IMG/VR virus record: IMGVR_UViG_3300009128_001970 | Span: 1 to 64,000 of that record | Strand: one strand, 5' to 3' | DNA from: a virus | Length of the DNA: 64,000 nucleotides | In this document: in pieces, positions 1 through 64,000 of the stretch | Layout of the letters: every line of letters begins with the position of its first letter | How positions within the stretch are numbered: position 1 is the stretch's first letter | Position numbers and translations under genes: made by a program | The notes under the pieces: model-generated | What the model saw: only the letters and a program-made list of their open reading frames with translations | Told to the model about the DNA's origin: nothing | Databases searched by the model: none

Positions 1-906
1 GATCTAGAAGTGGCAGGAGGTCTTAAATTAATGATGGGTACTACCACGAACAGTGATGCCTATATGACCTTAATGGCCCATGCTGGACTAAATAAACTCG
101 ACACCGTGACACGAGATTTTCACATCTATGGAACTAACACCACCACAGGCTTCTATTTTGATGAAAGTGAGGGAAACTTTGGCGTGGGAACCACTGGTCC
201 TGATAGAAAGTTAGATGTGCTAGACGCGTCAAACCCACAACTTAGGCTTACGCATACTGATGGTTCAAAGTACGTGGACTTCAAAGCGACACCGGCGGGT
301 GACCTCTGGATCAAGCCATCAAATGCCAACGGACATACTAAATTTATATCAGACTCAAATTCTTCGATAGTGATTCAATCAGCTGATGTCGGGGATTCAG
401 ACGCGATTCTCTCGTTTAGCGTTGATGGCGGTTCTTCCATACCGTGGTCGATAGGAGTAGATGACAGCGATGCCGACAAACTTAAGTTCGGTACAGCGAC
501 TCCTGATACAAACTCGAGGCTTACAATAGACAGTAATGGAGCAGTGGGCGTCGGAACCACGACCCCCAATTCTACGCTTGACGTTAACGGCTCAAGAAGT
601 ACTCGTATTGATTCGGTGACTGGGAACGTAACGATTGATCATACTCATCACACTGTCTTAATGGGTAATGGTGATGTTGACACTACCTGCACGCTTCCCT
701 CTGTATCATCTGGTATCCAGGGAAGAATATATACATTCAAGAAAATTGGTAGAGATTCATGTGACTGTTTCGTACATGCAGCATCCGGTGAAGAGATTGA
801 TGGGCAGGTGGATGCTGAACTCGAACTTGTCAAAAAATATGATGTGTTATCTGTTCAGTGTGATGGTTCAGTATGGTGGATCGTCGGCGAGATTCGCAAT
901 CCCTAA
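1..906 (+). CDS. Tail-fibre-like structural protein, C-terminal part (5' end outside window)
   Basis: The frame is open through base 1, so the true start lies to the left; the first in-window start (GTG at 10) is probably not used. Two copies of a GVGTTxPxxxLDV motif (about residues 58-70 and 180-192, counted from that GTG) frame a region of short beta-type repeats. This repeat style is known from phage fibre and other host-contact proteins. The end of the protein forms a separate small domain, about residues 210-298, with no recognised chaperone or protease motif. It is followed by another plus-strand gene, whereas nearly all later genes are on the minus strand. The fibre role is inferred from the repeats. 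Confidence 0.6.
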   Translation, partial: DLEVAGGLKLMMGTTTNSDAYMTLMAHAGLNKLDTVTRDFHIYGTNTTTGFYFDESEGNFGVGTTGPDRKLDVLDASNPQLRLTHTDGSKYVDFKATPAGDLWIKPSNANGHTKFISDSNSSIVIQSADVGDSDAILSFSVDGGSSIPWSIGVDDSDADKLKFGTATPDTNSRLTIDSNGAVGVGTTTPNSTLDVNGSRSTRIDSVTGNVTIDHTHHTVLMGNGDVDTTCTLPSVSSGIQGRIYTFKKIGRDSCDCFVHAASGEEIDGQVDAELELVKKYDVLSVQCDGSVWWIVGEIRNP

Positions 907-976
907 AATAAGCCAGCAGCGAACAGACATAGTTGGGGTGCAGTCAATTCAGGGATGAGATAGTTTAGCAAAATAT

Positions 977-984
977 CATATTTA
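977..984 (+). promoter_or_regulatory. YATATTTA element upstream of plus-strand gene
   Basis: The sequence CATATTTA lies 7 bases before the ATG at 992. Identical copies precede the two plus-strand genes at 24149 and 25448, and close variants precede several minus-strand transcription units. It is a candidate late promoter or start-site element. No -35 box is visible. Confidence 0.35.
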
Positions 985-991
985 TACGTAG

Positions 992-1363
992 ATGGAACAG
1001 GGGCCCACAACGTACACACCACTAGTGAGCGGTCAGCTTGTTTCCATTACGTTCAACAAAGAATTGCTTTCTAACGTAGGGTTTGCAACAGCGGGTAAAC
1101 GAGAAAATTACGATATCTTTTACGAAAAGATTAGGCTGAGCTCATGGCCTGGATGGAATGATTTTTTTGGTAGCACCGTCCAAGTCCAAGAAGGTGATAT
1201 CGCAATTATAGTAGAGAAGATGGGCCGGCCCTTACAAATCTGTAGCGGGCCAGAAGGTGCGATTTATGATGTCTACGAAATTCTAATTAACGATAAAGTT
1301 TGCCAAGCTTTTCGATGTCACCTAATTCCACTTGCTCATCGTCCATTACACCTTACCGAATAA
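992..1363 (+). CDS. Conserved small phage protein, SH3-like barrel type
   Basis: 123 residues, no signal peptide or membrane segment. The middle (GDIAIIVEKMGRPLQI, then YDVYEIL and CQAFRCHLIPL) has the GD-start, beta-rich, Y-x-V-x-x-I-L pattern of many short phage barrel proteins of unknown function. Residues 1-60 (YTPLVSGQLVSITF) add another strand-rich segment. There is no clear ribosome-binding site, and a CATATTTA element sits just upstream. The last 18 bases overlap the 3' end of the convergent membrane-protein gene. It lies beside the fibre fragment, so a structural or assembly link is possible but unproven. Confidence 0.55.
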   Translation: MEQGPTTYTPLVSGQLVSITFNKELLSNVGFATAGKRENYDIFYEKIRLSSWPGWNDFFGSTVQVQEGDIAIIVEKMGRPLQICSGPEGAIYDVYEILINDKVCQAFRCHLIPLAHRPLHLTE

Positions 1364-1660
1364 TACCATAGTAAGCTGCAGGGAATTCCACGCCACAATT
1401 ATTGTGAACAACCAATTTAAGATGTTCCACGCTTTATCTGACATATTACGACACAGATAACTGACACCGATTGCAACAAACAATTTATGAAAAAACAATC
1501 CAGCGATACCATAGAGCTCAATAAGGCCTCGAGCAACTGGCATAACCTCCACTCCGCCCTCAAGAATAATACACGCAGTGGTACAATAATCCACAAGGTT
1601 CAAAAGCAAAAATAGGCTGAAGTGCTCTGGAACCATTGACCTGGGTGATAATCTCACCAT
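1346..1660 (-). CDS. Small membrane protein, DUF5658-like
   Basis: 104 residues with three probable membrane helices (about 13-33, 45-68 and 80-102). The first helix contains LNLVDYCTTACIIL followed by a G-V-E-V-M-P turn, the pattern of the DUF5658 family (LNLxDxxxT, then GxxExNP). The family has no known enzyme activity. Its first bases overlap the end of the upstream cytidylyltransferase gene, so the two are probably co-transcribed. The ATG at 1660 is the only start that keeps the first helix intact. Confidence 0.5.
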   Translation of the reverse strand: MVRLSPRSMVPEHFSLFLLLNLVDYCTTACIILEGGVEVMPVARGLIELYGIAGLFFHKLFVAIGVSYLCRNMSDKAWNILNWLFTIIVAWNSLQLTMVLFGKV

Positions 1661-2091
1661 AACTTTTTTTGTTTTATGACCTGATCTGCTATCTCATTCT
1701 TAAATTTTGTCGTTGACCAATCGTGGTCACGAACGTGATAATAAACGGGAATTCCAAGATCGTCACCCGTATATCGCTTGCCCTGATAATCTGACCCAAG
1801 AACACGGACGCTGGGTTTGACTATCTTTAGAGTGTTAAGTAAGTCTGCTTCTGTATCGTAACACACAACTTCGTCAACATACTTGATCGCCATCAAGATC
1901 TCTGTTCTTTCCTCAACAGTTAAAACAGGTGGAAACTTATCAGTGTTTTCAACAGTGGGGTCAACGTGAAGTGCAATAATCAAGTGTTCACAGGCATTTT
2001 CTTTTGCATCACGAAAATATCGAATATATCCTGGATGAATTACATCAAAATTTCCAGCTATTATTCCAATCGTCTTATTTCGCCCAATCAC
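1654..2091 (-). CDS. Cytidylyltransferase-like nucleotidyltransferase (TagD/RfaE fold)
   Basis: 145 residues, close to the 130-150 of TagD-type enzymes, which transfer CMP or AMP from the NTP to a phosphorylated alcohol or sugar. The N terminus GIIAGNFDVIHPGYIRYF is the nucleotide-binding loop. RVLGSDYQGKRYTG is the middle motif. WSTTKFKNEI near the end corresponds to the R/S-T-T/S-x-x-(I/K) motif. The usual HxGH signature is HPGY, so the last histidine, a catalytic residue in the family, is replaced. Substrate is unknown; a role in sugar or lipid decoration is possible. It overlaps the membrane gene downstream and lies 9 bases below thymidine kinase. Confidence 0.75.
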   Translation of the reverse strand: MIGRNKTIGIIAGNFDVIHPGYIRYFRDAKENACEHLIIALHVDPTVENTDKFPPVLTVEERTEILMAIKYVDEVVCYDTEADLLNTLKIVKPSVRVLGSDYQGKRYTGDDLGIPVYYHVRDHDWSTTKFKNEIADQVIKQKKLW

Positions 2092-2100
2092 AATTACTCC

Positions 2101-2655
2101 CTACTTAAATTCGTTAATGTTGAAATGATTAAAACAACGGGGCTGATACAAATCAGCGCCGCCCACTTCTATTTCATGGTCTTGTCGTCCCCCAACCTTC
2201 TGTGTGTAATAGGCATCAGCAGCGCAAATGGTACACACAGCGGGACATATTTCGATCTTTGTTGCGTATGGCATCATCTGCGCAATTTCACCATAGGCCT
2301 CACCGCTAGAAGAAAGCTGGAGGCTCGAAATTAGTATAGTGTGACCGCGGTTGTAGAGCTCAACCAAAGCTTTTCCCGAGCCGGGTATCATGAAAGCTTC
2401 ATCAACCGCAATCACGATGGGGGAAGTAAAGATCTCTACGCTAGCAAGGATGTCTTCACCATTGTCAACGACAGCTGCTGCGACATTTCCGCCAGTGTGA
2501 GTAACAATGGAATTATTGTCATACCGATCATCAACGCAGGGCTTAAACGCGAGGATTGTTCTTTTTTGATAACTGTATCGATCGATCGCGCTGAGCAACT
2601 TCGACGTCTTTCCGCCGAACATCGGACCACAGAAAATGACGAACCTATTTTTCAT
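2101..2655 (-). CDS. tdk: Thymidine kinase, type II
   Basis: 184 residues, typical for the TK1/Tdk family that phosphorylates thymidine with ATP for salvage. The Walker A loop GPMFGGKTSK is at residues 10-19 and VDEAFMIP is the Walker B segment. A zinc lobe follows, with CPAVCTIC at about 140 and a C-x-H pair near residue 175. The YQPRCFNHF end is the usual C-terminal part. The start ATG overlaps the stop of a 52-residue membrane gene (TAATG). With the dTMP-kinase-like, dCMP-deaminase and thymidylate-synthase-family genes further right, it completes a phage-encoded pyrimidine pathway. Confidence 0.93.
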   Translation of the reverse strand: MKNRFVIFCGPMFGGKTSKLLSAIDRYSYQKRTILAFKPCVDDRYDNNSIVTHTGGNVAAAVVDNGEDILASVEIFTSPIVIAVDEAFMIPGSGKALVELYNRGHTILISSLQLSSSGEAYGEIAQMMPYATKIEICPAVCTICAADAYYTQKVGGRQDHEIEVGGADLYQPRCFNHFNINEFK

Positions 2656-2813
2656 TATGCACGCTTGTAATTGCTAAAGCAAAGGCATGCAAAAACTGTG
2701 CAAATCGCTCCAAATATCCAGCTACCGTGTGAAAACGCCTGTAGGGCAAATGCGACATTCAAGACCGCACAAAACAAGCTAAACCTACTTGAGCTTAAAA
2801 AATTCCTTGCCAT
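2655..2813 (-). CDS. Small membrane protein (52 aa)
   Basis: The ATG at 2813 is preceded by CAGGAGAAG at good spacing, and the stop TAA overlaps the thymidine kinase ATG. Two hydrophobic stretches (about residues 12-27 and 31-46: SLFCAVLNVAFALQAF and SWIFGAICTVFACLCF) make it a likely two-pass inner-membrane protein. I do not recognise a family. Confidence 0.6.
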   Translation of the reverse strand: MARNFLSSSRFSLFCAVLNVAFALQAFSHGSWIFGAICTVFACLCFSNYKRA

Positions 2814-2832
2814 AATAACACTTCTCCTGTAA

Positions 2833-2908
2833 TGGCACCCCCTGCAGGATTCGAACCTGCGACCTACGGCTTAGAAGGCCGGTGCTCTATCCACTGAGCT
2901 AAGGAGGC
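2833..2908 (-). tRNA. tRNA-Arg (anticodon TCT)
   Basis: A full cloverleaf can be drawn on the minus strand. The 7-bp acceptor stem contains two G-T pairs, the D arm GCTC/GAGC is intact, the anticodon loop CTTCTAA gives TCT, and the T arm is GCAGG-TTCGAAT-CCTGC. The CCA end is encoded (TGG at 2833-2835). It reads AGA codons. A sigma-70-like promoter ends 8 bases upstream. Confidence 0.95.
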
Positions 2909-2916
2909 TCAAATTC

Positions 2917-2945
2917 ATTATAGCTCCTTACCTCGAAAAGTTCAA
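2917..2945 (-). promoter_or_regulatory. Sigma-70-like promoter for tRNA-Arg
   Basis: On the minus strand TTGAAC (2945-2940) is separated by exactly 17 bases from TATAAT (2922-2917). The tRNA begins 8 bases further on, which fits transcription starting at or near the tRNA 5' end. Confidence 0.6.
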
Positions 2946-2949
2946 TGTA

Positions 2950-3036
2950 TTAATCTCGAAATGTTTCGAAAGCCATTCCAACACCGGCAACACCCCATAG
3001 GGCGCTCATTATACCGACAGCAAAATAAACAGACAT
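2950..3036 (-). CDS. Very small membrane peptide (28 aa)
   Basis: ATG at 3036 follows AGGAGATAAC, a clear ribosome-binding site. The product is a single hydrophobic helix (YFAVGIMSALWGVAGVGMAF) with a short charged tail. Its 3' end abuts the -35 box of the tRNA-Arg promoter. The strong start site supports it in spite of its size; function unknown. Confidence 0.5.
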   Translation of the reverse strand: MSVYFAVGIMSALWGVAGVGMAFETFRD

Positions 3037-3060
3037 GTTATCTCCTTATACACGAAATAA

Positions 3061-3097
3061 AAAATAAAAAAGAGGACCAAATTAATGGTCCTCTTTA
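3061..3097 (-). terminator. Rho-independent terminator
   Basis: An 11-bp perfect stem (AAAGAGGACCA at 3069-3079 with its complement at 3086-3096) has a 6-base loop. On the minus strand it is followed by a run of T. It sits just below the 94-residue gene and above the 28-residue peptide gene, so it would end the unit beginning near 3563. Confidence 0.8.
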
Positions 3098-3146
3098 CGG
3101 ATATGAGACACCTATAATCCCGTGCCTCCCTGCGGAGAGAAAATCT

Positions 3147-3431
3147 CTAGTTATCACCCTTATTCGTAACGGTTGTGTTCGTTACGTTGGTAGTGCTAGC
3201 CTCACCATTTTCATCGGCTGCTGATATTGTCTCATTTTCAGTGGGGGCTACACTAGAATTTGACACCTCTTCAACTGCTTCTTCACTACCTTCGGATGAC
3301 TCCTCAGCTTCCTCAACTTGGGCTGGTTGGACTGTACAAGTTCCCCATGCTGTTGCTATGATTATAGCACCACCAACAACGGAAATCTGTACCTTCCACT
3401 TTGCCCATAGATTCTTAAGATGATTGATCAT
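3147..3431 (-). CDS. Membrane-anchored protein with acidic Ser/Thr-rich tail
   Basis: 94 residues: a basic N terminus (INHLKNLWAKWK), one membrane helix at about 16-33 (ISVVGGAIIIATAWG), a cysteine, then a low-complexity tail rich in Glu, Ser, Thr and Asn. The arrangement suggests a helix anchored in the inner membrane with an extended tail in the periplasm. It starts directly after the stop of the lipoprotein gene (TAA-ATG), so the two are co-translated. No known family. Confidence 0.55.
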   Translation of the reverse strand: MINHLKNLWAKWKVQISVVGGAIIIATAWGTCTVQPAQVEEAEESSEGSEEAVEEVSNSSVAPTENETISAADENGEASTTNVTNTTVTNKGDN

Positions 3432-3563
3432 TTACTCTGACTCCTGCGCCGTATCTTCAACTGCTGTATCTTCAACTGCTGTATCATCGCCGTCATCGCT
3501 ACATGCAATTAACGACCCAAAAAAAATAGCTGCCATGAAGGCAACTGCTCCGTACTTCCACAT
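3432..3563 (-). CDS. Small lipoprotein (43 aa)
   Basis: ATG at 3563 follows GGAGAGAATACAA. The signal peptide ends in the lipobox LIAC (Cys21), so the protein should be lipid-modified and cleaved, leaving a 23-residue acidic peptide. The tail contains a tandem repeat, TAVEDTAVED, encoded by an exact DNA repeat around 3455-3485. D at +3 does not exclude outer-membrane sorting. It is translationally joined to the next gene, also an envelope protein. Confidence 0.65.
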   Translation of the reverse strand: MWKYGAVAFMAAIFFGSLIACSDDGDDTAVEDTAVEDTAQESE

Positions 3564-3593
3564 TTGTATTCTCTCCTTTGTGGGTGAGACCTT

Positions 3594-3601
3594 TATTTAT
3601 A
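3594..3601 (-). promoter_or_regulatory. TATAAATA, T4-late-type -10 element
   Basis: The minus strand reads TATAAATA 30 bases upstream of the lipoprotein start, identical to the T4 late promoter core. It is a single occurrence next to a start, so it could be chance in AT-rich DNA. Confidence 0.25.
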
Positions 3602-3751
3602 CTCTAAACTCCAGAAAGTATAAGCCTTTTTTCACAAATGTACAATTTTTGCTAAAAAAATGGTGGTTACTTGACGCGCGCGGACGTCGTTCACCTTTTA
3701 CTTTATAAATTTGTGCATCGCTGCACGAGCAACACCGCGCCATCACTCATT

Positions 3752-4060
3752 TTACGACCAGTGGCCTGCCACCCATACTCTACGGTGGCCGCGTCTTTCC
3801 CAATGTCCAGGTTCCCAATGGGCCCCCATGTGGGGACGAGGTGGGGGTGGACCTACAGTCCGTGAACGATAGGACTTCCCATAGTGGGGATGAGCCCAGT
3901 GAGACTTAACTCGAACGCCGTGAGACCAGTGTGCATCGACCCATGCCCAATTCACAGATACCGAAACTGACGGTTTCGGAGTCGGTGGAGGGGGGGTCCT
4001 GTGGTGTGTATGTGCGTGTGTTGCACACCCCAGACAAAATGCAGCCAATATAGTAAACAT
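3752..4060 (-). CDS. Secreted WxxGHW-repeat protein
   Basis: ATG at 4060 is chosen over one at 4087 because AAGGAGCGAAAC stands right before it and a signal peptide then starts the protein (MFTILAAFCLGCATHAHTH). The mature part of about 85 residues is rich in Pro, His and Trp, with repeated W-x-x-G/A-H-W units (EPGHWERRGH, VWVAGHW). This resembles the YXWXXGHW-repeat proteins of bacterial envelopes, whose function is unclear. The histidine content suggests metal binding. A possible lipobox-like cysteine at LGC lies before the H-rich part. Confidence 0.5.
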   Translation of the reverse strand: MFTILAAFCLGCATHAHTHHRTPPPPTPKPSVSVSVNWAWVDAHWSHGVRVKSHWAHPHYGKSYRSRTVGPPPPRPHMGAHWEPGHWERRGHRRVWVAGHWS

Positions 4061-4121
4061 GTTTCGCTCCTTGGTTTTATCAACCAATTAATAAATAATA
4101 GGTTTACTATGCTTGTACATA

Positions 4122-4640
4122 TTATTTGGATTGTTTACTAATGACCCACTCTTCGTGGTTAATCGCGTAATTCTGTGCTGCTTCTCGTAAATCGATTTTC
4201 TCATCCATTGAAATATTTTGAAAAGATAGCTTCATCTGCTTGCCCAATTGAATTGCTTGCTGCATCTCAAGAACAAACTCATGATTCTCTTGTGAATAAG
4301 GAAGTCTATAAACTCTTGATAGTGAATCTTTTCTGTGTGCCAGAGAAAATCGACTTATCCACACCTCAGTAAAAGAAAAATCATAAGCCACCCACAGCTC
4401 TATAAACTTAACATCGTTCTGAGGTATTTCAACTGCTCGAGCCCACACCACTTCAAATTCTTCAGGTAAATCAGCCTGTGTTGGATAGCCGCTCACGTCC
4501 CTAAACGTAGAAAAAGCTGTCAGGTAACCGTGCATTAATACAACAACAAGCATTACCTTCAACGCTTGGTGCAAATTTGACTGTACCAAACAAACCGCGA
4601 CGCAAATAGATACGATGGTTAGATAAACTAAGAAACTCAT
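4122..4640 (-). CDS. Membrane protein of unknown function next to ExbD/ExbB-like pair
   Basis: 172 residues with two hydrophobic helices at the N terminus (about 2-19 and 27-43), then a soluble, mixed-charge domain. Its start overlaps the stop of the ExbD-like gene by one base (TAATG type), so it is part of the same translational unit and could be a third component of that membrane complex. I recognise no domain. Confidence 0.5.
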   Translation of the reverse strand: MSFLVYLTIVSICVAVCLVQSNLHQALKVMLVVVLMHGYLTAFSTFRDVSGYPTQADLPEEFEVVWARAVEIPQNDVKFIELWVAYDFSFTEVWISRFSLAHRKDSLSRVYRLPYSQENHEFVLEMQQAIQLGKQMKLSFQNISMDEKIDLREAAQNYAINHEEWVISKQSK

Positions 4641-5251
4641 TAATAATATCCGCCATGAAGGATTTCTCCTGCAATCACATGGGGCAGGTCATTGATGTCT
4701 AAAATCTTTCCGCCAGAATCTATGGTAAACCTGCAGACCGTTTCTTCTTGTCCACGATACGTAAACATTAAAATAGTATCAGCAATCTCCTTACGTGGAG
4801 AGATACGATAAACAGTTACGCGGACAGGGATTGGGTCATCTGTCACTTTATTGTACATGTGCGCATTAACAATAAACTCGCCAGGAATCTTTCTTCTAAT
4901 CATTACAATCTCTCGATTTTCTGGTTCAGCAGCTGTATCGACTGTGTCGTAATTTGGATTATCATAGTGAGTGCCCAGATCATCACGATCTAAATGCATC
5001 ACAGAATTATTCATCTGACGGAAGAAAACAACTTCGCCCCGAGGATCACGAACGTACAAATCTACATCATCATCATATTCACCTGGCCAACTGGCAACAA
5101 TAATGACATAAGCAGACAGCTCAACATCGGCCTCTGAGGTATCTTCCCTTTGCATGAAGATCAACGCAATAACAAAAAATACAACAAAGCATAGAAGCGT
5201 GTTAAAAAGTACGTCTAAAAATGCCAGGTTAGAATGATACGAGCGTCTCAC
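4640..5251 (-). CDS. ExbD/TolR-like protein with extended periplasmic domain
   Basis: 203 residues. One N-terminal helix, FLDVLFNTLLCFVVFFVI, aligns with the ExbD/TolR helix and keeps the key aspartate (Asp13) that carries protons through the ExbB ring. After the helix comes a beta-rich periplasmic domain with VDLYVRDPRGEVVFF, a D-x-D/R-x-x-D-P-x-G-E pattern found in several extracellular beta domains, instead of the short TolR/ExbD domain. It overlaps the ExbB-like gene by 4 bases. The pair probably forms a proton-driven inner-membrane motor; its partner is unknown. Confidence 0.7.
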   Translation of the reverse strand: MRRSYHSNLAFLDVLFNTLLCFVVFFVIALIFMQREDTSEADVELSAYVIIVASWPGEYDDDVDLYVRDPRGEVVFFRQMNNSVMHLDRDDLGTHYDNPNYDTVDTAAEPENREIVMIRRKIPGEFIVNAHMYNKVTDDPIPVRVTVYRISPRKEIADTILMFTYRGQEETVCRFTIDSGGKILDINDLPHVIAGEILHGGYY

Positions 5252-5748
5252 CCGTGCTCCTCACGCTCCAGTGTTCGCTCAAGCATAAAAAATTGAAGCT
5301 TTAAAAGAACACTTGCTATTAGCCCAGTGAGAGTTGTAGACAGCGCAGTTGCCATCCCGGCGCCCAAACGAGCGACCATCTCTTGTGCAGCTTCAATATC
5401 AGAAAAGTCTAATGTCGCAAAACCAGCCAGCATCATCATGAACCCAACAACGGTGCCTATCATTCCAAGAGAAAGTACGATGTCACTAAAAAACCACCCG
5501 CGCTCTAAAGTGGGATTTGGTTTTCCGAGGTCCCATGAAAACCTTGTCTTCCCGATTTCAATCCCACAAGCGATCGATTGCCACACAAGAATCGCAGCGA
5601 CGATGAATGTAATCCTTGTTACATCATTCATCATAATTTCCTGGAGAAGCCCGTAAACATACGCCAGCTCAGCTCCCACAAGCATCGTGCAGAAGCAGAG
5701 CCACCACAGTAGCATAGCGTTTGATATCTTTGGCAAGCGTATGCGCAA
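5248..5748 (-). CDS. MotA/TolQ/ExbB-family proton channel subunit
   Basis: 166 residues with three or four membrane helices. The core LGMIGTVVGFMMML and LGAGMATALSTTLTGLIASV match the two conserved pore helices of TolQ/ExbB, including the T-x-x-G-L stretch. The family forms pentamers around two ExbD/TolR helices and uses the proton gradient to move periplasmic parts. The start is TTG at 5748 preceded by AGGGG; no ATG fits. The long cytoplasmic loop of ExbB is short here. A similar two-gene logic (ZorA/ZorB) is used in one anti-phage system, but the ZorA tail is absent. Confidence 0.8.
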   Translation of the reverse strand: MRIRLPKISNAMLLWWLCFCTMLVGAELAYVYGLLQEIMMNDVTRITFIVAAILVWQSIACGIEIGKTRFSWDLGKPNPTLERGWFFSDIVLSLGMIGTVVGFMMMLAGFATLDFSDIEAAQEMVARLGAGMATALSTTLTGLIASVLLKLQFFMLERTLEREEHG

Positions 5749-5799
5749 TTCTCGACCCCTAATACTACTTATATTCCAGGGGGCAATGCTTACTTTATA

Positions 5800-6006
5800 A
5801 TGACAGCTGACTCAAAATACAGCGTAGGGGACTTGATACGCCTAAAGCAGAGATATCGTGGACATGGCAAGTTAGCAATCATCGTAAAAATTCACAAAAC
5901 AGAAGTTTTACGAGAAAACGGATGGACTACTTTCGATTTTTGGGTGCTGACCGAATTAGACGAAATGATATTCATCAATAGCTCATGTATCGAAAAAAGC
6001 TGGTGA
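5800..6006 (+). CDS. Small phage protein with GD-start barrel
   Basis: 68 residues, transcribed away from the ExbB-like gene. YSVGDLIRLKQRYRGHG and KLAIIVKIH form the V-G-D-x-I-x-L beginning of the small SH3-like proteins common in large phages. The CAGGGGGCA upstream could serve as a ribosome-binding site. Function unknown. Confidence 0.5.
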   Translation: MTADSKYSVGDLIRLKQRYRGHGKLAIIVKIHKTEVLRENGWTTFDFWVLTELDEMIFINSSCIEKSW

Positions 6007-6010
6007 ACAG

Positions 6011-6415
6011 TCAATCTCCACCGTAGGTCTTATAAAGCTCAATCTCATCTTCATATTCTTCTTCTTGACCCTTAATCGCTTTGTCTAGCGGCCTACAAGA
6101 CTTACGACTAGTGCTTATTGGAATAGGAATCATTTCTATTTTTCCGCTATGCATGCCCCAGCGGTCATGACGATGGTTCCAATCATCGTATAATTCATGA
6201 GCCAAAAGACGTACTTCAATCTCAACCTTTTCACCCTTGAAGTGCTTCTCAAGCGAAACTCTAAAATAGTCCCGACCGCCGTCAACGGCGACGCCTGTGC
6301 GCTTAGACTTGTCTCGCCAACACATACACGTTCGAAAATCGTGACGAGTCCTAGAAAAAATTGTATTATTACACGTTCGACAATAGTACCCTGTAATCGA
6401 ATTAGACGTCTGCAT
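6011..6415 (-). CDS. Zinc-ribbon-type protein, DUF7695-like N terminus
   Basis: 134 residues. YYCRTCNN and RTCMCW supply two CxxC/CxC pairs, and HDFRTC followed by GVAVDGGRDYFRV is a pattern I know from short phage proteins of the DUF7695 type (HDF..C.C.A.DGG.DY.R). The C-terminal half is charged. The gene converges with the plus-strand gene at 5800-6006. Molecular role unknown; zinc binding is likely. Confidence 0.55.
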   Translation of the reverse strand: MQTSNSITGYYCRTCNNTIFSRTRHDFRTCMCWRDKSKRTGVAVDGGRDYFRVSLEKHFKGEKVEIEVRLLAHELYDDWNHRHDRWGMHSGKIEMIPIPISTSRKSCRPLDKAIKGQEEEYEDEIELYKTYGGD

Positions 6416-6417
6416 TC

Positions 6418-6594
6418 TTATTGGTTCCCTTCACCAGAATCATCACAAATGATGTTATTATGTTCATCAAGGGGTGGAAAATATTCATGAGCAGTGTCCC
6501 ACGGGCACCAGCAATTAGAGCCACCCGGACACTCATTATTTAAAGCATCCAAACCAAGATAACAGCCTGTCAAAAATAGTAAAAATCCACTCAT
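6418..6594 (-). CDS. Small lipoprotein (58 aa)
   Basis: The start at 6594 is favoured because it begins the signal peptide MSGFLLFLTGC, whose LTGC is a good lipobox (Cys11). Upstream in-frame codons run into tRNA-Asn. The mature peptide has four further cysteines (ECPGGSNCWCPW and IICDD), which may form disulfides. It is the third likely lipoprotein or anchored peptide in the first 7 kb. Confidence 0.55.
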   Translation of the reverse strand: MSGFLLFLTGCYLGLDALNNECPGGSNCWCPWDTAHEYFPPLDEHNNIICDDSGEGNQ

Positions 6595-6615
6595 CTTATA
6601 TTCCATGTACCAAGG

Positions 6616-6688
6616 CTGGGGCGGGTGGATTCGAACCACCAACCTCCGGGGTAACAACCCGGTGCACTGCCAATTATGCTACACCCCA
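6616..6688 (-). tRNA. tRNA-Asn (anticodon GTT)
   Basis: Minus-strand cloverleaf: acceptor TGGGGTG/CGCCCCA, anticodon stem CCGGG/CCCGG with loop TTGTTAC, and T arm GGTGG-TTCGAAT-CCACC. The three bases after the discriminator are CCT, so a full CCA is not encoded. Maturation would need a CCA-adding enzyme, one of which is encoded at 19308-20945. Confidence 0.93.
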
Positions 6689-6730
6689 TCTTTGTGTTCT
6701 AGTCATAATTATGCTACAAAAAATTAGTAG

Positions 6731-6806
6731 TGGTGAGCCGCCAGGGACTCGAACCCTGAACCTAAAGATTAAAAGTCTTTTGCTCTACCTGTTGAGCTAA
6801 CGGCCC
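6731..6806 (-). tRNA. tRNA-Lys (anticodon TTT)
   Basis: Minus-strand cloverleaf with anticodon loop CTTTTAA, anticodon stem AAAGA/TCTTT and T arm CAGGG-TTCGAGT-CCCTG. The CCA end is encoded (TGG at 6731-6733). The acceptor stem contains two G-T pairs. Confidence 0.94.
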
Positions 6807-6818
6807 CAAATTAGGCAA

Positions 6819-6965
6819 TCAGCTGGAAAAGTAAGTAAAAACAGACCAGCCGACATGCAGTAATTCAATTAAGCACACCACATAAACAAGCCGTTTAAGT
6901 TTACTAGCGTCATCACGCACGCTAGATAACGATTGTGCTACATTTGTAATTCTATTTGTTGCCAT
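6819..6965 (-). CDS. Small membrane protein (48 aa)
   Basis: ATG at 6965 follows AGGAGTGAAGAAAA. Residues 1-27 are polar and amphipathic (NVAQSLSSVRDDASKLKR), then one hydrophobic helix (LVYVVCLIELLHVGWSVF). It lies between tRNA-Lys and the basic 63-residue gene. No known family. Confidence 0.55.
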   Translation of the reverse strand: MATNRITNVAQSLSSVRDDASKLKRLVYVVCLIELLHVGWSVFTYFSS

Positions 6966-6977
6966 TTTTCTTCACTC

Positions 6978-7169
6978 CTAATTTTGCCATGTCTTCTTTA
7001 GTCTGGGATCGACATCGCGGCCTGTCTTAAACTCAGGCCTGTCTTCACCCATCATATAACCAAGTTCTTTTGTGAGCCTCTCTGTGGACTTACCCCTTTT
7101 TGTAAACTTTCTAATCTTCTTTTCAATCCGCTTAATGTGCTGATTTTGACGCTCCGTTTTTGAACCCAC
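6978..7169 (-). CDS. Small basic protein
   Basis: 63 residues starting at a GTG (7169) preceded by GGGAGAAACA. It is highly basic and helical in its first half (KRIEKKIRKFTKRGKSTERL), suggesting nucleic acid binding. It sits directly below tilS and among tRNA genes. No family recognised. Confidence 0.5.
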   Translation of the reverse strand: MGSKTERQNQHIKRIEKKIRKFTKRGKSTERLTKELGYMMGEDRPEFKTGRDVDPRLKKTWQN

Positions 7170-7191
7170 TGTTTCTCCCTTGAAGATAAAT

Positions 7192-7815
7192 CTAAACAGC
7201 TTCTGTAAATATTACAGGATTATTCACAATCTTTTTTCGTAGGACCTTTGGCAACCCTGGATTAACCATAAGGGCTTTCGGTACGACTTCATGTCTAATA
7301 TAATTTCTCATAAAAGAAATATCGAAATTACTTGAATCTATTACGTATGGCACATCCTTTCGGTCACACCAGTCCTCAAACACTGCCTTTCTCGTCTCTA
7401 GAAACGGCCTCAGATACCTTCCGCGCTTCGATGGGATTAATCTAGCCTCTCCATGGAAAGCCGTAAACAGCCAGGTTTCTACAACATCATCAAGGTGGTG
7501 ACACGTAACAACAGGCAAATCACCCGCCTCACGCTCAAAAAAATCGTAGCGAGCCTTCCGCCAAAAGTCTTCTTTAGACATGCCGGGAGGAACGGCCTCT
7601 TTGAGGCCACCAATTATATGGGGAATGCTTTTAGAGCCGCAATAATCAGATACTACATTTTCAGCACTTTGCGCATGGTGGGTGTTGTGATTAAAGTGCA
7701 ACACCAGAATTTCTTTGTTGCTTCGTGAAAGAAAATCTAGAGCTGCCATTGAATCAGGTCCACCCGAGACAGCAATCGCTAGCCTGCGTGGTAATTTCGT
7801 TGATAGTCTAATCAT
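7192..7815 (-). CDS. tilS: tRNA(Ile)-lysidine synthase, N-terminal domain only
   Basis: TilS converts C34 of tRNA-Ile(CAU) to lysidine, so that it reads AUA and is charged with Ile. The PP-loop SGGPDS is at residues 17-22, and VLHFNHNTH, ARYDFFE and CHHLDDVVETWL are family motifs around the tRNA site. RGRYLRPF and the N-Y-I-R-H segment complete the catalytic domain. At 207 residues it lacks the C-terminal domains of the E. coli enzyme (432), as do the shortest bacterial forms. ATG at 7815 is used because the longer frame runs into the tRNA. A CAT-anticodon tRNA ends 7 bases upstream. Confidence 0.88.
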   Translation of the reverse strand: MIRLSTKLPRRLAIAVSGGPDSMAALDFLSRSNKEILVLHFNHNTHHAQSAENVVSDYCGSKSIPHIIGGLKEAVPPGMSKEDFWRKARYDFFEREAGDLPVVTCHHLDDVVETWLFTAFHGEARLIPSKRGRYLRPFLETRKAVFEDWCDRKDVPYVIDSSNFDISFMRNYIRHEVVPKALMVNPGLPKVLRKKIVNNPVIFTEAV

Positions 7816-7822
7816 TTTTAAG

Positions 7823-7900
7823 TGGTAGGGCGACCGGGACTTGAACCCGGAACCCACGGTTTATGAGACCGTTGCTCTGACCAAATTGAGCTATCGCCCT
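7823..7900 (-). tRNA. tRNA with anticodon CAT (probably tRNA-Ile2 or elongator Met)
   Basis: Minus-strand cloverleaf: acceptor AGGGCGA/TCGCCCT, anticodon stem ACGGT/ACCGT, loop CTCATAA, T arm CCGGG-TTCAAGT-CCCGG, encoded CCA. A paired A1-T72 and the absence of three G-C pairs in the anticodon stem exclude an initiator. Location directly upstream of tilS suggests it is the lysidine-modified isoleucine tRNA. Its first 10 bases overlap the end of the upstream gene. Confidence 0.93.
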
Positions 7901-8205
7901 GTAATTTTCTCCAAATATCGAAAGTCATATCCCTCTATCCCGTACGTACCATCTGGAGTCAAAAATAAATGATGTTTAAAAAGGCCAGCCACGGGAATCC
8001 TTGTGCTTACTGGACCAAGATATACCATGTCATATGGCTTGTCAGGATTACCTTTCCAGAAATGACGAACAAATCCAATCATAAAACCATGCTTACGCGC
8101 TTCGTCTCTTTCTTCTTGTGATATACGAAAAATGCTTTGTCGAACACCCTTATTATCACCGACAACACGAATCACATCACCAACGTTTGCATCTCTTACA
8201 TACAT
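7891..8205 (-). CDS. Conserved small protein of unknown function
   Basis: 104 residues from ATG at 8205 (MYVRDANVGDVIRVVGDN), chosen because a separate membrane gene ends at 8214 and AGGGTG precedes this ATG. The N terminus is again a V-G-D beta-barrel beginning. VYLGPVSTRIPVAGLFKHHLF and GYDFRYLEKI follow. The last codons and the stop TAG lie inside the CAT tRNA, an example of extreme gene packing. Confidence 0.5.
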   Translation of the reverse strand: MYVRDANVGDVIRVVGDNKGVRQSIFRISQEERDEARKHGFMIGFVRHFWKGNPDKPYDMVYLGPVSTRIPVAGLFKHHLFLTPDGTYGIEGYDFRYLEKITGR

Positions 8206-8213
8206 CCAGCACC

Positions 8214-8375
8214 CTATAAAAACACCACGTACAGCATTCCAAATATACCAAAAACCATCATCCAAAAGAATAGTTCTACAATCAGAAGGGCAAGAATATA
8301 CGCTCCTGCAACCTTAAAAGCCCAAGCAAAATCACCGGTAAACAGACCAATGAGAAAGATCAGAAAAAGCAGCAT
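8214..8375 (-). CDS. Small two-helix membrane protein (53 aa)
   Basis: ATG at 8375 has a strong ribosome-binding site, AGGAGGGTGAA. The whole product is hydrophobic, with helices at about 2-20 and 24-52 (FLIFLIGLFTGDFAWAF, then a long stretch ending VFGIFGMLYVVFL). A TGGTATAAT promoter-like site lies 20 bases upstream, so this is probably the first gene of the unit leading to the CAT tRNA and tilS. Confidence 0.6.
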   Translation of the reverse strand: MLLFLIFLIGLFTGDFAWAFKVAGAYILALLIVELFFWMMVFGIFGMLYVVFL

Positions 8376-8395
8376 TTCACCCTCCTATTAATTTT

Positions 8396-8404
8396 ATTAT
8401 ACCA
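8396..8404 (-). promoter_or_regulatory. Extended -10 promoter TGGTATAAT
   Basis: The minus strand reads TGG-TATAAT 20 bases upstream of the gene at 8375. The same nine bases occur before genes at 26516 and 28876. The TGn extension can replace a -35 box, and none is clear here. Confidence 0.5.
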
Positions 8405-8427
8405 GGTAGGGAGTGAATTTACACTAA

Positions 8428-8631
8428 TCAGATATCTGCTCGCATCAAATCTTCGGGAGAAAATGACTCTTCAGTATTATCATCAAATTTCACGATAATC
8501 TTTGTAAGACCAGACATCGATCCCTCTGTTGTCATAAACGGCATCGGTACTTTCTCAATACGAATAACAGTGCCGACCCTGCTCATCTGCATAAAGTGGT
8601 ATACTTTAGAACCAACCTTCAAATTTTTCAT
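8428..8631 (-). CDS. Small phage protein with SH3-like barrel
   Basis: 67 residues: LKVGSKVYHFMQMSRVGTVIRI and TKIIVKFDDNTEESFSPEDL. The V-G-x-K-V start, V-G-T-V turn and F-D-D strand resemble small barrel proteins found in many copies in this genome. The start overlaps the end of the upstream membrane gene by 26 bases. Confidence 0.5.
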   Translation of the reverse strand: MKNLKVGSKVYHFMQMSRVGTVIRIEKVPMPFMTTEGSMSGLTKIIVKFDDNTEESFSPEDLMRADI

Positions 8632-8800
8632 TATGTTGAACTCTCTCTTCGTTAAACTTACGTGCTAATTTTATAACAAAATCAGAGAAAGTTTCGGTAA
8701 AAAACCACGGCAAAACTGCATGGATGCCGCAGACAACTGACATCAACATACACGACACAGCAAAGGAGCCAGCTCTCTTAAAATGCTGAGAATACGTCAT
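8606..8800 (-). CDS. Small membrane protein (64 aa)
   Basis: ATG at 8800 comes one base after the stop of the upstream gene. A hydrophobic helix spans about residues 10-31 (GSFAVSCMLMSVVCGIHAVLP), followed by a soluble tail. A longer reading frame to 8848 would overlap the neighbour fully and is less likely. Function unknown. Confidence 0.45.
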   Translation of the reverse strand: MTYSQHFKRAGSFAVSCMLMSVVCGIHAVLPWFFTETFSDFVIKLARKFNEERVQHNEKFEGWF

Positions 8801-8801
8801 G

Positions 8802-8987
8802 TTACTTTTCGTAAGGTGGTGGCACGGTATCATCATTTTCTCCTTCAACTGTCATTACATCTTCTGTACATAGAATACACTCGCCCGAGGGGAACCTCAC
8901 ACGAATTCGTGAAATCGAAAAAACAGCTAATATTTCCCCCATCTCACCCGTCTCTAGACATATCACAAGATCATGTTTCTTGAGCAT
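8802..8987 (-). CDS. Small barrel-type protein (61 aa)
   Basis: ATG at 8987 follows GGAGATACC. LKKHDLVICLETGEMGEILAVF and IRVRFPSGECILCTEDVMTV form six probable beta strands with the D-x-V and G-E-I features of the small SH3-like phage proteins. It overlaps the end of the HExxH membrane gene by 17 bases. Confidence 0.5.
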   Translation of the reverse strand: MLKKHDLVICLETGEMGEILAVFSISRIRVRFPSGECILCTEDVMTVEGENDDTVPPPYEK

Positions 8988-9381
8988 CTCCGGTATCTCC
9001 TGGTAAATTCGAACGAATATATTTCGTCCATGCGTACATTTTTCTTTCAGAAAGATACGAGACAGTCCCTTGATGTGCATACGCTTCGCGTTCGAACGGA
9101 ATAGCGCGATATGCAGCGGGTCCATCTAATCGTTTAACCAGACGAAACCAAAGATAGAAAGCGACGTAAAGAACACCGAATCCAACGATCAATAATTCTA
9201 GCCACTGCTTGAAATGGATCGTTTCGTGTTGCTTTGTTTGGTCGCTCATCTCGGTTCTACAAAATACAAAAAAAACTAAGTTGATAGCGTGAATATCGAT
9301 TGGAGAAAAAGCAGAAAGACACACTGGCACCCTAGAATTTTCAATAAAAATTGGGCCACAGCTCTTACCAGAAGTTGTCAT
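8971..9381 (-). CDS. Membrane protein with HExxH motif (possible metallopeptidase)
   Basis: 136 residues. An amphipathic N-terminal part (VCLSAFSPIDIHAINLVFFVFC) leads to HETIHFKQWLELL, an HExxH motif at the start of a membrane helix (LELLIVGFGVLYVAFYLWF). YRAIPFEREAYAHQG follows. I know this layout (S-x-F-x-P-I, then H-E-x-I-H-x-x-Q-W-x-E, one long helix, then PFExEA) from small phage and bacterial membrane proteins of unproven peptidase activity. ATG at 9381 is kept because the segment before the motif is part of that pattern, and a TATATTTA element lies 23 bases upstream. Confidence 0.6.
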   Translation of the reverse strand: MTTSGKSCGPIFIENSRVPVCLSAFSPIDIHAINLVFFVFCRTEMSDQTKQHETIHFKQWLELLIVGFGVLYVAFYLWFRLVKRLDGPAAYRAIPFEREAYAHQGTVSYLSERKMYAWTKYIRSNLPGDTGDAQET

Positions 9382-9404
9382 AATACTACCCTTTCAACCA
9401 ACTG

Positions 9405-9412
9405 TAAATATA
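9405..9412 (-). promoter_or_regulatory. YATATTTA element (TATATTTA)
   Basis: Minus-strand copy 23 bases upstream of the HExxH membrane protein. It is a member of the recurrent element described under findings, in the short divergent region before the plus-strand protease gene. Confidence 0.35.
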
Positions 9413-9445
9413 CCCCCCAAATCTATAGTTATTAACAGGGCAATT

Positions 9446-10174
9446 ATGACAAGAACATTTTTCATAGCAATTTTTCTGTCTGTATCTGCAGTTTTTTGCA
9501 TTACATTTTTCAACACACCGAAAGTGCACGCAGAAGCACCAAAAGTAATCGCAAACACAACATCTCCCCGTCCCGCAATTATCCAGACGGTGTCCTCAAC
9601 TCGAATGAACGAAAGAACAAGCCGTCACAGCTCTGTAGCTGTTCAAGGCTTAAGCGGCGGACATGGATCGGGAACGTATATCAAGCACAACGACCACTAC
9701 GCTGTTCTAACTGCTCGACATGTTGTCGATGATTCTAATATTTTTTATGTTTCAACCGGAGCAGAGAAAGTCGTTGGTCAAGTAATATGGAAATCAGAAA
9801 CTCATGACATCGCATTGTTGAAAATACCGAGATTGAACTCTAGAAAAGCAGTTAATGTTTCCAGGCATAATCGTCAATTAAGCGTCGGAGACGAAGTGGT
9901 ATACAGCGGTTATCCGGCTAGCTACGACATGTTAACAACAAGAGCATATGTTACAGGTTATGAAGACGGATATAGGGCTGTTCTGCTGCATGGGTTTATT
10001 TGGTTCGGCTACTCTGGTAGCGGCGTGTTCAATGCTCAAGGAGACATCGTGGGTATAGTCGTTGCGGTCGGTGTACAGGAATACGATGAAACGAGGCAGG
10101 TACTAGAAGACCTTGTTTATATGCATGAACTGAGCGCTGATCACGTTGCCAGAATCCGACATGCCTTAAGATGA
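9446..10174 (+). CDS. Exported trypsin-like serine protease (S1/DegP-type fold)
   Basis: 242 residues with an N-terminal signal peptide (FFIAIFLSVSAVFCITFF, cleavage probably near VHA-EA). The catalytic triad is visible: His92 in LTARHVV, Asp121 in THDIALLK, Ser190 in GYSGSG. GHGSGTYI before the histidine is the usual strand. No PDZ domain follows, unlike DegP. It should act in the periplasm, perhaps on host envelope proteins or incoming phage. It is transcribed divergently from the HExxH membrane gene and converges with the next gene, overlapping by 9 bases. Confidence 0.85.
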   Translation: MTRTFFIAIFLSVSAVFCITFFNTPKVHAEAPKVIANTTSPRPAIIQTVSSTRMNERTSRHSSVAVQGLSGGHGSGTYIKHNDHYAVLTARHVVDDSNIFYVSTGAEKVVGQVIWKSETHDIALLKIPRLNSRKAVNVSRHNRQLSVGDEVVYSGYPASYDMLTTRAYVTGYEDGYRAVLLHGFIWFGYSGSGVFNAQGDIVGIVVAVGVQEYDETRQVLEDLVYMHELSADHVARIRHALR

Positions 10175-10984
10175 TTCGACGCTTATAATCTCGAGCGGCG
10201 TTGCAATATACTCATTCCATAATCCAGTCTGTACGCCCTCTGGATCTAAGCACTTGTCTAAATCATAGCAAATATTATTCGCTGCCCTACCGGGATACTC
10301 AAGGCGATACATGTTGCACGCTCGTCTGCCGTTATCCAGAGCCAAAGACTTTATATCGCTACGGAACGCAGCCCTTACATTTCCTACTAACCTAACAGTA
10401 AGAGTGGAAGTCTTTCTGAAAAACATCCGCTCAGCTACAGTGAAAGTTGAAATATCAAATTGCTCTCCAGCTTCTATCGCGCGGGACAAACGATCTAACC
10501 CATCCGGGCTTGTAAAGTGCCATAGATCTGCTGGATTTTCCAGGGTACCATAAAGCTGCGTCGTGTATTCATCGTCCAACATCACATATGGTTCGATATC
10601 CCCACGAGAATAAAAGTATGCAAACTTCAATTTAGAGACGTCTGGGAAGTAATGGCTAAATTCATTCTCGAACCCCCAAAAGCGATGGTTCACGAAGTCC
10701 TCTATGAAATCAAGAACATTTTTGCTTGTCAGGAGGTCATATCTATCCACCTCTACTGTGAGCTGATAGCCCCAGAATTTTGCAATAAGTTGTACGAATC
10801 GATCCATATCTTCTTGTGTGCAAAAAGACATATGTTTACAGCTGATTTTACCTGACCTCGTGTCGAATCCACGGGACTGAAGCTCTATTAATTCTTCCAC
10901 AACGGTACGCCATTCGCCTAACGTAAAAAATACCTCAGCTGGACGGATATACCCAAGCACCTTAAATTTTTCGAAGTTACCCAT
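10166..10984 (-). CDS. Unknown phage protein, possible ADP-ribosyltransferase-like fold
   Basis: 272 residues from ATG at 10984, which overlaps the stop of the large upstream gene by 8 bases. The second half (LWHFTSPDGLDRL, FDISTFTVAERMFFRK, RLVGNVRAAFRSDIKS, NEYIATPLEIISV) reads like a compact alpha/beta enzyme. A W/Y-H-F-T-S beginning and a late E-Y-I-x-T-P strand would fit the ADP-ribosyltransferase fold, but the diagnostic residues are not certain. It is the most downstream gene of the LREY-motif block and itself lacks the motif. Confidence 0.45.
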   Translation of the reverse strand: MGNFEKFKVLGYIRPAEVFFTLGEWRTVVEELIELQSRGFDTRSGKISCKHMSFCTQEDMDRFVQLIAKFWGYQLTVEVDRYDLLTSKNVLDFIEDFVNHRFWGFENEFSHYFPDVSKLKFAYFYSRGDIEPYVMLDDEYTTQLYGTLENPADLWHFTSPDGLDRLSRAIEAGEQFDISTFTVAERMFFRKTSTLTVRLVGNVRAAFRSDIKSLALDNGRRACNMYRLEYPGRAANNICYDLDKCLDPEGVQTGLWNEYIATPLEIISVESS

Positions 10985-13100
10985 TTTCTGGCCTAAATTC
11001 AATCGGCCATTCTTGCTCAGGCCACCGAGACATTAAATAATACTGCCAAGTGTCTCTAATCTTTGTCATCAGGGGGGACAACTCTTCTTCAGAGTAGCCC
11101 TTGCTTAGTCCTGTAGCGTAGATCTTATTGAGGTCTTCATCAATTTCATCCGCTGCATGCGACTCATGCCTCTTAGATTTAAGAACAAGGCTGGACACGT
11201 ATGAGGGCACCTCAGCCTCACTTGTGTAGTAATAATCAGCACGATCTAAGGATTTCCATATCTCAGAATCCGGGACGTTCCTCTGTACATCCATTAGGAC
11301 ATCTGTGGACTGTCCTGAATGTTCTAGCTCGTGGCGAATATCAGCTTCAATTTCTACTTTAAGCTTTTCTACTTCTTCGTCTGAGTAGTCTGTTGGCATT
11401 TGAAGATTAATTCGAATATCTGATTCTTCTCGCTGCTCATCAGTCGCATCTAGATCAAATTCATAGCTTGCATCGCTGTTAAAAATATCTGCTGGCTCCA
11501 TTTTCACATACACATTTCGCAGCCACAACACTGCTTCTGGTAACTCAACTTCTACTTGAAACCCAAGCGGACCCTGTGCCGCAAACGCACCCCTGAGGTC
11601 TTCATCTAAAAGATATTCGATAACTTCATCAGCTATCAATGTTGCGACCTTCTCAAGCTTCCGGCCAGTTAATGATTTTTCGATCAATAGAGCCCTCACG
11701 TACCCACGTAATATATCTTCGTTCAGGTGTTTGTTCAGCAAAGCCAAGAGCTCTTCGTCTTTCTTGTCTAATAGTTGTCCAAATGGCGGAACCACAATTC
11801 CCTTTTTGTCTCTTGGGCCTTTTTCAATAAAGCCAGGAATATCCTCTTTCTTCGCTTCAATCGCTTCAATCGCCTTTCGCTGTTCATCTGACGTAAGCAT
11901 TTTGATTACATCTTCGGGATGTCGTGTTGCTCTTAAGCCAGAGAGATTAAATTTACTTTGACCCTTTTTCCATTGCTTTAATTCTTCACCGGACATCCAG
12001 GATGGTTTTGTTGCTGGCCGGTGGTGGCCACGTCCATACAGGGAAGGCATCATCTCATCCCACAACTCTTCCTTGTCCATACTCTTACCCATGAACTCGA
12101 TCTCTTTACCCGCCTCGTTCCAGACATCTTCAGGAACTAGTACTTCGGAACCATGATCATATCGATGTAAACCACCTGATTTAGCTATAACCCACTGTGG
12201 TACTTTATAGGCGTATACGTGACCAGATCTACCGTGATTGATCGCTATATCAATTGGGTTGGGGGTTAAGAAAACGCCGGACTTAACTGGACTATCAAGC
12301 CAGTGTCGTTGCCAGTTGTCGGTTCCTGGAACGTCTACATAGTCGCCTGTTCTTTCATGCGTGTCCGGGTCAATTGCATCCGGGTCCCACTCTTGAAAAT
12401 ACGACATTTTCGGCTGGGGACGAGCGGGACGAAAGCGATTAATGTGATACAGGACACGTTTGTCTTTCTGGCTTCGGACGGTTTTTTCCAAACAAAGCTT
12501 GATGTATCGTCTTACTAAATTTTCATTCTGCTTACTCAACACTGGGAGATCCATCACAGCGCCAGGGTCGACGTCGGGCTGTACACTCCCTAAATCGCAG
12601 GGCGCATTGAGCACAACATTAACAAAGTGCGGTACCGCTGTGAGTCCCATAGATTCTACAAGCTTAACAAAAGCCTGTAGATGGTCTGCTCTATCTTCCC
12701 AGATATGTACTTCTTGTAAGTCAGGCAATTTTTCAGCTAGCTTTTCAATCATTGAAGATTTCCACGGCAGAGTCCTAACATCTCCAGTGGGCTTAAGCAA
12801 GATCTCTTCAAACGTTAGCCCTCCCATAGCAAGAAGCTCTGCTATCCGACCAACTAATTCAGGTTTTCTTGTGCGACCTGTCATTAAAATCGCATATACA
12901 TTGGGGTCGGCTATACTGCTATGTGCACTAGACACTGTGCTGCCTATCCACAAATCATTGGGAGGATCGATTACACAGGGCGGTGACAACGATTGTAGCG
13001 TATCGTACCAATGACCGATGTGACCTTCCCAATCGTCGGGATGCATCGGGCTCATGAAAAGAGTTGCATCAAAATCGTATATGTGCAACTGAGTTTTCAT
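10977..13100 (-). CDS. Three-module protein: HAD phosphatase-like, ART-like, and HELEH metallopeptidase-like, separated by LREY-type linkers
   Basis: 707 residues. Residues 1-165 are a HAD domain (IYDFDATLF; TGRTRKPEL; IWEDRADHL) like that of Swiss-army-knife RNA-repair proteins. Residues 215-460 start with LYHINRFRPARPQPK and contain GVFLTPNPIDIAINHG and HVYAYKVP, an arrangement resembling the ADP-ribosyltransferase/RES folds. Residues 476-707 carry RHELEH (589-594) with a later Glu-rich SEAEVPSY (627-634), a zincin-like pair also found in the protein at 59695-60531. LVRRYIKLCLEK (195-206) and ILRGYVRALLIEK (463-475) separate the modules and match the recurring linker. It may be a polyprotein cleaved in the capsid. 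Confidence 0.6.
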   Translation of the reverse strand: MKTQLHIYDFDATLFMSPMHPDDWEGHIGHWYDTLQSLSPPCVIDPPNDLWIGSTVSSAHSSIADPNVYAILMTGRTRKPELVGRIAELLAMGGLTFEEILLKPTGDVRTLPWKSSMIEKLAEKLPDLQEVHIWEDRADHLQAFVKLVESMGLTAVPHFVNVVLNAPCDLGSVQPDVDPGAVMDLPVLSKQNENLVRRYIKLCLEKTVRSQKDKRVLYHINRFRPARPQPKMSYFQEWDPDAIDPDTHERTGDYVDVPGTDNWQRHWLDSPVKSGVFLTPNPIDIAINHGRSGHVYAYKVPQWVIAKSGGLHRYDHGSEVLVPEDVWNEAGKEIEFMGKSMDKEELWDEMMPSLYGRGHHRPATKPSWMSGEELKQWKKGQSKFNLSGLRATRHPEDVIKMLTSDEQRKAIEAIEAKKEDIPGFIEKGPRDKKGIVVPPFGQLLDKKDEELLALLNKHLNEDILRGYVRALLIEKSLTGRKLEKVATLIADEVIEYLLDEDLRGAFAAQGPLGFQVEVELPEAVLWLRNVYVKMEPADIFNSDASYEFDLDATDEQREESDIRINLQMPTDYSDEEVEKLKVEIEADIRHELEHSGQSTDVLMDVQRNVPDSEIWKSLDRADYYYTSEAEVPSYVSSLVLKSKRHESHAADEIDEDLNKIYATGLSKGYSEEELSPLMTKIRDTWQYYLMSRWPEQEWPIEFRPENG

Positions 13101-13771
13101 ACGCCCAATTCCTTTAGCTGTTCCACAGTGTCTACGCTTCCGCCCGGCAGATGCCAGATACCAATTCCGCCGGCGGCATTCCAGCTGTCGACGGTCGTAA
13201 GTTTATCATCAATAAGTATGTTGGGAATGCCGTTGGTCGTTGCATACCTGGCTTTCTGTTTGGCTGGTGACATAATAATTTGAGAAGGTTGAGGCTTAAG
13301 CCACCTGTGTATCCACAATTCCTTCCCTTCGGCCGTTGTCATAACAGCTCCCTCTCTCGCCCTAATTTCAGCAGTCAGTATATTCACAGTCCGACCAGTC
13401 CCCGTCAGAAATGGCCAAAGTTTTTCCAGAGCGTCAGCATGTGGCTTCATCTCAGCAAATATAGGACCAGGATTTGCTCCAACAGCACCCATCATAAAAT
13501 TTCGAACCGACTTAATATCTAAATCAGGACGACCCTTTGCGCGCCAATCTGGACCGAGCTCTCCGCGTACTTTTGCTAGCCTCTTCTCGTAACCCTTCGT
13601 AATTTCAATCCCTGGAGAGATGCCACCGCCCAAAAGACCGTTGATAAATCTCACAATCATATCTTCAAAATTTACCAAAACGCCGTCCATGTCACAGAAT
13701 ATCTGGGACTCGGGTTGCACTCGAGCAGTCACTTGCAGCACCTCACTGATGTATTCGCGAAGTAAGCTCAC
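13097..13771 (-). CDS. HAD-family 5'-nucleotidase-like phosphatase with N-terminal LREY motif
   Basis: 224 residues from a GTG at 13771 that overlaps the upstream TGA (GTGA); AGGAAAT lies upstream. The N terminus SLLREYISEVLQ is the recurring helix, then a HAD domain: FCDMDGVLVNFE (motif I), ILTAEI (motif II), PAKQKARYA (motif III lysine) and LIDDKLTTVDSW (motif IV). The family removes phosphate from nucleotides or repairs RNA ends. With the 2H phosphoesterase next door, RNA-end processing is one option and nucleotide metabolism the other. Confidence 0.75.
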   Translation of the reverse strand: MSLLREYISEVLQVTARVQPESQIFCDMDGVLVNFEDMIVRFINGLLGGGISPGIEITKGYEKRLAKVRGELGPDWRAKGRPDLDIKSVRNFMMGAVGANPGPIFAEMKPHADALEKLWPFLTGTGRTVNILTAEIRAREGAVMTTAEGKELWIHRWLKPQPSQIIMSPAKQKARYATTNGIPNILIDDKLTTVDSWNAAGGIGIWHLPGGSVDTVEQLKELGV

Positions 13772-14232
13772 CTTAATATTTCCTCTATTCTGCCGCACAC
13801 AACGATTGAGGTAATAGCCTCAAAATTATGCTTATCGATAACTGGCTTAAACTTCCAATTAGACATCGCAGGCTTGCCACCCTCTGCTGGATTCGTAGCA
13901 ATAGTGATGTGAGGATATTCTGGTCCCTTCATCGGAAGAGGTAATCCTTCCAGATCAACTAGCGCAGTCATGACCTGAGCCGATTGTGCAATTCCCACGA
14001 CTCTCACGCAAAGGTCTTGGTCAAGCCATTGCGACGGTAACCGTAATTTCTGGTTGGGTGGATTAATAATCGTCATGTGATGAGCAAAGACTTTCCAGCC
14101 TTCGGGAGCAAAAGCGGCTAGCTTCTGATGTGACGCGTCGTCCAGAACAAATGCTGTATATTCTATCCCATAGCCCTGACCAAGATTTATCTCTGTCAAA
14201 AGCTCGCTTATGTATTCACGGAGAAGGTTCAT
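13768..14232 (-). CDS. 2H phosphoesterase (Swiss-army-knife RNA-repair type) with N-terminal LREY motif
   Basis: 154 residues. MNLLREYISELLTE is followed by a two-histidine phosphoesterase domain: HHMTI (His52, Thr54) and PHITIAT (His108, Thr110), the pair of HxT motifs that handle 2',3'-cyclic phosphates. YGIEYTAFVLDDASHQKL and GWKVFAHHMTI match the domain that accompanies HAD domains in RNA-repair proteins. The enzyme should open cyclic phosphates left by ribonucleases on cut tRNA. Its ATG lies inside the stop region of the next gene upstream (ATGA-type overlap). Confidence 0.8.
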   Translation of the reverse strand: MNLLREYISELLTEINLGQGYGIEYTAFVLDDASHQKLAAFAPEGWKVFAHHMTIINPPNQKLRLPSQWLDQDLCVRVVGIAQSAQVMTALVDLEGLPLPMKGPEYPHITIATNPAEGGKPAMSNWKFKPVIDKHNFEAITSIVVCGRIEEILR

Positions 14233-14876
14233 TATTCAATCTCCACCAGTTTTCCAGCTGCACGAAGCGCATCGATGGTTTTGGGAGGTGCCGTGTATCT
14301 CTTACTGAGCGGTGAATCAACCCAGCGAGTATCATCAGATTTTTCTGCGGTGAATGCTGGTACCGTTGTCTTCATGGCTATCCACTGCTGGCAGTTATCT
14401 TCCCATTCTGGAGTTAGCGTATCTTTCATGTCATCTAATTGATGCGCTGTGACGTCCGGTCGGTTGTTCATATAGTATTCCCATACACGTCGAGCATAAG
14501 GAGAAACCGAACTTCTATCTGAAATTAAGCCGCCAGATCCGTCAAGCGATGCGTACTCAATTGCAACATCATATACTAACGGACCCCAACCGTGAGTTGC
14601 TCCAGAACCTTCCACCACGAATGCATCGCCACAAGGTCCGGTCTCTGACGGTCTTGGCTTGGCAATTTCTATTCCTGCGTGTATGGAATTATCATACCTC
14701 TCCCCGTGCTCCTCTCTAGTCCTCCACCGATTTCCCTTCTCATCGCCGATGTATACGAACACTGATGAACCGCCGTACCTTTTTAGTATTGTCACGAAAG
14801 CACCCTCAGGAAGATCTTCCACGGTCTTGGCAGCTTCGGTGAGCAGAGCTCGGATATATTCGCGAAGCAGGTTCAT
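14232..14876 (-). CDS. LREY-motif protein, acetyltransferase-like unknown
   Basis: 214 residues. MNLLREYIRALLTEA leads into a soluble domain with GPCGDAFVVEGSGATHGWG, PLVYDVAIEYAS, SDRSSVSPYARRVWEYY and TPEWEDNCQQW. The pattern G-W-G-P-L-x-Y-D-V-A-x-E and VW-x-Y resembles proteins I have seen in large marine phages, possibly with an acetyltransferase-like (GNAT) core, but the acetyl-CoA loop is not clear. One- or four-base overlaps with both neighbours place it in the cargo operon. Confidence 0.55.
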   Translation of the reverse strand: MNLLREYIRALLTEAAKTVEDLPEGAFVTILKRYGGSSVFVYIGDEKGNRWRTREEHGERYDNSIHAGIEIAKPRPSETGPCGDAFVVEGSGATHGWGPLVYDVAIEYASLDGSGGLISDRSSVSPYARRVWEYYMNNRPDVTAHQLDDMKDTLTPEWEDNCQQWIAMKTTVPAFTAEKSDDTRWVDSPLSKRYTAPPKTIDALRAAGKLVEIE

Positions 14877-15355
14877 TTTGGTCCCACATAAACTACATTA
14901 CCAGATGATGGGTAATCACGACCCACCGACTTCCAGACTCGCTGCGCGGTGCCGGAAGTAGAACCCGCTGCACACTCATCAGCGCCGACAAAGGCACCAC
15001 GATTACCAACATGCTTACCAATCTCTTCAATTATTGCCTTGTATAACTTCTTACCGTATCCAAATCCCCTAAAAGCTTCATCCACATGAGATTCTCCTAT
15101 CGCATATAGCGTCGGCCCCAGGGTCGGAAATTTCGGATTATCGTAATCATAACCCTGAGCTTTGAGTTTCTCTACATCTTCTGTACAGTGCTCGTACTTA
15201 AGAACTTCGCGAGCTGTAGCTGAGCCTATTCTCATTCCGCTCATCATTATAGCAGCTGCGACTCCATTTCCATAATTTTGTACTCTGATAGTGACTCCAG
15301 AAGAGTCAGCGTCTTCGGTCAAGATCTCTCTTATATACTCACGCAGCGGATTCAT
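14873..15355 (-). CDS. GNAT-family N-acetyltransferase with N-terminal LREY motif
   Basis: 160 residues from ATG at 15355 (MNPLREYIREILTED); an upstream in-frame start would add seven residues before the motif. The GNAT core is SHVDEAFRGFGYGKKLYKAI, whose R-x-x-G-x-G loop binds the pyrophosphate of acetyl-CoA, followed by VGADECAAGSTSGTAQRVWKS. The substrate could be a protein, tRNA or small molecule. The overlap with both neighbours is 4 and 17 bases. Confidence 0.75.
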   Translation of the reverse strand: MNPLREYIREILTEDADSSGVTIRVQNYGNGVAAAIMMSGMRIGSATAREVLKYEHCTEDVEKLKAQGYDYDNPKFPTLGPTLYAIGESHVDEAFRGFGYGKKLYKAIIEEIGKHVGNRGAFVGADECAAGSTSGTAQRVWKSVGRDYPSSGNVVYVGPK

Positions 15356-15890
15356 CTTCACAACCCTCCTCTGCACTTATAAGTTCTTTTATTCCAGACG
15401 CGTTCCACACGCACCCTGACGCTACGTCCCACCCGTAATACCAGTCCGAGTCCGGTCGCATTTTCCATAGATAGGGACAGATCTCAATACCGTCATAATG
15501 ACTTGCGACCTTTGGCCAGTCAATCTTGATGTCCCCGTAGCTATTGGGAACGCCGTACATCTTCTCAAATTTCTTAAAATCATGATTATCTGTTATGAAC
15601 AAGATTTCATAATCATTCAAGACAACGTTATATGCGCTATCATATCTACTTGCACCGTCCGTTAGGCCCGTCCTACAAAATTCCAGCCAGTCTATCGAGC
15701 TACCGTCTTTGCATTCATACCACAGACCACTGGGCTTGTAGCCAACCCTCTGTGAAAAACCACTGATCTGTGGTTCTTTACCGTCTCTAGTGTCTTGTCG
15801 GCTGTGGTGGATGCGCACCTTCTCTCCACCTGTCAATGGAAAATGAGACTCACGGAGCAGCTCTTCTATGCATTCACGGAGGAGGTTCAT
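15339..15890 (-). CDS. LREY-motif protein of unknown function
   Basis: 183 residues starting at ATG 15890 (MNLLRECIEELLRES). The remainder has KPSGLWYECKDGSS, WLEFCRTGL, a long middle strand region, and GIEICPYLWKMRPD plus WDVASGCVWNASGI at the end. The K-P-x-G-L-W strand and the final W-x-x-A-S-G-x-V-W motif are familiar from phage and toxin-like proteins whose activity I cannot name with confidence; an ADP-ribosyltransferase-like fold is one possibility. Confidence 0.5.
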   Translation of the reverse strand: MNLLRECIEELLRESHFPLTGGEKVRIHHSRQDTRDGKEPQISGFSQRVGYKPSGLWYECKDGSSIDWLEFCRTGLTDGASRYDSAYNVVLNDYEILFITDNHDFKKFEKMYGVPNSYGDIKIDWPKVASHYDGIEICPYLWKMRPDSDWYYGWDVASGCVWNASGIKELISAEEGCEDESAA

Positions 15891-17695
15891 GCCTTTACCA
15901 TCATCGGATTGTCTTCTGCCTTTATCATTAGAGGCCGGAACTGAGTCCTTTGCTTGGCCCACTGATCCTTAGACTTGATAAAGACGTAAATTCCAGTGAG
16001 AGGTATCTCAGCGCCAGGCTTAAACCTTACTTCTGCCTCATCGTAAAACAAGCCGGGCTCTTCGCCTGCAGCCTGAGGATCGTATCCAGCTTCTTCATCG
16101 ACCGTGGCTTGAAATATGACGTGGAGTTCGGCGCCACGGTTTGTTGCTCCCCAGGCATCTGCAAAACTAACAGCAACATCAAAGCTGAGCGACCATGATG
16201 CACCCGTACTTTCGCCCTCAAGACGGCCAAGCAAAAATCTTATCAATTCTTGCTGCGTAATTCCTTTCTCTTCGCCAGTCTTAATGTACTGACGGACCTT
16301 TGAAGCCAAAATAGCTGGTGACATCTTGATCTTCATGCCACGCCAGACATTTTTCTTGCCCTCTGTACGGGCAGGCCAATACTCTGTAAGTAACGCTTCT
16401 CGTATATACGCACGTAACTCGTTCGTCTCTCGAGGACCCAGCGAAGATGCCTCTCCGTACTCTTCCTCGTACCACCCTAGCTCATCAACTAGTTCGTCTG
16501 ACTCTATATCGGCACCGACCATACTGATCACTACGGGATTAATGATTTCCCCCACTCCAATCGGAAGCGGAGGGATGGGAATGCCGGTCATCGAAAAGAA
16601 TGCCATGGGTATAATAAAATTATCGAGTGCCTCCCCTACAATAATTCCTATCGCGATAGGCAAGCCCTTTTTGAGGCCACCAGAAAGACCCTCTTCCCGA
16701 ACTGCACTACGAATTGCACCAATTGCCTTTTTGATGAGCTTAACGGGGTTAACCTTTTCATTGGCAGTTTCCAGCGCCGCAATGACCATCTGCTCAGATA
16801 TTTGATCTTCAAATTCTGCGATCTGCGCCTCAACTGCTTCTTTCCTGGCTTGGGTCGGCAATCGATTACCTTCCCACGAGTCTGCATTATTCCAGCCCCA
16901 TGAGTACCCCAATATGTAATCGGCAGAATCCTCAGAGTGACCCAACTGTTTTGGACTTGGATCTTCAAAAGACCACCCTTTTTGTTTCTCCCACCGACCC
17001 TCTATTGCGCCATCAAGAAATTCAGCAACATCCTCGTTGATTTCTTGCTCCATGACATGACGAACTAAACCAGGGGCTATGCGTTTAAACGCAGCATCTA
17101 ACACGTCATCATAATGACGAGTCTCTATAAAGTCACTCACCCCTGAAAGCAGGGACGCTTCTGCTTCCTCTCTTTCAAGTAGAAATTGTTCTCTTACGTA
17201 CTCACGTAGGAGCTCCACGCTAAGCTTGCTGTCTGTATCACCCATAATCCAATCATGCGTAAAATTATCGATATCTGTGATTTCGCTGACTAGCGTCTCG
17301 CGACCAAGACCCTGAAGATAGCCCTGATATGCTTTATCAATTTCTTTCAGTGTTACAGGATCGAGGTGTTTGGCCAAAGAAGGGTGCATCTTCATCCGAG
17401 CCAGAATGGGATACTCTTCCAGCTCGGCCCAGGTGTGTTCCTCATTCTTCCCCGCTTGGTACATGGCAAATAATCCATCTGCGGCACCAAGCGCACCACC
17501 AACGAGTGGTATCTCCCCCATGGCGATCTTTATGAATTCAATCCCGACATTTGCACTACGCACCCGACGGCCGGCTTCGTCTGTTTCTTCTTGGATACGT
17601 TCGATAAGATCCAAGATCTCACCGACAGTCTTCATCTGACTTGGGTGGAGTTCTTCCTCTGGAGGGACGTTAACATATTCTCGAAGCAAGCTCAT
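15887..17695 (-). CDS. Polyprotein-like: LREY motifs at 2, 161 and 426 enclosing three modules, last one an R-S-E ADP-ribosyltransferase
   Basis: 602 residues. SLLREYVNVPPEEE at the start, ELLREYVREQFLLE at 161-174 and ELRAYIREALLTE at 426-438 divide the protein. Module 1 (15-160) has TVGEILDLIERI and IPLVGGALGAADGLFAMYQ and is paralogous to the middle module of the next gene. Module 2 (175-425) has a hydrophobic glycine-rich stretch near 345-395 that might cross a membrane. Module 3 (439-602) is ADP-ribosyltransferase-like: Arg452 in VWRGM, STGASWSLS at 496-504, and Glu553/Glu555 in DEAEVRF, i.e. the R-S-ExE set of arginine-specific enzymes. Cleavage at the motifs would free a small toxin-like effector. 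Confidence 0.65.
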   Translation of the reverse strand: MSLLREYVNVPPEEELHPSQMKTVGEILDLIERIQEETDEAGRRVRSANVGIEFIKIAMGEIPLVGGALGAADGLFAMYQAGKNEEHTWAELEEYPILARMKMHPSLAKHLDPVTLKEIDKAYQGYLQGLGRETLVSEITDIDNFTHDWIMGDTDSKLSVELLREYVREQFLLEREEAEASLLSGVSDFIETRHYDDVLDAAFKRIAPGLVRHVMEQEINEDVAEFLDGAIEGRWEKQKGWSFEDPSPKQLGHSEDSADYILGYSWGWNNADSWEGNRLPTQARKEAVEAQIAEFEDQISEQMVIAALETANEKVNPVKLIKKAIGAIRSAVREEGLSGGLKKGLPIAIGIIVGEALDNFIIPMAFFSMTGIPIPPLPIGVGEIINPVVISMVGADIESDELVDELGWYEEEYGEASSLGPRETNELRAYIREALLTEYWPARTEGKKNVWRGMKIKMSPAILASKVRQYIKTGEEKGITQQELIRFLLGRLEGESTGASWSLSFDVAVSFADAWGATNRGAELHVIFQATVDEEAGYDPQAAGEEPGLFYDEAEVRFKPGAEIPLTGIYVFIKSKDQWAKQRTQFRPLMIKAEDNPMMVKA

Positions 17696-19311
17696 CCGAG
17701 CCCCCCGAGTTTCTTCAAGATTTTAATTCCCTTAACTCGAACGGAACCAAATCCGACGATCTCCTCTTCCCAATGAAAGTCGTCTAGACGATCGAATCTG
17801 TACAATTCCTTCAAGTCAAGAAACGTATTCGTTGCCGAATCTGCGATTAAAACTACTCCCACCATACCGTGTCCGGCTCGACCGAATTGCTCGGCCACGT
17901 CTCTTGATGGAGTCCATGAAGACACTGTTCTTGATTCATTCCGGTTTTGATATTCGAAATCAACCGGGATAACATCAGACCACTGCCAGTGAAGTTTCGA
18001 TGTTGGCCATGTTGCTTCTTTCCAGCCAGGCGCGTGTTCATCCAAGTATTCTTGTGAAACTTCCATGCCGCGGTAGGCGTCGCCACTCGTATGTAGTATG
18101 AAAACGTCGTTATAAGCTGGATCTTTGGAAAAACTTACCATCGCATCTAGCAAGTTTGTAGGCACTTTTGAACTAAGGCCTTGCAGGTGACCCCATAATG
18201 CCGTCCAAATTTCTCCCTCTAGCTCTGTGTCTCTTTCGGATCCCATATGACGTCCCAGCGGAGCCCTATCAGAAAATATTTGCCGACCAAGTTCACCGGC
18301 CTCCAACATTGTCCTTACGTACTGACGCAACGATAACTCGACATTTTCTTGCTTCATTACAGGAGATGAACTAGCTGGTACACCCCCGGCTGCGCCGTGG
18401 ATTCCTCGCTCATCGAAATTTTGATTAACCCAAGCCTCCAATTTATTATTCATGTCAGGGAGTGGAGCATCTGGTGGAAGGCTTTCGAGCCAAGGAATCA
18501 CGACCTCATCGAATGCAGCTTCAAGCCGATCATCCAACATTTGCTGATACTTATCATCAACATCCAGCATGTCTAGAACGACGTTGTCTTTCGTGGCCAG
18601 ATCATCGGGAGTGTCTTTTGCTAATTTGTAAATATCACCGATTGTCTTGGCCATCTTGATTCCTTTTCCAACCACAGGAATGAATTTGACCATTTCCCAA
18701 CCAATTTTCTTAGCAAGCTTTTTCATACGCTCTTTGCGCTGGGCTTCATCATCGACGCCCTTTATCGCTCCTAAAGCGTCTAAAACGCTTCCCACCGTTT
18801 GGCGTTCCACTTCTTCGCTCAACACCTCTCTTACATACTCGCGTAGGAAAGCTTCATTATATGAAGCAATCTTGATTCTATCAGGCGGAATATCTTCCAA
18901 CACTGCCGCTGTTCCCGTAACTGCAATTGCTAACTTGGCTTCCCTACTTCCGGGAACAAGCAAATTTTCTATATTGACCGCGCCGTCACTTGCTATAGGG
19001 GATAATTCTTCTGGACCGATTCCATCCCACCAAATAAGTTCATCTCCATCCAAGCTGGGGGGCTCGTCTCCCAGGTCTGCGACAGCTGCTAAATCCGCTA
19101 CAAGGGATAATCCCTCTGTGTCGACCAACAAGGGAATCCCGGCGAATTTTCCCTTTTTAACAGATAGAAAAACAGGCCGCATACCATAAAGCTGGTCTGC
19201 CCATTGAGCGTGCACCTGGGTATAGCCCGCTTCGCCGGTAGCATCAACCTCAAGACCGTTCGCTAATATATCACGAGCATTTGCTGGAGTGGTTGCATGA
19301 TACATCTTCAT
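17692..19311 (-). CDS. Polyprotein-like: ART-like module, shared helical module and R-S-E ADP-ribosyltransferase, divided by LREY motifs
   Basis: 539 residues. Module A (1-150) starts MYHATTPANARDIL, then G-L-x-V and VFLSVKKGKFAG, an ADP-ribosyltransferase-like beginning. AFLREYVREVLSEE at 154-167 follows. Module B (171-320) has TVGSVLDALGAI and FIPVVGKGIKMAKTIGDIYK and is paralogous to module 1 of the downstream gene. LSLRQYVRTMLEAG at 326-339 follows. Module C (340-539) has Arg414 in AYRGM, SSWTPSRDVAEQF at 464-476, and Glu515/Glu517 in HWEEEIVG, the full R-S-ExE signature. T4 Alt is a packaged ADP-ribosyltransferase cut at such a signal, which is the closest known parallel. Confidence 0.68.
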   Translation of the reverse strand: MKMYHATTPANARDILANGLEVDATGEAGYTQVHAQWADQLYGMRPVFLSVKKGKFAGIPLLVDTEGLSLVADLAAVADLGDEPPSLDGDELIWWDGIGPEELSPIASDGAVNIENLLVPGSREAKLAIAVTGTAAVLEDIPPDRIKIASYNEAFLREYVREVLSEEVERQTVGSVLDALGAIKGVDDEAQRKERMKKLAKKIGWEMVKFIPVVGKGIKMAKTIGDIYKLAKDTPDDLATKDNVVLDMLDVDDKYQQMLDDRLEAAFDEVVIPWLESLPPDAPLPDMNNKLEAWVNQNFDERGIHGAAGGVPASSSPVMKQENVELSLRQYVRTMLEAGELGRQIFSDRAPLGRHMGSERDTELEGEIWTALWGHLQGLSSKVPTNLLDAMVSFSKDPAYNDVFILHTSGDAYRGMEVSQEYLDEHAPGWKEATWPTSKLHWQWSDVIPVDFEYQNRNESRTVSSWTPSRDVAEQFGRAGHGMVGVVLIADSATNTFLDLKELYRFDRLDDFHWEEEIVGFGSVRVKGIKILKKLGGLG

Positions 19312-20945
19312 AATAGCTCCCGTATGTACGACCTTAACTCGCCAACCAAACTCGAATATGCATCAACCTCAGCTGCCTTCATAGCTTGTCCTATTGCTTC
19401 ACCTGCAAGGCCTTGAGCCATTAGCTCTTGTGGATTGCTGGCTGGCGGATTTGAAACAAATTTCAAAAAGCCCTGAACAACACGATCAGAAAGCTGAGGG
19501 GTGACAGCTGCGAAATCCTCAATATCATTAATAGAAATCTTGTGTCGAATGAAGTCCTTCTTTAATTGGGGCGCAGTTTCTTTTGTGATGCTTTTCAATC
19601 GAATCAAAAAATTAATAAGAATAATCTGCTTACGAGAATAACGCATTTCTTCCAGCACCTGCTGCGTATCTTGTGATGCATTATCACCCAGCAATGCTGC
19701 AACCTGTACATACGGATTGCTGGCTGTACCAGAAAGCGGTGTAATTTGAAGACCCGGGAATATCTGCTCAAACAATCCCAGTTCTGTTATCAGGTTTATA
19801 AAGTGATCAAGGTTAGCAGCAGAACTAACACCGTTCAAAAATTCTTCCCTTATACGCTCTGGGCTAACATCAGTCAAACTATTGTCTTTAAGAATTGCAG
19901 CCTTTGTAGCAGGATCCAGCTCTGCGCCCATTCGGCCTGCGAATCGAATAGTACGTAAAATACGTAGCCTGTCTTCATCAAAACGTTGGGCTGGATCTCC
20001 AACGGCTCGAATTACGCCGTCTTCAATGTCTTTTATTCCACCAACGTAATCAACGACCTCGCCTGTATTCATATCATAGAACAACGCGTTCACTGTCAGA
20101 TCGCGTCTTTTTACATCACCCTCTATACTGGTGAATGCCACGCCCTCAGGTCGACGACCGGGGCCTATATCTTCTCTAAATGTTGCAATCTCGTATTCAT
20201 TTTTGTCGGGGGTCTTCACTCTCACCACACCAAAAGCTTTTCCTGTTAAGTCAAGCCTGAGTCTGCCATGGCTCTGTAAAATTCGAATCACCTGGTCTGG
20301 AGTTGCATTCGTAGCGACATCGTAATCTTTGGGAGTCTTCCCCATCAACGCATCACGAACAGCACCTCCAACGACATATAATTCTTTTCCCGCTTGCTGC
20401 ATACGACGGTGGATATCTTTCAAGTCTTCTGGTACAGAGAGATTTAACGGCTCACGAATCGCGGTAGCTTCTCGAAGTAGCGCTTCATTCATCCATGCAT
20501 CACGGTCCTGCATCATCACATAGAGATCATCATCCCAAGGCCCTTCACCACCCTTCATCGCACAATTGAGTATAGCCTCTTCAGCAGTGAACTCCTTGTA
20601 CACCTCAGGCTGATACATATCGTAATAGAATTCTTTTTCAATACCATTTGGTTTTGTTATTCTGGTCTGATCATCAAAGACTAGATCTCCCATTTCAACC
20701 CACCCATGAACAACTGGCTTCGGCGGCTTCTTCCACTTATCTGTTACTGTACCATGAACAACTTTGAACTTACTCTTGTCATTTAAGTTCGGGTGCCTCT
20801 TTGGGCCGCGGCCCGGCTTAGCCTTCGTAAAGTGATCGTTAAACCACTCTTCAGCTTTCTGGTATGCGAAAGGAAAACACATTCCTGTAGCAAGTACATT
20901 ACTTTCTACAAGCATTTCTTTTACGCATTCGCGGAGGAGAGTCAT
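19308..20945 (-). CDS. tRNA CCA-adding enzyme / poly(A) polymerase with LREY motif and extra N-terminal domain
   Basis: 545 residues. MTLLRECVKEMLVES, then a separate domain to about 140 (FAYQKAEEWFND; VHGTVTDKW; HGWVEMGDLVFDD), a short LREA-containing linker, and the nucleotidyltransferase: VVGGAVRDALMG (191-202), KDYDVATNATPDQV (206-219), RRDLTVNALFYD and DEDRLRILRTIRFAGR. This is the class II CCA-adding/poly(A) polymerase head and neck; the tail domain is helical. The C terminus is another copy of the motif, ELRSYIRELL. It can add or restore CCA on tRNA, such as the phage tRNA-Asn. The motif suggests that it travels in the capsid. Confidence 0.85.
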   Translation of the reverse strand: MTLLRECVKEMLVESNVLATGMCFPFAYQKAEEWFNDHFTKAKPGRGPKRHPNLNDKSKFKVVHGTVTDKWKKPPKPVVHGWVEMGDLVFDDQTRITKPNGIEKEFYYDMYQPEVYKEFTAEEAILNCAMKGGEGPWDDDLYVMMQDRDAWMNEALLREATAIREPLNLSVPEDLKDIHRRMQQAGKELYVVGGAVRDALMGKTPKDYDVATNATPDQVIRILQSHGRLRLDLTGKAFGVVRVKTPDKNEYEIATFREDIGPGRRPEGVAFTSIEGDVKRRDLTVNALFYDMNTGEVVDYVGGIKDIEDGVIRAVGDPAQRFDEDRLRILRTIRFAGRMGAELDPATKAAILKDNSLTDVSPERIREEFLNGVSSAANLDHFINLITELGLFEQIFPGLQITPLSGTASNPYVQVAALLGDNASQDTQQVLEEMRYSRKQIILINFLIRLKSITKETAPQLKKDFIRHKISINDIEDFAAVTPQLSDRVVQGFLKFVSNPPASNPQELMAQGLAGEAIGQAMKAAEVDAYSSLVGELRSYIRELL

Positions 20946-20948
20946 GAA

Positions 20949-21419
20949 TTACCCGCTCTGTTCTATTAGCAAAGTTCTTACGTACTCGCGGAGCATAGAC
21001 TCGTTCATGGAAGAAATACCACTTACAACATCACCAACTTGAACGCCTCGCTTCTTAAACCAGCCAGCATTCATTTCTAGCGCATACTTTGCTGGCTCTG
21101 TTGACCTTACAGAAGTTCGGTTAAAAGGATGCATCCGCTCTATATTAATAATTTTTCCAGCTTCTGTTAGATAAGCAATCGACAACGGGATGAAGGTATT
21201 CTCCATCCAAAATGAACGATAGTCGGTGTCAGGGAAAACGAACAACATACCATCATCCTCATTCATCGATTGTCTATGCATCAAGCCTCGATTTCTTGCT
21301 TCTGTCGTTGTTGCCAGCTCAGCGTTAACTTTAAAGCCACGTACACGTAGATCAATACATCCGGAGTCAACCTGCGATGTCATAATCTCTCTTGCATATT
21401 CGTTCAATAATTGCATCAT
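20949..21419 (-). CDS. DUF192 (UPF0127) protein with LREY-type motifs at both ends
   Basis: 156 residues from ATG at 21419, which overlaps the upstream TGA. The first 16 residues (MMQLLNEYAREIMTSQ) are a diverged motif. The DUF192 core follows: ELATTTEARNRGLMHRQSM, GMLFVFPDTDYRSFWMENT, IPLSIAYLTEAGKI and YALEMNAGWFKKRGV. This small beta protein is widespread in bacteria, often exported, with no assigned activity. The C terminus, MLREYVRTLLIEQSG, is a perfect motif placed just before the CCA-adding gene. Confidence 0.75.
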   Translation of the reverse strand: MMQLLNEYAREIMTSQVDSGCIDLRVRGFKVNAELATTTEARNRGLMHRQSMNEDDGMLFVFPDTDYRSFWMENTFIPLSIAYLTEAGKIINIERMHPFNRTSVRSTEPAKYALEMNAGWFKKRGVQVGDVVSGISSMNESMLREYVRTLLIEQSG

Positions 21420-22096
21420 CCGCCGCCCAGTAGAATCTTCATGTGGTCTCCGGCGCATGCCCCCGAGATACCACGACAATACCAAGCCTCATAATCAGGC
21501 CCGTACCTATTCGCATATTTCTCGTTAGGATGTCGGCCTGTCCAGTCCACCTCTTTACCTAGCATCGCTTCCACAGCCTCCTCTGTCTGAACTGCAGGGA
21601 CTCCATGTCGAGTGATCATGATATGTGCAATCTTCCCTGACATCTCTGCAATTGCACCAGCTCTTAGATCTGCTGCTGTCTCTTCGAGATAGCGATCGAT
21701 TGCAGCACGAGTTCCATCATGGCCGACGATGCCCAGCTTGAATCGGCCCTTGACCATCTTTCCGCCGCGAAAATAATCGGGGTCAGGATCTTCGTCTATG
21801 TCGGCTCCCTTCATGATAGTGTATTTATAGGGTAGATCCCCTGGACTTTGAATTTTGATGTTGCCAAATGTCGCTGGGCCCTCTTCCGACGCCGGCGTTA
21901 GCTCGACATCTTGATATGCAACTTGTATCAGGTCAAATATTTCTTCATCCAAGTCACGCACGTTCGGAGTATTGGTTGCAAAATCTGCAGGATCGATAGG
22001 GATGGTCTTTCCCTTGGGTGCCTGGAAATCAGCCCAGCTCTTTTCCAACAACGTTCTGCGTATCAAATGTCGTAAAGCAGATTCAGTTAACCTCAT
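21416..22096 (-). CDS. LREY-type motif protein, unknown enzyme-like domain
   Basis: 226 residues. MRLTESALRHLIRRTLLEK is the N-terminal helix. The core has YFRGGKMVKGRFKLGIVGHD, TRAAIDRYLEETAADL, IAHIMITRHGVPAVQTEE and YEAWYCRGISGACAG. This combination looks like one family seen repeatedly in large environmental phages and may be an acetyltransferase-related fold, but I cannot assign it. It overlaps both neighbours by 4 bases. Confidence 0.5.
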   Translation of the reverse strand: MRLTESALRHLIRRTLLEKSWADFQAPKGKTIPIDPADFATNTPNVRDLDEEIFDLIQVAYQDVELTPASEEGPATFGNIKIQSPGDLPYKYTIMKGADIDEDPDPDYFRGGKMVKGRFKLGIVGHDGTRAAIDRYLEETAADLRAGAIAEMSGKIAHIMITRHGVPAVQTEEAVEAMLGKEVDWTGRHPNEKYANRYGPDYEAWYCRGISGACAGDHMKILLGGG

Positions 22097-22353
22097 TTCT
22101 TATCTTCCTCTTCCTTCTCAAGTTCGGCGATTGTCTTCTTGCTCCACTTCTCTTTCGGCATCAATTTTTCAATCCTGAACGCTAACACTTTCATGCCATT
22201 CACAGTCGGTTGGCCCAGGTCATCGGTACCAAGTTTCTTGACCACCGTTCGCTTGTTCTTGAAGCGACCGGTTAGTATGATGTCTCCAACCTCAAGATCG
22301 AGCGCAAGCTCTTCAGCAATGATCTGTCTAATCTGTCGTCTTGTGATTTTCAT
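22093..22353 (-). CDS. Small barrel protein with N-terminal helix of the LREY type
   Basis: 86 residues. MKITRRQIRQIIAEELALDL is a diverged cargo helix. LEVGDIILTGRFKNKRTVVKKL and GQPTVNGMKVLAFRIEKLMP form a small barrel. The combination (helix plus V-G-D-x-x-x-x-G-R-F-K-N-K-R) is common in large marine phages. A basic-acidic tail ends the protein. Possibly a virion or scaffold-associated peptide. Confidence 0.6.
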   Translation of the reverse strand: MKITRRQIRQIIAEELALDLEVGDIILTGRFKNKRTVVKKLGTDDLGQPTVNGMKVLAFRIEKLMPKEKWSKKTIAELEKEEEDKK

Positions 22354-22892
22354 TAGAAATTCACTGCTCCTCTAGTGCTAACTTCTGGATACTTGTCTAC
22401 CATCTTATCTTTGAGGTGACCGATCTCTTTCCGCATCATCTTACCAAAACTAACGTTGTCACCAGGTTTGGCAACAGTGTTATAAAATTCATCAATCAGC
22501 ATGCTGGCAGTCCCTTGGCCACCTTTATCACCACGAGTCTTCATATAGTCAATGTACCACATATCATTTCCGCCTGACGAAACACCTTCTTTGTGGTAGT
22601 CTAAAAATCCAATAACGCAAGCATCAGAAACCCCGGGAACCAGCTGGCCCTTTCTCGGTTTCTTTAATCGTCGACCCGAAGCGCCATAATATTCCATCTC
22701 TTGTCTTTGGTTGAAGTATGCATCTATTTTGGGCTTGCCAGTAGGGCCCATGTGGGGTTCTTCTACCGATGTATCGCAAAGTGCTATTCTTTTTATATCT
22801 GAAGCGCGACTGTACTTAAGGGGAGAATCAAGCGTCCGAAACTCAATGCTTTCATTAAGAATTTCTTTGATATATTCTCGCAATAATGACAT
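22353..22892 (-). CDS. GNAT-like protein with N-terminal LREY motif
   Basis: 179 residues from ATG at 22892 (MSLLREYIKEILNES); an earlier in-frame start would precede the motif. The core has ACVIGFLDYHKEG, WYIDYMKTRGDKGGQGTAS and MLIDEFYNTV. R-G-D-K-G-G-Q-G-T-A fits the acetyl-CoA loop of the GNAT fold (Q/R-x-x-G-x-G/A). C-terminal part MMRKEIGHLKDKM. The target is unknown. With 14873-15355 this makes two probable acetyltransferases in the cargo block. Confidence 0.6.
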   Translation of the reverse strand: MSLLREYIKEILNESIEFRTLDSPLKYSRASDIKRIALCDTSVEEPHMGPTGKPKIDAYFNQRQEMEYYGASGRRLKKPRKGQLVPGVSDACVIGFLDYHKEGVSSGGNDMWYIDYMKTRGDKGGQGTASMLIDEFYNTVAKPGDNVSFGKMMRKEIGHLKDKMVDKYPEVSTRGAVNF

Positions 22893-22922
22893 TCCGGCAC
22901 GTCCTATTAGGGCGGCCAACGT

Positions 22923-23678
22923 CTAACGAGCGCGGCCTGTACGACTAAGTATCTTTTTCAAGCGTAAATTAACCGTTTCATTGCACCCAGATTCCGAAGA
23001 AATCCACCCCGCTGCCACGCGGAAAGCTGATATCTTCACTGACGGAGCAAATTGCTTACACAATGCAGCAACTGCCCTTACATTATTTTCGTTATCATCA
23101 TAAAAAATTAACTCATCTGGTTTATACTTGTTTAGATATCCAGTCAATACGTTGACCTTGTGTGCAGCGCTATTAGAGCCCTGGTCACCCACTGTATGTA
23201 ATCTGCTGTCATCAAAGCTGATTCCATTATCTTTTAAGAACTGAAGGATCTGGGAGCGGTTTAAGGGCTTTACTGACGTTCCCTGAGACGGACTGTACAT
23301 CTGCTTCTTCCCTGCTCTCGCCGTTATGATTAATGCTAGCGTATCAGGATCTGATTCTGCTTCAACCAGCTTTTTTAACATTGGGGTAATCACTTGAGCT
23401 TTGCTCACATCAAATGAAGATGTCCCAACGTAATCAATCACATCCTCAAATCCTTCAGCATGCTCTTCATACAATGCAAAATTTGCAGAATCTAACCAAT
23501 AAAACTCATTACCACCCGTACCCGTTACATCCATATATTGAATATTGTGGTCTAGCAACCAGTCTTCTAACGTGGGAGAGGACGTTCCAGCTGCCTCTGG
23601 GCGCTGAACACCGATTCGCGATTCAGTAACCGCCAGCGTGTCATCAAAATCAAATGCAACTATTTTTCGTATAGGCAT
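22923..23678 (-). CDS. HAD-family phosphatase, RNA-repair type
   Basis: 251 residues without the LREY motif. FDFDDTLAVTES is motif I, LIITARAGKKQMY motif II, and IFYDDNENNVRAVAALC motif IV. LHTVGDQGSNSAAHKVNVL is the segment before it. The layout matches HAD domains of Swiss-army-knife RNA-repair proteins, which remove 3' or 5' phosphates. It is the first gene of the 23.7-10.2 kb minus-strand block, 16 bases below a TATATTTA element. Confidence 0.75.
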   Translation of the reverse strand: MPIRKIVAFDFDDTLAVTESRIGVQRPEAAGTSSPTLEDWLLDHNIQYMDVTGTGGNEFYWLDSANFALYEEHAEGFEDVIDYVGTSSFDVSKAQVITPMLKKLVEAESDPDTLALIITARAGKKQMYSPSQGTSVKPLNRSQILQFLKDNGISFDDSRLHTVGDQGSNSAAHKVNVLTGYLNKYKPDELIFYDDNENNVRAVAALCKQFAPSVKISAFRVAAGWISSESGCNETVNLRLKKILSRTGRAR

Positions 23679-23694
23679 GAAATTCCCTCAATCT

Positions 23695-23702
23695 TAAATA
23701 TA
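23695..23702 (-). promoter_or_regulatory. YATATTTA element (TATATTTA) before the cargo block
   Basis: Minus-strand copy 16 bases upstream of the HAD gene at 23678, the first gene of the LREY-motif block, and just outside the tmRNA gene that runs the other way. It is a candidate start for the whole block. Confidence 0.4.
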
Positions 23703-23731
23703 ATAAAAGACATAGTTAAAATTTTCATCCT

Positions 23732-24076
23732 GGGGGCGATATGGCTTCGACAGGGTAGCAAAGGAGTATAAGAGTGCAGGTGGTCTCAGGAAACAGCAGA
23801 CCTAAATCGCGGTTTCAAAAAAGATAGTTGCCAATAACAACAATCACTTCGAATACGCCCTAGCTGCGTAATCGGGTGGTTGCCTAAAACCATCTATCCA
23901 ATTTAGGCTAAGTGAAGTAGCATCACTGAAATAAAATAATGCTCGAACCTTGTATCCGCGAGCAGGGGGGTTTCACCAGCGGAAGATTTGTCAGTTTAGA
24001 AAAACTGTCTAAACCTGTGAATGACTTGATCCCTAAACTGCTTTGGACGCGGGTTCGACTCCCGCCGCCTCCACCA
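23732..24076 (+). ncRNA. ssrA: Transfer-messenger RNA (tmRNA), one-piece
   Basis: 345 nt. The 5' end GGGGGCGATATGGCTTCGAC and the 3' end GCGGGTTCGACTCCCGC plus acceptor and CCA are the classic tRNA-like half: the acceptor stem GGGGGCG/CGCCTCC pairs with one G-T. The tag reading frame lies at 23830-23871 and encodes ANNNNHFEYALAA before TAA. The YALAA end is the usual ClpXP degradation signal. tmRNA with SmpB frees stalled ribosomes and tags the broken product. The gene is uninterrupted, so it is not the two-piece alphaproteobacterial type. Confidence 0.95.
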
Positions 24077-24102
24077 TTCTTTGTACAATTGTACTAAAAC
24101 AA

Positions 24103-24110
24103 CATATTTA
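24103..24110 (+). promoter_or_regulatory. YATATTTA element (CATATTTA) before FtsZ-like gene
   Basis: Plus-strand copy 38 bases before the ATG at 24149. A 12-base palindrome, GTACAATTGTAC (24083-24094), lies just upstream and could bind a regulator. Confidence 0.35.
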
Positions 24111-24148
24111 TATCATCATGGATACGATTATAATTTTAGGAACGAGGT

Positions 24149-25381
24149 ATGGCTTCTACATCTTGGAACCGCGTTGGACTAGAACAACCCACCAACATAG
24201 AAGAGAACAAGAAAATAAAGCCACACCCAGACACTATTATTTCTGAGAGGTTAAAAAAAATTATGCCCGACAATGACAAAGCTATCGAAGAGCAAGCGCA
24301 AACAAGCGATAATCCTACGGACGATGCACATATCAACATCCCAGATGCGGGAGATGATTTTGATTTCGTAATGGCCTACGATGATGATCCCGCGGCCACA
24401 GACGAAAGACTACTCCCCGACAACACAGCTGTTTCAGCTATTAATTGTGGATTCATAGGCGTTGGCGGAGGGGGAGGGAAAATTGCAAAAGCATTTCTCG
24501 ATCTCGGATTCAGTAAGACAATACTTGTTAACACAACTGAAAAGGACCAGCCGGGCGGAGTTGATCCGCAACATTTTGTTCTTGTTCCCGGAGCGGATGG
24601 TGTTGGAAAAGATATCACACTTGGAAAAAAAGTGTTAGCAGAAAACAGCGCATTTGTTGAAGATGCTGCTCGAACACGAATCGGACAGGTCGATTGGTTA
24701 TTCGTTATCGCCGGTGGTGGTGGAGGAACCGGTAGCGCGTGCCACGAATTAGATTCTTCATTAAGCCGCTACCTACAGTCAATTGAAGCAGCAGGTCGTG
24801 TTGTCTATATCGTAACGAAACCAACAGCTCAAGAGCTTCTCAACCCCACTATCAAGTCGAATTATCAATCACTTATGAGTGATGTAGGCACTAGCCCCCA
24901 TATTGTAATAGACAACGAGAGACAATTACAGTTGCTCCGTGGTAGGACTGGTCTTCTCAACATGATGCCAGTAGCCAATAAAAACTTTGCTAAGCTTTTG
25001 TGGCAAGTCTTTAAGCTTGCGTCAGAGCATACAGAAATCCAGACATTTGATACAAAGGACTTGGAGCGCTGCTTGAGCACAGCAGGTCGTATGGTTATCG
25101 GAAGCACAGTTGTTAGAGATGTTAATAGGAACGACCTTGGTTCTCTTGTCTATCAGGGGTGCTTGCGTTCATCTCCTTGTCCTACACCAAGCGGAAACAC
25201 AGAAACAGGTGCACTGCTGCTGGTGGTGGACAATAACATGGCTTCGGACCCCGAAGTCGGAAGACGACTTGAGTCAGCATTCTCATACGTCGGTGGTCGA
25301 GCAAATACTGTTTTCTCTGGCATCTATGTAAAAGAAGGAATTCCAGGGTTGATTGCTATTACATTACTTGGTGGACTATAA
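24149..25381 (+). CDS. FtsZ/tubulin-like GTPase
   Basis: 410 residues. A 95-residue polar, probably disordered N terminus precedes the GTPase domain. FIGVGGGGGKIAKAF (102-116) is the T1 loop, LVNTTEKDQ resembles the T3 region, and FVIAGGGGGTGSACHE (185-200) contains the tubulin signature GGGTGS of the T4 loop. VVYIVTKPTAQE and ERCLSTAGRMVIG follow as in FtsZ. The T7 loop (NPTIKSNYQSLMSD) is unusual, and the residues that trigger GTP hydrolysis are not clearly aligned. Phage relatives (PhuZ, TubZ) move phage DNA or nuclei. ATG is preceded by AGGAACGAGGT. Confidence 0.85.
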   Translation: MASTSWNRVGLEQPTNIEENKKIKPHPDTIISERLKKIMPDNDKAIEEQAQTSDNPTDDAHINIPDAGDDFDFVMAYDDDPAATDERLLPDNTAVSAINCGFIGVGGGGGKIAKAFLDLGFSKTILVNTTEKDQPGGVDPQHFVLVPGADGVGKDITLGKKVLAENSAFVEDAARTRIGQVDWLFVIAGGGGGTGSACHELDSSLSRYLQSIEAAGRVVYIVTKPTAQELLNPTIKSNYQSLMSDVGTSPHIVIDNERQLQLLRGRTGLLNMMPVANKNFAKLLWQVFKLASEHTEIQTFDTKDLERCLSTAGRMVIGSTVVRDVNRNDLGSLVYQGCLRSSPCPTPSGNTETGALLLVVDNNMASDPEVGRRLESAFSYVGGRANTVFSGIYVKEGIPGLIAITLLGGL

Positions 25382-25409
25382 GCTTAAGCATTTTTATCTG
25401 GCCGGACCG

Positions 25410-25417
25410 CATATTTA
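25410..25417 (+). promoter_or_regulatory. YATATTTA element (CATATTTA) before kinase gene
   Basis: Plus-strand copy 30 bases before ATG 25448, in the 66-base gap after the FtsZ-like gene. Confidence 0.35.
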
Positions 25418-25447
25418 TGAAAAGCGTATGTGTGCGATGGAATAGCA

Positions 25448-26329
25448 ATGAAAAAGCTAAATGTCTCTAAACAGCAATTACAGTATATTATTAGAGAAGA
25501 GCTTTCAAAGCATGAACTGATCACGCTCCGAGAAGCGATCAGAGAATTATTAAGCGAAGGTATCTACGATCCTGGAATTCTTAAAGCTGTCTTTATGGCT
25601 GGCGGTCCAGGAAGCGGAAAAAGCTTTACGGCAAAAGTGCTCTTTGGCGGAAGCCTCGCAAATGAATTGTCGGCTTCGACGGCCATGGGACTTAAAATTA
25701 TTAACTCTGATCCAGCTTTTGAAAAATATCTTGAAGAAGCAGGTGTCGACCCAGGCGATCTTGCAAGAATTGCAAGAGAAGATCCCGAAAAAGCTTATGA
25801 GCTAGGACTTGACGATGAACGTGGTGTACCTGCCAGCTCACCTCGAGGGAAAGCAAAACAATACAAGACAGCAGCTACGCAGCAATACACAAAGTCAACG
25901 GCACGGCTCGGTGTTATTATCGATGGAACCGGTGATGATCTAGCCAAAATTGAAAAGAAAAAAGAGGCCATGGAAAAACTTGGCTATGATACCTACATGA
26001 TTTTTGTCAACACAACGCTTGAGGTTGCGCAAGAAAGAAATATGAACCGACCAAGAAAGCTGCCGCCGAAAAAAGTTGAAGAAATCTGGACAGACGTTCA
26101 AGCAAACCTTGGCGCATTCCAAGGATTATTTGGACAGGGAAACATTTCGATTGTTGACAACACAGTGTACGGCCCTGTCGACGAAGCAGTACAGAAAGCG
26201 GTGGGTGGATTTGTCAATCGACCTATTAAAAATCCGATTGGTAAAAAATGGATCGAAACGGAACTGGAACAACGTGGTGGTGGAACGAAAAAAGAAAGAG
26301 GCCGCTTATTTGGAAGAAGCAAAAAATAA
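25448..26329 (+). CDS. P-loop kinase, zeta-toxin-like, with two N-terminal targeting-type helices
   Basis: 293 residues from ATG at 25448 (GGAATAGCA upstream). Two diverged motifs in tandem open the protein: VSKQQLQYIIREEL and LITLREAIRELLSEG. The kinase domain has MAGGPGSGKSFTAKVL (P-loop), IINSDPAFEKYLEEAG, LGVIIDGTGDDLAKI (Walker B-like), RNMNRPRKLP (lid) and ISIVDNTVYG. This matches zeta toxin/polynucleotide-kinase-like proteins; zeta toxins phosphorylate UDP-GlcNAc, others phosphorylate RNA. It is the only plus-strand gene with the cargo helix. Confidence 0.75.
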   Translation: MKKLNVSKQQLQYIIREELSKHELITLREAIRELLSEGIYDPGILKAVFMAGGPGSGKSFTAKVLFGGSLANELSASTAMGLKIINSDPAFEKYLEEAGVDPGDLARIAREDPEKAYELGLDDERGVPASSPRGKAKQYKTAATQQYTKSTARLGVIIDGTGDDLAKIEKKKEAMEKLGYDTYMIFVNTTLEVAQERNMNRPRKLPPKKVEEIWTDVQANLGAFQGLFGQGNISIVDNTVYGPVDEAVQKAVGGFVNRPIKNPIGKKWIETELEQRGGGTKKERGRLFGRSKK

Positions 26330-26330
26330 T

Positions 26331-26516
26331 CTATTGCTCATCGACATAAACAGCAATTTGTTCCAGTGCTTCTCTCAGGAATGAGATCATCTTTCCATCA
26401 ACATACAAAGTAACGAAGTCTTTATCTTCAGAGTGAGAAGCAGTCTTTAGCTTCGATGTTTCGACCGCCAAAGCAGTCGATCCCTTATGTGGACCCTTCG
26501 TAAACTTCCAAAGCAT
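26331..26516 (-). CDS. Small conserved protein (61 aa)
   Basis: ATG at 26516 is preceded by AAAGGAGCTGGG. LWKFTKGPHKGSTALAVETSKL and FVTLYVDGKMISFLREALEQI form a compact strand-helix domain. It ends one base after the stop of the convergent kinase. No family recognised. Confidence 0.5.
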   Translation of the reverse strand: MLWKFTKGPHKGSTALAVETSKLKTASHSEDKDFVTLYVDGKMISFLREALEQIAVYVDEQ

Positions 26517-26537
26517 CCCAGCTCCTTTTACATTATT

Positions 26538-26546
26538 ATTATACCA
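26538..26546 (-). promoter_or_regulatory. Extended -10 promoter TGGTATAAT
   Basis: Minus-strand TGG-TATAAT 21 bases upstream of the gene at 26516, at the very end of the HD-domain gene. It is identical to sites at 8396 and 28895. Confidence 0.45.
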
Positions 26547-27138
26547 CACCATATCGAATTTTGCACGAAATTTCGATCTGCCTCTTTCTGCTTTCTGTCA
26601 CCGCGGTCAGGGCAGTTTGCAGAGCGCCCCAGTGTTCACGGCTTATTCCGGTAGGTTTTCCACCAGCAAGATCAGTTAAAACCTCTAGCGCATTCTTGTA
26701 TTTCTGTGCTTGCTTTGGTGATGGGCTTGTGCGTAGATTATGAAGCATATCCACAAGCTTAACTCGAAGCGCCAGTTCATCACCCAAAAGTGAGGAAATA
26801 TAAACGTCGTAGCGTACTCCCGCCGAGTGCGTCAGAGCCTCCACAGTCGCAAGAATTTTTTCGGCAGCGCTTGGATCACCGAACGCTCCCCTAATCCAGG
26901 ACTTCATTTCTTCCTCAGAGCCGACAGTGCCTTCCTTCGGAGCGTCTTCCAGCGTATCGTGTAACAAGGCAACAAACTGTGCTTGCTTATCATTAGGGTA
27001 ATATTTTCTTGCTAAATTACGTACAGCGCTCGGGTGAGAAAATCCCGGGGCTCCAGAGCGACGCTTCTGACCCATGTGGGCCATCCTCGCAGTCGCATAA
27101 ACATCTTCGTAATCTTCTCTCGAAAACGCTTGTTCCAT
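26539..27138 (-). CDS. HD-domain ppGpp hydrolase-like protein (MESH1/SpoT type)
   Basis: 199 residues from ATG 27138. ARMAHMGQKRRSGAPGFSHP, ALLHDTLEDAP (His60-Asp61, Glu64-Asp65) and RVKLVDMLHNLRT are the HD, ED and N motifs of the SpoT/MESH1 hydrolases, which remove the 3' pyrophosphate of (p)ppGpp. There is no synthetase domain, so only breakdown is expected. Removing the alarmone would keep rRNA and tRNA transcription and replication active during infection. The gene has a GATATTTA element 5 bases before the start. Confidence 0.75.
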   Translation of the reverse strand: MEQAFSREDYEDVYATARMAHMGQKRRSGAPGFSHPSAVRNLARKYYPNDKQAQFVALLHDTLEDAPKEGTVGSEEEMKSWIRGAFGDPSAAEKILATVEALTHSAGVRYDVYISSLLGDELALRVKLVDMLHNLRTSPSPKQAQKYKNALEVLTDLAGGKPTGISREHWGALQTALTAVTESRKRQIEISCKIRYGVV

Positions 27139-27143
27139 ATTAC

Positions 27144-27151
27144 TAAATATC
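27144..27151 (-). promoter_or_regulatory. ATATTTA element (GATATTTA)
   Basis: Minus-strand copy 5 bases before ATG 27138. The first base differs from the YATATTTA consensus. If it is a promoter the transcript would have almost no leader. Confidence 0.25.
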
Positions 27152-27174
27152 GTGCAACATAGCAAATTAGCTTA

Positions 27175-27516
27175 TTACAAAAAAACTTGAATAAAGATTA
27201 TAGTAAAAGAAAGTCCAACACAAAGCATCGTTTTCATAGTAAACATCGATTCCCCCAAAAGGGCGTATGTCAAGATGGGGAACACAAGATATGAAATCCC
27301 AAAAGCCAAGAACCTGGATGCCCAAACGCTATCATTTAGCGCAGTATACGCAAACCGCGCCCCGTAATAAGCACATAGCGATGCGGGAACCGCTGTTAAA
27401 ATCGCTATCTGAAGAGATTTTTCTTTCCACTCAGGTGAAATAAACTGTGTATTTGCCGCAAACCATACAAGCGTGTGGAGAAGAGTGAACATGGCTGCAG
27501 CGTAGATAATCTTCAT
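27175..27516 (-). CDS. Four-helix membrane protein (DMT-like)
   Basis: 113 residues, four hydrophobic helices (about 3-19, 33-51, 66-84 and 93-112). RFAYTALNDSVWASRFLAF and SYLVFPILTYALLGES resemble the half-size drug/metabolite transporter fold seen in several phages. No substrate can be suggested. The start overlaps the stop of the next gene by 4 bases. Confidence 0.55.
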   Translation of the reverse strand: MKIIYAAAMFTLLHTLVWFAANTQFISPEWKEKSLQIAILTAVPASLCAYYGARFAYTALNDSVWASRFLAFGISYLVFPILTYALLGESMFTMKTMLCVGLSFTIIFIQVFL

Positions 27517-27701
27517 TTTTCCTCATTTTGAACAACAACCCGCTTTATTTCAAAGCCTGGTATCTCTTTCTTTTGCGAATCTACAAGAATAGTATAAAAT
27601 ACCCCAAGAGCAGGCGGGCCCAGGTGCTCTTCTAAAATCATCGCAGTTAGTCCATTTTTAAGAAGAACTAAGTCCCCTACTTCTATTTTCGGTGCTTGCA
27701 T
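27513..27701 (-). CDS. Small barrel protein (62 aa)
   Basis: IEVGDLVLLKNGLTAMILEE and YTILVDSQKK, the V-G-D-L-V-x-L barrel type that occurs at least ten times in this window. It overlaps its neighbours by 4 and 19 bases. Function unknown. Confidence 0.55.
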   Translation of the reverse strand: MQAPKIEVGDLVLLKNGLTAMILEEHLGPPALGVFYTILVDSQKKEIPGFEIKRVVVQNEEK

Positions 27702-27886
27702 TCTGCGACCATATATTTGTCAACTTTATAAACTTTGTTTTCATACAGCACTTCGTACCACGGTTCTCCAACATCTAAACCAGGGTCTTCTTTTATACAT
27801 AAAACACGAGCTCCTGGAGGGGGATAAAGGCTGGGTAGCGGTAGCTGACTTAATACGTCTAGAATTTCCAAAACACGACCCTTCAC
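27683..27886 (-). CDS. Small barrel-like protein (67 aa)
   Basis: PPPGARVLCIKEDPGLDVGEPW and YEVLYENKVYKVDKYMVA: a P-x-x-G-x-x-V-x-C-I beginning and a YEVL strand as in short SH3-like phage proteins. It is in an overlapping chain with the genes on either side. Confidence 0.5.
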   Translation of the reverse strand: MKGRVLEILDVLSQLPLPSLYPPPGARVLCIKEDPGLDVGEPWYEVLYENKVYKVDKYMVAECKHRK

Positions 27887-28170
27887 TCTATAGCCGCTCC
27901 ATCGCTACGGGGAGGCTTAACTTCTTCAAAGAGTGCCATGTCACACAATTCAAAAAGTGCTCCACAATAAATAACATCAATAGCTTTTTTCAGAGCAATA
28001 TAATCTTCGCTGACTCGTCGCAACTGATATGAAAGGTCTTTCTCTTTGGGCGTCGAAACCACAATACACACTTCTCCAGCGGGCGGATAATCATTTTTAA
28101 AAATATCTCCACGAAGATGTGCGCAATAACCATCGGGCTTTCGAGAAACTAATGAACCTTTTTTTATCAC
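27883..28170 (-). CDS. Small barrel-type protein (95 aa)
   Basis: IKKGSLVSRKPDGYCAHLRGD, AGEVCIVVSTPKEKD and IDVIYCGALFELCDMALFEEV. It appears to be another member of the barrel series with a short C-terminal acidic tail. It overlaps both neighbours by 4 bases, so four small genes and the deaminase form one translational chain. Confidence 0.5.
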   Translation of the reverse strand: MIKKGSLVSRKPDGYCAHLRGDIFKNDYPPAGEVCIVVSTPKEKDLSYQLRRVSEDYIALKKAIDVIYCGALFELCDMALFEEVKPPRSDGAAIE

Positions 28171-28523
28171 AACTCAAGTTCCTCCCACTCACCGTCCCAA
28201 TTGGTAAACTTCACCTTTTTAATACCAGCTTTTTGAATCTCAGAAACACAGAGCTGACAAGGCTTTGCCATTGTCCGACCGTGGTCACACTTCTTAAAGC
28301 GCATCACTTCCAGCTCGTCACCAGGCTCGGCAAAACGAAGAACGTTCATTTCCGCATGCATGTGAGAAGCCCAAGTTCCGTCAGCGTATTGCCTCTTAAA
28401 ACGAGGATGTGTCTTGTCGGTGTTCTCCCCAATGCGAACGACCCTACCGTTCCGGCGAAGAATTGCAGCCAAATGATAAGATCGTCCATTCGCCACAGCC
28501 AATTCCTTAGCTCGATAATACAC
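28167..28523 (-). CDS. Cytidine/deoxycytidylate deaminase-fold protein
   Basis: 118 residues from a GTG at 28523. SHMHAEMNVLRFAE is the zinc-binding H-A-E motif and AKPCQLCVSEIQKAG the P-C-x-x-C motif. It is shorter than dCMP deaminases (about 150) and belongs to the small phage deaminase set of uncertain substrate. A second, more typical dCMP deaminase is at 47943. Ribosome-binding-site spacing is poor for the GTG, so the start is uncertain. Confidence 0.7.
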   Translation of the reverse strand: MYYRAKELAVANGRSYHLAAILRRNGRVVRIGENTDKTHPRFKRQYADGTWASHMHAEMNVLRFAEPGDELEVMRFKKCDHGRTMAKPCQLCVSEIQKAGIKKVKFTNWDGEWEELEL

Positions 28524-28531
28524 TCGGCATT

Positions 28532-28876
28532 TTATTGCCCTCCCAAATCATCGACAGTCTTTATATCACGAGTTACTATTTTCTCTAATTCAGAGACAAC
28601 TGTCTTATACTCTTCAGAGAAAATATCATAGAAATCCCTGACCCAGTACCTGTAAACGCTAAGCTGGTATGTGTGAGGTTCAGGCTTACTTGACGTTATC
28701 GCAATGACCCACTCCCGAACTGCTTCGTAGCTTGTATCAGCTAAAACAATCGGACACTTTCCAGAAGGAATCGCTAACTTCATTGGTGTGTAATTTATCT
28801 GTGCATCAGCTGTACGACCCCAGCTTTTCGAAACACCTTTTCTGGTTCTAGAGCGCCTTTTTACTTTCTTTGCCAC
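28532..28876 (-). CDS. Unknown protein with basic N terminus
   Basis: 114 residues. A basic leader, KKVKRRSRTRKGVSKSW, then an alpha/beta domain (CPIVLADTSYEAVREWVIA; YQLSVYRYWVRDFYDIF). No family recognised. A TGGTATAAT site lies 18 bases upstream, so it is probably first in its operon, followed by the deaminase and three barrel genes. Confidence 0.5.
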   Translation of the reverse strand: MAKKVKRRSRTRKGVSKSWGRTADAQINYTPMKLAIPSGKCPIVLADTSYEAVREWVIAITSSKPEPHTYQLSVYRYWVRDFYDIFSEEYKTVVSELEKIVTRDIKTVDDLGGQ

Positions 28877-28894
28877 TTAAAATCCTTTTGATAT

Positions 28895-28903
28895 ATTATA
28901 CCA
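28895..28903 (-). promoter_or_regulatory. Extended -10 promoter TGGTATAAT
   Basis: Minus-strand TGG-TATAAT 18 bases before the gene at 28876. It is the third exact copy in the window. Confidence 0.5.
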
Positions 28904-28919
28904 AAAACTCAGCAGCTTT

Positions 28920-29159
28920 TCACTTCCAGACAACCATCTTCGAAGCGTGACCTGGATAGCGATCTTCCATCCTGAAAGCTGATGTGGTGACAGCATATGC
29001 ATTCAGACCAAGGTGATCCTTCCACATCATTTTTTCGGCAGTGCAATTTTTTTCGACAATAAGCTTACCATCGACAGAACTAGCGGGATAACAGAAACCG
29101 CGGGCTCCCTTAACAGAACGAATAACTGATTGACCTTTTCGTAGTTTAATGCTTGGCAT
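28920..29159 (-). CDS. Small unknown protein (79 aa)
   Basis: ATG at 29159 follows GGAGAAAAA. PSIKLRKGQSVIRSVKGARG, ASSVDGKLIVEKNCTAEK and AFRMEDRYPGHASKMVVWK. A longer frame to 29345 would run through the deformylase C terminus and lacks a ribosome-binding site. It has its own TATATTTA element 33 bases upstream, like several virion genes. Confidence 0.5.
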   Translation of the reverse strand: MPSIKLRKGQSVIRSVKGARGFCYPASSVDGKLIVEKNCTAEKMMWKDHLGLNAYAVTTSAFRMEDRYPGHASKMVVWK

Positions 29160-29192
29160 TTTTTCTCCCAACACCTTTTTTGTTACATCAAG

Positions 29193-29200
29193 TAAATATA
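29193..29200 (-). promoter_or_regulatory. YATATTTA element (TATATTTA)
   Basis: Minus-strand copy in the 76-base gap below the deformylase gene, 33 bases before the ATG at 29159. Confidence 0.35.
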
Positions 29201-29235
29201 AAAACAAGCCCGCTGGTGTACTCACACACTCGGAA

Positions 29236-29883
29236 TTACTTTCGTTTATTTCGCTTCTTGCGTATTTTTTTCTTACGACTACGTCCTGTTTTTTGCGGTG
29301 AGGACTTGCTTGATTTGCCGTTATAAAGCTCGCTGTCTTGCTCAAACTGCGCTTTCACCAGCGCCGCGAGCTCCCTATCACGCTTTCTAGTCTTCTTTAC
29401 CTTCTTAATGAGCATTGATCGCTTTAATCTAGAAAGTCGATTTAAAAAAACCTGGCCTGTCAGGTGATCAAATTCATGCTGAACACATGCTGCTGGGAAC
29501 CCAAACAAATTTAATTCTCTAGGGTTTCCCTCACGATCACAAAAAGTTAATACACATTTTTCATAACGAGGAACGTAAGCAGAAATTTCTGGAATAGAGA
29601 AACACGATTCTTCAACGCGAACAATCTCACCGCTACATGATATGGAGGGATTAATCACTTCCAAAACTTCTTCTTCATGGTCCTCTATTTCAAGCAATTG
29701 TGGGTTTATAACAAATGCGCTTACCGAATATCCAATTTGGGGCGCTGCAAGACCGTATCCCTGGAGCACTCGAAATGTGTCTTTTAGATCATCAAGGAAT
29801 TGATATGAATCTTCTCCCGTTGTAATTGGTGAACACACTTTAGACAACGTCTTATTCGGCCATGTAACAATACTTTTATACAT
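29236..29883 (-). CDS. def: Peptide deformylase with basic C-terminal extension
   Basis: Removes the formyl group from new proteins. All three motifs are present: GYGLAAPQIG (42-51, G-x-G-L-A-A-x-Q), EESCFSIP (91-98, with the metal-binding Cys94) and QHEFDHL (135-141, HExxH). The catalytic domain ends near 165. The last 50 residues are a lysine/arginine-rich tail (SRKKKIRKKRNKRK at the end), absent from most deformylases and possibly for ribosome or RNA binding. Bacterial enzymes are about 170 residues; this one is 215. A small membrane gene ends three bases upstream. Confidence 0.93.
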   Translation of the reverse strand: MYKSIVTWPNKTLSKVCSPITTGEDSYQFLDDLKDTFRVLQGYGLAAPQIGYSVSAFVINPQLLEIEDHEEEVLEVINPSISCSGEIVRVEESCFSIPEISAYVPRYEKCVLTFCDREGNPRELNLFGFPAACVQHEFDHLTGQVFLNRLSRLKRSMLIKKVKKTRKRDRELAALVKAQFEQDSELYNGKSSKSSPQKTGRSRKKKIRKKRNKRK

Positions 29884-29885
29884 CG

Positions 29886-30062
29886 TTAGTCCCTATCTTG
29901 CCTAATAATTTCAGCCCACCAAACAAAAAAGCACAAAGTTGCAGTAACACCGCTGAACAGCGTTTGTTGCGCTTCTCCTAGCGCAGCAAAAAATGCAGCA
30001 ATTCCAAAATTTAAAAACGTCAATACAACAAATATACGTCCTCTAACGCTTTTTGGAATCAT
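29886..30062 (-). CDS. Small two-helix membrane protein (58 aa)
   Basis: ATG at 30062. Hydrophobic helices at about 9-28 (RIFVVLTFLNFGIAAFFAAL) and 36-52 (LFSGVTATLCFFVWWA), short polar ends. Its stop lies two bases before the deformylase ATG. It overlaps the upstream gene by 20 bases. Confidence 0.55.
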   Translation of the reverse strand: MIPKSVRGRIFVVLTFLNFGIAAFFAALGEAQQTLFSGVTATLCFFVWWAEIIRQDRD

Positions 30063-30411
30063 TGGTTACTCTCTTTTTCTTCGCTCGACGTGGGCGCTCG
30101 GCGGCAGGAGTATGCCACGCTTCTTTCTTAGAAGAAGTCTTCTCTGCTTGTTTTGACTTTACTTCTTCAGAAGACAACGAGGGTACAGGCTTGTCGGGAG
30201 CGGTGTGTTCTTTTTCTGCTATAGAGGTGTCTATAAACAATGAAGATACGTCTGAGGTCTTGGGGGGAACCAGATTATTCTCATTGCACCACTTTTTGAG
30301 ATGGCTCAAGCTAGTAATCTGTTTGTTTTTTAACCATTCGCCTAAATTTATCTGTCGGCGGTGGATCCAGCTTTCAAATGAGCGTTTTCTAATTCCATTT
30401 GTCATCATCAT
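30043..30411 (-). CDS. Basic, Lys/Ser/Glu-rich protein of unknown function
   Basis: 122 residues; the first of three consecutive ATGs is given, and the third has better spacing from AGGTA. Residues 1-50 (RSFESWIHRRQINLGEWL, ITSLSHLKKWCNENNLV) may form a small helical DNA-binding-like domain; the rest is disordered and ends in a basic run (RPRRAKKKRV). It is in the operon with the sigma factor, so a link to transcription is possible. Confidence 0.45.
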   Translation of the reverse strand: MMMTNGIRKRSFESWIHRRQINLGEWLKNKQITSLSHLKKWCNENNLVPPKTSDVSSLFIDTSIAEKEHTAPDKPVPSLSSEEVKSKQAEKTSSKKEAWHTPAAERPRRAKKKRVTNDSKKR

Positions 30412-30715
30412 TACCTGAACTATAATATCGTTTTCTGGCAGCTTCTTCAGCTAGCATTCTATCTCTTGCATTACAAATAAGTATTTCAACAGTACGAAAA
30501 ACGTTTTCGGGCATTAGATTCCCATCGAAGCATTCCCACCCAGTGTTCTTAAGCCAAAACAAAGCTTTCCCTAGATCTGGTGGGGCTGCGGACAACATTG
30601 CTCTTAGCTCATTTAAAAATTCGTTTAATAGCTCTTCATCCCACTCAAGCGCTTCAAGCAATTCAGTCCTTTCTCTCAAGGACTGAAATTGCTCTATGAA
30701 TAAACGCAGGCTCAC
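30389..30715 (-). CDS. Helical protein of unknown function in sigma-factor operon
   Basis: 108 residues, almost entirely helical (FIEQFQSLRERTELLEALEW; LLNEFLNELRAMLSAAPPDL; WLKNTGWECFDGNLMPENVF). It overlaps the neighbours by 23 and 4 bases. No family recognised. Confidence 0.5.
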   Translation of the reverse strand: MSLRLFIEQFQSLRERTELLEALEWDEELLNEFLNELRAMLSAAPPDLGKALFWLKNTGWECFDGNLMPENVFRTVEILICNARDRMLAEEAARKRYYSSGNDDDKWN

Positions 30716-30990
30716 AAATCAATTCCCTCTGACATAATGTCTGCTACGCTTTCCTGGAACCTTGGATCAAGAGCGATCCGCTCAATCTCGTCATTTGGCA
30801 TTTCGTAAAGCTCGCATACGACAGACGCAACCTTTCGCATTCCGCTTAAGAAATAGTTTCTAGCAGCAGAGTGCTTCATGGAATCGCCATGCTCTGTCAT
30901 AATTTCAGCAATTTCACGATAGCCCTTGCCACCCCGCTCAGTTACTGTTGCGTAGCCGTGTGTGGCTTTGAATCCCTTTGGCATACTCAT
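30712..30990 (-). CDS. Sigma region 4.2-like helix-turn-helix protein
   Basis: 92 residues. Residues 13-55 read YATVTERGGKGYREIAEIM, then KHSAARNYFLSGMRKVA. This follows the order of sigma region 4.2 (x-x-E-I-A/G, turn, x-x-x-R-x-x-x-x-x-A/S-x-x-K/R-L). The gene starts in TAATG overlap with the sigma factor, which itself stops after region 4.1. It could supply the -35-binding or activator-contacting part in trans, as T4 gp33 does for gp55. The C-terminal 35 residues are acidic. Alternative: an unrelated small HTH regulator. Confidence 0.5.
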   Translation of the reverse strand: MSMPKGFKATHGYATVTERGGKGYREIAEIMTEHGDSMKHSAARNYFLSGMRKVASVVCELYEMPNDEIERIALDPRFQESVADIMSEGIDL

Positions 30991-31745
30991 TACTTACTCC
31001 CTTGTAGCTTCAAAAAATCAGCTTTTGAAATTGGAAAATTCTCAGAATCATGGTCATCTTCAGACAACCCAAATCGAAGACGAATAATCTTTTCTTCTCG
31101 AGAAGATAGCTTCTTAAGAGCGCCAACTAGAGCACCCCGAAGAACAATACGATCCAGACTATCGCCCGGATCACGATCGTCCGTGCCTCCAACAAGCTCA
31201 GCGAATGTTCGACTCCCCGAATCGTTTTTCCCTACCGGGGCGTCCAGTGATAGTTGAGGTGCTCCTGACTTTCTGATTGCCTTTAGAGTCTGAACCGGAA
31301 CACCAACTGCCGCGGCGACTTCTTCAGGAGAGGGCTCGCATTTAAACTCTTCGGTATATTCTTCCGTGAATTTGTACGCTCTGTACATTAGCGCTCGAGC
31401 AGAAGTTGGCATCTTAATTGCGCCAGACTGGCCAGCAACGTGAGATTGCACGGCTTGACGAATCCACCACACAGCATATGTACTGAACTTGAAACCCCTA
31501 CGCCAGTCAAAACGATCGACCGCTCTAATCAAGCCAATATTCGATTCTTGAATCAAGTCTTCAAACGAACATCCGCGGTCACGGAATTTCTTTGCAATAG
31601 AGATCGCAAGACGAAGATTCGACTGAATCATCTTTTCTCTAGCAGACTGGTCACCCAGTTCAATTGCTTTTGCAAGCTCTACTTCTTCTTCTCTCGTGAG
31701 AAGATCATGGCTTCCCACATCCTTAAAGTAATGGTCTAGCATCAT
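30990..31745 (-). CDS. Sigma-70 family factor lacking region 4.2
   Basis: 251 residues. Region 1.2 ([18 protein letters not shown]), region 2 ([54 protein letters not shown]), region 3 ([30 protein letters not shown]) and region 4.1 ([25 protein letters not shown], in pieces) are clear. After residue 228 the protein ends in 23 unrelated residues, so the -35-binding helix-turn-helix is missing. Region 2.4 (WWIRQAV) is intact, so -10 recognition is expected. It should redirect host RNA polymerase to phage promoters. Confidence 0.9.
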
Positions 31746-31811
31746 ATGTTTTATAGCCCCGAGTAAATTAGGTTAGTCACAGATAGAGGTATTTCCCCAT
31801 CCATCATTAAT

Positions 31812-31817
31812 ATTATA
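31812..31817 (-). promoter_or_regulatory. Candidate -10 box TATAAT before sigma gene
   Basis: Minus-strand TATAAT (context GGTGTATAAT) 66 bases upstream of the sigma factor start, in an 85-base gap between genes. No convincing -35 box at 16-18 bases. Confidence 0.35.
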
Positions 31818-31830
31818 CACCATATGTACG

Positions 31831-32082
31831 TTACTTTGCACGATATCTTGTCTTTTTTCTCAAATAATTTTGATGAGCAATTTTCCTATTTTTTCGACAC
31901 TCCGCTTCTCGAAATAAATAACATATTTCTTCTTCATAGCTCTTATAAAATTCAGGAGGACTATACCGCCTCTTTTGTCTGTATCGCTCCAGTAACATTT
32001 CGACTTTAGAGTCGGACATATATTGGATATTTTGCATATCTACTTTCCTAAAGGGCTGACGTGTTTGTCTTCTTTGAGCCAT
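31831..32082 (-). CDS. Small basic protein
   Basis: 83 residues, strongly basic (RRQTRQPFRKVD; LLERYRQKRRYSPPEFYKSY; KNRKIAHQNYLRKKTRYRAK). The ATG overlaps the GroEL stop (TGATG). Likely RNA or DNA binding; no family recognised. Confidence 0.5.
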   Translation of the reverse strand: MAQRRQTRQPFRKVDMQNIQYMSDSKVEMLLERYRQKRRYSPPEFYKSYEEEICYLFREAECRKNRKIAHQNYLRKKTRYRAK

Positions 32083-33665
32083 CAATCGTTGTTATCCTCT
32101 TCGTTTACCATTGCACAACCAATTGATAACAGGTTAATCGCAACACTGGACGCATTTGTAAGAGCCAAACGAGTAACCTTCACAGGATCCACAATTCCTA
32201 CCTTCATAAGGTTACACACCTCATTAGATATACCATTGTAGCCAAAAGATGAGGGTTTTTCAAGCATTTTCTCTAAAATTACCTCAGGCACAGCACCACA
32301 ATTCTTCGCAATTTGTTTAAGCGGCGCCGTTGCAGACTTGTATAAAATTTTCTCGCCTATCCCCGATTCAGGCTCTAAAATATCTGAAGCAATCCTTGCT
32401 AAAACTGCTCCACCACCTGGGATAATTCCTTCCTCTATCGCTGCTCTAGTCGCGTAAATGGCATCGTCAACCCTGTCTTTACGTTCACGAATTTCTGCTT
32501 CTGTCGCGCCGCCAACTCGTAAAATTCCGATACCGCTACTCATCCTCCGAATTCGACGATCGAGAACTGCGTATATTTCATTGCTTTCTTGCTGGCTTTC
32601 TTTTGCAGCCACAATATCGTCAATTCTTTCAGAGCGAGTTGTCTCATCACCTGCTGCTCCGATAAAAATGCTTCGAAACCTATACGCCAACAACCTATCA
32701 CACCGACCCATGTCCCCTAAACCATAGTTCGTCCAAGTCGATGGTTCGTCTGTTAACATCTCGCAGCCAAATAAAACCGCTAAATCTCTCAATGCCTCTA
32801 TCCTTGCATCTCCAAATTCAGGAGCAGCAAGAACGCATGTCTTGATTAAGTTTTTTGAATGATTTAGAATTAATGCTTGAAGCGCTTCGCCAGTTACTTC
32901 TGGTGATATTAATACAAGCGGTCTACCTGTTGAAGCCGATTCTTCTAAAAAATGCATAATATGACTCAACAGGTGGACTTTTTGTGTTGTAATTAAAATT
33001 GCAGGATTCTCAAGTTCACAACACATTCTCGCTGGTCGGTTTATAAAGTATGGTGACACATAACCACGATCAATTTCACACCCATCAACAACCTCCAAAG
33101 ACGACTCAAAGCCTTTTGCTTCATCGACTGTCACGCTACCTGTTTCACCGACAGCTTTCAACGCGTCTACGATCAATTCAGCAAGGTCCTCTTCTCCATT
33201 AACAGATATATTTGCGACTCTTAACAGATCTTTATCAGACTTTACGGGACTTGACTTGCTTTGGAGCTTCTCGATAAGCGTTAACGTCGCAGACCTGATA
33301 CCGCTTCTAATATCGTTTAATTCATGACCAGCATTAAGGGCCTTTAGCCCTTCGTGGAAGATTGCAGATGCCAAAATAGTGGCTGTTGTAGTGCCATCTC
33401 CTGCCTCTTCAGCAGTTCTTTGAGCTGCTTCTCGTACAAGATGTACACCCATATTGGCAAATCGATCGCGAAGATGAACTGCTCTTGCTACGGTGACCCC
33501 ATCCTTTGTTAAAATAGGAGACATACCGTCTCTTTCAATTAGGACGTTTTTTCCGCTTGGGCCCATTGTAACCTCGACAGCAGAGTTGAGGGTATCAACT
33601 CCCACTTTTACTTTTTCGCGGGCGTCATCGGAAAAGCTGATTAATTTTGGAGACTCATCAATCAT
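32082..33665 (-). CDS. groEL: GroEL-type chaperonin
   Basis: 527 residues (bacterial GroEL about 548). VTMGPSGKNVLIE is the start of the equatorial domain, AGDGTTTATILA binds ATP and Mg, and EGIIPGGGAVLARI and the C-terminal equatorial half are present. The apical domain is diverged (EIDRGYVSPYFINRP is recognisable, with later parts unlike E. coli), and the glycine-methionine tail is missing; the end is NEEDNND. No GroES-like gene is seen in the window, so it may use the host co-chaperonin or work alone, as the phage EL enzyme does. Substrates would be phage proteins. Confidence 0.95.
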   Translation of the reverse strand: MIDESPKLISFSDDAREKVKVGVDTLNSAVEVTMGPSGKNVLIERDGMSPILTKDGVTVARAVHLRDRFANMGVHLVREAAQRTAEEAGDGTTTATILASAIFHEGLKALNAGHELNDIRSGIRSATLTLIEKLQSKSSPVKSDKDLLRVANISVNGEEDLAELIVDALKAVGETGSVTVDEAKGFESSLEVVDGCEIDRGYVSPYFINRPARMCCELENPAILITTQKVHLLSHIMHFLEESASTGRPLVLISPEVTGEALQALILNHSKNLIKTCVLAAPEFGDARIEALRDLAVLFGCEMLTDEPSTWTNYGLGDMGRCDRLLAYRFRSIFIGAAGDETTRSERIDDIVAAKESQQESNEIYAVLDRRIRRMSSGIGILRVGGATEAEIRERKDRVDDAIYATRAAIEEGIIPGGGAVLARIASDILEPESGIGEKILYKSATAPLKQIAKNCGAVPEVILEKMLEKPSSFGYNGISNEVCNLMKVGIVDPVKVTRLALTNASSVAINLLSIGCAMVNEEDNND

Positions 33666-33856
33666 CCTTTGAGCAGCCTCTTACCGCCGCGGCCCTCACG
33701 GACTGGGCCTCCATACTCAATAATTCTTTTTGAATTTGTCACAACATCCTTTGCGACATAAAGATCACCCTCTTTATAGACAATCTCAGTCTCAGATATC
33801 AATCCTTTTGCGCGCATTTCTACCAAAATCTCAGGAGGTAATGTACCTTGTTCCAT
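33662..33856 (-). CDS. Small unknown protein (64 aa)
   Basis: GTLPPEILVEMRAKGLISET, DLYVAKDVVTNSKRIIEYGG and a basic glycine-rich end. It overlaps the exonuclease gene by 26 bases and GroEL by 4. It does not show GroES features (no mobile loop, too short), so it is not proposed as co-chaperonin. Confidence 0.5.
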   Translation of the reverse strand: MEQGTLPPEILVEMRAKGLISETEIVYKEGDLYVAKDVVTNSKRIIEYGGPVREGRGGKRLLKG

Positions 33857-34661
33857 CTTTCAAGTCCTCAAATGGCTTAGAATATTTTTGCCATGCATTT
33901 TGACTAATCATACTCTTGAATCCAAGTGTAGTAAAGGTTTCCAGCACACTAGAAAATTCTTGTTCGCTATAAGAAATTTGTAGCGTTGATATATCCTCAA
34001 GCGCAGTCAGCGATATCAACCCTACGTTTCGCAAAAAAACCTCTTCATGCTCTGGACTGCTTTCGAAAAACAACGATCTGGCATTAAGATCGCTAGCCAG
34101 AGTAGCTGCGCGCTTGTTCCCAATCCCCCTAATACCGGGAATATTATCAGACCCATCACCTCGAAACGCTTTCCAAATAGCGTAGGGGTAAGCGGGCGCC
34201 GGGCGAAAGCTTTTTGAGATGGGATTGTAAAGCTGCGTCAGCGGAGCATCTTGGCACAATTGAATGAAATCTGTATCGCTTGAAACAATAATCTTTTCAT
34301 GATCGTCAGGAATAGACTCAAGCGCCAAATGCGCTATTACATCATCAGCCTCTGCTTCAGGATGTCGTAAAGTCACAAATGGAAATTTCTCCCTAACAAT
34401 TCTTATAATTTCTTTTCTTTGATGACTAAAGCCATCTTTATCATGGTAAGTGCGGTTTGCCTTATACTCGGGAAGAACCTCTAACCTTTTTTTCGGTCTT
34501 CCATCAAGCACAAAATACACGTAATCAGGTGAAAACTTTTCAACGATCGGTTTCAGACTCCGAAAGAATGTATGGACAATAACATTCTCGTAATTACGCT
34601 GATAGCAAGAATGACGCGCTCGAAAGATCAAGTTGTTCGCATCTAAAATCAAGTGTTTCAT
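33831..34661 (-). CDS. 5'-3' exonuclease / flap endonuclease (FEN family)
   Basis: 276 residues from ATG at 34661 (AGGATGCCTTGAT upstream). ILDANNLIFRARH holds the first metal aspartate; VLDGRPKKRLEVLPEYKANR the second; HPEAEADDVIAHLA, VSSDTDFIQLC and GDGSDNIPGIRGIGNKRA complete the acidic cluster and the H3TH motif. The enzyme removes RNA primers and 5' flaps, as T4 RNase H or the Pol I 5' nuclease do, fitting the phage's own DnaE polymerase, which has no such activity. Confidence 0.92.
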   Translation of the reverse strand: MKHLILDANNLIFRARHSCYQRNYENVIVHTFFRSLKPIVEKFSPDYVYFVLDGRPKKRLEVLPEYKANRTYHDKDGFSHQRKEIIRIVREKFPFVTLRHPEAEADDVIAHLALESIPDDHEKIIVSSDTDFIQLCQDAPLTQLYNPISKSFRPAPAYPYAIWKAFRGDGSDNIPGIRGIGNKRAATLASDLNARSLFFESSPEHEEVFLRNVGLISLTALEDISTLQISYSEQEFSSVLETFTTLGFKSMISQNAWQKYSKPFEDLKDGTRYITS

Positions 34662-34662
34662 A

Positions 34663-35064
34663 TCAAGGCATCCTAATTCTTGCGATCTTGCCATCTTCTA
34701 AAACAACTTGAGCTTCCTCTCCTGCTGTCTCGCTCATTGGGATTGCCTCTTGCGCCGGACCGAATTCCTCAGCAGCTTTCTCAGCTGTCAGGATCAATCG
34801 ATCTATGGCTGCTGTCGCCAAGGTCAGCATGTGCTCTCGAACATCTACAGTTGTGGAAAAAAGCTTAGTTTTAGATGGGTCAATCTCTGCACGCTCAATG
34901 CCCTGCTTGGTTCTAACGCTTAAAATATACCCAACCTGTTCACCATCGATGCGTGTTCGAACAATCTTTTCAGCAATCAAAGCTGGAATAACTGTCTCTG
35001 TTTTGTTTGCTATAAAATAAACAACTTGACCAACCGAAAAATCTGATTCATTTTCTAATGTCAT
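34663..35064 (-). CDS. Unknown protein next to nucleases
   Basis: 133 residues from ATG at 35064. SDFSVGQVVYFIANKTETV opens a barrel-like domain, GYILSVRTKQGIERAEIDPS continues it, then a helical acidic end. It stands between the flap exonuclease and the PD-(D/E)xK-type protein and overlaps the latter by 17 bases. No family recognised. Confidence 0.5.
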   Translation of the reverse strand: MTLENESDFSVGQVVYFIANKTETVIPALIAEKIVRTRIDGEQVGYILSVRTKQGIERAEIDPSKTKLFSTTVDVREHMLTLATAAIDRLILTAEKAAEEFGPAQEAIPMSETAGEEAQVVLEDGKIARIRMP

Positions 35065-35722
35065 CAATAGGCTCCAGTGAAATTGCTATTTGCGGACCCT
35101 TTGTTTTCCACAGCTCTAATTTTTGCTTAGCATGAGAACGTTGCGCTGGTGTAACGGCTTCCTCTAGCGCCTTAGTATATTGCGCGATGAATTTTTTGCT
35201 CCTATCAGAAAAACCGCCAATCAACGGAATGCACTTTTGAAATGCCGATGATTTATGCATTCGGGATTTCCCTCTTGAGCCAGGGCTAGCCACCTTAAAA
35301 TCATCATATCCTAAATCACTAAAAAGGAAAACGCCTACATTCTCATATGAGCGATCGAACATAAGATATAGAAAATCTAACGTTCTACCGTCAGACAGTG
35401 ACGTACGATCTGCCTGGAGGGACCATGCGCCGGACTTTCCTTGGCAGACAACCTTACACTCAAGCTCTTTATCACCCAATGCAGTAATGACGATATCAGG
35501 TTCACCAGTCCTACCATCGTTACGACATGAGCCTACGGCTTGCCGGATAGCATCAGCAAAAAAATGCTCTTGAGCGGGAGACAGAAGGATATTTTGTCTA
35601 CCAACATCACCACCGAGATCTATTCCATGTTTTGCGTATGTTCGAGTCATATCATCTGCAAATCCCATGATATTGTTAACAGCATCAATCGCTGCCTCAC
35701 GGGAAAGATAAGAGTGTGACAT
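35048..35722 (-). CDS. PD-(D/E)xK-type nuclease-like protein
   Basis: 224 residues from ATG at 35722 with GGAGGTTTTTG before it. GRTGEPDIVITALGDKELEC followed by KVVCQGKSGAWSLQADRTSL gives a P-D-x(9)-E-x-K motif typical of restriction-endonuclease-fold proteins, with the motif-II lysine in ECKV. The rest (FLYLMFDRSYENVGVFLFSD) may form the core strands. It may cut DNA during replication, recombination or host-DNA breakdown. It sits beside the flap exonuclease; the assignment is from this motif only. Confidence 0.6.
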   Translation of the reverse strand: MSHSYLSREAAIDAVNNIMGFADDMTRTYAKHGIDLGGDVGRQNILLSPAQEHFFADAIRQAVGSCRNDGRTGEPDIVITALGDKELECKVVCQGKSGAWSLQADRTSLSDGRTLDFLYLMFDRSYENVGVFLFSDLGYDDFKVASPGSRGKSRMHKSSAFQKCIPLIGGFSDRSKKFIAQYTKALEEAVTPAQRSHAKQKLELWKTKGPQIAISLEPIDDIRK

Positions 35723-35754
35723 CAAAAACCTCCGGTATTATTTGATATAGCTAT

Positions 35755-35763
35755 ATTTTACCA
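35755..35763 (-). promoter_or_regulatory. Extended -10-like site TGGTAAAAT
   Basis: Minus-strand TGG-TAAAAT, one base away from TGGTATAAT, 32 bases upstream of the nuclease-like gene. It would serve the 35.7-31.8 kb unit (nucleases, GroEL). Confidence 0.35.
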
Positions 35764-35784
35764 TAAAACCGCAAATTTTACACA

Positions 35785-36144
35785 TCAATCACTAGTTTCA
35801 CTACCCAGCTTACTTCTAATATTTTCAGTAATTTTCGTGCCAGCTGGCATCGCCGTCGAAAGAGACTCTAGCCCTAGAGCTTGCCTTACTTCATCATATA
35901 AGGCTGTACTCAATTGATCACGTAAAATATTCATATCAGCATATTGATGCAAATCTAATTCCACGATCGGCATTTCTTCGCCATCAAGACCAGGCTCTGT
36001 CTCACCAGTGTTTCTAGATTCAAAAATGAAAAGAACCTTCGGCATTTCAGCTCCAATTGGAACTTCTACAAAAGGAATATGAGATGTCAGTCCATCTTCA
36101 ACTTCTTCATAACAAATTTCTGGTATCCATCTCTCATCATTCAT
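35785..36144 (-). CDS. Small acidic unknown protein
   Basis: 119 residues, acidic: ICYEEVEDGLTSHIPFVEVP, PKVLFIFESRNTGETEPGLD, PIVELDLHQYADMNILRDQL. Strand-rich, no membrane segment. It stands alone between the nuclease operon and the virion block, with a TATAAT-like box 29 bases upstream. No family recognised. Confidence 0.5.
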   Translation of the reverse strand: MNDERWIPEICYEEVEDGLTSHIPFVEVPIGAEMPKVLFIFESRNTGETEPGLDGEEMPIVELDLHQYADMNILRDQLSTALYDEVRQALGLESLSTAMPAGTKITENIRSKLGSETSD

Positions 36145-36173
36145 AACATCATCTCCCAGACATGTACGATTTC

Positions 36174-36179
36174 ATTATA
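36174..36179 (-). promoter_or_regulatory. Candidate -10 box TATAAT
   Basis: Minus-strand TATAAT 29 bases before the gene at 36144; no clear -35 or TGn extension. Confidence 0.3.
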
Positions 36180-36214
36180 ATCATAAACCGCGAAATGAAA
36201 ACTGGAAAGTAGAA

Positions 36215-37462
36215 CTAAAGGCTTGCAAGCTCTTTAGAGAAATTCATTATTACATCAGAATATTTTTCGCCTAATGGACCAGCTTCTTTGAATTCCTGTA
36301 CTTCGCTTGGCTTCATGTCTTCTGCGACATAGTCCATCACACCTTGAAGCAATTCTTGACGAGCTTTCGCGGTTGCTCCCTGAAACATACTTGCAAGTAT
36401 ACCCTTCTCTAGAAGCGGTGCAAAATCCTCCGGTCCAGCATCTTTCGGAAGACTCTTCCCATCAGGTAACTTTCGAAGATCATCCATCATTGTCTTTCCG
36501 TCAGGGCCAGCTAACTCTTCTTTCTTCTTTGTGACAACCTTCTCGACTTCCTGAAGTTGGGAGGTGAGATCTACATCCATTGTTTTTAGTTTTTGAGCGA
36601 CCGGTGCTATTTCTTCCAGACTTTTTGCAGATGTTAATTCCGAAAGGGCAGCCATTTGATCCTGAACCATCCCTTTTACTTCCTCGATTTCAGCCATCTT
36701 CATCTTTACGATATTCTCAGCATCCTTCCGCAATTGCTTACCCCAAGCCGAAGCCTTAAGAGCTTTAGTAATTCTTTCTATCACTTCTTCTTCAGATAAT
36801 TCAGCTGGAGGCTCTTCCTCTTCTTCCTTCTTTTCCTTCTTTCCTTCTTCTTCTGCTTCTAACAAGGGCGTGACCGATTGATATCCCTCGCCAAAAAATA
36901 GCACCTTGAGGTCTCCCAACAGGCCACGAGCGGGTCCTGCCTCTGCGCCCCTCTTGGTGTCAACATCTCGAAAAACTGCGTCTAGCTCTGGACTGATCCA
37001 ATCCATCCTCATCTTTATATAGTCATAAACCGGCTCATTCAGGTCATTGGCTTGAGATAGCATTTGAGCACCCAAAAATGCACCAGGGTTGAACATAAAA
37101 GCCATCAACTTTGCATCGCTAGATGCCAACGTTTCATCAATCTCTTTCATCGTTTCAGCATATTCTTGCCGGTATTTGTCACGATCTATTTTATACTTTG
37201 CCCGGAGCTTCTCACGATTTTTTTCACTGAAAGAAAATGCATGAGACAGAGAAATAAGAGTGGCGGATGACACATCCTTGAAAGCTGTTTTGGCAACCTT
37301 CATCACGTTAACAAATGGACCAATGAAAGTTTTATAGACTTCATCAGGTGATGCAAAGTCTCCGAACTCATTCTCAAGCAATAGCTCTTGAGAAGACTCT
37401 GCAAGAATTTTCCTAATTTGTTGCCTGATAAACTGCTCATTGGCTCGCTGCGCTCTATTCAT
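36215..37462 (-). CDS. Virion-type protein with diverged N-terminal targeting helix
   Basis: 415 residues from ATG at 37462 (GGAGTTGAAG upstream). NEQFIRQQIRKILAESSQEL is a diverged form of the LREY helix. Then a long alpha-helical protein: SHAFSFSEKNREKLRAKYK, a segment FMFNPGAFLGAQMLSQANDL, an acidic coil near 230 (EGKKEKKEEEEEPPAELSEE), and a coiled-coil region 260-330. It could be a scaffold or internal head protein. No enzyme motif. Confidence 0.5.
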   Translation of the reverse strand: MNRAQRANEQFIRQQIRKILAESSQELLLENEFGDFASPDEVYKTFIGPFVNVMKVAKTAFKDVSSATLISLSHAFSFSEKNREKLRAKYKIDRDKYRQEYAETMKEIDETLASSDAKLMAFMFNPGAFLGAQMLSQANDLNEPVYDYIKMRMDWISPELDAVFRDVDTKRGAEAGPARGLLGDLKVLFFGEGYQSVTPLLEAEEEGKKEKKEEEEEPPAELSEEEVIERITKALKASAWGKQLRKDAENIVKMKMAEIEEVKGMVQDQMAALSELTSAKSLEEIAPVAQKLKTMDVDLTSQLQEVEKVVTKKKEELAGPDGKTMMDDLRKLPDGKSLPKDAGPEDFAPLLEKGILASMFQGATAKARQELLQGVMDYVAEDMKPSEVQEFKEAGPLGEKYSDVIMNFSKELASL

Positions 37463-37688
37463 CTTCAACTCCAAGCTTTGTGCCAAGTGCACGGAAGTAA
37501 TTATCAATCAACCAATGCTCAAAATCATTTAGGTGCTGTCTTTTTGTTTTTGGGTCTCTAGTGGAGAAATTTCTCCTAGCATCAGAGGGAAGACTGACTA
37601 GTAAAAGTTTTTTCAATTCCATCCACTCGTTTATCTCGCAAACGCTCCCGAGACCAATGGCTTCTTCAAGGATCTCGCTATGTGTCAT
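37455..37688 (-). CDS. Small unknown protein (77 aa)
   Basis: ATG at 37688 overlaps the upstream TAA (TAATG). HSEILEEAIGLGSVCEINEW, KLLLVSLPSDARRNFSTRDP and LNDFEHWLIDNYFRALG suggest a compact helical fold. It overlaps the next gene by 8 bases. No family recognised. Confidence 0.5.
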   Translation of the reverse strand: MTHSEILEEAIGLGSVCEINEWMELKKLLLVSLPSDARRNFSTRDPKTKRQHLNDFEHWLIDNYFRALGTKLGVEDE

Positions 37689-38572
37689 TACGACCGCCAC
37701 GGAAGGGGAAGAGGGAGTGTACTCTTTTGAGCCTCTCCCTCCAGGACTATTTCTTCCTTTCTGCTCAGAAAAGAACCGCTTAATCGAAATGCTAGGCCGT
37801 CTATTTTCACATTTATCCCGGGAAAATGGTCAAGCAAAGCTTCTGATTCTTCTAAAGATTCATATAGTAAACTTGTAGAATTCGCGAGAAACAGACGATC
37901 AGCAAACTTCCTTAAACTAGCCACAAGGAAATTCTGCGATTGCTCGCTTAATTCACGCACTGATAATCGTGTCCCGCCTTCAGCTGCTGAAATTGCAGCA
38001 ACATCAGCCCTTAAGTCAGTATATACTCCAGTACCACTAATGTTTCGAAGATGCAAAACAGGATCAAAAATAAACTGTGAACTGTCACTTCGCTTGATGT
38101 CTTCTCTCATTCTTGCGAACATGCGATCTATCAATGGACTAGAAGTCTTATTACCCTTAATATCGATCCGAACTGCTTCTCTTACGATTACCCTCTGGGA
38201 ATTTTCCCAACCAGCGATACATATTGCAGGGTCAAGTATTTCAAACAAGCACCACGTCGCAGACCCGGGACGAAAGGGCCATACATCTATAATGTTATCT
38301 TCAATTTCTTGAAGCGCTTCAGCCACTGCGTCTGAAACGGCGGAGCCTTTCATTCGATCAATGATGTCCTGCTTGTAAACTCCACGAAAGTCTGACTTGT
38401 GTCGAGCATACCTCACTTTGGCATTCTCATCCAGCTTAGCATACACCTTCACGCACTCAAAAATTGGTCGGACTGCGGGCGTCTGATGAGTCAGTACATC
38501 TGCTATCTCAAGTATATCGTCGAGGCTTAAGTCGTCAACAGACCACAAGAAAGGATTGACGTGGAACAACAT
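37688..38572 (-). CDS. Unknown protein, virion block
   Basis: 294 residues, no N-terminal helix of the cargo type. VDDLSLDDILEIADVLTHQT, VYKQDIIDRMKGSAVSDAVA, TWCLFEILDPAICIAGWENS and DGLAFRLSGSFLSRKEE. Mixed alpha/beta. It may be a structural or nucleotidyltransferase-like protein; nothing diagnostic is visible. It lies two bases below the large acidic protein gene. Confidence 0.45.
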   Translation of the reverse strand: MLFHVNPFLWSVDDLSLDDILEIADVLTHQTPAVRPIFECVKVYAKLDENAKVRYARHKSDFRGVYKQDIIDRMKGSAVSDAVAEALQEIEDNIIDVWPFRPGSATWCLFEILDPAICIAGWENSQRVIVREAVRIDIKGNKTSSPLIDRMFARMREDIKRSDSSQFIFDPVLHLRNISGTGVYTDLRADVAAISAAEGGTRLSVRELSEQSQNFLVASLRKFADRLFLANSTSLLYESLEESEALLDHFPGINVKIDGLAFRLSGSFLSRKEEIVLEGEAQKSTLPLPLPWRS

Positions 38573-38574
38573 CT

Positions 38575-39570
38575 CTATAGCTCGTCTGCTGTGTCAAGCC
38601 TGCCTTGGAGTTTTTCTTGTTTTTGTTGCTCAGCAAACTTATTTGCCTTTCTTCTTTTTTGGCGCATAAACTTTAGCGTTCCGTTTAAGCTTGCTCTATC
38701 AGCAGTCCCTCTTGTCAAATCATCTCGCTGTTGAACGAGGTCTTCAATTCTAATATCTAGATCTTGCACGCAGCGTGAGGAACCGAACGGAACAACACGA
38801 CCCCCAACACAGCGGTGATCATCGCCGTACGATGCATTCTCAAAAACGCTCATTAGTTCAAGCTGCTTATTCGCTCTCTCTCCAACGACTATCGGCGCTG
38901 CTCTGTCAACTGGAATTCCAGAAGGCGTTGCAGCTTTCTTTCTCGATGATGTACGTTGACGAGACTGCGTTGTTCTTGCAACATCTGAGCCGGCCTTAGG
39001 TTCAATATCAATATCAACATCCAAATTCTCTGGACGAGGGGCTGCTGCGCCAGATGTACCACCCGTCATTATCGCTGCCAATGAAGCGAGATAGGTGAAG
39101 AGAGCTTGTTGCTCACCCTGTCCAAGCTCTCCAAAATATGTTTCAAGCTCTTTTGCGATTACCTTATCTTTAAGGCTCTTGCCGGCCCTGAGGTTGTTTA
39201 GCTGGCGCTCAATGTCACCAATGCTGAGCTGCGTAGGGATATACGCTGGAGCGGTTACTTTAAATTTTTCGCCCTGACCACCCTCTGAGTCTTCGCCTCC
39301 TTCTTCGCCCTCTTCAGGAACAGGCTTTGGGTCCATATCTACATCTTCAGCGTCGGGCTTAGCTTCTTTTTCTTCCCCCTCTTCTTCTTCATCTTCCTGC
39401 TCATCTGTTATTTTTTCTTCATCAGAGCCTTCAGGAGCGCGTAACTTTAATTTATCAATTTGTTTTGATAATTTATCTTGCAGCTTTTCTTCTTCGCTCG
39501 CAGCGACCTGCTCTAATAGCAATAGCTTTGCTATTTTTGCACCAACGGCCTCGGGATCAAAACGCTTCAT
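38575..39570 (-). CDS. Acidic virion-type protein with N-terminal helix
   Basis: 331 residues. RFDPEAVGAKIAKLLLLEQ resembles the targeting helices and ends in LLxE-like residues. Residues 45-105 are extremely acidic (DEQEDEEEEGEEKEAKPDAE). Then a helical domain (SIGDIERQLNNLRAGKSL; YFGELGQGEQQALFTYLASL) and a basic C-terminal coil (KFMRQKRRKANKFAEQQKQE). Acidic low-complexity parts flanked by helices are typical of phage scaffold or core proteins. Confidence 0.5.
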   Translation of the reverse strand: MKRFDPEAVGAKIAKLLLLEQVAASEEEKLQDKLSKQIDKLKLRAPEGSDEEKITDEQEDEEEEGEEKEAKPDAEDVDMDPKPVPEEGEEGGEDSEGGQGEKFKVTAPAYIPTQLSIGDIERQLNNLRAGKSLKDKVIAKELETYFGELGQGEQQALFTYLASLAAIMTGGTSGAAAPRPENLDVDIDIEPKAGSDVARTTQSRQRTSSRKKAATPSGIPVDRAAPIVVGERANKQLELMSVFENASYGDDHRCVGGRVVPFGSSRCVQDLDIRIEDLVQQRDDLTRGTADRASLNGTLKFMRQKRRKANKFAEQQKQEKLQGRLDTADEL

Positions 39571-39743
39571 TTTTTATTTACCGGCTTCCACACAACAGTA
39601 TTCTGCCAACGCTCTTGAAAACGACGAATTCGCTCCCTTCTTTTCTCTTGGTACTGCTGCTCTTGCTCAAGTATCGTCTTTGAGTCTTTCTTTCGTTGAC
39701 GACGATCTTCTAGATCTTTAATAAACTTATCAAAATATGACAT
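39567..39743 (-). CDS. Small highly charged helical protein (58 aa)
   Basis: ATG at 39743; its TGA overlaps the next ATG. The whole sequence is a basic/acidic coiled helix (FIKDLEDRRQRKKDSKTILE; YQEKRRERIRRFQERW). It overlaps the upstream gene by 14 bases. Short charged helical proteins of this kind occur among phage head-assembly genes. Confidence 0.5.
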   Translation of the reverse strand: MSYFDKFIKDLEDRRQRKKDSKTILEQEQQYQEKRRERIRRFQERWQNTVVWKPVNKK

Positions 39744-40158
39744 TTTCAGTTCCCATGGTAAAAGTTAATAACGCCGATCTATCTTCTTGAATGGTCAGAT
39801 CCCATTTTTTAAAGCACTCACTAGATGCCTGTAGGCTGTAATCACCCGTTACGCGGATCGTGATCTTTGAATCGCTCACCGCGCATGATTGTAAAGCCCC
39901 TAACATTTCTTTGCAATCACTCCTCGTAATAAATCCTATCGTTAAATATGCACCTGACACGATTGATTGCAACGCACCATTTACTACCGCCGTTGTTCCA
40001 TCATCACCGACAGTAATTGTTAATCTACTGTGATCTGCAGCTTCTATATTACCCAGGTCTTTGTCGGTAAAAAGAGCATCTTTTAACTCTTCCGAAAGGA
40101 TAATATGGTCAGTATCTACAAGTTCTTCATAATCCATTGTTACTTTCATGTCAGCCAT
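39730..40158 (-). CDS. Unknown strand-rich protein
   Basis: 142 residues, nearly all beta (SRLTITVGDDGTTAVVNGAL; AYLTIGFITRSDCKEMLGAL; KITIRVTGDYSLQASSECFK; ALLTFTMGTENVIF). It could be a small virion beta-domain protein. It overlaps the pterin-dehydratase-like gene by one base. Confidence 0.45.
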   Translation of the reverse strand: MADMKVTMDYEELVDTDHIILSEELKDALFTDKDLGNIEAADHSRLTITVGDDGTTAVVNGALQSIVSGAYLTIGFITRSDCKEMLGALQSCAVSDSKITIRVTGDYSLQASSECFKKWDLTIQEDRSALLTFTMGTENVIF

Positions 40159-40550
40159 TAAAACAGCTCCTTCATAAACCCAACGTCTCCAAAGACATCA
40201 TCACAATACTCTGCGTATTCCTGGTCTAACTCGGTAACTCGATTTAAATCGTGAGTTTGAACCTCGATTTTAACATCATTTCCCTCAACCAATATCTTCC
40301 CATAATGGTCTGTTTCTTTTTCTTTTTCCATAATCTCTGAAACGAACCAATTTCTGGTCGATAAATCTGGAAAATGAAATGTCCGGACAAGCCTTTCTGG
40401 CCCCTCTTCAACAACCCATGAAACCTCAGTTGCCTGCACTGGAAGGCTTGTTGTTTCGCACACTAGATCGGGGGGCATAATATCTTTGAGCGGGTTCCTT
40501 TGCGGAACAGATTCACCCAAATATTCTCTCATTAATTTATCCAATTTCAT
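40158..40550 (-). CDS. Pterin-4a-carbinolamine-dehydratase-like fold with N-terminal helix
   Basis: 130 residues from ATG 40550. LDKLMREYLGESVPQ is a diverged cargo helix. The second half, RLVRTFHFPDLSTRNWFVSE and KIEVQTHDLNRVTELDQEYA, matches the dehydratase pattern (F-x-F-x-x-F/L, then V-x-V-x-T-H-x-x-x-x-x-T-x-x-D). The catalytic H-H-P motif is reduced to D-H-Y, so the enzyme activity is doubtful; phages seem to reuse the fold as a structural module. Confidence 0.55.
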   Translation of the reverse strand: MKLDKLMREYLGESVPQRNPLKDIMPPDLVCETTSLPVQATEVSWVVEEGPERLVRTFHFPDLSTRNWFVSEIMEKEKETDHYGKILVEGNDVKIEVQTHDLNRVTELDQEYAEYCDDVFGDVGFMKELF

Positions 40551-40568
40551 AAAAATGCCCATCCAAGA

Positions 40569-41804
40569 TCATGAATCTTCAGCTCGAAAATCTGCTGCGT
40601 CTGCCCACGCATCAGACAAAATCTTTAATTGACGAGAATTTGATTTTCCATCCCATGCGCTTATCGCTCTTTCAGCCAGTCCAGGAGAGAGAACCCCCAA
40701 ATTTTCCTGCTGTGTGGTAAGCTTCCTCACCAGTCCTGAAGCTTTTTTCACTTCTGCATCTCTCTCCTCCATGGACATATCAGGATTTTTTCGTTGCAGC
40801 TTCAATCCAATCTTACGAGGTGACACTGGGGAATTCCCGACAGCCTGGTTGAAGACCATTTCATGGACAAGCGGATCCAGCCCAGAAGCTGAAATCTCTT
40901 TTCGAATCTCTTTTCCCATATCTCTTAGTAGCGATTGATGCGCTGGTAAAATAAACCCAGCATCCATAAACGCCCGAAACGCATCAAGTTTATCCCACAT
41001 AGGATTATCAATACCAACTTCACTAACGTCTTCTTGTTCAAAAAGACCAAGATCTAAGCTACCTTCTACAAAAGCTTTTCGTGCTATAGGACGAATTTCA
41101 TCCACATCTCCAGGAAAGTGTTTTGCCAATGTCTCCATCTTTTTTAAGATTCTATTAACGGTTTGTTTCGCTCCAGAAGCCCCGGAAACGCCTGGAATTT
41201 CTTGAGCAAGATCCTCGAATGACATACCACCACCAGACTCAATTGTGTCTAAGTCATCTTCGGTGGGTTCTACCTCTGAATACGACCCTTCCTCTCCGAG
41301 ATCATCATCATCATGATCATGCCTTCCCAGTCGAAATTGAGACCAGTCCCCCTCTGCGATTAGATGGCGCCAAAGCGCGGTTTGGACAAGCTTACGTACC
41401 TCATTAACCTCAGAATCCTCTTCAGCTTCTTCCGCCATGGCTTCTTCTTCACCCACGACCTCAACACCAGCGCTTTCATTATCAACAACATATTTCTCAA
41501 ATTTGTCATACGTCAGCTCCGCTACTTCGTCAGGTAAACGCTGAGCCAACACTGCGACTGCTTTTGCTAGCTCCTTACTGCTTACAGGCTTATATTCGGG
41601 GTCGTCAACTGGGGGTTCATCCACTGATAGCTGTGTGGCCATCTGGGGGTTAACAGTGATCGGAGGCTCATAGGGATCTGCGGTCTCTGGTTCTTCAAAC
41701 TGAGTGCCTGCCCTCTGATTATCTTGATCGCTGTAAAGGCTATATGTGTCTTCAAACAAAAGTTTTCTGGCTTGTGTTCTAAAATTTTCGAAATTTCGTT
41801 TCAT
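40569..41804 (-). CDS. Virion-type protein with N-terminal helix and acidic regions
   Basis: 411 residues. RNFENFRTQARKLLFED is a diverged targeting helix. Acidic stretches lie at 115-132 and 155-185 (RLGRHDHDDDDLGEEGSYSE). The second half is helical (TVNRILKKMETLAKHFPGDV; FRAFMDAGFILPAHQSLLRD; RKIGLKLQRKNPDMSMEERD). The architecture resembles its neighbours at 36215 and 38575. Probably an internal head or scaffold component. Confidence 0.5.
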   Translation of the reverse strand: MKRNFENFRTQARKLLFEDTYSLYSDQDNQRAGTQFEEPETADPYEPPITVNPQMATQLSVDEPPVDDPEYKPVSSKELAKAVAVLAQRLPDEVAELTYDKFEKYVVDNESAGVEVVGEEEAMAEEAEEDSEVNEVRKLVQTALWRHLIAEGDWSQFRLGRHDHDDDDLGEEGSYSEVEPTEDDLDTIESGGGMSFEDLAQEIPGVSGASGAKQTVNRILKKMETLAKHFPGDVDEIRPIARKAFVEGSLDLGLFEQEDVSEVGIDNPMWDKLDAFRAFMDAGFILPAHQSLLRDMGKEIRKEISASGLDPLVHEMVFNQAVGNSPVSPRKIGLKLQRKNPDMSMEERDAEVKKASGLVRKLTTQQENLGVLSPGLAERAISAWDGKSNSRQLKILSDAWADAADFRAEDS

Positions 41805-41844
41805 GGCCTACCTCACCAATAAGTATCACCAAGAATAGCGGTTT

Positions 41845-42297
41845 TCACGGAGATATTGCTGCTTGGTTCATTGCAACACCAGCGCCGATTGTCAAACCCA
41901 CACCAGTTAATATTCCAATGAGTAAAGTAACCTCTGGTGATATTTTTGGCTTTGTCAATCTATTCTCTAAATATTCACTATAATCAGTATGGAAAGCTAA
42001 TCTTTCATCATATAATTGTGTTCTAATATCCAGCGCTGACTGGCAATTATCTAATAATAGCTGCGTTTGATTCACTGCTGTTGCCACCTCATATTCTATC
42101 TGCGCTTGACAGGTCGCTTCTTGTACCTCAAGATTCGCTAAAAGCCGTGCGGCGTCCTCGGTGGTAAACAATACTCCATCATGAGGAGCGGGATCGCCCG
42201 CTTTTATTGGAAGGGGATCGTCAGCGTATGCGATTGTTGGGAATATGATAAGCCATGCGCAGATATATGCGCAAAGCAAATTTGTAAAAACTCTCAT
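41845..42297 (-). CDS. Spanin-like protein with signal peptide and C-terminal membrane helix
   Basis: 150 residues. The signal peptide LLCAYICAWLIIFPTIAYA ends at A-D-D. APHDGVLFTTEDAARLLANL then a coiled coil with three cysteines (CQAQIEYEVATAVNQTQLLL, DNCQSALDI), and a C-terminal helix EVTLLIGILTGVGLTIGAGV. The GDPAPHDGVLF segment followed by a coil is a form I know from phage lysis-type proteins. A periplasmic coiled coil between two membranes fits a spanin. The holin-like gene is 1.7 kb away. Confidence 0.5.
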   Translation of the reverse strand: MRVFTNLLCAYICAWLIIFPTIAYADDPLPIKAGDPAPHDGVLFTTEDAARLLANLEVQEATCQAQIEYEVATAVNQTQLLLDNCQSALDIRTQLYDERLAFHTDYSEYLENRLTKPKISPEVTLLIGILTGVGLTIGAGVAMNQAAISP

Positions 42298-42321
42298 ACC
42301 GAAATAGTAGAGTGATTAAGT

Positions 42322-43506
42322 CTACAGTAAACCTGCTAACTTGCGCCAGCGCTCTAGAAGTACATTATCAGATGGGCTCAAAGATTCATTGTGCTCCATC
42401 CCCTTCTGTTGACGTCCTAATGCATTCCCCAAAGTTGTTAAAACAGGGAGAATTTGTGCAGCTGGAGCCATAACCTTGTGACCCTTGATCTCAGCTCCCG
42501 GATCTACAATCATTGTTCCTGCCCAGCGGTGGTGACCATCTAAAATCTCATTGCCGCCAGTAATATAAGCTCCGAGTTCCTGACCACCGAACCCGCCACC
42601 GATTGCAAATGCGAGTGATTTTCCAAGAAGAACGTTTGATTGTGTCGGGATCATTGCGGCCACCTTAATCGGTTCATTCTCCTGCACTGCGATCATATCA
42701 TCCCCACCGTCGTCGTCATATGACTGAAGCCCTTTTGTCAAAAAGCTAAGAGCCAAATCTTTGATCGCGTTGAGGTCGACAGCATCTTTTTCACCTTTCA
42801 CAGGCGCGCCTGGCATACCGCCCTTATGACCTTGGGGAAATTTGTCTTCTAACAAACTCGCCGCTAACGAATATTTTGATTCTTTTTTAGCTCCGCCTAA
42901 CTCTGCTTCATCGCCATGTTCCTTATGCCATTTTTCAACATCTGCTGTATCATCAGCAGAAGGGTCGTCCATATCGATATTGATCTGTCCGCCGGGGCTT
43001 AGTGCATCCTTAACGTGGACAACATCCATAGGCTCGAGGGCAGGCATATCGGATTTTGGCTTGCCACTAGAGGGAAGCTTGCCTTGAATATTGATAATGT
43101 TCTGTTGTAAAAAGTCAGGGCCTTTCGTCTTCACCCAATTTGCAATCGCAGCAGCGCCTTCTGGTGTGTCGGCCTTTGGAATCCCTGGGGTAAATTGTGG
43201 ATTATGATACTCTCCAATGGCGGCAAAGATGGGCATTTTTACATCACCGCTAGCGAGCTGTGCGACTATTTCTGTCGCATCGACTCCCTTGATATTATCT
43301 CCGCCCTTCATCGCAGTACCCGCAGGTTTTTGATAGGCCTCAGGAACACCCTCAACGTTGACCGGACCGTCAGACTCCCCTGCTTCATTTAGAATGCCCC
43401 GAATTTCTTGCAAAATAACTGACCGTAATTTACGAGAAGAGAGCTTTTTCGCCCTACGCTTGGGGGTTGAATACCCGTATAATTCAGCTAACGTTCGCTT
43501 TGCCAT
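42322..43506 (-). CDS. Virion-type protein with N-terminal helix, ParB/Srx-like DGHHR motif and RWxxLAG C terminus
   Basis: 394 residues. RKLRSVILQEIRGILNEAGE is the targeting-type helix. IFAAIGEYHNPQFTPGIP and GGNEILDGHHRWAGTMIV (around 330) resemble the ParB/sulfiredoxin fold, in which D-G-x-H-R-x-x-A binds nucleotide. VLLERWRKLAGLL closes the protein; a similar C terminus ends the protein at 46548. It has a CATATTTA element 25 bases upstream. Confidence 0.55.
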   Translation of the reverse strand: MAKRTLAELYGYSTPKRRAKKLSSRKLRSVILQEIRGILNEAGESDGPVNVEGVPEAYQKPAGTAMKGGDNIKGVDATEIVAQLASGDVKMPIFAAIGEYHNPQFTPGIPKADTPEGAAAIANWVKTKGPDFLQQNIINIQGKLPSSGKPKSDMPALEPMDVVHVKDALSPGGQINIDMDDPSADDTADVEKWHKEHGDEAELGGAKKESKYSLAASLLEDKFPQGHKGGMPGAPVKGEKDAVDLNAIKDLALSFLTKGLQSYDDDGGDDMIAVQENEPIKVAAMIPTQSNVLLGKSLAFAIGGGFGGQELGAYITGGNEILDGHHRWAGTMIVDPGAEIKGHKVMAPAAQILPVLTTLGNALGRQQKGMEHNESLSPSDNVLLERWRKLAGLL

Positions 43507-43531
43507 CTTGTTTCTCCGAAAAACCTACACT

Positions 43532-43539
43532 TAAATATG
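43532..43539 (-). promoter_or_regulatory. YATATTTA element (CATATTTA)
   Basis: Minus-strand copy 25 bases before ATG 43506, in the 52-base gap ahead of a virion-type gene. Confidence 0.4.
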
Positions 43540-43558
43540 GTGTGTTATAACAAACTTC

Positions 43559-43939
43559 CTATTCTAAAAACCGACGCAGACCCGCGGCGATTTCTTCTTC
43601 TGGGGTATCTGATTCAAGCAACTCCAATACTCGATTACGTTTTTGCTCATCTAAATCGTCTACCCACTTTTGAAGAGCTTCCCTCGCTTCATCTTCAACA
43701 TCGAAATATTTTTCTATATTATTTTTAATTGCTTCGGTTTCTGCATCTCGCGCCTCAGCGATCGCTTCTTCTTCTTTTCGTAGTAGATCATTTTTTGCAT
43801 CTAAAATCTTTCTAGCTTCTTTATTACCACCAGATATAGCAAAAACAGCAAATAAAGCTCCAAAAAAGCCCACCAAAATCTGCCAATACTTTTTGCACCA
43901 ACCGCAAACTGCATTTTTTATTTTTGCCCAAACCATCAT
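43559..43939 (-). CDS. Membrane-anchored coiled-coil protein
   Basis: 126 residues; either of two adjacent ATGs fits, with AGGTGGC just upstream. One helix (ILVGFFGALFAVFAISGG, about 21-38) then a long charged coil (EARKILDAKNDLLRKEEEAI, EDEAREALQKWVDDLDEQKR). The position below a holin-like gene suggests a lysis role, for example as an inner-membrane spanin subunit, but this is inference. Confidence 0.5.
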   Translation of the reverse strand: MMVWAKIKNAVCGWCKKYWQILVGFFGALFAVFAISGGNKEARKILDAKNDLLRKEEEAIAEARDAETEAIKNNIEKYFDVEDEAREALQKWVDDLDEQKRNRVLELLESDTPEEEIAAGLRRFLE

Positions 43940-43944
43940 GCCAC

Positions 43945-44181
43945 CTATCTGTTAGGACCGTGCTTCCACGCTAGAGCCGCATCAATTACTGCTTGGCTGC
44001 CGATATAGATCATTGCGATCATTCCCCAAGTGTCACTCTCCAAATCAGACCACGCTAGCAAAGCTGTCGCTGTTACGAAAACCAAAAATTTACGTGATAT
44101 TATTTTAGAAGTAACCCTGTCTAAAATTCCAACTCGCTCTACCAACACCGAAACCTCAGCGGGTAACTCTTCTTTACTCAT
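43945..44181 (-). CDS. Holin-like small membrane protein
   Basis: 78 residues with two helices: FLVFVTATALLAWSDLES (about 32-49) and WGMIAMIYIGSQAVIDAALA (about 52-71). T-W-x-x-I-A-x-I-Y-I-G-S-Q is a signature of small phage membrane proteins usually called holins. N terminus polar, end charged. No lysozyme or endolysin gene is visible nearby. Confidence 0.55.
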   Translation of the reverse strand: MSKEELPAEVSVLVERVGILDRVTSKIISRKFLVFVTATALLAWSDLESDTWGMIAMIYIGSQAVIDAALAWKHGPNR

Positions 44182-44193
44182 CTTAAACTCCCC

Positions 44194-44475
44194 CTAATTT
44201 GGTAAATCATCATCATTACTGGGCGTCGTTTGTAGAGGAAATGAGGATGTAGTATCAACTTCAAAAACCCCCACAATATTTTCAACAACTTCGCCAATAT
44301 TCGAAATATCTCTTCCTATGCTGTCTTGTGTCCGCGACATGGCTAGTAGCGCACTTTGTAAATTATGCAGTGTCATTTTCACCAGAGTAAGAGTTTTTTC
44401 TAGCTCATAGACTTTTTGCTCTAAAACCCTTACTCGCTCTCGTTCTTTTTTCCGTGACCTAAAAAACCACCCCAT
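44194..44475 (-). CDS. Coiled-coil protein of unknown function
   Basis: 93 residues: basic start (GWFFRSRKKERERVR), then a heptad coil (VLEQKVYELEKTLTLVKMTL, QSALLAMSRTQDSIGRDISN), then a disordered tail. It overlaps the ribbon-helix-helix gene by one base. It may pair with the holin-like or coiled-coil membrane protein. Confidence 0.5.
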   Translation of the reverse strand: MGWFFRSRKKERERVRVLEQKVYELEKTLTLVKMTLHNLQSALLAMSRTQDSIGRDISNIGEVVENIVGVFEVDTTSSFPLQTTPSNDDDLPN

Positions 44476-44753
44476 TATTCGTCTCCCCGTAATTGGTCAT
44501 GTTTCTCAATCGCATCGAATAAGCTGTCTGCGTCTGTTCCCACAACCTTTCTCAATTCAGAGTCATATTTTTCTTCAGCAATCTTATCAACAATCCTCAC
44601 TAACGTTGGATTACCATTTGCTAAACGTGAAATAAGACCCTCAACAATTTCTTGCATCGAGAGCTTTTTACGAAAAGCCAAGACACGAAACTCTGCGTGG
44701 GTTTCGGTAAGCAAGTTAAAGTGGACCGATTTCTTGCGAATAAAATCACTCAT
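44475..44753 (-). CDS. Ribbon-helix-helix-like DNA-binding protein
   Basis: 92 residues. KKSVHFNLLTETHAEFRVLA and FRKKLSMQEIVEGLISRLAN follow the strand-helix-turn-helix order of the MetJ/Arc fold (K-S-V-x-F-x-L, then L-S-M-Q-E). The rest is helical and acidic. Likely a small transcriptional regulator. It overlaps the acidic protein gene by 4 bases. Confidence 0.6.
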   Translation of the reverse strand: MSDFIRKKSVHFNLLTETHAEFRVLAFRKKLSMQEIVEGLISRLANGNPTLVRIVDKIAEEKYDSELRKVVGTDADSLFDAIEKHDQLRGDE

Positions 44754-45403
44754 ACAGCTCCACCACCACCTCCACCGGCAGTAGCGCCAACGGCAATTGG
44801 TATTTCTGTTGAGAGGTCTTCTCTTTTAGCGCGCTCCTCTTCGTTTGTTTCGATACCATGACGCACTTTTAGCAAGTCAGTAAACTCATCAGCAATTTCC
44901 TCGCCATACTTGTCTAACAAAAAGCTTCTAGCTTTCGCCTGGAGCAGCTCTTCAATATCAAAAAAGGCGTCGAAGTTCTTAACAAGCCGAGCTGTCTCAC
45001 TCGCAAATTTATCTATATCAATAGGAGGAGCTTCGGGGTCATCTTCTTGCTCTCGTAGAAGAATTCTAGACAGCGAATATCCTTCTTCCTGTATCGCGGC
45101 GCTCTTAAGCGAATCAGATTCTATATCAATAAAGATTGCCTGTAATTGGTCATCCAGCGATTTCCCAAACCTAACTTCGTCTTCTTCTTCTACCTCAACC
45201 TCTGGCTCTTCCTCTTCACCTTCAGCTTCTTCACCCTCTTCACCTTCAGCAGTCTCATCACCGGCTTCTTCGTCACCAGCTTCTTCGTCACCGCCTTCAT
45301 CTCCACCCTCATCGTCCGTCGCAAACGGGTCTTCTTCGTCTTGCTCTCGTAAAAGATGAGCATACGCTCGATTAAAAAATTCTCGTATATCTTTTTCTTT
45401 CAT
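44750..45403 (-). CDS. Highly acidic virion-type protein
   Basis: 217 residues. KDIREFFNRAYAHLLREQDE is a targeting-type helix. Residues 25-75 are an acidic repeat region (DEEAGDEEAGDE and similar). The C-terminal half is helical (FASETARLVKNFDAFFDIEE, LQAKARSFLLDKYGEEIADE). Scaffold-like. The acidic repeat makes the opposite strand open too; that frame is not taken as a gene. Confidence 0.55.
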   Translation of the reverse strand: MKEKDIREFFNRAYAHLLREQDEEDPFATDDEGGDEGGDEEAGDEEAGDETAEGEEGEEAEGEEEEPEVEVEEEDEVRFGKSLDDQLQAIFIDIESDSLKSAAIQEEGYSLSRILLREQEDDPEAPPIDIDKFASETARLVKNFDAFFDIEELLQAKARSFLLDKYGEEIADEFTDLLKVRHGIETNEEERAKREDLSTEIPIAVGATAGGGGGGAV

Positions 45404-46113
45404 TGCTTCGTCTCCGAAGGTTTGTTAAACAACCTTGCAAGCTTATCGGCACGGCTAACACGGTCTTCTATAACATCCCAGTTTAGTTCCTTCATCATAG
45501 CAAATACGTACTTCTGCTTATCACTGAGATAATCCCTGAAATATGCATGCTCCCACATATCAAGAACGATCACTGGATAGCAATTTAGTGGAATATTGAT
45601 ATTATGTAGATCAACAACGACGTTCATGAAACGATCTAAAAAGCAATTATAAACAGTCATTGCCCAACCGTTCCTCGCTGACAAGGCACATGCAACAAAG
45701 TCACGTTGCCAGTCATCAAATGTCCCAAAATCCCTGGCTAGTCGCATATAAGCTAGCGAATCCATTGTTATCTTTGAGTTGGGGTCAGCAATATTATCGA
45801 AATAATAAGCATGAAGAAATGATGCATTTAAATTATACGATTCCTCAATTTTCAAAGATCGAAAAGCAGAATCATTTGCATTCGCTTCTGTTCTATCAAC
45901 AGAATCTAATTTAGCAGAAATATTATTTGCAGTCTCAACATAGCCTTGTAACAATTTCTGATGTGTATCGATTGTTTTCCTGCTCAATAAATCTGTCTTA
46001 AGATCGTATTTCTTTGCTTGAAGCACATAGGCTTCGTCTAGTCGCTCTTTTACTTCATTTAACCCAAGCGTGTCTCGAATAACTTTCTTAATCTCTTTAT
46101 CGTCAAATGACAT
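45400..46113 (-). CDS. Fe/Mn superoxide dismutase-family protein
   Basis: 237 residues. The metal ligands line up: His51 in DTHQKLLQGYVETANN, His101 in FLHAYYFDN, Asp185 and His189 in VLDMWEHAYFRDY, the DxWEH motif of Fe/Mn dismutases. NGWAMTVYN holds the region before the motif; NWDVIEDRV is the usual end. An N-terminal helix of 25 residues (DDKEIKKVIRDTLGLNEVKE) precedes the fold. It is encoded between two virion-type genes, so it may be packaged; whether it detoxifies superoxide or is a structural relic is open. Confidence 0.75.
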   Translation of the reverse strand: MSFDDKEIKKVIRDTLGLNEVKERLDEAYVLQAKKYDLKTDLLSRKTIDTHQKLLQGYVETANNISAKLDSVDRTEANANDSAFRSLKIEESYNLNASFLHAYYFDNIADPNSKITMDSLAYMRLARDFGTFDDWQRDFVACALSARNGWAMTVYNCFLDRFMNVVVDLHNINIPLNCYPVIVLDMWEHAYFRDYLSDKQKYVFAMMKELNWDVIEDRVSRADKLARLFNKPSETKQ

Positions 46114-46114
46114 T

Positions 46115-46555
46115 TTACTTTACCTCGTATTCTTCTTCAAAGTCTTTTTCATCGACCACGAAATATTCTTCATCTTCGGCTTCTTCCTCCGGTACTTCCA
46201 CCGGTGCGACACCTGGAACCACAACTTCAACACCATTACCCTGAATCGTTAAATCATCTTCAGCCAATACTCCATCCTGGGGTCCGCCTAAAACTTCTTC
46301 ACCCTCTGGAGGGGGTTCAAACCTTGGCTCATCGGGTTCTCGTAAAACAATCTTAACGCTGCCGGGTACATCACCCTCGACTCGATCGACTGTATATTCA
46401 TAACCAGACTTCTTATGACGTACTTTCAAATCAGGTTTGATGATAATATTTCCTTGAGCATCAAAAATTTCTGCTTCTCGTAAGGTCTCTGATAATCTTT
46501 GATTATATTCAAATTTCAGCACCTCTAAAATATATCTCGAATCAACACTACTCAT
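46115..46555 (-). CDS. Small virion-type protein with N-terminal helix and acidic tail
   Basis: 146 residues from ATG 46555. SRYILEVLKFEYNQRLSETL and REAEIFDAQGN form a leading helix ending like the cleavage-type motif. The core PDLKVRHKKSGYEYTVDRVE is a small barrel. The C terminus is acidic with Val/Pro (VEVPEEEAEDEEYFVVDEKD). It overlaps the next gene by 8 bases. Confidence 0.5.
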   Translation of the reverse strand: MSSVDSRYILEVLKFEYNQRLSETLREAEIFDAQGNIIIKPDLKVRHKKSGYEYTVDRVEGDVPGSVKIVLREPDEPRFEPPPEGEEVLGGPQDGVLAEDDLTIQGNGVEVVVPGVAPVEVPEEEAEDEEYFVVDEKDFEEEYEVK

Positions 46556-47894
46556 TGTCTTCTCCAACACCCGCTAATTGGCCCCACCTCGTGGACTCAA
46601 ATAAAATTTTATCACTGCGATGCGAAGCATCAAGATAACGATAAACCGCTCTGTGGACTGTGCCAACAGTAAATCGTCCAACTGATTCTTCTTTCTTCTG
46701 CATCATTGTCGATGCCAATTTAGGAATCATGGCCTGCAGGGCGTCCATATTTTTCTTAGAGAATCTTCTTCCCATAGCTTCTTCATGCTCCTTGCGCCAA
46801 GCGCCGACGGCATTCCCAACTTCCTTCTCTACAGCTTTGGACAGCCCATCAAGCGTGTCATTAATTCCGGTCTTTAGTGCGTCATATCGACCGTTTGCCT
46901 TTATTGTTTTTTGAGACTCAGCGGCTAACCCATCATACCAAGCGTCGAGGGCATTAGAAACAGCCACCCCGGGAGCCTCTGGCTCCTTAGCTGCTGTTTC
47001 TATCTCATCAGATGGGTCGGCGTCCCCCTCACCAGCATCAGTTACGCCATCGGCTCCCCCTGCCGCTGATTGCGCTGCCGATGTAGCCTGTGTCGTTTCT
47101 TCACCGGCGACTTCGGTGGCACTTTCGAGGCTTGTTTGCACATCAGAAAGATCGACGCCCATGAACACATCATAGGGAGTCTGCTTAATGGCGTCAGCGA
47201 TTAGGCTAGCGTCTACAACTCGTCCACTTTTATCGCTCTTAAATAAGCCGCCGATGAACGCCATCGCCTTCTTAAAGAAGCCACCCTCACTTTCTTGTTC
47301 TGCTGCTTTCGAGCCAGCGGCCCAAATCTTATCAAACCACCCAGGAATTTGATATGCTTGCTGAATCCCTGCATCTAATTTATCGAGCGCCGGGAACTCT
47401 CCGCCTTCTTGGCCGGCCAACTCGCCGATGGTCTGAGCACCATTTTCACCCACTGCGTCTTTAAAATTTGCCAAATCTTTCTGCACGGCGCCAACCGCAG
47501 CGATCAAAGCGGCAATATCACCAGCAACTGTTTGCAATTTTTTTGTATAATCCGCTGTCATCTTTCCAAGCTTGTCTGCGTCGCCACCCTGTATCAGAGT
47601 AACGATCTCCGCAGCATCAGGCATGTCTGTCATGAATGTATCAAATTCACCGAATGGCTTGGACCAGACCTCTGCCGCATCTGCAAATTTGTCTGTTGCT
47701 GCAGCGACCAAAGCCTTTATTTCTTTTACTGCTGCGTCTAGTTTGTTGGCATCTTCACTACTGAATTCCTCAACTAGAAGCATTCCACGGACTTGGCCCT
47801 CTTGCAACGCAAGATAAGTTAGCTCGCTAGAATATGCTCGAAAAACTGCACAAACAGAAATTTCAGCAAGATTTTCTACTAGACCTCTACGCAT
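46548..47894 (-). CDS. Large alanine-rich virion-type protein with RWxxLAG C terminus
   Basis: 448 residues from ATG 47894. GLVENLAEISVCAVFRAYSS is the first helix. Long alanine-rich helices follow (VKEIKALVAAATDKFADAAE; LQTVAGDIAALIAAVGAVQK), a Gly/Phe stretch FFKKAMAFIGGLFKSDK that might insert into a membrane, and a disordered acidic region 280-325. TRWGQLAGVGEDNE ends the protein, like RWRKLAGLL at 42322. A TATATTTA element lies 31 bases upstream. An internal or tail structural protein is likely. Confidence 0.5.
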   Translation of the reverse strand: MRRGLVENLAEISVCAVFRAYSSELTYLALQEGQVRGMLLVEEFSSEDANKLDAAVKEIKALVAAATDKFADAAEVWSKPFGEFDTFMTDMPDAAEIVTLIQGGDADKLGKMTADYTKKLQTVAGDIAALIAAVGAVQKDLANFKDAVGENGAQTIGELAGQEGGEFPALDKLDAGIQQAYQIPGWFDKIWAAGSKAAEQESEGGFFKKAMAFIGGLFKSDKSGRVVDASLIADAIKQTPYDVFMGVDLSDVQTSLESATEVAGEETTQATSAAQSAAGGADGVTDAGEGDADPSDEIETAAKEPEAPGVAVSNALDAWYDGLAAESQKTIKANGRYDALKTGINDTLDGLSKAVEKEVGNAVGAWRKEHEEAMGRRFSKKNMDALQAMIPKLASTMMQKKEESVGRFTVGTVHRAVYRYLDASHRSDKILFESTRWGQLAGVGEDNE

Positions 47895-47925
47895 AAGAAC
47901 AACTCCGGCAAACAAAGCACTAGAC

Positions 47926-47933
47926 TAAATATA
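47926..47933 (-). promoter_or_regulatory. YATATTTA element (TATATTTA)
   Basis: Minus-strand copy 31 bases before ATG 47894, in the 48-base gap between the deaminase and the virion block. Confidence 0.4.
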
Positions 47934-47942
47934 TACGCGCGG

Positions 47943-48371
47943 CTAGTATTTCTTATAGGAATAGCGCCTTACTTTTACTCCAGCGGCCCTCAATAGATCC
48001 AGCCCAGAAATATCACGATACTGCTCGTTATAAATGACTTCGCTAATCCCACCATTTACCATCGCTTTTGCGCACATTCGACACGGACTTAGTGTAACGT
48101 ACATTATCTTTTCCGCAAGAATATTGTAATCACATTTAAGCAGCGCGTTAATTTCAGCATGAATCATTCCAGACTCACCCGGAACTTCTGACTCTGCCTC
48201 ATTGGGTCCGCCTGTATAATTCCCGTTATACCCAACAGCTAACACTTGTGTATTTTCTTTCGTAACAACAACAGCACCAACCTGATGTCGCGGATCATAG
48301 GAACGACGAGCTATTGAATGAGCAAACCCCATCCAGATTTCATCCCATGGCGGTCTACCATCCGAGCTCAT
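47943..48371 (-). CDS. dCMP deaminase (ComEB-type)
   Basis: 142 residues. IARRSYDPRHQVGAVVV, AVGYNGNYTGGP, MIHAEINALLKCD (zinc His-Ala-Glu) and VTLSPCRMCAKAMVNGGI (Pro-Cys-x-x-Cys) are the family motifs in order. The enzyme turns dCMP into dUMP for thymidylate synthesis. It overlaps the methylase gene by 17 bases. Length is normal for the family. Confidence 0.9.
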   Translation of the reverse strand: MSSDGRPPWDEIWMGFAHSIARRSYDPRHQVGAVVVTKENTQVLAVGYNGNYTGGPNEAESEVPGESGMIHAEINALLKCDYNILAEKIMYVTLSPCRMCAKAMVNGGISEVIYNEQYRDISGLDLLRAAGVKVRRYSYKKY

Positions 48372-48951
48372 TCAAGTACCCTTTAAGACTGTCACAGCTT
48401 TCGACTTCATCTCCCCAAACTGACCATCCAGGTAACTGGTGGCGAGCAAACAGTTCAACCTTCGTCTGGTCTGGAAACATCTGCTCAATGCGAGCCCTAA
48501 CTTCATCCGGCTTTTTGCTATGCTCTTCACGGAGGTGCTCTAGATATTGTCGCACGTTTCTGGCACCTCGAGGTCGAGGAATCTTGCCATTTTTTCCAAC
48601 AAGGCAAAGCTCGCACTGCGACATGGTATAAAACCCAGGATTAACCCGCATCTTGTTCCACACAAAGGCGACTGTAGAATATTTCAGCCCCCAGCTCTTA
48701 AGCAGCTCAATGCCCTGATCGAGGTGTGGGTTTGTTACCCACATAAAGACAAGCGAGTCTTCGTTAAGAAGCTCCTGCATTGGAAACTGCTTAAGCTGTT
48801 TTAGTTTGAGCGTACCATAATGCTTGCGAGCCCCACCTGTATCACCCATTCCAGGTTTACTATGTTGTAGCTGGCCTTTGTAGTCCCATGGCGGATCTAA
48901 ATAAACAATATCAAACTTTGGCGTTCTATCAAGTGTCAAAGAGTTCTTCAA
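48355..48951 (-). CDS. MT-A70-type DNA adenine N6-methyltransferase
   Basis: 198 residues if started at TTG 48951, chosen because AAGGAG stands seven bases before it; the open frame extends to 49083 but there it only covers the neighbour. FDIVYLDPPWDYKG holds the DPPW catalytic motif, EDSLVFMWVTNPHLDQGI and SQCELCLVGKNGKIPRP are the MT-A70 signatures, and ARHQLPGWSVWGDE ends the domain. It would methylate adenine in phage DNA, possibly against restriction. It overlaps the DHH gene by 23 bases. Confidence 0.85.
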   Translation of the reverse strand: MKNSLTLDRTPKFDIVYLDPPWDYKGQLQHSKPGMGDTGGARKHYGTLKLKQLKQFPMQELLNEDSLVFMWVTNPHLDQGIELLKSWGLKYSTVAFVWNKMRVNPGFYTMSQCELCLVGKNGKIPRPRGARNVRQYLEHLREEHSKKPDEVRARIEQMFPDQTKVELFARHQLPGWSVWGDEVESCDSLKGYLNELGW

Positions 48952-49768
48952 TGTGAGTCTCCTTAGGAAGCGTAAATCCTGCTGCTTTTTTGTGACCACC
49001 GCCACCAAACTTTTTCGAAATTTCAGATACGTCAACAGAATCGTGAAATGCACGTAAGCTGACCTTCGTAACCTTATCTTCATGATCCCAGTACCAAATC
49101 AATGCAAAATCACAATCTGGTGAAAGTCTTGCTCCGATTTCTGACATCCAGTGAGAAGCGTTCACAACAAGAACATCCTTCCCTTCAAACTTTCTTGGCT
49201 CAGCTTTCTCGCAAACCTTCTTTACAACTGTCTTAGAATAAGCAAGTATATACGAACCGCGTTTAACAGCGTCATCAAACACCGAATCATCTTCAAACTT
49301 TTCAAATTCCTCAAACTCAAAGGGGACCATATCAAACGCTGCTGCGAACTCCCTTGAGTATGGGAGCTCCCACTTCCAAAGATCACGATCTTGAATATAT
49401 TGAATAAACTTGGGAGCATCTTTTCCAGGATGAAAAAATTCCCAAGCCAGCATTGCACCCGACTTAGTCATGTCAAAATGTGTATTTGTTATATCATGTA
49501 ATTCTACCATTGCAGATTTATGGTGGTCAATCACGATGAGGTTTTTTGCAGACTTTATCATCTTTTTTGTAACTGCATTCGTAAACGAGAAGTCTAAAAT
49601 AACAACGTTCTTTCCCTTTACTTTTGGGGGGGGATTACCGTGCTTACACGGATAAAACTCGGCACGTTTTCCCAACAGCTTCCATGCTGAATACGCAGCC
49701 CCGTAACCGTCAGTGCAATCAGCGTGGTAAATCACTACATCTACTGAATTTGGGTCGATCGAGCTCAT
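48929..49768 (-). CDS. DHH-family phosphoesterase
   Basis: 279 residues. VVIYHADCTDGYGAAYSAWK, VVILDFSFTNAV and LIVIDHHKSAMVE give motifs I-III with the DHH triad; KFGGGGHKKAAGFTLP is the DHHA1 glycine-rich end. QDRDLWKWELP is the fourth motif. Family members degrade short RNAs or cyclic dinucleotides (NrnA/GdpP type) or other phosphate esters. In a phage, removing nanoRNA or defence signalling dinucleotides are both possible; substrate not decidable here. Confidence 0.85.
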   Translation of the reverse strand: MSSIDPNSVDVVIYHADCTDGYGAAYSAWKLLGKRAEFYPCKHGNPPPKVKGKNVVILDFSFTNAVTKKMIKSAKNLIVIDHHKSAMVELHDITNTHFDMTKSGAMLAWEFFHPGKDAPKFIQYIQDRDLWKWELPYSREFAAAFDMVPFEFEEFEKFEDDSVFDDAVKRGSYILAYSKTVVKKVCEKAEPRKFEGKDVLVVNASHWMSEIGARLSPDCDFALIWYWDHEDKVTKVSLRAFHDSVDVSEISKKFGGGGHKKAAGFTLPKETHIEELFDT

Positions 49769-49791
49769 TTTCTTCTCCTTAGAATTAGGAC

Positions 49792-50223
49792 TTAGTCCTT
49801 TGGATAAATAAACTGAAACTCGTCAATTGTGTCGATTGCTCTTCCATATTCGTCCTCAAGCCGGACACTGTTCTCACTACTTCCATCCGAAATTTCATAT
49901 ACTACAGAATCTTTATTTGCACACACCCGATAAGGGCACCCTGCTTGGACATTCAGCATACCACCTGGACCTAAAACTTCTTTTGACGATGGATACTGAA
50001 TTGGGTCTTCAAAATGTCGCTCGCAAGCAAAAATAACAGTCACTTCCCCAGATGCAACAAACAAAACTTCATTCTTTTGTTTATGAAATTTTAAGCTTGT
50101 ACATAAACCAGAATAAATTTCAAGCTTTTTTCCAGTAATTGTGGGGACAGCGCTCCAGCGAGTCTCTATACCCCATGGCATTTCTACTGTCACCGATTTG
50201 CTGGTCCATGCGTTTCTATTCAT
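49792..50223 (-). CDS. Cupin, mannose-6-phosphate-isomerase-type
   Basis: 143 residues. VEMPWGIETRWSAVP, CTSLKFHKQKNEVLFVASGE and MLNVQAGCPYRVCANKD form the two cupin motifs (G-x(5)-H-x-H replaced by F-H-K-Q-x-x-E; P/G-C-P-Y-R-V in place of P-H). W-G at the start is usual for type II isomerase cupins. Part of a sugar-modification group with the epimerase, mutase and glycosyltransferase genes. Confidence 0.7.
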   Translation of the reverse strand: MNRNAWTSKSVTVEMPWGIETRWSAVPTITGKKLEIYSGLCTSLKFHKQKNEVLFVASGEVTVIFACERHFEDPIQYPSSKEVLGPGGMLNVQAGCPYRVCANKDSVVYEISDGSSENSVRLEDEYGRAIDTIDEFQFIYPKD

Positions 50224-51220
50224 CGTCCAATAAGCCCCACCACTTTAACGTGCTTCTGAGCCCAGCCCAAAACTCCTTTCGGGGAATCCATCCGAGCTCC
50301 TCATTAATTTTATCTATAGAACCCAAGGTAAATTTTACGTCGCCTGGGCGAGCGGGAGCATGATTGATAACCATCTCAGGAAAATACTCTTTAAGTGTCT
50401 TAAGAATTTCATTGTTAGTAACAGCTACGCCTGTTGCAACATTATACATTGCGTAACCTAACGAATCGGGGTGATCAGCGGCTGTCACCATAGCACTTGC
50501 AACATCATTTACATACACCATATCACGCCGTTGTTCTCCGTCTCCATCACTTCGAAGGGGCTCATTTTTCTTAAGACGTGTACACCACGCAGCGATTGCA
50601 GTTGAATAAGGAGAGTCTCCCACCTGGCCAGGGCCGTACACATTGAAAAACCGAAGTGCAACAAAATCCATACTGTACAATCGGTTGTACAATTCACCAA
50701 ATTGTTCCACGACAAGCTTCTGTAGTCCGTAAGGTGACTCTGGATTTGTGGGAGAAGATTCTCTTGTTGGAAATTGGTCGGTATTGCCATAGCTGGACGA
50801 AGATGATGCAAAAACAAAGCGATCAATTTTTCCGGTAGCTGCTGTCATTAATTCAATTGTTTTTTGAACGTTTGTATGGGTAGTCGATGCGGGATTCTTA
50901 ACAGAAAACTCCACACGCGGATTGGCAGCCAGATGGAAAATTACATCAAATTCACCTTCAGCAATTTTCATAAGAACATATTCATGAGCAAAATCACCAG
51001 TAATAACCAGCGTCTTACTAGCATCGACGGCCTGTGTTTCGTAAGCCACTAAAAGAGCAGGTGGGATACACCTAATATCTATACCGTCTAATACAGAGGG
51101 GTCGCCATTTGACAAATCGTCGACACCAGTTACATCCCACCCTTGCTCAACTAACATCTTCGTAAGATGACCGCCGATAAATCCACAGCACCCTGTAACT
51201 AACGCTTTACGAGTATACAC
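50216..51220 (-). CDS. NAD-dependent sugar-nucleotide epimerase/dehydratase (GalE-like)
   Basis: 334 residues, normal for the family. VTGCCGFIGGHLTKML is the Rossmann G-x-x-G-x-x-G loop, VDDLSNGDPSVLDG the following acid, FASSSSSYGN the catalytic Ser region, and SPYGLQKLVVEQF the Y-x-x-x-K pair. RFFNVYGPGQ and ARPGDVKFTLGSIDKINEEL follow as in UDP-glucose 4-epimerases. It would supply UDP-galactose, the substrate of the galactopyranose mutase two genes on. Confidence 0.9.
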   Translation of the reverse strand: MYTRKALVTGCCGFIGGHLTKMLVEQGWDVTGVDDLSNGDPSVLDGIDIRCIPPALLVAYETQAVDASKTLVITGDFAHEYVLMKIAEGEFDVIFHLAANPRVEFSVKNPASTTHTNVQKTIELMTAATGKIDRFVFASSSSSYGNTDQFPTRESSPTNPESPYGLQKLVVEQFGELYNRLYSMDFVALRFFNVYGPGQVGDSPYSTAIAAWCTRLKKNEPLRSDGDGEQRRDMVYVNDVASAMVTAADHPDSLGYAMYNVATGVAVTNNEILKTLKEYFPEMVINHAPARPGDVKFTLGSIDKINEELGWIPRKEFWAGLRSTLKWWGLLDDE

Positions 51221-51761
51221 AAAAATCCTCCGCTTCCATTTCTCTAATTCCTAAAAATATTTTAATCTCTTTTACCTGCTTGTTCAAGTCCATGTCATCT
51301 GTCTCTAAAATCAGATAATCACAACTTGTACGCTCAGCAAACTTACGATAATAAATGTCTAACTTTTTCAACATTTCAGGTGGTAATTGGTCAGGATATT
51401 GATCATCGACCAGACCAGAGTAGTCTTTCCGCAAACATATGATAAACTTCCCACCTACTTCAGAAAAATTCTCGTCCATCCACAAAATTGCATTCATATC
51501 TGTCTCTCGCTCGAATGCTTCTGCGTAGACATACTCACACGGATAAAAACGGTCTAAAATAACTGATACGCCTGTTTGGCGAATAAAGTCCATTAAAAAT
51601 GGGCCACCATATTTGAGTAGATTAAGAAAATAATCTGGACTATCAAGTTGCGTTTTCCATTCACTGGAATTTTTGAACACAGGAACGTCTGTCTGACGAG
51701 ACAGTTCTTCAGCAATATTTGACTTTCCTGTCATGTCGGGTCCAATGAATGCTACCTTCAT
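51207..51761 (-). CDS. Deoxynucleoside-monophosphate kinase-like (thymidylate kinase fold)
   Basis: 184 residues. VAFIGPDMTGKSNIAEEL is the P-loop in the form used by thymidylate kinases (G-x-D/E-x-x-G-K-S). VILDRFYPCEYVYAEAFE is the D-R-x-x-x-S-x-x-A-Y-like motif. LRKDYSGLVDDQYPDQLPPE holds the lid. Could make dTDP for DNA synthesis, or dTDP sugar building blocks in this sugar cluster. It overlaps the epimerase by 14 bases and the next gene by 4. Confidence 0.75.
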   Translation of the reverse strand: MKVAFIGPDMTGKSNIAEELSRQTDVPVFKNSSEWKTQLDSPDYFLNLLKYGGPFLMDFIRQTGVSVILDRFYPCEYVYAEAFERETDMNAILWMDENFSEVGGKFIICLRKDYSGLVDDQYPDQLPPEMLKKLDIYYRKFAERTSCDYLILETDDMDLNKQVKEIKIFLGIREMEAEDFCVYS

Positions 51762-52810
51762 CCGTGGTAATCTCCCAAAATATGCTCAAGAAGATCTACC
51801 CTGTATTCTGGTCTGGGATCAATCACTGTTCGAAGAGCCTCTTCCTGCTCGTCTACTAGTGCTTTTCTTTGCTCGGCATTCAACGATGAAAGCCAGTTTA
51901 CTTTGCTTATTACATCACGAGTTGATTCCACCACAAGTTGACCATTTAGTCCAACAGGAAGAGCGTGCTTAAATTCTATTGGGACTAACGCTGGTACGTT
52001 GCTTTTGATCGCTTCAAAAAATCTCCCCGTAATATTACCATACGGCGTATACGCGTCTTTTGTGATATGGGTAACAGTGATAGAAGAATTCAAGACTCCG
52101 AAAATATCTTTGTACGCCAAGCGTGGGCCAAAGGCAACATAGGGAGTTCCCTGCAGCAATTCTTTTGGGTCTTTTCGCTCTGGAGACTTTTGTAACCAAT
52201 TACCGTAAATAGACGTTTGAATTCCTCGATCTCGAAGCGAGCGACTTGAACTTATGTAATACTTCTGAAATTGATCGTCTCTCTCATAATTGTTCCCAAC
52301 GTACGTGTAATTGTAGGAATACTCGACAGGGTCAAGATAGCGTTTCATATAATTGCACCACGGAATGGTAATACGCTCCCTCGTTTGCTGTCGCGAGTTC
52401 ACGCACGCATCAGCTAGAACTGCATTCGGCCAGCGGAGCTCTTCTTCAGGGGTCATCTTCAAATCACCGTCATGAATAATGATGGGTATTCCTTTATCAT
52501 GATAATAGTCAAGAACCTTACACTGGCGTGTATAATCAGACTCGAAAATGTCATCGCCGCTGTTCTTCCAAGTGGGCCAACGCCATTCGACATAAAGAAT
52601 ATCACCATCGGGAAACCCTACGTCATCATATTCAACACCCGGATATCGCTCGATATCCCGCATCTTTTGAAGTTGAATCGGTACGTGGCCACGCTTCATA
52701 AGCTCGGTAACAAAGTCCACCCTGTTCCCACGCTCACCATCAGGTGTATTTACAATACTATTTTTTTCAAGCGGAGTAATAAACCCCCAAAAACTATACA
52801 AAACTCTCAT
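51758..52810 (-). CDS. GT-B-like glycosyltransferase
   Basis: 350 residues. LYSFWGFITPLEKNSIVNTP and VDFVTELMKRGHVPIQLQ open the first Rossmann half; YTYVGNNYERDDQFQKYYIS marks the hinge; SSITVTHITKDAYTPYGNIT and GRFFEAIKSNVPALVPIEFK form the donor-binding end (an E-A-x-x-x-x-x-P-A-L pattern). Donor and acceptor unknown; neighbours suggest galactose or galactofuranose transfer, to DNA or virion glycan. Confidence 0.65.
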   Translation of the reverse strand: MRVLYSFWGFITPLEKNSIVNTPDGERGNRVDFVTELMKRGHVPIQLQKMRDIERYPGVEYDDVGFPDGDILYVEWRWPTWKNSGDDIFESDYTRQCKVLDYYHDKGIPIIIHDGDLKMTPEEELRWPNAVLADACVNSRQQTRERITIPWCNYMKRYLDPVEYSYNYTYVGNNYERDDQFQKYYISSSRSLRDRGIQTSIYGNWLQKSPERKDPKELLQGTPYVAFGPRLAYKDIFGVLNSSITVTHITKDAYTPYGNITGRFFEAIKSNVPALVPIEFKHALPVGLNGQLVVESTRDVISKVNWLSSLNAEQRKALVDEQEEALRTVIDPRPEYRVDLLEHILGDYHG

Positions 52811-52833
52811 CTATTCTCCAAATTTGCTATTTT

Positions 52834-52839
52834 ATTATA
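52834..52839 (-). promoter_or_regulatory. Candidate -10 box TATAAT
   Basis: Minus-strand TATAAT (context TTTGGCTATAAT) 23 bases before the glycosyltransferase gene at 52810, within a 38-base gap. Confidence 0.3.
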
Positions 52840-52848
52840 GCCAAATCT

Positions 52849-53961
52849 TCATTTATTTTCAAGTTCTCTTTTCGCTTTTACAAGTGCTGAACCGATAACT
52901 TGGTGCATATCGTAGTATTTGTACTCTGCTAGCCGGCCCCCGAAAATGACATCCTTTGCCGATTCAGCCATCTCGCAATACTTCTTATACATTGCTATAT
53001 TCTTCGCATCGCCGATAGGATAATATGGCGTTTTGCTCCTGTCATACTCTGCGGAATACTCTCTTGTGATAATCGTGTTATCCAGTTTTCCAGCCGATTC
53101 AGGCAAAAAATGCTTGTGTTCTACAATCCGAGTAAAGGGGACATCTGGTGAAGTATAGTTCACTACAGCGTTTCCTTGAAAGTCACCCATCAGCTCTTCA
53201 TGCTCGAACCGCAAAGTGCGATACTCAAGCTCACCATGAACAAACCCAAAAAATTCATCAATTTTACCAGTGAACACAGTCTTCTTTGCAGCAGGAATAA
53301 AGACGGCTCTGTTTTCAAAATAATCAATACCTGTCTTCACCTCAATTCCTTCCAGCATATTATCAACCATTGCAGTGTAGCCGTCAACAGGAATTCCTTG
53401 GTACTTGTCGAAAAAATAATTTTCATCAAATGTAAGACGAATGGGAAGTCTCTTGATAATAGACGAAGGGAGTTCCCGCGGGTCGCGTTGCCATTGCTTC
53501 ATTGTATAACCACGGATGAACGTTTCGTATACTTCTCGCCCAACCTGGGAAAGGATCCAGTCTTCTAAATTTTCAGGATTCTCACAATGAATCCTCACTT
53601 CATTAAGCTTTGCTTTCGCTTCAGCGGGGTCCATAACACCCCATAGTTGATGAAGCGTCATTAGATTAATGGGAAACGAAAAAATGCGATCGCCAAAGCG
53701 TACCTTCGGTTTATTGATGTAATTGTTGAATGTCGTAAATCGATTTACGTACTCCCAAATTCGATCATTGTTTGTATGAAAAATATGGGCACCATATACG
53801 TGTACGTCAATGCCATTTCGCTTTTCAGAATACACGTTACCACCGATGTGCTTCCGCTTATCAATGACAAGGCACTTTTTGCCCGCGTCAGTCATTTCTC
53901 TAGCAAACGTCGCGCCGAATATTCCAGCACCGACAATAAGATAATCATACTGATACGTCAT
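52849..53961 (-). CDS. glf: UDP-galactopyranose mutase
   Basis: 370 residues, full length. YLIVGAGIFGATFAREM is the FAD Rossmann loop, VIDKRKHIGGNVYS the second dinucleotide-binding stretch, and VHVYGAHIFHTNN the characteristic H-x-x-G-A-H-x-F-H-T motif. FINLMTLHQLWG-type and MKQWQRDPRELP segments and FGGRLAEYKYYDMHQVI at the end complete the family pattern. It converts UDP-galactopyranose to UDP-galactofuranose, so the phage probably adds galactofuranose to something. One-base overlap with the thymidylate synthase-like gene. Confidence 0.95.
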   Translation of the reverse strand: MTYQYDYLIVGAGIFGATFAREMTDAGKKCLVIDKRKHIGGNVYSEKRNGIDVHVYGAHIFHTNNDRIWEYVNRFTTFNNYINKPKVRFGDRIFSFPINLMTLHQLWGVMDPAEAKAKLNEVRIHCENPENLEDWILSQVGREVYETFIRGYTMKQWQRDPRELPSSIIKRLPIRLTFDENYFFDKYQGIPVDGYTAMVDNMLEGIEVKTGIDYFENRAVFIPAAKKTVFTGKIDEFFGFVHGELEYRTLRFEHEELMGDFQGNAVVNYTSPDVPFTRIVEHKHFLPESAGKLDNTIITREYSAEYDRSKTPYYPIGDAKNIAMYKKYCEMAESAKDVIFGGRLAEYKYYDMHQVIGSALVKAKRELENK

Positions 53962-54992
53962 TAACGACTCCTGATATTAAATGAATATCCACTAAAATCT
54001 GTGATAGCTTGAATTTCGTTTGCTTCTGCTGGCTCGCCAAGTCTTCTTGCTCTTTGTGCAGCTAAGACCCGAGCCCAGTCAGCCCATATTTGATCAGAAT
54101 TATTAGCATAAGCAAAATAAGCAGTCCACAGACGAACGGCATCTCGAGGAGTTGTAGCATCAGAAAGTGCTTTCTCAAATGTCATTAGCTTCTTAATCCA
54201 GTATGTTAATGCCTGCTGGTTGCACCCAGCAGCGTCAATCGCTGGCATTGGACCATGAATATCAGTTAGCTTGCGCGTTTTAGCTAGACATTTTTCGCTT
54301 AAAATCGTCTCGACCATCTCAAAATGACGTTCGTAAATGTGAAGAGAATTGCTCATGTGAGTATAAGATCCAAGCTCGACACCCAATTGTCCAGCTAAAA
54401 TTTCTTGAAAAAATGTAAAAGCAGGGATGTCATAAGCAATTCCAAAAATCAAATCAGAGCTTCGCATGTTAACAATCATATGCAGCTCATTATCTCGAAT
54501 AAAAAATTGCAGCGTAAGTGTGCATGGTACATCTAACTTCGCATCAATTCCGTCTGCCGGCATTCTCAAGTGCATTACTGCCCTGCGGGAGTCTGGATCT
54601 CTTCTTAGTTCGTTTACGACATATTGCCATTGCGTAAATCTACCATTGGCAATCTTCTCATTAGGGGCAAAAAGCCGAGCACCGTAAGCAGAGTTTGCTG
54701 TCACACCATCATCACTAATATCTTTCCAGAAAGCTGAGTACTTCGAGATCCATTCAGTTTTATTATTTGCAGAAAGATACCACAACAATTCGGCAACCAT
54801 ATACGTCACACTAAACTTTCTTCCCGCAACGTAGGGGATGCGGTGACGAGGATTCTCAATCGTAAAAGATACTCCAAGTTTTTCCCTAATTTTCTGACCT
54901 CTCGGTGCAGATAAATACGTCGAATTATTATAGACATCATCAATCAATGATAGATAACATTCAGTGAAGTTTTCAAATTTTCCAGCAAACAA
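53961..54992 (-). CDS. Thymidylate synthase-family enzyme with dCMP-type active site
   Basis: 343 residues, started at TTG 54992 (GGGGTAAAAA upstream). VPCTLTLQFFI holds the catalytic Cys157; MRSSDLIFGIAYDIPAF is the R-S-x-D-x-x-x-G-x-x-x-N motif, but Asp188 stands where thymidylate synthases have Asn. Asp there is the mark of dCMP hydroxymethylase (T4 gp42), and Asn to Asp converts bacterial synthase to dCMP use. SLHIYERHFEM is the usual H-x-Y. So the enzyme may methylate or hydroxymethylate dCMP rather than dUMP. A C-terminal extension of about 90 residues is present. Confidence 0.85.
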   Translation of the reverse strand: MFAGKFENFTECYLSLIDDVYNNSTYLSAPRGQKIREKLGVSFTIENPRHRIPYVAGRKFSVTYMVAELLWYLSANNKTEWISKYSAFWKDISDDGVTANSAYGARLFAPNEKIANGRFTQWQYVVNELRRDPDSRRAVMHLRMPADGIDAKLDVPCTLTLQFFIRDNELHMIVNMRSSDLIFGIAYDIPAFTFFQEILAGQLGVELGSYTHMSNSLHIYERHFEMVETILSEKCLAKTRKLTDIHGPMPAIDAAGCNQQALTYWIKKLMTFEKALSDATTPRDAVRLWTAYFAYANNSDQIWADWARVLAAQRARRLGEPAEANEIQAITDFSGYSFNIRSR

Positions 54993-55037
54993 TTTTTACC
55001 CCGTTCATCTTTAAGCGCGATACCCTTTAGTCCTTAA

Positions 55038-58000
55038 TCATAACTGAAGAACTTTGATTTTTCTCATAGAAGTTTGATATCCAAAATCATTTTTCTTCAC
55101 TTCAGCTACGCACAGACTGTAAAGCGGCAGTTCGGTTTCACCATCCCAGCTCCAGCAAAACATCCGATAGGTCTGACCAGACAATGCAGTTGCTGTAACC
55201 AGTAGATAGGGCCGCTTGTTCTTTGTTAGCTTCGGCTTCACATCTGACACGAGGAACCAATACAAGTCATGACCATTAATTTCATCAATGGGAAAAATGT
55301 CCATTTTAGCAAGCTTTTCTTGAACCTCGCTTGGGACTAGTGTAGCTGCATTAAATGAACCGAAATGTCGCACGTTATTCTCAACTCGCTCTCGTCGTGT
55401 CCAGACACCAGCTCCCTGAGTATCAAGCAACGCCTCGTTAAAGTTTCTACGACCACGTTCTGGATCCTTCTTTGTCCATTTCTTGATTTCAGAATTTTTA
55501 CCAATCAACACTTCATGCATTTGTTTGTAGCTTTCAAATGTCTTGTTGTCACCAATAAGATCCATAGACTCGAATGCTTGAATATTGATTAACGCCTCCA
55601 AAGCACGCTTGTTAAATTTGGAATGCCTCCACTTTCCGATATCATCCCACAACAAGTCGTCAATATGCTTATACGGTCGACTAGTCACAAGTTCGTCGAT
55701 TGCAGATTCACCAATACCCTTACAAGACAAAAGAGAAGGCATAAATTTCTTACCTTCAAGAATTGTCCAATCCTTGGTCGCGTAATTAATATCAAGGGGC
55801 ACAACTCGATACCCTAGCGTCTTAACCTCAGCGAAAGCCTTGGCTCGCTTCTTATCATTACCCGACATCGCTTCAAGATAAGCGCATAACCATTCCTCTT
55901 CGAAATATGTTAAAAGCCAAGCGCAGTAGTAAGAGTCAATAGCGTAACAAACTGCATGAGACTTATTGAAGCCGTATCCTGCGAAGAAGAGAATCTTTTC
56001 GTACAAATCATCTGCAAGCTGACTATCCACTCCATTCTTAACAGAGCCAGCAACAAACTGCTCCTTAATAGATCGAGCCTTAGCAAGACTTTCTGCAGCC
56101 TCTGATGCTTTACGCTTCATAATACTGCGACGAACAGTATCTGTTTCTTCCTCTGGGAAACCAGCTACAACAGAACAAAGCTTCATGATCTGCTCTTGAA
56201 AGACTATCAAGCCGTATGTTTCTTCTAGTACTTCTTTGATTAGTGGATGCCCATAATCAATCTTCTCAGGATTATTCTTGGCCTTGATATACAATCTATC
56301 GACCTTCGCAGTGAGTGGGCCTGGACGATAGATAGAGGTCAGCGTAGCAATATCGATAATGCTCTTGGGCTTGGCTTTCTTAAAGAGGTTTTGCGCACCT
56401 CTTCCCGCTAGCTGAAAGATACCGGCCCAACGACCACCTGCATAAACATGCTCATAGACATGCTGGTCATCCATATCAAGAACCTTGGGATCCATATTTG
56501 CATTGAACCACTCATAGACCTGCTCGAATGTTGGGTCCTCAATACCCTCTTTTCTTTGAAGAATCAGCTCAATCGTTCTTTGAATGATCCGTAGCGTTTC
56601 AAGACCGAGAAGATCGAACTTAATCCAGCCAAATGTTTCAAGATGCTTATAGTTCATGCCTTCAGCCCAGGGGGTCTGGAGCTCACCTCGAGCTTTGATC
56701 AGCGGCATTCTTTCAGCTATATCTTCTGCGACAATGCAACCTCCTGCATGACGACCAAGAGCCTTGTTCTGTTTAAACAAAACCTGGATAGGGGCGGCGA
56801 CCTCTGGATGCGCCTCGATAAACGCTCTAAACTTCTTAGAATGAGCTAGAGCATCTTCGTAAAGTAGAACGAACAGGTTTTTATCAGTCCCCTGCTTAAA
56901 CACTGCACGCTTCACATCTTCATCTACAGTTGACAGAGCCTTATTTACCTCGTTAAATGGAATTCCATAAAAACGAGAGATATCCTTCACAAGGGACTTA
57001 AGCTTGAAAGTATTATAATTCGAGATGGGGATAATATTCTCATCTCCCCACTCATCTTTCATTAGCTGGAGAAGCAAATCTCGGTCACCAACATCGGTAT
57101 CGATATCTGGGGCACCCTCACGACTTGGGTTTAGAAAACGACCAAACATAAGATCGTATTCGAACGGGTCAACGTCTGTCAACTTAAGAACATAGGCAAC
57201 TAGACTACCCGCGGCCGAACCGCGTCCTGGTCCGACAAGCATGGCTTTCTTGGCAATCTTAATAATCGCTTCCATTGTTAAGAAATATCGAGAAAAATTC
57301 TTATCTTTGATGATTTTTAGTTCTTGCTTTATTCGCTCGATATATTTTGGATCGTTTGCCAACCCTCGCTCAACAAGACCCTTCTTACATGCCTCAAGCA
57401 AAGCCTTATCATCTGTCATACCTTCAGGTACAACATAAGAAGGAAGCTTCATGGTACGATCGGGAACGATGTCTTGGATAGCCTCGTGAACAAGCGTATG
57501 CGGACGCTCGATTGCGTCCTTTACCACTTGGTCATTGTAAAAATCCATTCCGTCTGTTGACTCTAGATACGTATCCCAAACCTGAGGAGCGTTCTTAGGA
57601 TAAAGCTCGCACTTCAAATCATCTCTTGATTGGGGCAATTTCGATGGATCGAATTCACGATAGTTTAGCCATCCCAGCTTTTTATAAAGCTCACGTTCAC
57701 GCCAATGCTCTGGTCGGGCATAATGAGAATCTGTTGTAACAACCAGCTTGTCTTGAAGCCCCTGGTTATTTGCAAATTCAATGATCGCCCGATTTACTAG
57801 ATGCTGAGCTGGAAGTTTGTTAAATTGAAGCTCGAGGTGTACATCATCAATTCCGACAGCATCAACAAGCCCTTGATACGCATTTCCAACTCCCGTCATA
57901 ACGTTACGGTGAAATGACGGATCGTCAAGCAGCGTATGCTTTAAATCATCAAACTCGACCTGTTGAGCGTGCCTAAAGACCTCGTATGCGATTGGGCCAC

Positions 58001-58652
58001 CAATACATGCTGTTGAGACCATTAGATGGCCTCCCTCAGCAGCTTCCCTTAGCATCCTATAGTCAACACGCGGGAACCTATAGAAGCCCTCTCTGTAACC
58101 CCTACTAACGAGGTGGAACAAACGTTGGAGACCCTCGCTGGTCTTGGGCAAAACTACCAAATGATGGCGACGCTTCACTGGATCGTAAAACTTTCCAGAC
58201 TTCGTTTCCTCTTCATTTTCTACGGTAAGCCCAGCTTCTTCTTTACCGATATCAATAATTTCATCGTCGCGGTCTGTGACGGCGGTGAGCGGAGTCGTAA
58301 TTGCTTCCCGCTGTTCTCGTAATGAGAACAACGCTTCTTTATCACCCTTCTTTGCAGCCTGGCGAATTTCGTAATCCAGCTTCCAAGCGTCAAGGTCTGG
58401 ATGAACGTACATTTCACAACCAGGGACAAACCTAAAGGTACCCCCACGCTTCTGGACCTTTTCCGCATGAAGAAAAGCATGCCCAAATGAATTCATATGA
58501 CCATGATTTGTGAGACACCATCCGTCCATGCCGTTCTCAATGACAAAGTCGATGTGCTCTTGTGGATAGCCCAGCCCATCAAAAGTAGAAAACCCATCAT
58601 GAGAATGAAGGGAGATGAACTTATTTGGGGGAACCAGTTTAGTCTTACGCAC
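55038..58652 (-). CDS. dnaE: DNA polymerase III alpha subunit (DnaE-type replicative polymerase)
   Basis: 1204 residues from GTG 58652, chosen because GGAGGTTTT stands before it and the PHP domain then begins at once (FISLHSHDGFSTFDGLGYP). The catalytic centre is VGPGRGSAAGSLVAYVLKL and, about residue 514, GAPDIDTDVGDRD (the P-D-x-D-x-D aspartates). FNKSHAVCYAIDSYYCAWLL is the usual later motif; the end carries an OB-like part (YLLVTATALSGQTYRMF). Length and order fit bacterial DnaE1. Most phages with their own polymerase use family A or B; C-family enzymes in phage are less common. Confidence 0.95.
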   Translation of the reverse strand: MRKTKLVPPNKFISLHSHDGFSTFDGLGYPQEHIDFVIENGMDGWCLTNHGHMNSFGHAFLHAEKVQKRGGTFRFVPGCEMYVHPDLDAWKLDYEIRQAAKKGDKEALFSLREQREAITTPLTAVTDRDDEIIDIGKEEAGLTVENEEETKSGKFYDPVKRRHHLVVLPKTSEGLQRLFHLVSRGYREGFYRFPRVDYRMLREAAEGGHLMVSTACIGGPIAYEVFRHAQQVEFDDLKHTLLDDPSFHRNVMTGVGNAYQGLVDAVGIDDVHLELQFNKLPAQHLVNRAIIEFANNQGLQDKLVVTTDSHYARPEHWRERELYKKLGWLNYREFDPSKLPQSRDDLKCELYPKNAPQVWDTYLESTDGMDFYNDQVVKDAIERPHTLVHEAIQDIVPDRTMKLPSYVVPEGMTDDKALLEACKKGLVERGLANDPKYIERIKQELKIIKDKNFSRYFLTMEAIIKIAKKAMLVGPGRGSAAGSLVAYVLKLTDVDPFEYDLMFGRFLNPSREGAPDIDTDVGDRDLLLQLMKDEWGDENIIPISNYNTFKLKSLVKDISRFYGIPFNEVNKALSTVDEDVKRAVFKQGTDKNLFVLLYEDALAHSKKFRAFIEAHPEVAAPIQVLFKQNKALGRHAGGCIVAEDIAERMPLIKARGELQTPWAEGMNYKHLETFGWIKFDLLGLETLRIIQRTIELILQRKEGIEDPTFEQVYEWFNANMDPKVLDMDDQHVYEHVYAGGRWAGIFQLAGRGAQNLFKKAKPKSIIDIATLTSIYRPGPLTAKVDRLYIKAKNNPEKIDYGHPLIKEVLEETYGLIVFQEQIMKLCSVVAGFPEEETDTVRRSIMKRKASEAAESLAKARSIKEQFVAGSVKNGVDSQLADDLYEKILFFAGYGFNKSHAVCYAIDSYYCAWLLTYFEEEWLCAYLEAMSGNDKKRAKAFAEVKTLGYRVVPLDINYATKDWTILEGKKFMPSLLSCKGIGESAIDELVTSRPYKHIDDLLWDDIGKWRHSKFNKRALEALINIQAFESMDLIGDNKTFESYKQMHEVLIGKNSEIKKWTKKDPERGRRNFNEALLDTQGAGVWTRRERVENNVRHFGSFNAATLVPSEVQEKLAKMDIFPIDEINGHDLYWFLVSDVKPKLTKNKRPYLLVTATALSGQTYRMFCWSWDGETELPLYSLCVAEVKKNDFGYQTSMRKIKVLQL

Positions 58653-58671
58653 AAAACCTCCAATGTGATGT

Positions 58672-58677
58672 ATTATA
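58672..58677 (-). promoter_or_regulatory. Candidate -10 box TATAAT for dnaE
   Basis: Minus-strand TATAAT (context CCTCTATAAT) 19 bases before the GTG at 58652. No -35 consensus is visible. Confidence 0.35.
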
Positions 58678-58725
58678 GAGGGTATGAGAGGTTTTTTCAG
58701 CTTAACGTAAATTAATCTTGTGGGT

Positions 58726-59649
58726 TTAGGAACCCTCAAAAGAAAAATGACGGTTCGGGTCTCTGTACGACGGTATGAAGTCAGACTCTGGACGAGGGCT
58801 GGCACCAACGGCACCCGCATCCAATAACGCAAAATCAAGGAATCCCTTCATATATGAAGTTTTTGGCTTAAGATAGTCTGCTGCTGCACCAGAATTTGCG
58901 GCGTGGACCATATGCACCCACTTGTTGTCAAGCACTTCATAAAGAGTCTTAGTAGGACTATCATTATTGGGGTCAAGGAGAGAAATATCATCATAATACA
59001 GAAAATGTTCTTCTGGTAGCACATACTGAGATCGATCCATGTCTTTATACATTGTCCACCAATTAACTCCTCCCGTGTCTAGTATGACATCATAGCCATA
59101 ACCAAGCCTCTCGCACCAGCTCCCTGGCATAAAATTAACGTTCATGTTAGAAAGAAAATCTCGCTTAAAAAAATTACACATCACATGTAAATTCCACACA
59201 TGCTCGCCAGATCGTGTCACATGACTTTCGTCCGGATGTGTTGGGACCACCTTTCCGTACGCGCCGTGCTCATCTAGATATTCTTTAAGCTGAACGGGCT
59301 TAAACGCGAAACAATCCTGATCGAGAAACCCAAAATAATCAGGTTTTCTTTGCTGGACTACGCCATAAATCAAATTAAGCGTATGGCCCAGCTTATCGGA
59401 AGTAGATACATGACCTTGCGCTATTCCCTCTTGAAATTTCGCACAGAGCGGATCATTGTTAACAATAAGCTCTATATCATACTCTTTGCAAATCTCAATA
59501 ATTCGTAAAGAGGCCTCTGGGTGATACCCCATATTGTTATCAACAAAGATTAGTGTAACATCTTCGTCACGCATAAATGCTCGCAGCGTTTTCGCTTGAT
59601 ACTCAGCACAAAACGGGCTGTTATAAAATGGAATATAAATTTCAAACAC
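58726..59649 (-). CDS. Glycosyltransferase-like protein (GT-A type)
   Basis: 307 residues. IYIPFYNSPFCAEYQAKTLR and LIFVDNNMGYHPEASLRII match the start of GT-A enzymes, and YFGFLDQDCFAFKPVQL holds a D-x-D for metal-nucleotide-sugar binding. WCERLGYGYDVILDTGGVNW and EEHFLYYDDISLL follow. The target is unknown; hydroxymethylated cytosine in phage DNA is one candidate, the virion or host envelope another. Confidence 0.6.
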   Translation of the reverse strand: MFEIYIPFYNSPFCAEYQAKTLRAFMRDEDVTLIFVDNNMGYHPEASLRIIEICKEYDIELIVNNDPLCAKFQEGIAQGHVSTSDKLGHTLNLIYGVVQQRKPDYFGFLDQDCFAFKPVQLKEYLDEHGAYGKVVPTHPDESHVTRSGEHVWNLHVMCNFFKRDFLSNMNVNFMPGSWCERLGYGYDVILDTGGVNWWTMYKDMDRSQYVLPEEHFLYYDDISLLDPNNDSPTKTLYEVLDNKWVHMVHAANSGAAADYLKPKTSYMKGFLDFALLDAGAVGASPRPESDFIPSYRDPNRHFSFEGS

Positions 59650-59694
59650 TATATTCTAACCTCAGTATATGTCCTTTAGAATGATCACTCACTT

Positions 59695-60531
59695 TTATTT
59701 CCCTTGAAATCGTTTCCCTCGAAGATGCTTCTTTGCCCAATCTAGCCAAGCATTCGCTATTATGTCTACGTCACCAGGAGCTATTAAAACATTTTTACGC
59801 TTCTCCCAGTCTGGGCTAGCCCAATTATCAAGCATCTCTCGAATTTCTTCTTCTAAATCGCTTATTGATGATGTATTCTGTGCATAACCCATAATATGAG
59901 CGGACACTTCCTTCGGATCGAGATAATAGTCTTTCGCGCGATCAGATTCTGGCTCTCCAGAAATATCAAATTCGTCATATGCATACCGACCACCGTCAGG
60001 TTTTTCCATCCCTTGATAATAGCGAGGAAGGTTTTGTGTCATATGTTCCATTTCATGACGAACAGAATTTGAAATTTCTGTTCGAAGTGTCGATAAATCT
60101 GCACCTGTTAACTCTACAGGCTTTATAATCGTTAAATGAATTCCAGGGTCACCCGTCCTGTTAATATCATCTCCCGAAACATGCAGTTCTGAACCCTCGT
60201 TTACGAAAAGAGAAACGCTTAAATAAGCGTCTGATTCTTCGAAGTCCTCATCAGCGGCCTGCCTGTTTATTTTTCCGGGAATAAAGTCAATATCCAGATT
60301 ATACGCAGTCGTGGCTTGCGACCGATATCCTTCGTCATCGATTAAGTCATCTATTGTTAATACAACATAGCGCTCTCTATTTGTGGCACCATCCTTTACA
60401 AGGTCCATAATCGCTCTTGTAACACGATTGGACATCCCACGAGCAGACTTCACATTCGATTCCAAGAGATTATGCAGATGTAGCTCTTCTTTTATTATTT
60501 TGCTTAAATACTTTCTTGAAATACGTTTCAT
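59695..60531 (-). CDS. Metallopeptidase-like protein with N-terminal targeting helix
   Basis: 278 residues. RISRKYLSKIIKEELHLHNL is a diverged cargo helix. NSVRHEMEHMTQNLPRYYQG contains HEMEH (159-163), and YYLDPKEVSAHIMGYAQN supplies a later glutamate (Glu208), the HExxH...E zincin arrangement. The same layout (RHELEH, Y-x-Y-T-S-E-A-E-V) is the third module of the protein at 10977. A packaged protease is plausible; the substrate, possibly a host or virion protein, is unknown. Confidence 0.65.
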   Translation of the reverse strand: MKRISRKYLSKIIKEELHLHNLLESNVKSARGMSNRVTRAIMDLVKDGATNRERYVVLTIDDLIDDEGYRSQATTAYNLDIDFIPGKINRQAADEDFEESDAYLSVSLFVNEGSELHVSGDDINRTGDPGIHLTIIKPVELTGADLSTLRTEISNSVRHEMEHMTQNLPRYYQGMEKPDGGRYAYDEFDISGEPESDRAKDYYLDPKEVSAHIMGYAQNTSSISDLEEEIREMLDNWASPDWEKRKNVLIAPGDVDIIANAWLDWAKKHLRGKRFQGK

Positions 60532-60740
60532 GATAAAGCTTCCAGGCTATATCCTCTAACGTCTACAAGTCTATCATGAATAAGCAACGTCGTAATTTCT
60601 GGTGTGATAGACACCACAAGACCGCTCATTCCAGGTTCAAGAATATAAGATAGACCGTCATCACCGATACCGCAGTGGGTATCGACCACATGCGCTATCT
60701 TACCCTCTTGTACTTTGCTCTTCTCTTTTCTCAATTTCAT
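60528..60740 (-). CDS. Small barrel protein (70 aa)
   Basis: VQEGKIAHVVDTHCGIGDDG, YILEPGMSGLVVSI and TTLLIHDRLVDVRGYSLEAL follow the small SH3-like barrel pattern (P-G-x-x-G-x-V). It overlaps the J-domain gene by 41 bases and the peptidase gene by 4. Confidence 0.5.
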   Translation of the reverse strand: MKLRKEKSKVQEGKIAHVVDTHCGIGDDGLSYILEPGMSGLVVSITPEITTLLIHDRLVDVRGYSLEALS

Positions 60741-61455
60741 CTTTTAGCTCTTCTAACGATCTGCTTATTCCAGACTGTGTCAATATCCGCTGTAGGACTT
60801 CTGCACGGAGGGCAGACATACCGAAATTCTCACCCCAAATCCATGAGGCTTTTTCCTCAAGAGCCTTTATTTTAGCCCTCATATCAACTACTCGTTGTTC
60901 TAATAAGGGACGTAACTCTTGATCTAACATGTCAAAAGACAAATCTAAATCCATTGCAAGAGATAGTAGCTCTTTATAGTCTTCGCCATCAATTGCTGCA
61001 GATGCCCGCCGAAATATTTTTGAAAACTTCTCTTTTGAATCTTCTGGCGCTTTGTCAGGATGCGTTAATTTCGCAATTTCACGAAAAAGTTTTCTTGCCC
61101 ATTCTGGCGTGGTGTCTTTTTCAAGTGGGGTATTAGCATTCTTTTCTTTTGCTTCTCTACCCCACTTTTTGCCGCGGCGAGCCTTGATACGATCATCGCG
61201 TTGTTTTCGACGAGCATTCCTCTCTTCCCAACCATCTCCCTTTACGGGTCCAATATCAAAAGACTGGTTATCTGAGCTGGCGAGAGACTTTTTTTCATTA
61301 TTGTACTTTAAAAGAAAATAAGTGAGATCAGAAGTCCACTCCTCTTCATACTCAACTAAAACAATAGAAGACTCATCATAATAATTTTGCAACATTCGCA
61401 ATTCTGCCTTCAGCATCCGGACTCTTCTCTGAATTTGACGGGAAGTCGACGACAT
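60700..61455 (-). CDS. J-domain co-chaperone protein
   Basis: 251 residues. Long charged helices (QRRVRMLKAELRMLQNYYDE) lead to the J domain near 118-160: ARKLFREIAKLTHPDKAPED with the H-P-D triad, then FSKIFRRASAAIDGEDYKEL. After it another coil (LLEQRVVDMRAKIKALEEKA). J domains stimulate DnaK; here it may recruit the host Hsp70 to phage assembly or replication. Together with the phage GroEL it is the second chaperone component in the window. Confidence 0.75.
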   Translation of the reverse strand: MSSTSRQIQRRVRMLKAELRMLQNYYDESSIVLVEYEEEWTSDLTYFLLKYNNEKKSLASSDNQSFDIGPVKGDGWEERNARRKQRDDRIKARRGKKWGREAKEKNANTPLEKDTTPEWARKLFREIAKLTHPDKAPEDSKEKFSKIFRRASAAIDGEDYKELLSLAMDLDLSFDMLDQELRPLLEQRVVDMRAKIKALEEKASWIWGENFGMSALRAEVLQRILTQSGISRSLEELKDEIEKREEQSTRG

Positions 61456-61473
61456 AGCGTACTATAAGTATCG

Positions 61474-61860
61474 TCAATATCCCGTCTCCAATCGCGAATG
61501 AATGATTTCATCCTTTCGACAATACGCAGCAAAAAGCTCATCAGAATTAACCCCGACAAGGACCAGCACAGAGAAAAAGTAATTGAATGCATCAACAATT
61601 TCCTCTAAAAATTCTTCCCTATCAACTTCTTGTAATTCTGTGTCTCGATGAGGCTTCCAGTTTTTCAAATGTTGTAATGCCTCAAACATTTCTTCAACAC
61701 CACGTAGAGCCATATCTCTAACATGTTGCTGGTTCTTTTTATCAGAAAGATCAATCGGCCAAGTCGGATACTCGGTGGGCTTCTTTGCTCGTAATGTACG
61801 CATAAACTTTTCACGTAAACGAAAAATTTCAGCTAATTCATTGCTGACAGTCTCACTCAT
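61474..61860 (-). CDS. All-alpha NTP pyrophosphohydrolase-like (dUTPase/dCTPase type)
   Basis: 128 residues from ATG 61860. RGVEEMFEALQHLKNW and EFLEEIVDAFNYFFSVLVLV carry the E-x-x-E and E-x-x-D metal-binding pairs of the all-alpha NTP pyrophosphatases, and VNSDELFAAYCRKDEIIHSR with L-E-T-G-Y is the family end. T4 gp56 (dCTPase-dUTPase) belongs to this superfamily. It would remove dUTP or dCTP from the pool, which fits a modified-cytosine pathway. It overlaps the upstream gene by 8 bases. Confidence 0.7.
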   Translation of the reverse strand: MSETVSNELAEIFRLREKFMRTLRAKKPTEYPTWPIDLSDKKNQQHVRDMALRGVEEMFEALQHLKNWKPHRDTELQEVDREEFLEEIVDAFNYFFSVLVLVGVNSDELFAAYCRKDEIIHSRLETGY

Positions 61861-62092
61861 CCGTGGTTTCTCCATCAGAGGCGACGTCTTGTACTGCCTC
61901 AACCATTCGCTGAATTCCCTCCTGGAACGTTTCATGGTAATCCGGATGGATGTCCACTGTCCCTTCATATGCAACAAACGTCGCAGATCGAAGATTGTCC
62001 ATGATGTCTGTTCCTGTTAGGATTGCCATCTGCAAAAGCTGGGCGATATGTGATATCGCGTTATCTGTTAATTTCAATTCTTCGGTGTCCAT
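61853..62092 (-). CDS. Conserved small phage protein
   Basis: 79 residues from ATG 62092 with GGAGGAAAT before it. LKLTDNAISHIAQLLQMAIL, TGTDIMDNLRSATFVAYEGT and HPDYHETFQEGIQRMVEAVQ. The pattern A-I-x-x-I-x-x-L-L-Q-x-A-I-L-T-G-T-D is one I associate with large marine phages, function unknown. It lies between glycosylase and pyrophosphatase. Confidence 0.55.
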   Translation of the reverse strand: MDTEELKLTDNAISHIAQLLQMAILTGTDIMDNLRSATFVAYEGTVDIHPDYHETFQEGIQRMVEAVQDVASDGETTDE

Positions 62093-62547
62093 ATTTCCTC
62101 CACACATCGATTTTTATTATAGGAATTATCAGAAGATTGTAACCATCCGTGATAATCGCTCAAGGCATGATCATTTGGCGAGGTTTCTCGCCAATCTCCA
62201 ACGATGAAAATGCGGTATGTATCATCCGCATACTTTCCGCACCCGTAGAGGTCCTTCGCAGATGTCCAATTCCCCTCTAAAAATTCTTGACTGAAGCGTT
62301 TAAGCGTTTTTACCCGCTTGTTTGCTAATCCAAGCGCCTTGATGTAATGATACAATTCTTCTTGATCAGCGTGTGCTAGCACTTCTGGGGAAGGATAGCG
62401 CTGGAAAAACCTTTCAATCATCGGTTCAACCTGCTTACGTGATGTTTGGTTTAACAATAAGCACGTAACAAGAATTTTCCAACCATCTGGCCAGAAACGC
62501 TCTTGCAAAAGATCAAACGGCGACCTTGGTGGAACCCACGAATTCAT
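62074..62547 (-). CDS. HhH-GPD DNA glycosylase, MBD4-like
   Basis: 157 residues. DGWKILVTCLLLNQTSRKQV, YIKALGLANKRVKTLKRFSQ, LYGCGKYADDTYRIF and GDWRETSPNDHALSDYHGWL are the MBD4-like order: hairpin G-x-G-K-Y-A and the catalytic Asp in P-N-D-H. There is no iron-sulfur cluster end, as in MBD4. The family removes T or U (and 5-hydroxymethyluracil) opposite G. It overlaps the previous small gene by 19 bases. In a phage with altered cytosine this could repair deamination. Confidence 0.75.
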   Translation of the reverse strand: MNSWVPPRSPFDLLQERFWPDGWKILVTCLLLNQTSRKQVEPMIERFFQRYPSPEVLAHADQEELYHYIKALGLANKRVKTLKRFSQEFLEGNWTSAKDLYGCGKYADDTYRIFIVGDWRETSPNDHALSDYHGWLQSSDNSYNKNRCVEEIWTPKN

Positions 62548-62596
62548 TATACTCTCATCCTACAAAAAATGATAATATAAAAATTCGAAATTTACA

Positions 62597-62926
62597 TCAT
62601 TTAAAGTAGTTAAGTGCCCACATCGCAAGAGCCATACCAAACTGTACAACCGCAAAAACAGTGATCGCTTTTGTCTTGAAAAGCTTCAAGTCTTCAACTT
62701 CTTTTACCATGACCTGTAGCTGGGTGGGGGAAGCCACCTCATCGATTTTTTCTTTCCACATCTTAAGATCATCAACGCGATCTTCTCGTTCTCGCATTCT
62801 TGCAATTTCTTGCTTAAGCTCTTGAATTTCTGAATTCAAAGATTGAATACTGGCGGCCAAGGTCTCTAGCTCTTTGAGGACTAGTCTTGAATATTCACTC
62901 CACCCATCATTGTCTTGAGCTGGCAT
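62597..62926 (-). CDS. Coiled-coil protein with C-terminal membrane helix
   Basis: 109 residues. LVLKELETLAASIQSLNSEI and QELKQEIARMREREDRVDDL form a long coil; KTKAITVFAVVQFGMALAMW is the C-terminal membrane helix. This arrangement is typical of small phage tail-anchored coiled-coil proteins of unknown use. One-base overlap with the next gene. Confidence 0.55.
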   Translation of the reverse strand: MPAQDNDGWSEYSRLVLKELETLAASIQSLNSEIQELKQEIARMREREDRVDDLKMWKEKIDEVASPTQLQVMVKEVEDLKLFKTKAITVFAVVQFGMALAMWALNYFK

Positions 62927-63168
62927 TACTTGTTCTCCTCATTGCACTCGATCTCTACATGTAAATATTCAAGAATAGAAACAATTTTTGCTTGCACAAT
63001 ATGAAGCTCAGCGCCATCTCTACTCGCGCATGCATGTAATTCACACAGCTGCTCGACTACAGCGTCTCTAACTTCAAAAGCCTCTTGCCAAGGTACATCG
63101 TGACCGCATAATTTCTCTCTAAGAGCGCGAAGTCGCAAAATAGTATCAGAAGCTTTTGTGTTAGACAT
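62926..63168 (-). CDS. Small helical protein (80 aa)
   Basis: SDTILRLRALREKLCGHDVP, WQEAFEVRDAVVEQLCELHA and AKIVSILEYLHVEIECNEEN. All helical, four cysteines, no family recognised. It lies 57 bases below glutamine synthetase. Confidence 0.45.
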   Translation of the reverse strand: MSNTKASDTILRLRALREKLCGHDVPWQEAFEVRDAVVEQLCELHACASRDGAELHIVQAKIVSILEYLHVEIECNEENK

Positions 63169-63225
63169 ACTTTATCACCACGGAAACGAACGAACTATTG
63201 TTAAGTATTCGGTGGTGAGTGAGTA

Positions 63226-64000
63226 TTACACAAATTTCAGCAGTTCAAACACTACCCGATAGGGATCGCAATTAGAGGAAGGGCGCCGATCTTCGAGATA
63301 TCCCTTCCACTCATTCTTGGGGACAGAATTGGGTATTCTAACCGATGTATCTCGGCTGCCAATTCCGTGTGTAAATTTATTATAGCTTGATGTTTCGTAC
63401 GCACCGACGAGTCTGAGATCGTTTCCCGTTCCGTAATTTTCTACTGTTGAAGGATGAAATTGCTTCATCTTCTCTAATATCTCGTTAAAAGCCATCTCTC
63501 CACCAACATCTCTCATTTCCATTGTAGAAAAGTTTGTGTGGCAACCGCTACCATTCCACCCGGCATGGGGCTTGGGTGACCAATCGACCCCCAAGTCTTC
63601 GGTTTCAGATAATAAAGATAGCATATATCTAGCAACCCACAAATCATCACACGCTCGTAATGCGTCTTCTGCAAAACATTGAAATTCCCACTGGCCTGGA
63701 GCCACCTCTGCATTATACCCTACAATCTGAATTCCAATATCCCAACAGCCTGTTGCGTGAGACCTTACCAGATTACGCTTCTTTACCCTATCACCGCCAA
63801 CTGAACAATAATAGCGCGGGTCATTGATCGGTTCACCAGCTCCATCAGGCCAGAAAATATTTTTGTTCTGATCGGTTAAGAAAAACTCTTGCTCAAATCC
63901 GACCCACATATTTTTCTGAGGATTTTCATCTAAAAATATCCGCAACGTCTCGCGATAATTCGTCTCGTGGGGTGTTTCATCAACATTGCATACTTCACAT
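63226..64000 (-). CDS. Glutamine synthetase, eukaryote-type (GSII-like), N terminus outside window
   Basis: The frame is open to base 64000; about 258 residues are seen. VGFEQEFFLT carries the metal-binding glutamates, HAGWNGSGCHTNFST is the G-x-N-G-S-G-x-H-x-N motif, KFTHGIGSRDTSVRIP the usual R-x-x-S-x-R-I-P, and YLEDRRPSSNCDPYRV the E-D-R-R-P-S-x-N-x-D-P-Y end. Segment CEVCNVDETPHETNYR at the right edge fits the GSII N domain. It makes glutamine from glutamate, ammonia and ATP, an amide donor for nucleotide synthesis. Rare in phages. Confidence 0.9.
   Translation of the reverse strand, partial: CEVCNVDETPHETNYRETLRIFLDENPQKNMWVGFEQEFFLTDQNKNIFWPDGAGEPINDPRYYCSVGGDRVKKRNLVRSHATGCWDIGIQIVGYNAEVAPGQWEFQCFAEDALRACDDLWVARYMLSLLSETEDLGVDWSPKPHAGWNGSGCHTNFSTMEMRDVGGEMAFNEILEKMKQFHPSTVENYGTGNDLRLVGAYETSSYNKFTHGIGSRDTSVRIPNSVPKNEWKGYLEDRRPSSNCDPYRVVFELLKFV

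Follow-up and report, generated by a model that had tools for sequence, protein, structure and literature searches.

In phage T4 a short N-terminal capsid-targeting sequence is carried by unrelated proteins, the internal proteins IPI-IPIII and Alt. Ten residues suffice, with residues 4 and 7 acting in targeting and residues 8 and 10 governing processing, and the protease gp21 cuts after L/I-X-E, removing a C-terminal portion of Alt as well (PMC9026906). In SPN3US and phiKZ, a distant relative of gp21 cuts the propeptides off head and ejection proteins behind a Glu (PMC5694885, PMC9026906); cut sites there are redundant, with A-x-E and S/A-x-E motifs, and several SPN3US propeptides have more than 100 residues, with only one as short as the T4 sequences. 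Polyvalent proteins, described in 2017, join unlike enzymes in polypeptides thought to be injected with phage DNA, with processing ascribed to peptidase domains within the protein itself (PMC5512222).

The locus described here lies in a 64,000-nucleotide stretch of viral DNA (the window; positions 1 to 64,000 of IMG/VR record IMGVR_UViG_3300009128_001970), in which a helix of the form LLREYIRELLxE recurs on unrelated proteins. Like the T4 sequence it is a short N-terminal peptide with an aromatic residue at position 7, Ile at 8, Glu at 10 and an L/I-x-E end, in a genome with an S77 protease and T4-type head genes, and its C-terminal copies recall the C-terminal processing of Alt. It differs in reading MNLLREYIRELLxE, with a second potential cut site, rather than MKTYQEFIAE; in marking 18-33 proteins per contig, against the three internal proteins and Alt named for T4 in a review (PMC9026906); and in having copies inside proteins, which would make these polyproteins. 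A fixed-register score of the tag against the T4 peptide is equalled by 3 of 1,686 other N termini and by 0.0011 of random 9-mers. The T4 copies of the peptide escape the tag profile, so this is best described as a register-for-register resemblance and not as established homology or common descent. Propeptides on packaged proteins and redundant cut sites are common ground with SPN3US and phiKZ, with packaging and cutting here a proposal and the motif being (L/I)xE. Unlike enzymatic domains also share one polypeptide, as in polyvalent proteins, and a single tagged protein (1 of 120) matches Pfam ART-PolyVal; here, by contrast, the joint sites would fit the prohead protease and some domains also occur as separate tagged proteins. 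Four tag peptide strings had no match in the literature text searched, and, judged by titles and the openings of abstracts, the papers retrieved on capsid targeting, prohead proteases and polyproteins (T4, SPN3US, P1 and polyvalent proteins) do not deal with this peptide.

The tagged cargo operon

The initial annotation had pointed to at least ten consecutive tagged minus-strand genes. The run is in fact longer: all 13 ORFs at 10977-22919 carry the helix or a close variant in N-terminal, internal or C-terminal position, 11 of them with a profile score of at least 10. The operon is read on the minus strand from a HAD-like gene with no visible tag (22923-23678; Pfam DUF2608, 2.1e-5), 16 nt upstream of which lies a minus-strand copy of the candidate late promoter ATATTTA (23695-23701). 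The HAD-like gene is followed by that of a protein of unknown function (22353-22919) with the profile-detected tag MSLLREYIKEILNE at 22851-22886, whose relatives on other tagged contigs stand alone or form the C end of longer proteins. The two ORFs scoring below 10 have sister forms: a small protein (22093-22353) with the sister (class A) tag MKITRRQIRQIIAEEL at 22303-22338, and a protein (21416-22096) with the intermediate LTESALRHLIRRTLLE at 22043-22078. The DUF192 protein (20949-21485; 1.9e-32) opens with a degenerate copy, LLNEYAREIMTS (21375-21410), and ends with NESMLREYVRTLLIEQSG (20961-20996). A CCA-adding-type nucleotidyltransferase (19308-20945; PolyA_pol, 9.2e-37) is tagged at its N terminus (20904-20939), internally by a degenerate copy (20448-20483) and at its C terminus by ELRSYIRELL, which lacks the Glu.

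Two three-segment proteins come next. One (17692-19311) has internal tags at 18814-18849 and 18298-18333, and in other phages its segments 2 and 3 have relatives that are tagged proteins on their own. The other (15887-17695) opens with a truncated, degenerate copy, LLREYVNVPPEE (17654-17689), has internal tags at 17177-17212 and 16385-16420, and ends in a segment that a model and conserved motifs suggest is ADP-ribosyltransferase-like. Beyond these lie a protein matching phrog_8582 (15339-15962; 1e-17), both of unknown function, with MNLLRECIEELLRE at 15849-15884; a GNAT-like protein (14873-15376; Acetyltransf_1, 6.9e-4, 20.3 bits against a cut-off of 20.7) with MNPLREYIREILTE at 15314-15349; and a protein with a GNAT-like fold in its model (14232-14876), with MNLLREYIRALLTE at 14835-14870, which among the matches listed has the most relatives of nine window proteins compared. 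The 2H-phosphoesterase-like protein (13768-14232; tRNA_lig_CPD at 0.012, below cut-off; phrog_36523, function unknown, 3.5e-4) bears MNLLREYISELLTE at 14191-14226. A HAD 5'-nucleotidase-like protein (13097-13798; phrog_2643, 7.3e-16) keeps YISE in its tag (13730-13765) and lacks the second L-x-E. The last ORF (10977-13100) is a HAD_SAK protein (HAD_SAK_1, 1.7e-15) with further segments after internal tags at 12483-12518 (LVRRYIKLCLE, degenerate) and 11679-11714 (ILRGYVRALLIE).

That the tag is attached to unrelated proteins is borne out by matches to several different families, and the cargo names first proposed hold in part. The CCA-adding, DUF192 and HAD assignments stand; GNAT (7e-4, narrowly missing the Pfam cut-off) and 2H phosphoesterase are weak by sequence; and of the ADP-ribosyltransferases, the segment at 15890-16417 is supported by a model and conserved motifs, 17692-19311 being a putative second one. 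VIA comparison of the model of this segment returned mostly ADP-ribosyltransferase folds (best Z 6.3, rmsd 3.6, 105 residues aligned), and that of the 14232-14876 model mostly acetyltransferase folds (best Z 7.6, rmsd 3.1, 104 aligned), all middling values. Foldseek matched neither of two models to the PDB at E below 0.001, and the 2H-like protein matched no solved structure by sequence at E up to 1. Of 120 tagged proteins compared with Pfam, at least 81 match no family. The earlier view of the helix as a tag outside the cargo fold agrees with two models, in which the tag block has a pLDDT of about 40 and the cargo mostly 75-98. A role as part of the fold is not supported, the tag being the least confident stretch of both models yet among the most conserved. 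One of the two models has a second weak stretch at 173-182.

Distribution of the tag

In five related contigs of 255-293 kb, which have 1,797 ORFs in all, a 12-column motif profile identifies 78 tagged proteins, where composition-preserving shuffles predict 1.67; since the profile was trained partly on tags of these same contigs, the count is a measure of enrichment rather than a blind test. Once the sister tag MKITKRQLRRIIKEE is included, the five contigs hold 18, 33, 27, 32 and 28 tagged proteins. The HMM-type search of large phages that had been suggested gave matches in the five related contigs and convincing ones in none of 12 other phages, and among the phages compared the tag is restricted to one clade. 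A start-anchored DNA pattern for MxLLREYIRE has 64 matches in the viral collection, on 27 contigs of which several are near-copies of each other, with at most six per stretch. Prokaryotic genomes totalling 257 Gb yield 13 matches to the same pattern, spread over 10 stretches. Seven of these stretches resemble phage DNA that ended up in MAGs: three belong to a single MAG, on two contigs, one of which equals in length (101,404 bp) a contig among the viral matches, and the remaining four hold 2-7 tagged ORFs each. In the other three the match lies inside ORFs, two of which resemble what is presumably a bacterial housekeeping enzyme, and on both grounds these matches look like chance. The shuffles, the control phages and the 257 Gb scan together rule out a chance origin of the tag itself.

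Potential cut sites in the tag and at fusion joints

The motif does end in L-x-E, as first described. Position 12 is L, I or M in every one of 54 distinct tags, position 13 is free and position 14 is Glu in 50, and no residue after position 14 is common to more than 16. I-x-E ends at position 10 in 49 and L/I-x-E at position 14 in 50; no tag lacks both, so that at least one (L/I)xE, the cut motif of T4 gp21, is present in 54 of 54. The search itself limited position 10 to E or A, and therefore only position 14 is independent evidence. The sister tag obeys a weaker rule, with (L/I)xE in 32 of 60 copies versus 310 of 1,637 untagged N termini; [VA].E is raised there too (15 of 60 versus 0.118), which makes its (L/I)xE site less specific.

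The strongest evidence, which goes beyond the initial annotation, comes from fusion joints, places where a tagged stand-alone protein of one phage sits fused within a larger protein of another, counted only if the partner's cargo aligned from its first residues. One example of unlike domains in a single polypeptide is a 923-residue protein that combines DUF192, PolyA_pol and PAP2. A tag scoring at least 10 lies at 15 of 29 joints (0.7 at random), and (L/I)xE at 27 of 29 (4.4 expected); a looser count that includes alignments starting inside domains places 21 of 48 near a tag (5.7 expected). Where the tag scores below 5, (L/I)xE is found at 11 of 13 joints against 1.9 expected. Eight of these 13 show no helix by eye, and all eight have the site (1.25 expected); the other five have a degenerate helix, with the site in three, and the two exceptions, in 17692-19311 and 10977-13100, end in MLE and CLE. 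Other motifs are scarce at the same 13 joints: each of 19 alternatives of the form [LI].X occurs at most four times and each of 11 of the form X.E at most twice, and the SPN3US/phiKZ-type motifs are not enriched (A.E once, 1.1 expected; S.E never, 0.6 expected). The 29 joints are not independent, since several have upstream sequence in common and the eight helix-free ones come by eye from about five contexts. As far as sequence comparison can tell, (L/I)xE is selectively retained at joints, whether or not a helix is visible.

A candidate late promoter and a proposed role in the prohead

The gp21-like protease whose presence had been proposed as a check is encoded in the same genome (Pfam S77, E=2e-25). 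It lies on a contig of 254.7 kb in which the window is present at 99.998%. Across the 27 tag-bearing contigs, some of them near-copies, an S77 protease is found on all 11 of at least 119 kb and on none of the 16 shorter fragments. The head is of T4 type. Matches to its major capsid protein occur in 2,511 phage records, and none of them extends over more than 80% of the protein's length; the T4 gp23 maturation site (E65, FLTE) aligns to L-R/K-E in five of five relatives, with an 18-column gap just before it; in the isolate immuto the aligned site is IVSE, thus V-S-E and not L/I-x-E. An LTE near the N terminus of the protease is replaced in G015 and G017 (ITD, LTS). For ten head-like window genes at 36215-47915, PHROGs gave nothing better than E 0.003. 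As a late signal, the late promoter of T4, TATAAATA, was considered and rejected: it occurs 51 times in five contigs, in 16 cases no more than 200 bases upstream of an ORF, and never ahead of the head genes examined in G003. The 7-mer ATATTTA, in turn, occurs upstream of ORFs 78 times in five contigs (7.6 expected) and precedes 8 of 22 tagged, 24 of 66 structural and 38 of 521 other operons (tagged versus other, p=2e-4), a comparison made after the 7-mer had been noticed, with 14 of the 22 tagged operons having no upstream copy. It is a candidate late promoter.

In agreement with the initial annotation, the helix is very probably a capsid-targeting sequence like that of T4, whose fused cargo would be cut apart in the prohead; we infer core binding, cleavage, presence in the virion and injection. 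Tagged proteins would be made late, together with the head genes, and the amphipathic helix would bind the growing prohead core and draw the downstream cargo inside. The S77 protease would then cut after the Glu of (L/I)xE, at Ile8-x-Glu10, Leu12-x-Glu14 or both, and likewise at internal tag copies and wherever a bare (L/I)xE separates fused domains. Such cuts would free the enzymes, turning one polypeptide into several, and the products would remain alongside the DNA and pass into the next host. Our literature searches found no virion proteomics for these uncultured phages and nothing of use on virion mass spectrometry of Flavobacterium phage immuto. We lean slightly towards an extension of this scheme in which the prohead protease of this clade has a second task, maturing an arsenal of polyproteins that are injected. 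Enzymes could then be freely fused, each fusion needing one targeting helix and (L/I)xE at every joint, with the head as the cutting place. The arsenal would include a set of enzymes ready to repair RNA (a CCA-adding enzyme, a kinase, and 2H and HAD enzymes) and acting before phage gene expression, for example against host tRNA-cutting defences. The system seems to read like an expanded, polyprotein-making version of T4 targeting in large uncultured T4-like phages. If so, a peptide rule predicts from sequence alone the packaged and injected proteins of a large uncultured phage clade, and the question of what large phages carry in the head, and why, becomes a protein-by-protein testable list; the prohead protease would process polyproteins, as proteases do in many eukaryotic viruses, and the tag would be a modular means of loading several enzymes at once.

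A helix detached from its cargo in two models would suit any docking role, and some cargo families resemble a single pathway, RNA repair. The tag could accordingly dock unpackaged proteins onto another assembly of the infected cell, such as a complex for host takeover or RNA repair, a replication body or a membrane. We consider this unlikely, as it accounts neither for a motif end at L-x-E in which the residue ahead of the Glu is free, nor for the retention of (L/I)xE at joints that lack a visible helix, nor for a late-promoter candidate common to tagged and head genes. Quite improbable is a fate like that of T4 gp67 and gp68, in which the tagged proteins are core proteins mostly degraded and expelled after entering the prohead, with few reaching the particle or host. 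The conserved gene between protease and scaffold does have a tag-like N terminus in five of five relatives, and true core proteins may thus use this peptide too; against such a fate for the cargo, part of it matches complete enzyme families, and the joint sites examined sit at domain edges.

Targeting also accounts better for the tag than functionless remnants of recent 5'-end duplication or recombination, which we regard as highly improbable. The initial annotation had noted that codons vary among copies while residues stay constant, and this is upheld for the window phage, where 394 same-residue tag sites share a codon at 0.358, close to the 0.323 expected from codon usage. Recent duplication is thereby rejected for this phage. 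G016, at 0.517 versus 0.324 expected, shares codons above expectation, so some tag copies are recent there and duplication is allowed for part of that genome. Tags are also internal and C-terminal, and their residues are fixed across the 27 contigs, both of which count against this reading.

Three further tagged genes lie elsewhere in the window. A zeta-toxin/polynucleotide-kinase-like gene on the plus strand (25430-26329; Zeta_toxin, 1.7e-8) has a class A tag (25478-25513) followed by a class B tag (25523-25558). On the minus strand, a protein at 59695-60531 has by eye a class A-like tag, MKRISRKYLSKIIKEELHLHNLLE, at 60475-60510, and another at 42322-43506 has a class A-like helix (43396-43431), recognised by eye and with a regular expression; GILNE comes directly after the helix, and the C terminus, RWRKLAGLL, is of scaffold type.

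Distribution of the tag and its source phage

A viral metagenome record of 70,502 bp includes the window, which is also contained, at 99.998% identity, in a 254,743-bp contig (G003). We take the source of this contig to be a large phage infecting bacteria. The LLREYIRELLxE-type helix, or tag, or a close variant of it is found on 13 of 13 consecutive minus-strand ORFs at 10977-22919, where the initial annotation had counted at least ten. Searching with a start-anchored DNA pattern that encodes MxLLREYIRE, we obtained 64 matches on 27 viral contigs, with at most six per stretch, and 13 matches on 10 stretches in 257 Gb of prokaryotic genomes; seven of these stretches appear to be phage DNA in MAGs, and the matches in the other three lie within single ORFs and appear to be chance. 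A Halobacteriovorax MAG (stretches L128-L130) holds a 101,404-bp contig of the same size as the IMG/VR tag-bearing contig of stretch L052; this either hints at the host or reflects a binning error.

Scored with a 12-column profile made from 54 distinct tags (10 or more counting as tagged), five contigs of 255-293 kb have 16, 18, 15, 14 and 15 positive proteins; the total is 78, where shuffling of the 1,797 ORFs predicts 1.67, and is to be read as a measure of enrichment, since these contigs contributed part of the profile training. In the search of large phages for the motif, suggested as a check by the initial annotation, a tag HMM matched strongly in all three tagged contigs searched (G003, G017 and G015) and, across a further 12 phages that included T4, KVP40, phiKZ, P-SSM2 and the capsid-nearest isolates, gave just two weak matches (E = 0.014 and 0.028). 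A sister tag, MKITKRQLRRIIKEE, queried by its first nine residues, is present in seven of seven tagged contigs; this pattern had no match among the same 12 phages (T4, KVP40, phiKZ and P-SSM2 included), nor did the reversed pattern have any. In one small protein family the G003 and G020 members bear the sister tag, whereas those of G017 and G015 have a tag of LLREYI type or an intermediate form, and because the two are swapped between contigs in this way we treat them as one kind of signal. Counted together they occur on 18, 33, 27, 32 and 28 proteins in the five contigs. Genes starting with the sister tag MKITKRQL form runs at 83243-84060 and 146907-160261 of G023 (21 in that contig) and at 48201-56604 of G017; many of those translated in contigs other than G023 are short.

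G003 carries a T4-type head module. It encodes an S77 prohead protease (E = 2.3e-25), the gp21-like enzyme expected in the same genome, a capsid protein with partial-length matches in 2,511 phage records, and candidates, by position and appearance only, for terminase, portal and an acidic scaffold. In this phage with a T4-type head, a tubulin/FtsZ-like protein (window 24149-25381; Pfam Tubulin, 7.3e-5, under the cut-off) adjoins a tmRNA gene (23732-24076), and the product of 32082-33665 is, by eye, presumably a GroEL-type chaperonin.

A candidate targeting propeptide and its cut site

Several features of the tag are those of a peptide that is cut away. At the positions left free by the search, the 54 tags have L in 40, then L, I or M in 54, any residue, and E in 50, after which conservation ends; the motif does end in L-x-E, as had been claimed. 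L/I-x-E occurs in 54 of 54 tags, at position 10 in 49, at position 14 in 50, at both in 45 and at neither in none, and position 14 carries the weight because the search itself restricted position 10 to E or A. Three of the four tags that lack E at position 14 have, by eye, L-x-E one or more residues further on. Two AlphaFold models show the tag as a helix of its own (pLDDT about 40) outside a cargo mostly at 75-98, which agrees with its description as a sorting tag rather than part of a fold; despite the low pLDDT it is among the most conserved stretches. The tag thus looks like a cut-away propeptide. For T4, the review PMC9026906 describes cleavage by gp21 after L/I-X-E, targeting by as few as ten peptide residues (4 and 7 being important for targeting, 8 and 10 for processing), and a likewise cut C terminus in Alt. 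Set in the same register, T4 MKTYQEFIAE and tag MNLLREYIRE have Glu6, an aromatic residue at 7, Ile8 and Glu10 in common, and the T4-register score is equalled by three of 1,686 untagged N termini, which is a resemblance and no proof of descent.

Proteins that are tagged in one phage turn up in another as parts of longer chains, the edges of these segments coinciding with tags. Relatives of segments 2 and 3 of window 17692-19311, for example, are separate tagged proteins on L047 (a piece of G023) and L041; DUF192 and a CCA-type enzyme are encoded apart in the window, where DUF192 has a tag at its C terminus, and are fused around a tag in G017. After masking the scoring tags, we defined 29 joints, sites in the interior of a longer protein to which a stand-alone cargo can be aligned beginning with its first residues. 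A tag score of at least 10 was found at 15 of them (0.7 at random) and (L/I)xE at 27 (4.4 expected). At the 13 joints scoring below 5, (L/I)xE was present in 11 against 1.9 expected; the other 19 [LI].X motifs reached four at most and 11 other X.E motifs two at most, and in seven the cargo follows the Glu directly. On inspection by eye, a degenerate helix is present at five of the 13, with (L/I)xE in three; the remaining two joints, in window proteins, end in MLE and CLE. The other eight show no helix by eye, and all eight have (L/I)xE against 1.25 expected, although they derive from about five upstream contexts and are incompletely independent. Since every protein with a low-score joint is tagged elsewhere in the chain, one helix per chain seems sufficient for targeting, with each joint retaining a cut site.

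The initial annotation, which had described a candidate sorting and cleavage signal on injected enzymes at 10977-22892, was right in its observation and, as far as sequence tells, in its interpretation. New here are the extent of the set, the restriction of the sequence to a clade, the existence of a sister tag, and polyprotein joints that retain the cut site without the helix.

Codon divergence and cargo

Copies of the tag differ in codons while residues are kept, as had been noted. Same-residue sites share a codon at a frequency of 0.358 in G003 against 0.323 predicted by codon usage, and of 0.372-0.517 in the other four contigs against 0.318-0.392, the outlier being G016, which has recent tag copies. 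Selection evidently acts on the peptide. The attached proteins are as unrelated as had been stated. Reduction at 70% identity left 123 of 178 tagged proteins, and a Pfam scan of 120 (three ORFs straddling stretch ends were omitted) found 23 families, among them PolyA_pol, DUF192, zeta toxin, HAD, exonuclease, PAP2, GNAT, phosphatidylserine decarboxylase, NUDIX, HD and ART-PolyVal. Memberships total 39, so at least 81 of the 120 are without any Pfam family.

Within the window the cargo tends toward RNA and nucleotide chemistry. The CCA-adding type and HAD (as HAD_SAK) stand among the names first given, a 5'-nucleotidase-like protein joins them, and the 2H phosphoesterase is weakly matched. The last segment of 15887-17695 has an ADP-ribosyltransferase-like modeled fold and 14232-14876 a GNAT-like one, both of them middling matches. 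A kinase-like protein lies close to this set. That the cargo would be an RNA-repair kit arriving at infection is an attractive idea but an inference.

Head proteins and promoters

The S77 protease is found on 11 of the 27 tag-bearing contigs, which include near-copies of one another: on 11 of 11 of at least 119 kb and on none of 16 fragments of at most 101 kb. As T4-type heads are regularly accompanied by this protease, its co-occurrence is evidence of a T4-type head more than of any particular tie to the tag. The gene between protease and scaffold has a tag-like N-terminal helix in five of five relatives (roughly MAK..R..LK.LVKECL.EIL.E), which connects the peptide with the head core. The propeptide of T4 gp23 is 65 residues long, with its site at E65 in FLTE; the aligned residues are L-R/K-E in five of five relatives, I-S-E in Mel-JY01 and V-S-E in immuto.

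The scaffold N terminus (8008-8060 of L014, a piece of G003; G003 148008) reads LYxEAIAEA in two of five relatives and is similar in the rest. It resembles both T4 gp22 (MLKEQLIAEAQ) and the T4 targeting peptide (YQEFIAEA), and the scaffold's own terminus may be what the targeting peptide imitates. A second common motif, RWxxLAG[ILVM], lies at most five residues from the C-terminal end in 15 of 18 matches to a looser expression in five contigs, including window 42322-43506 and 46548-47915. It ends the putative scaffold in five of five contigs (L014:8008-9774 included) and the scaffold of Flavobacterium phage immuto, and is possibly a terminal capsid-binding element that has been copied to further head proteins.

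ATATTTA occurs upstream of ORFs 78 times in the five contigs against 7.6 expected, ahead of genes that include scaffold (G003, G016) and portal (G020), and in the window it stands at 23695-23701, in front of the gene that opens the cargo operon. It precedes 8 of 22 tagged, 24 of 66 structural and 38 of 521 other operons (tagged versus other, p = 2e-4), a supporting comparison only, as the motif was noticed first and tested after. A 9-mer, TGGTATAAT, is found upstream of ORFs in the five contigs 22 times against 1.1 expected and likely marks a sigma70-type early promoter class.
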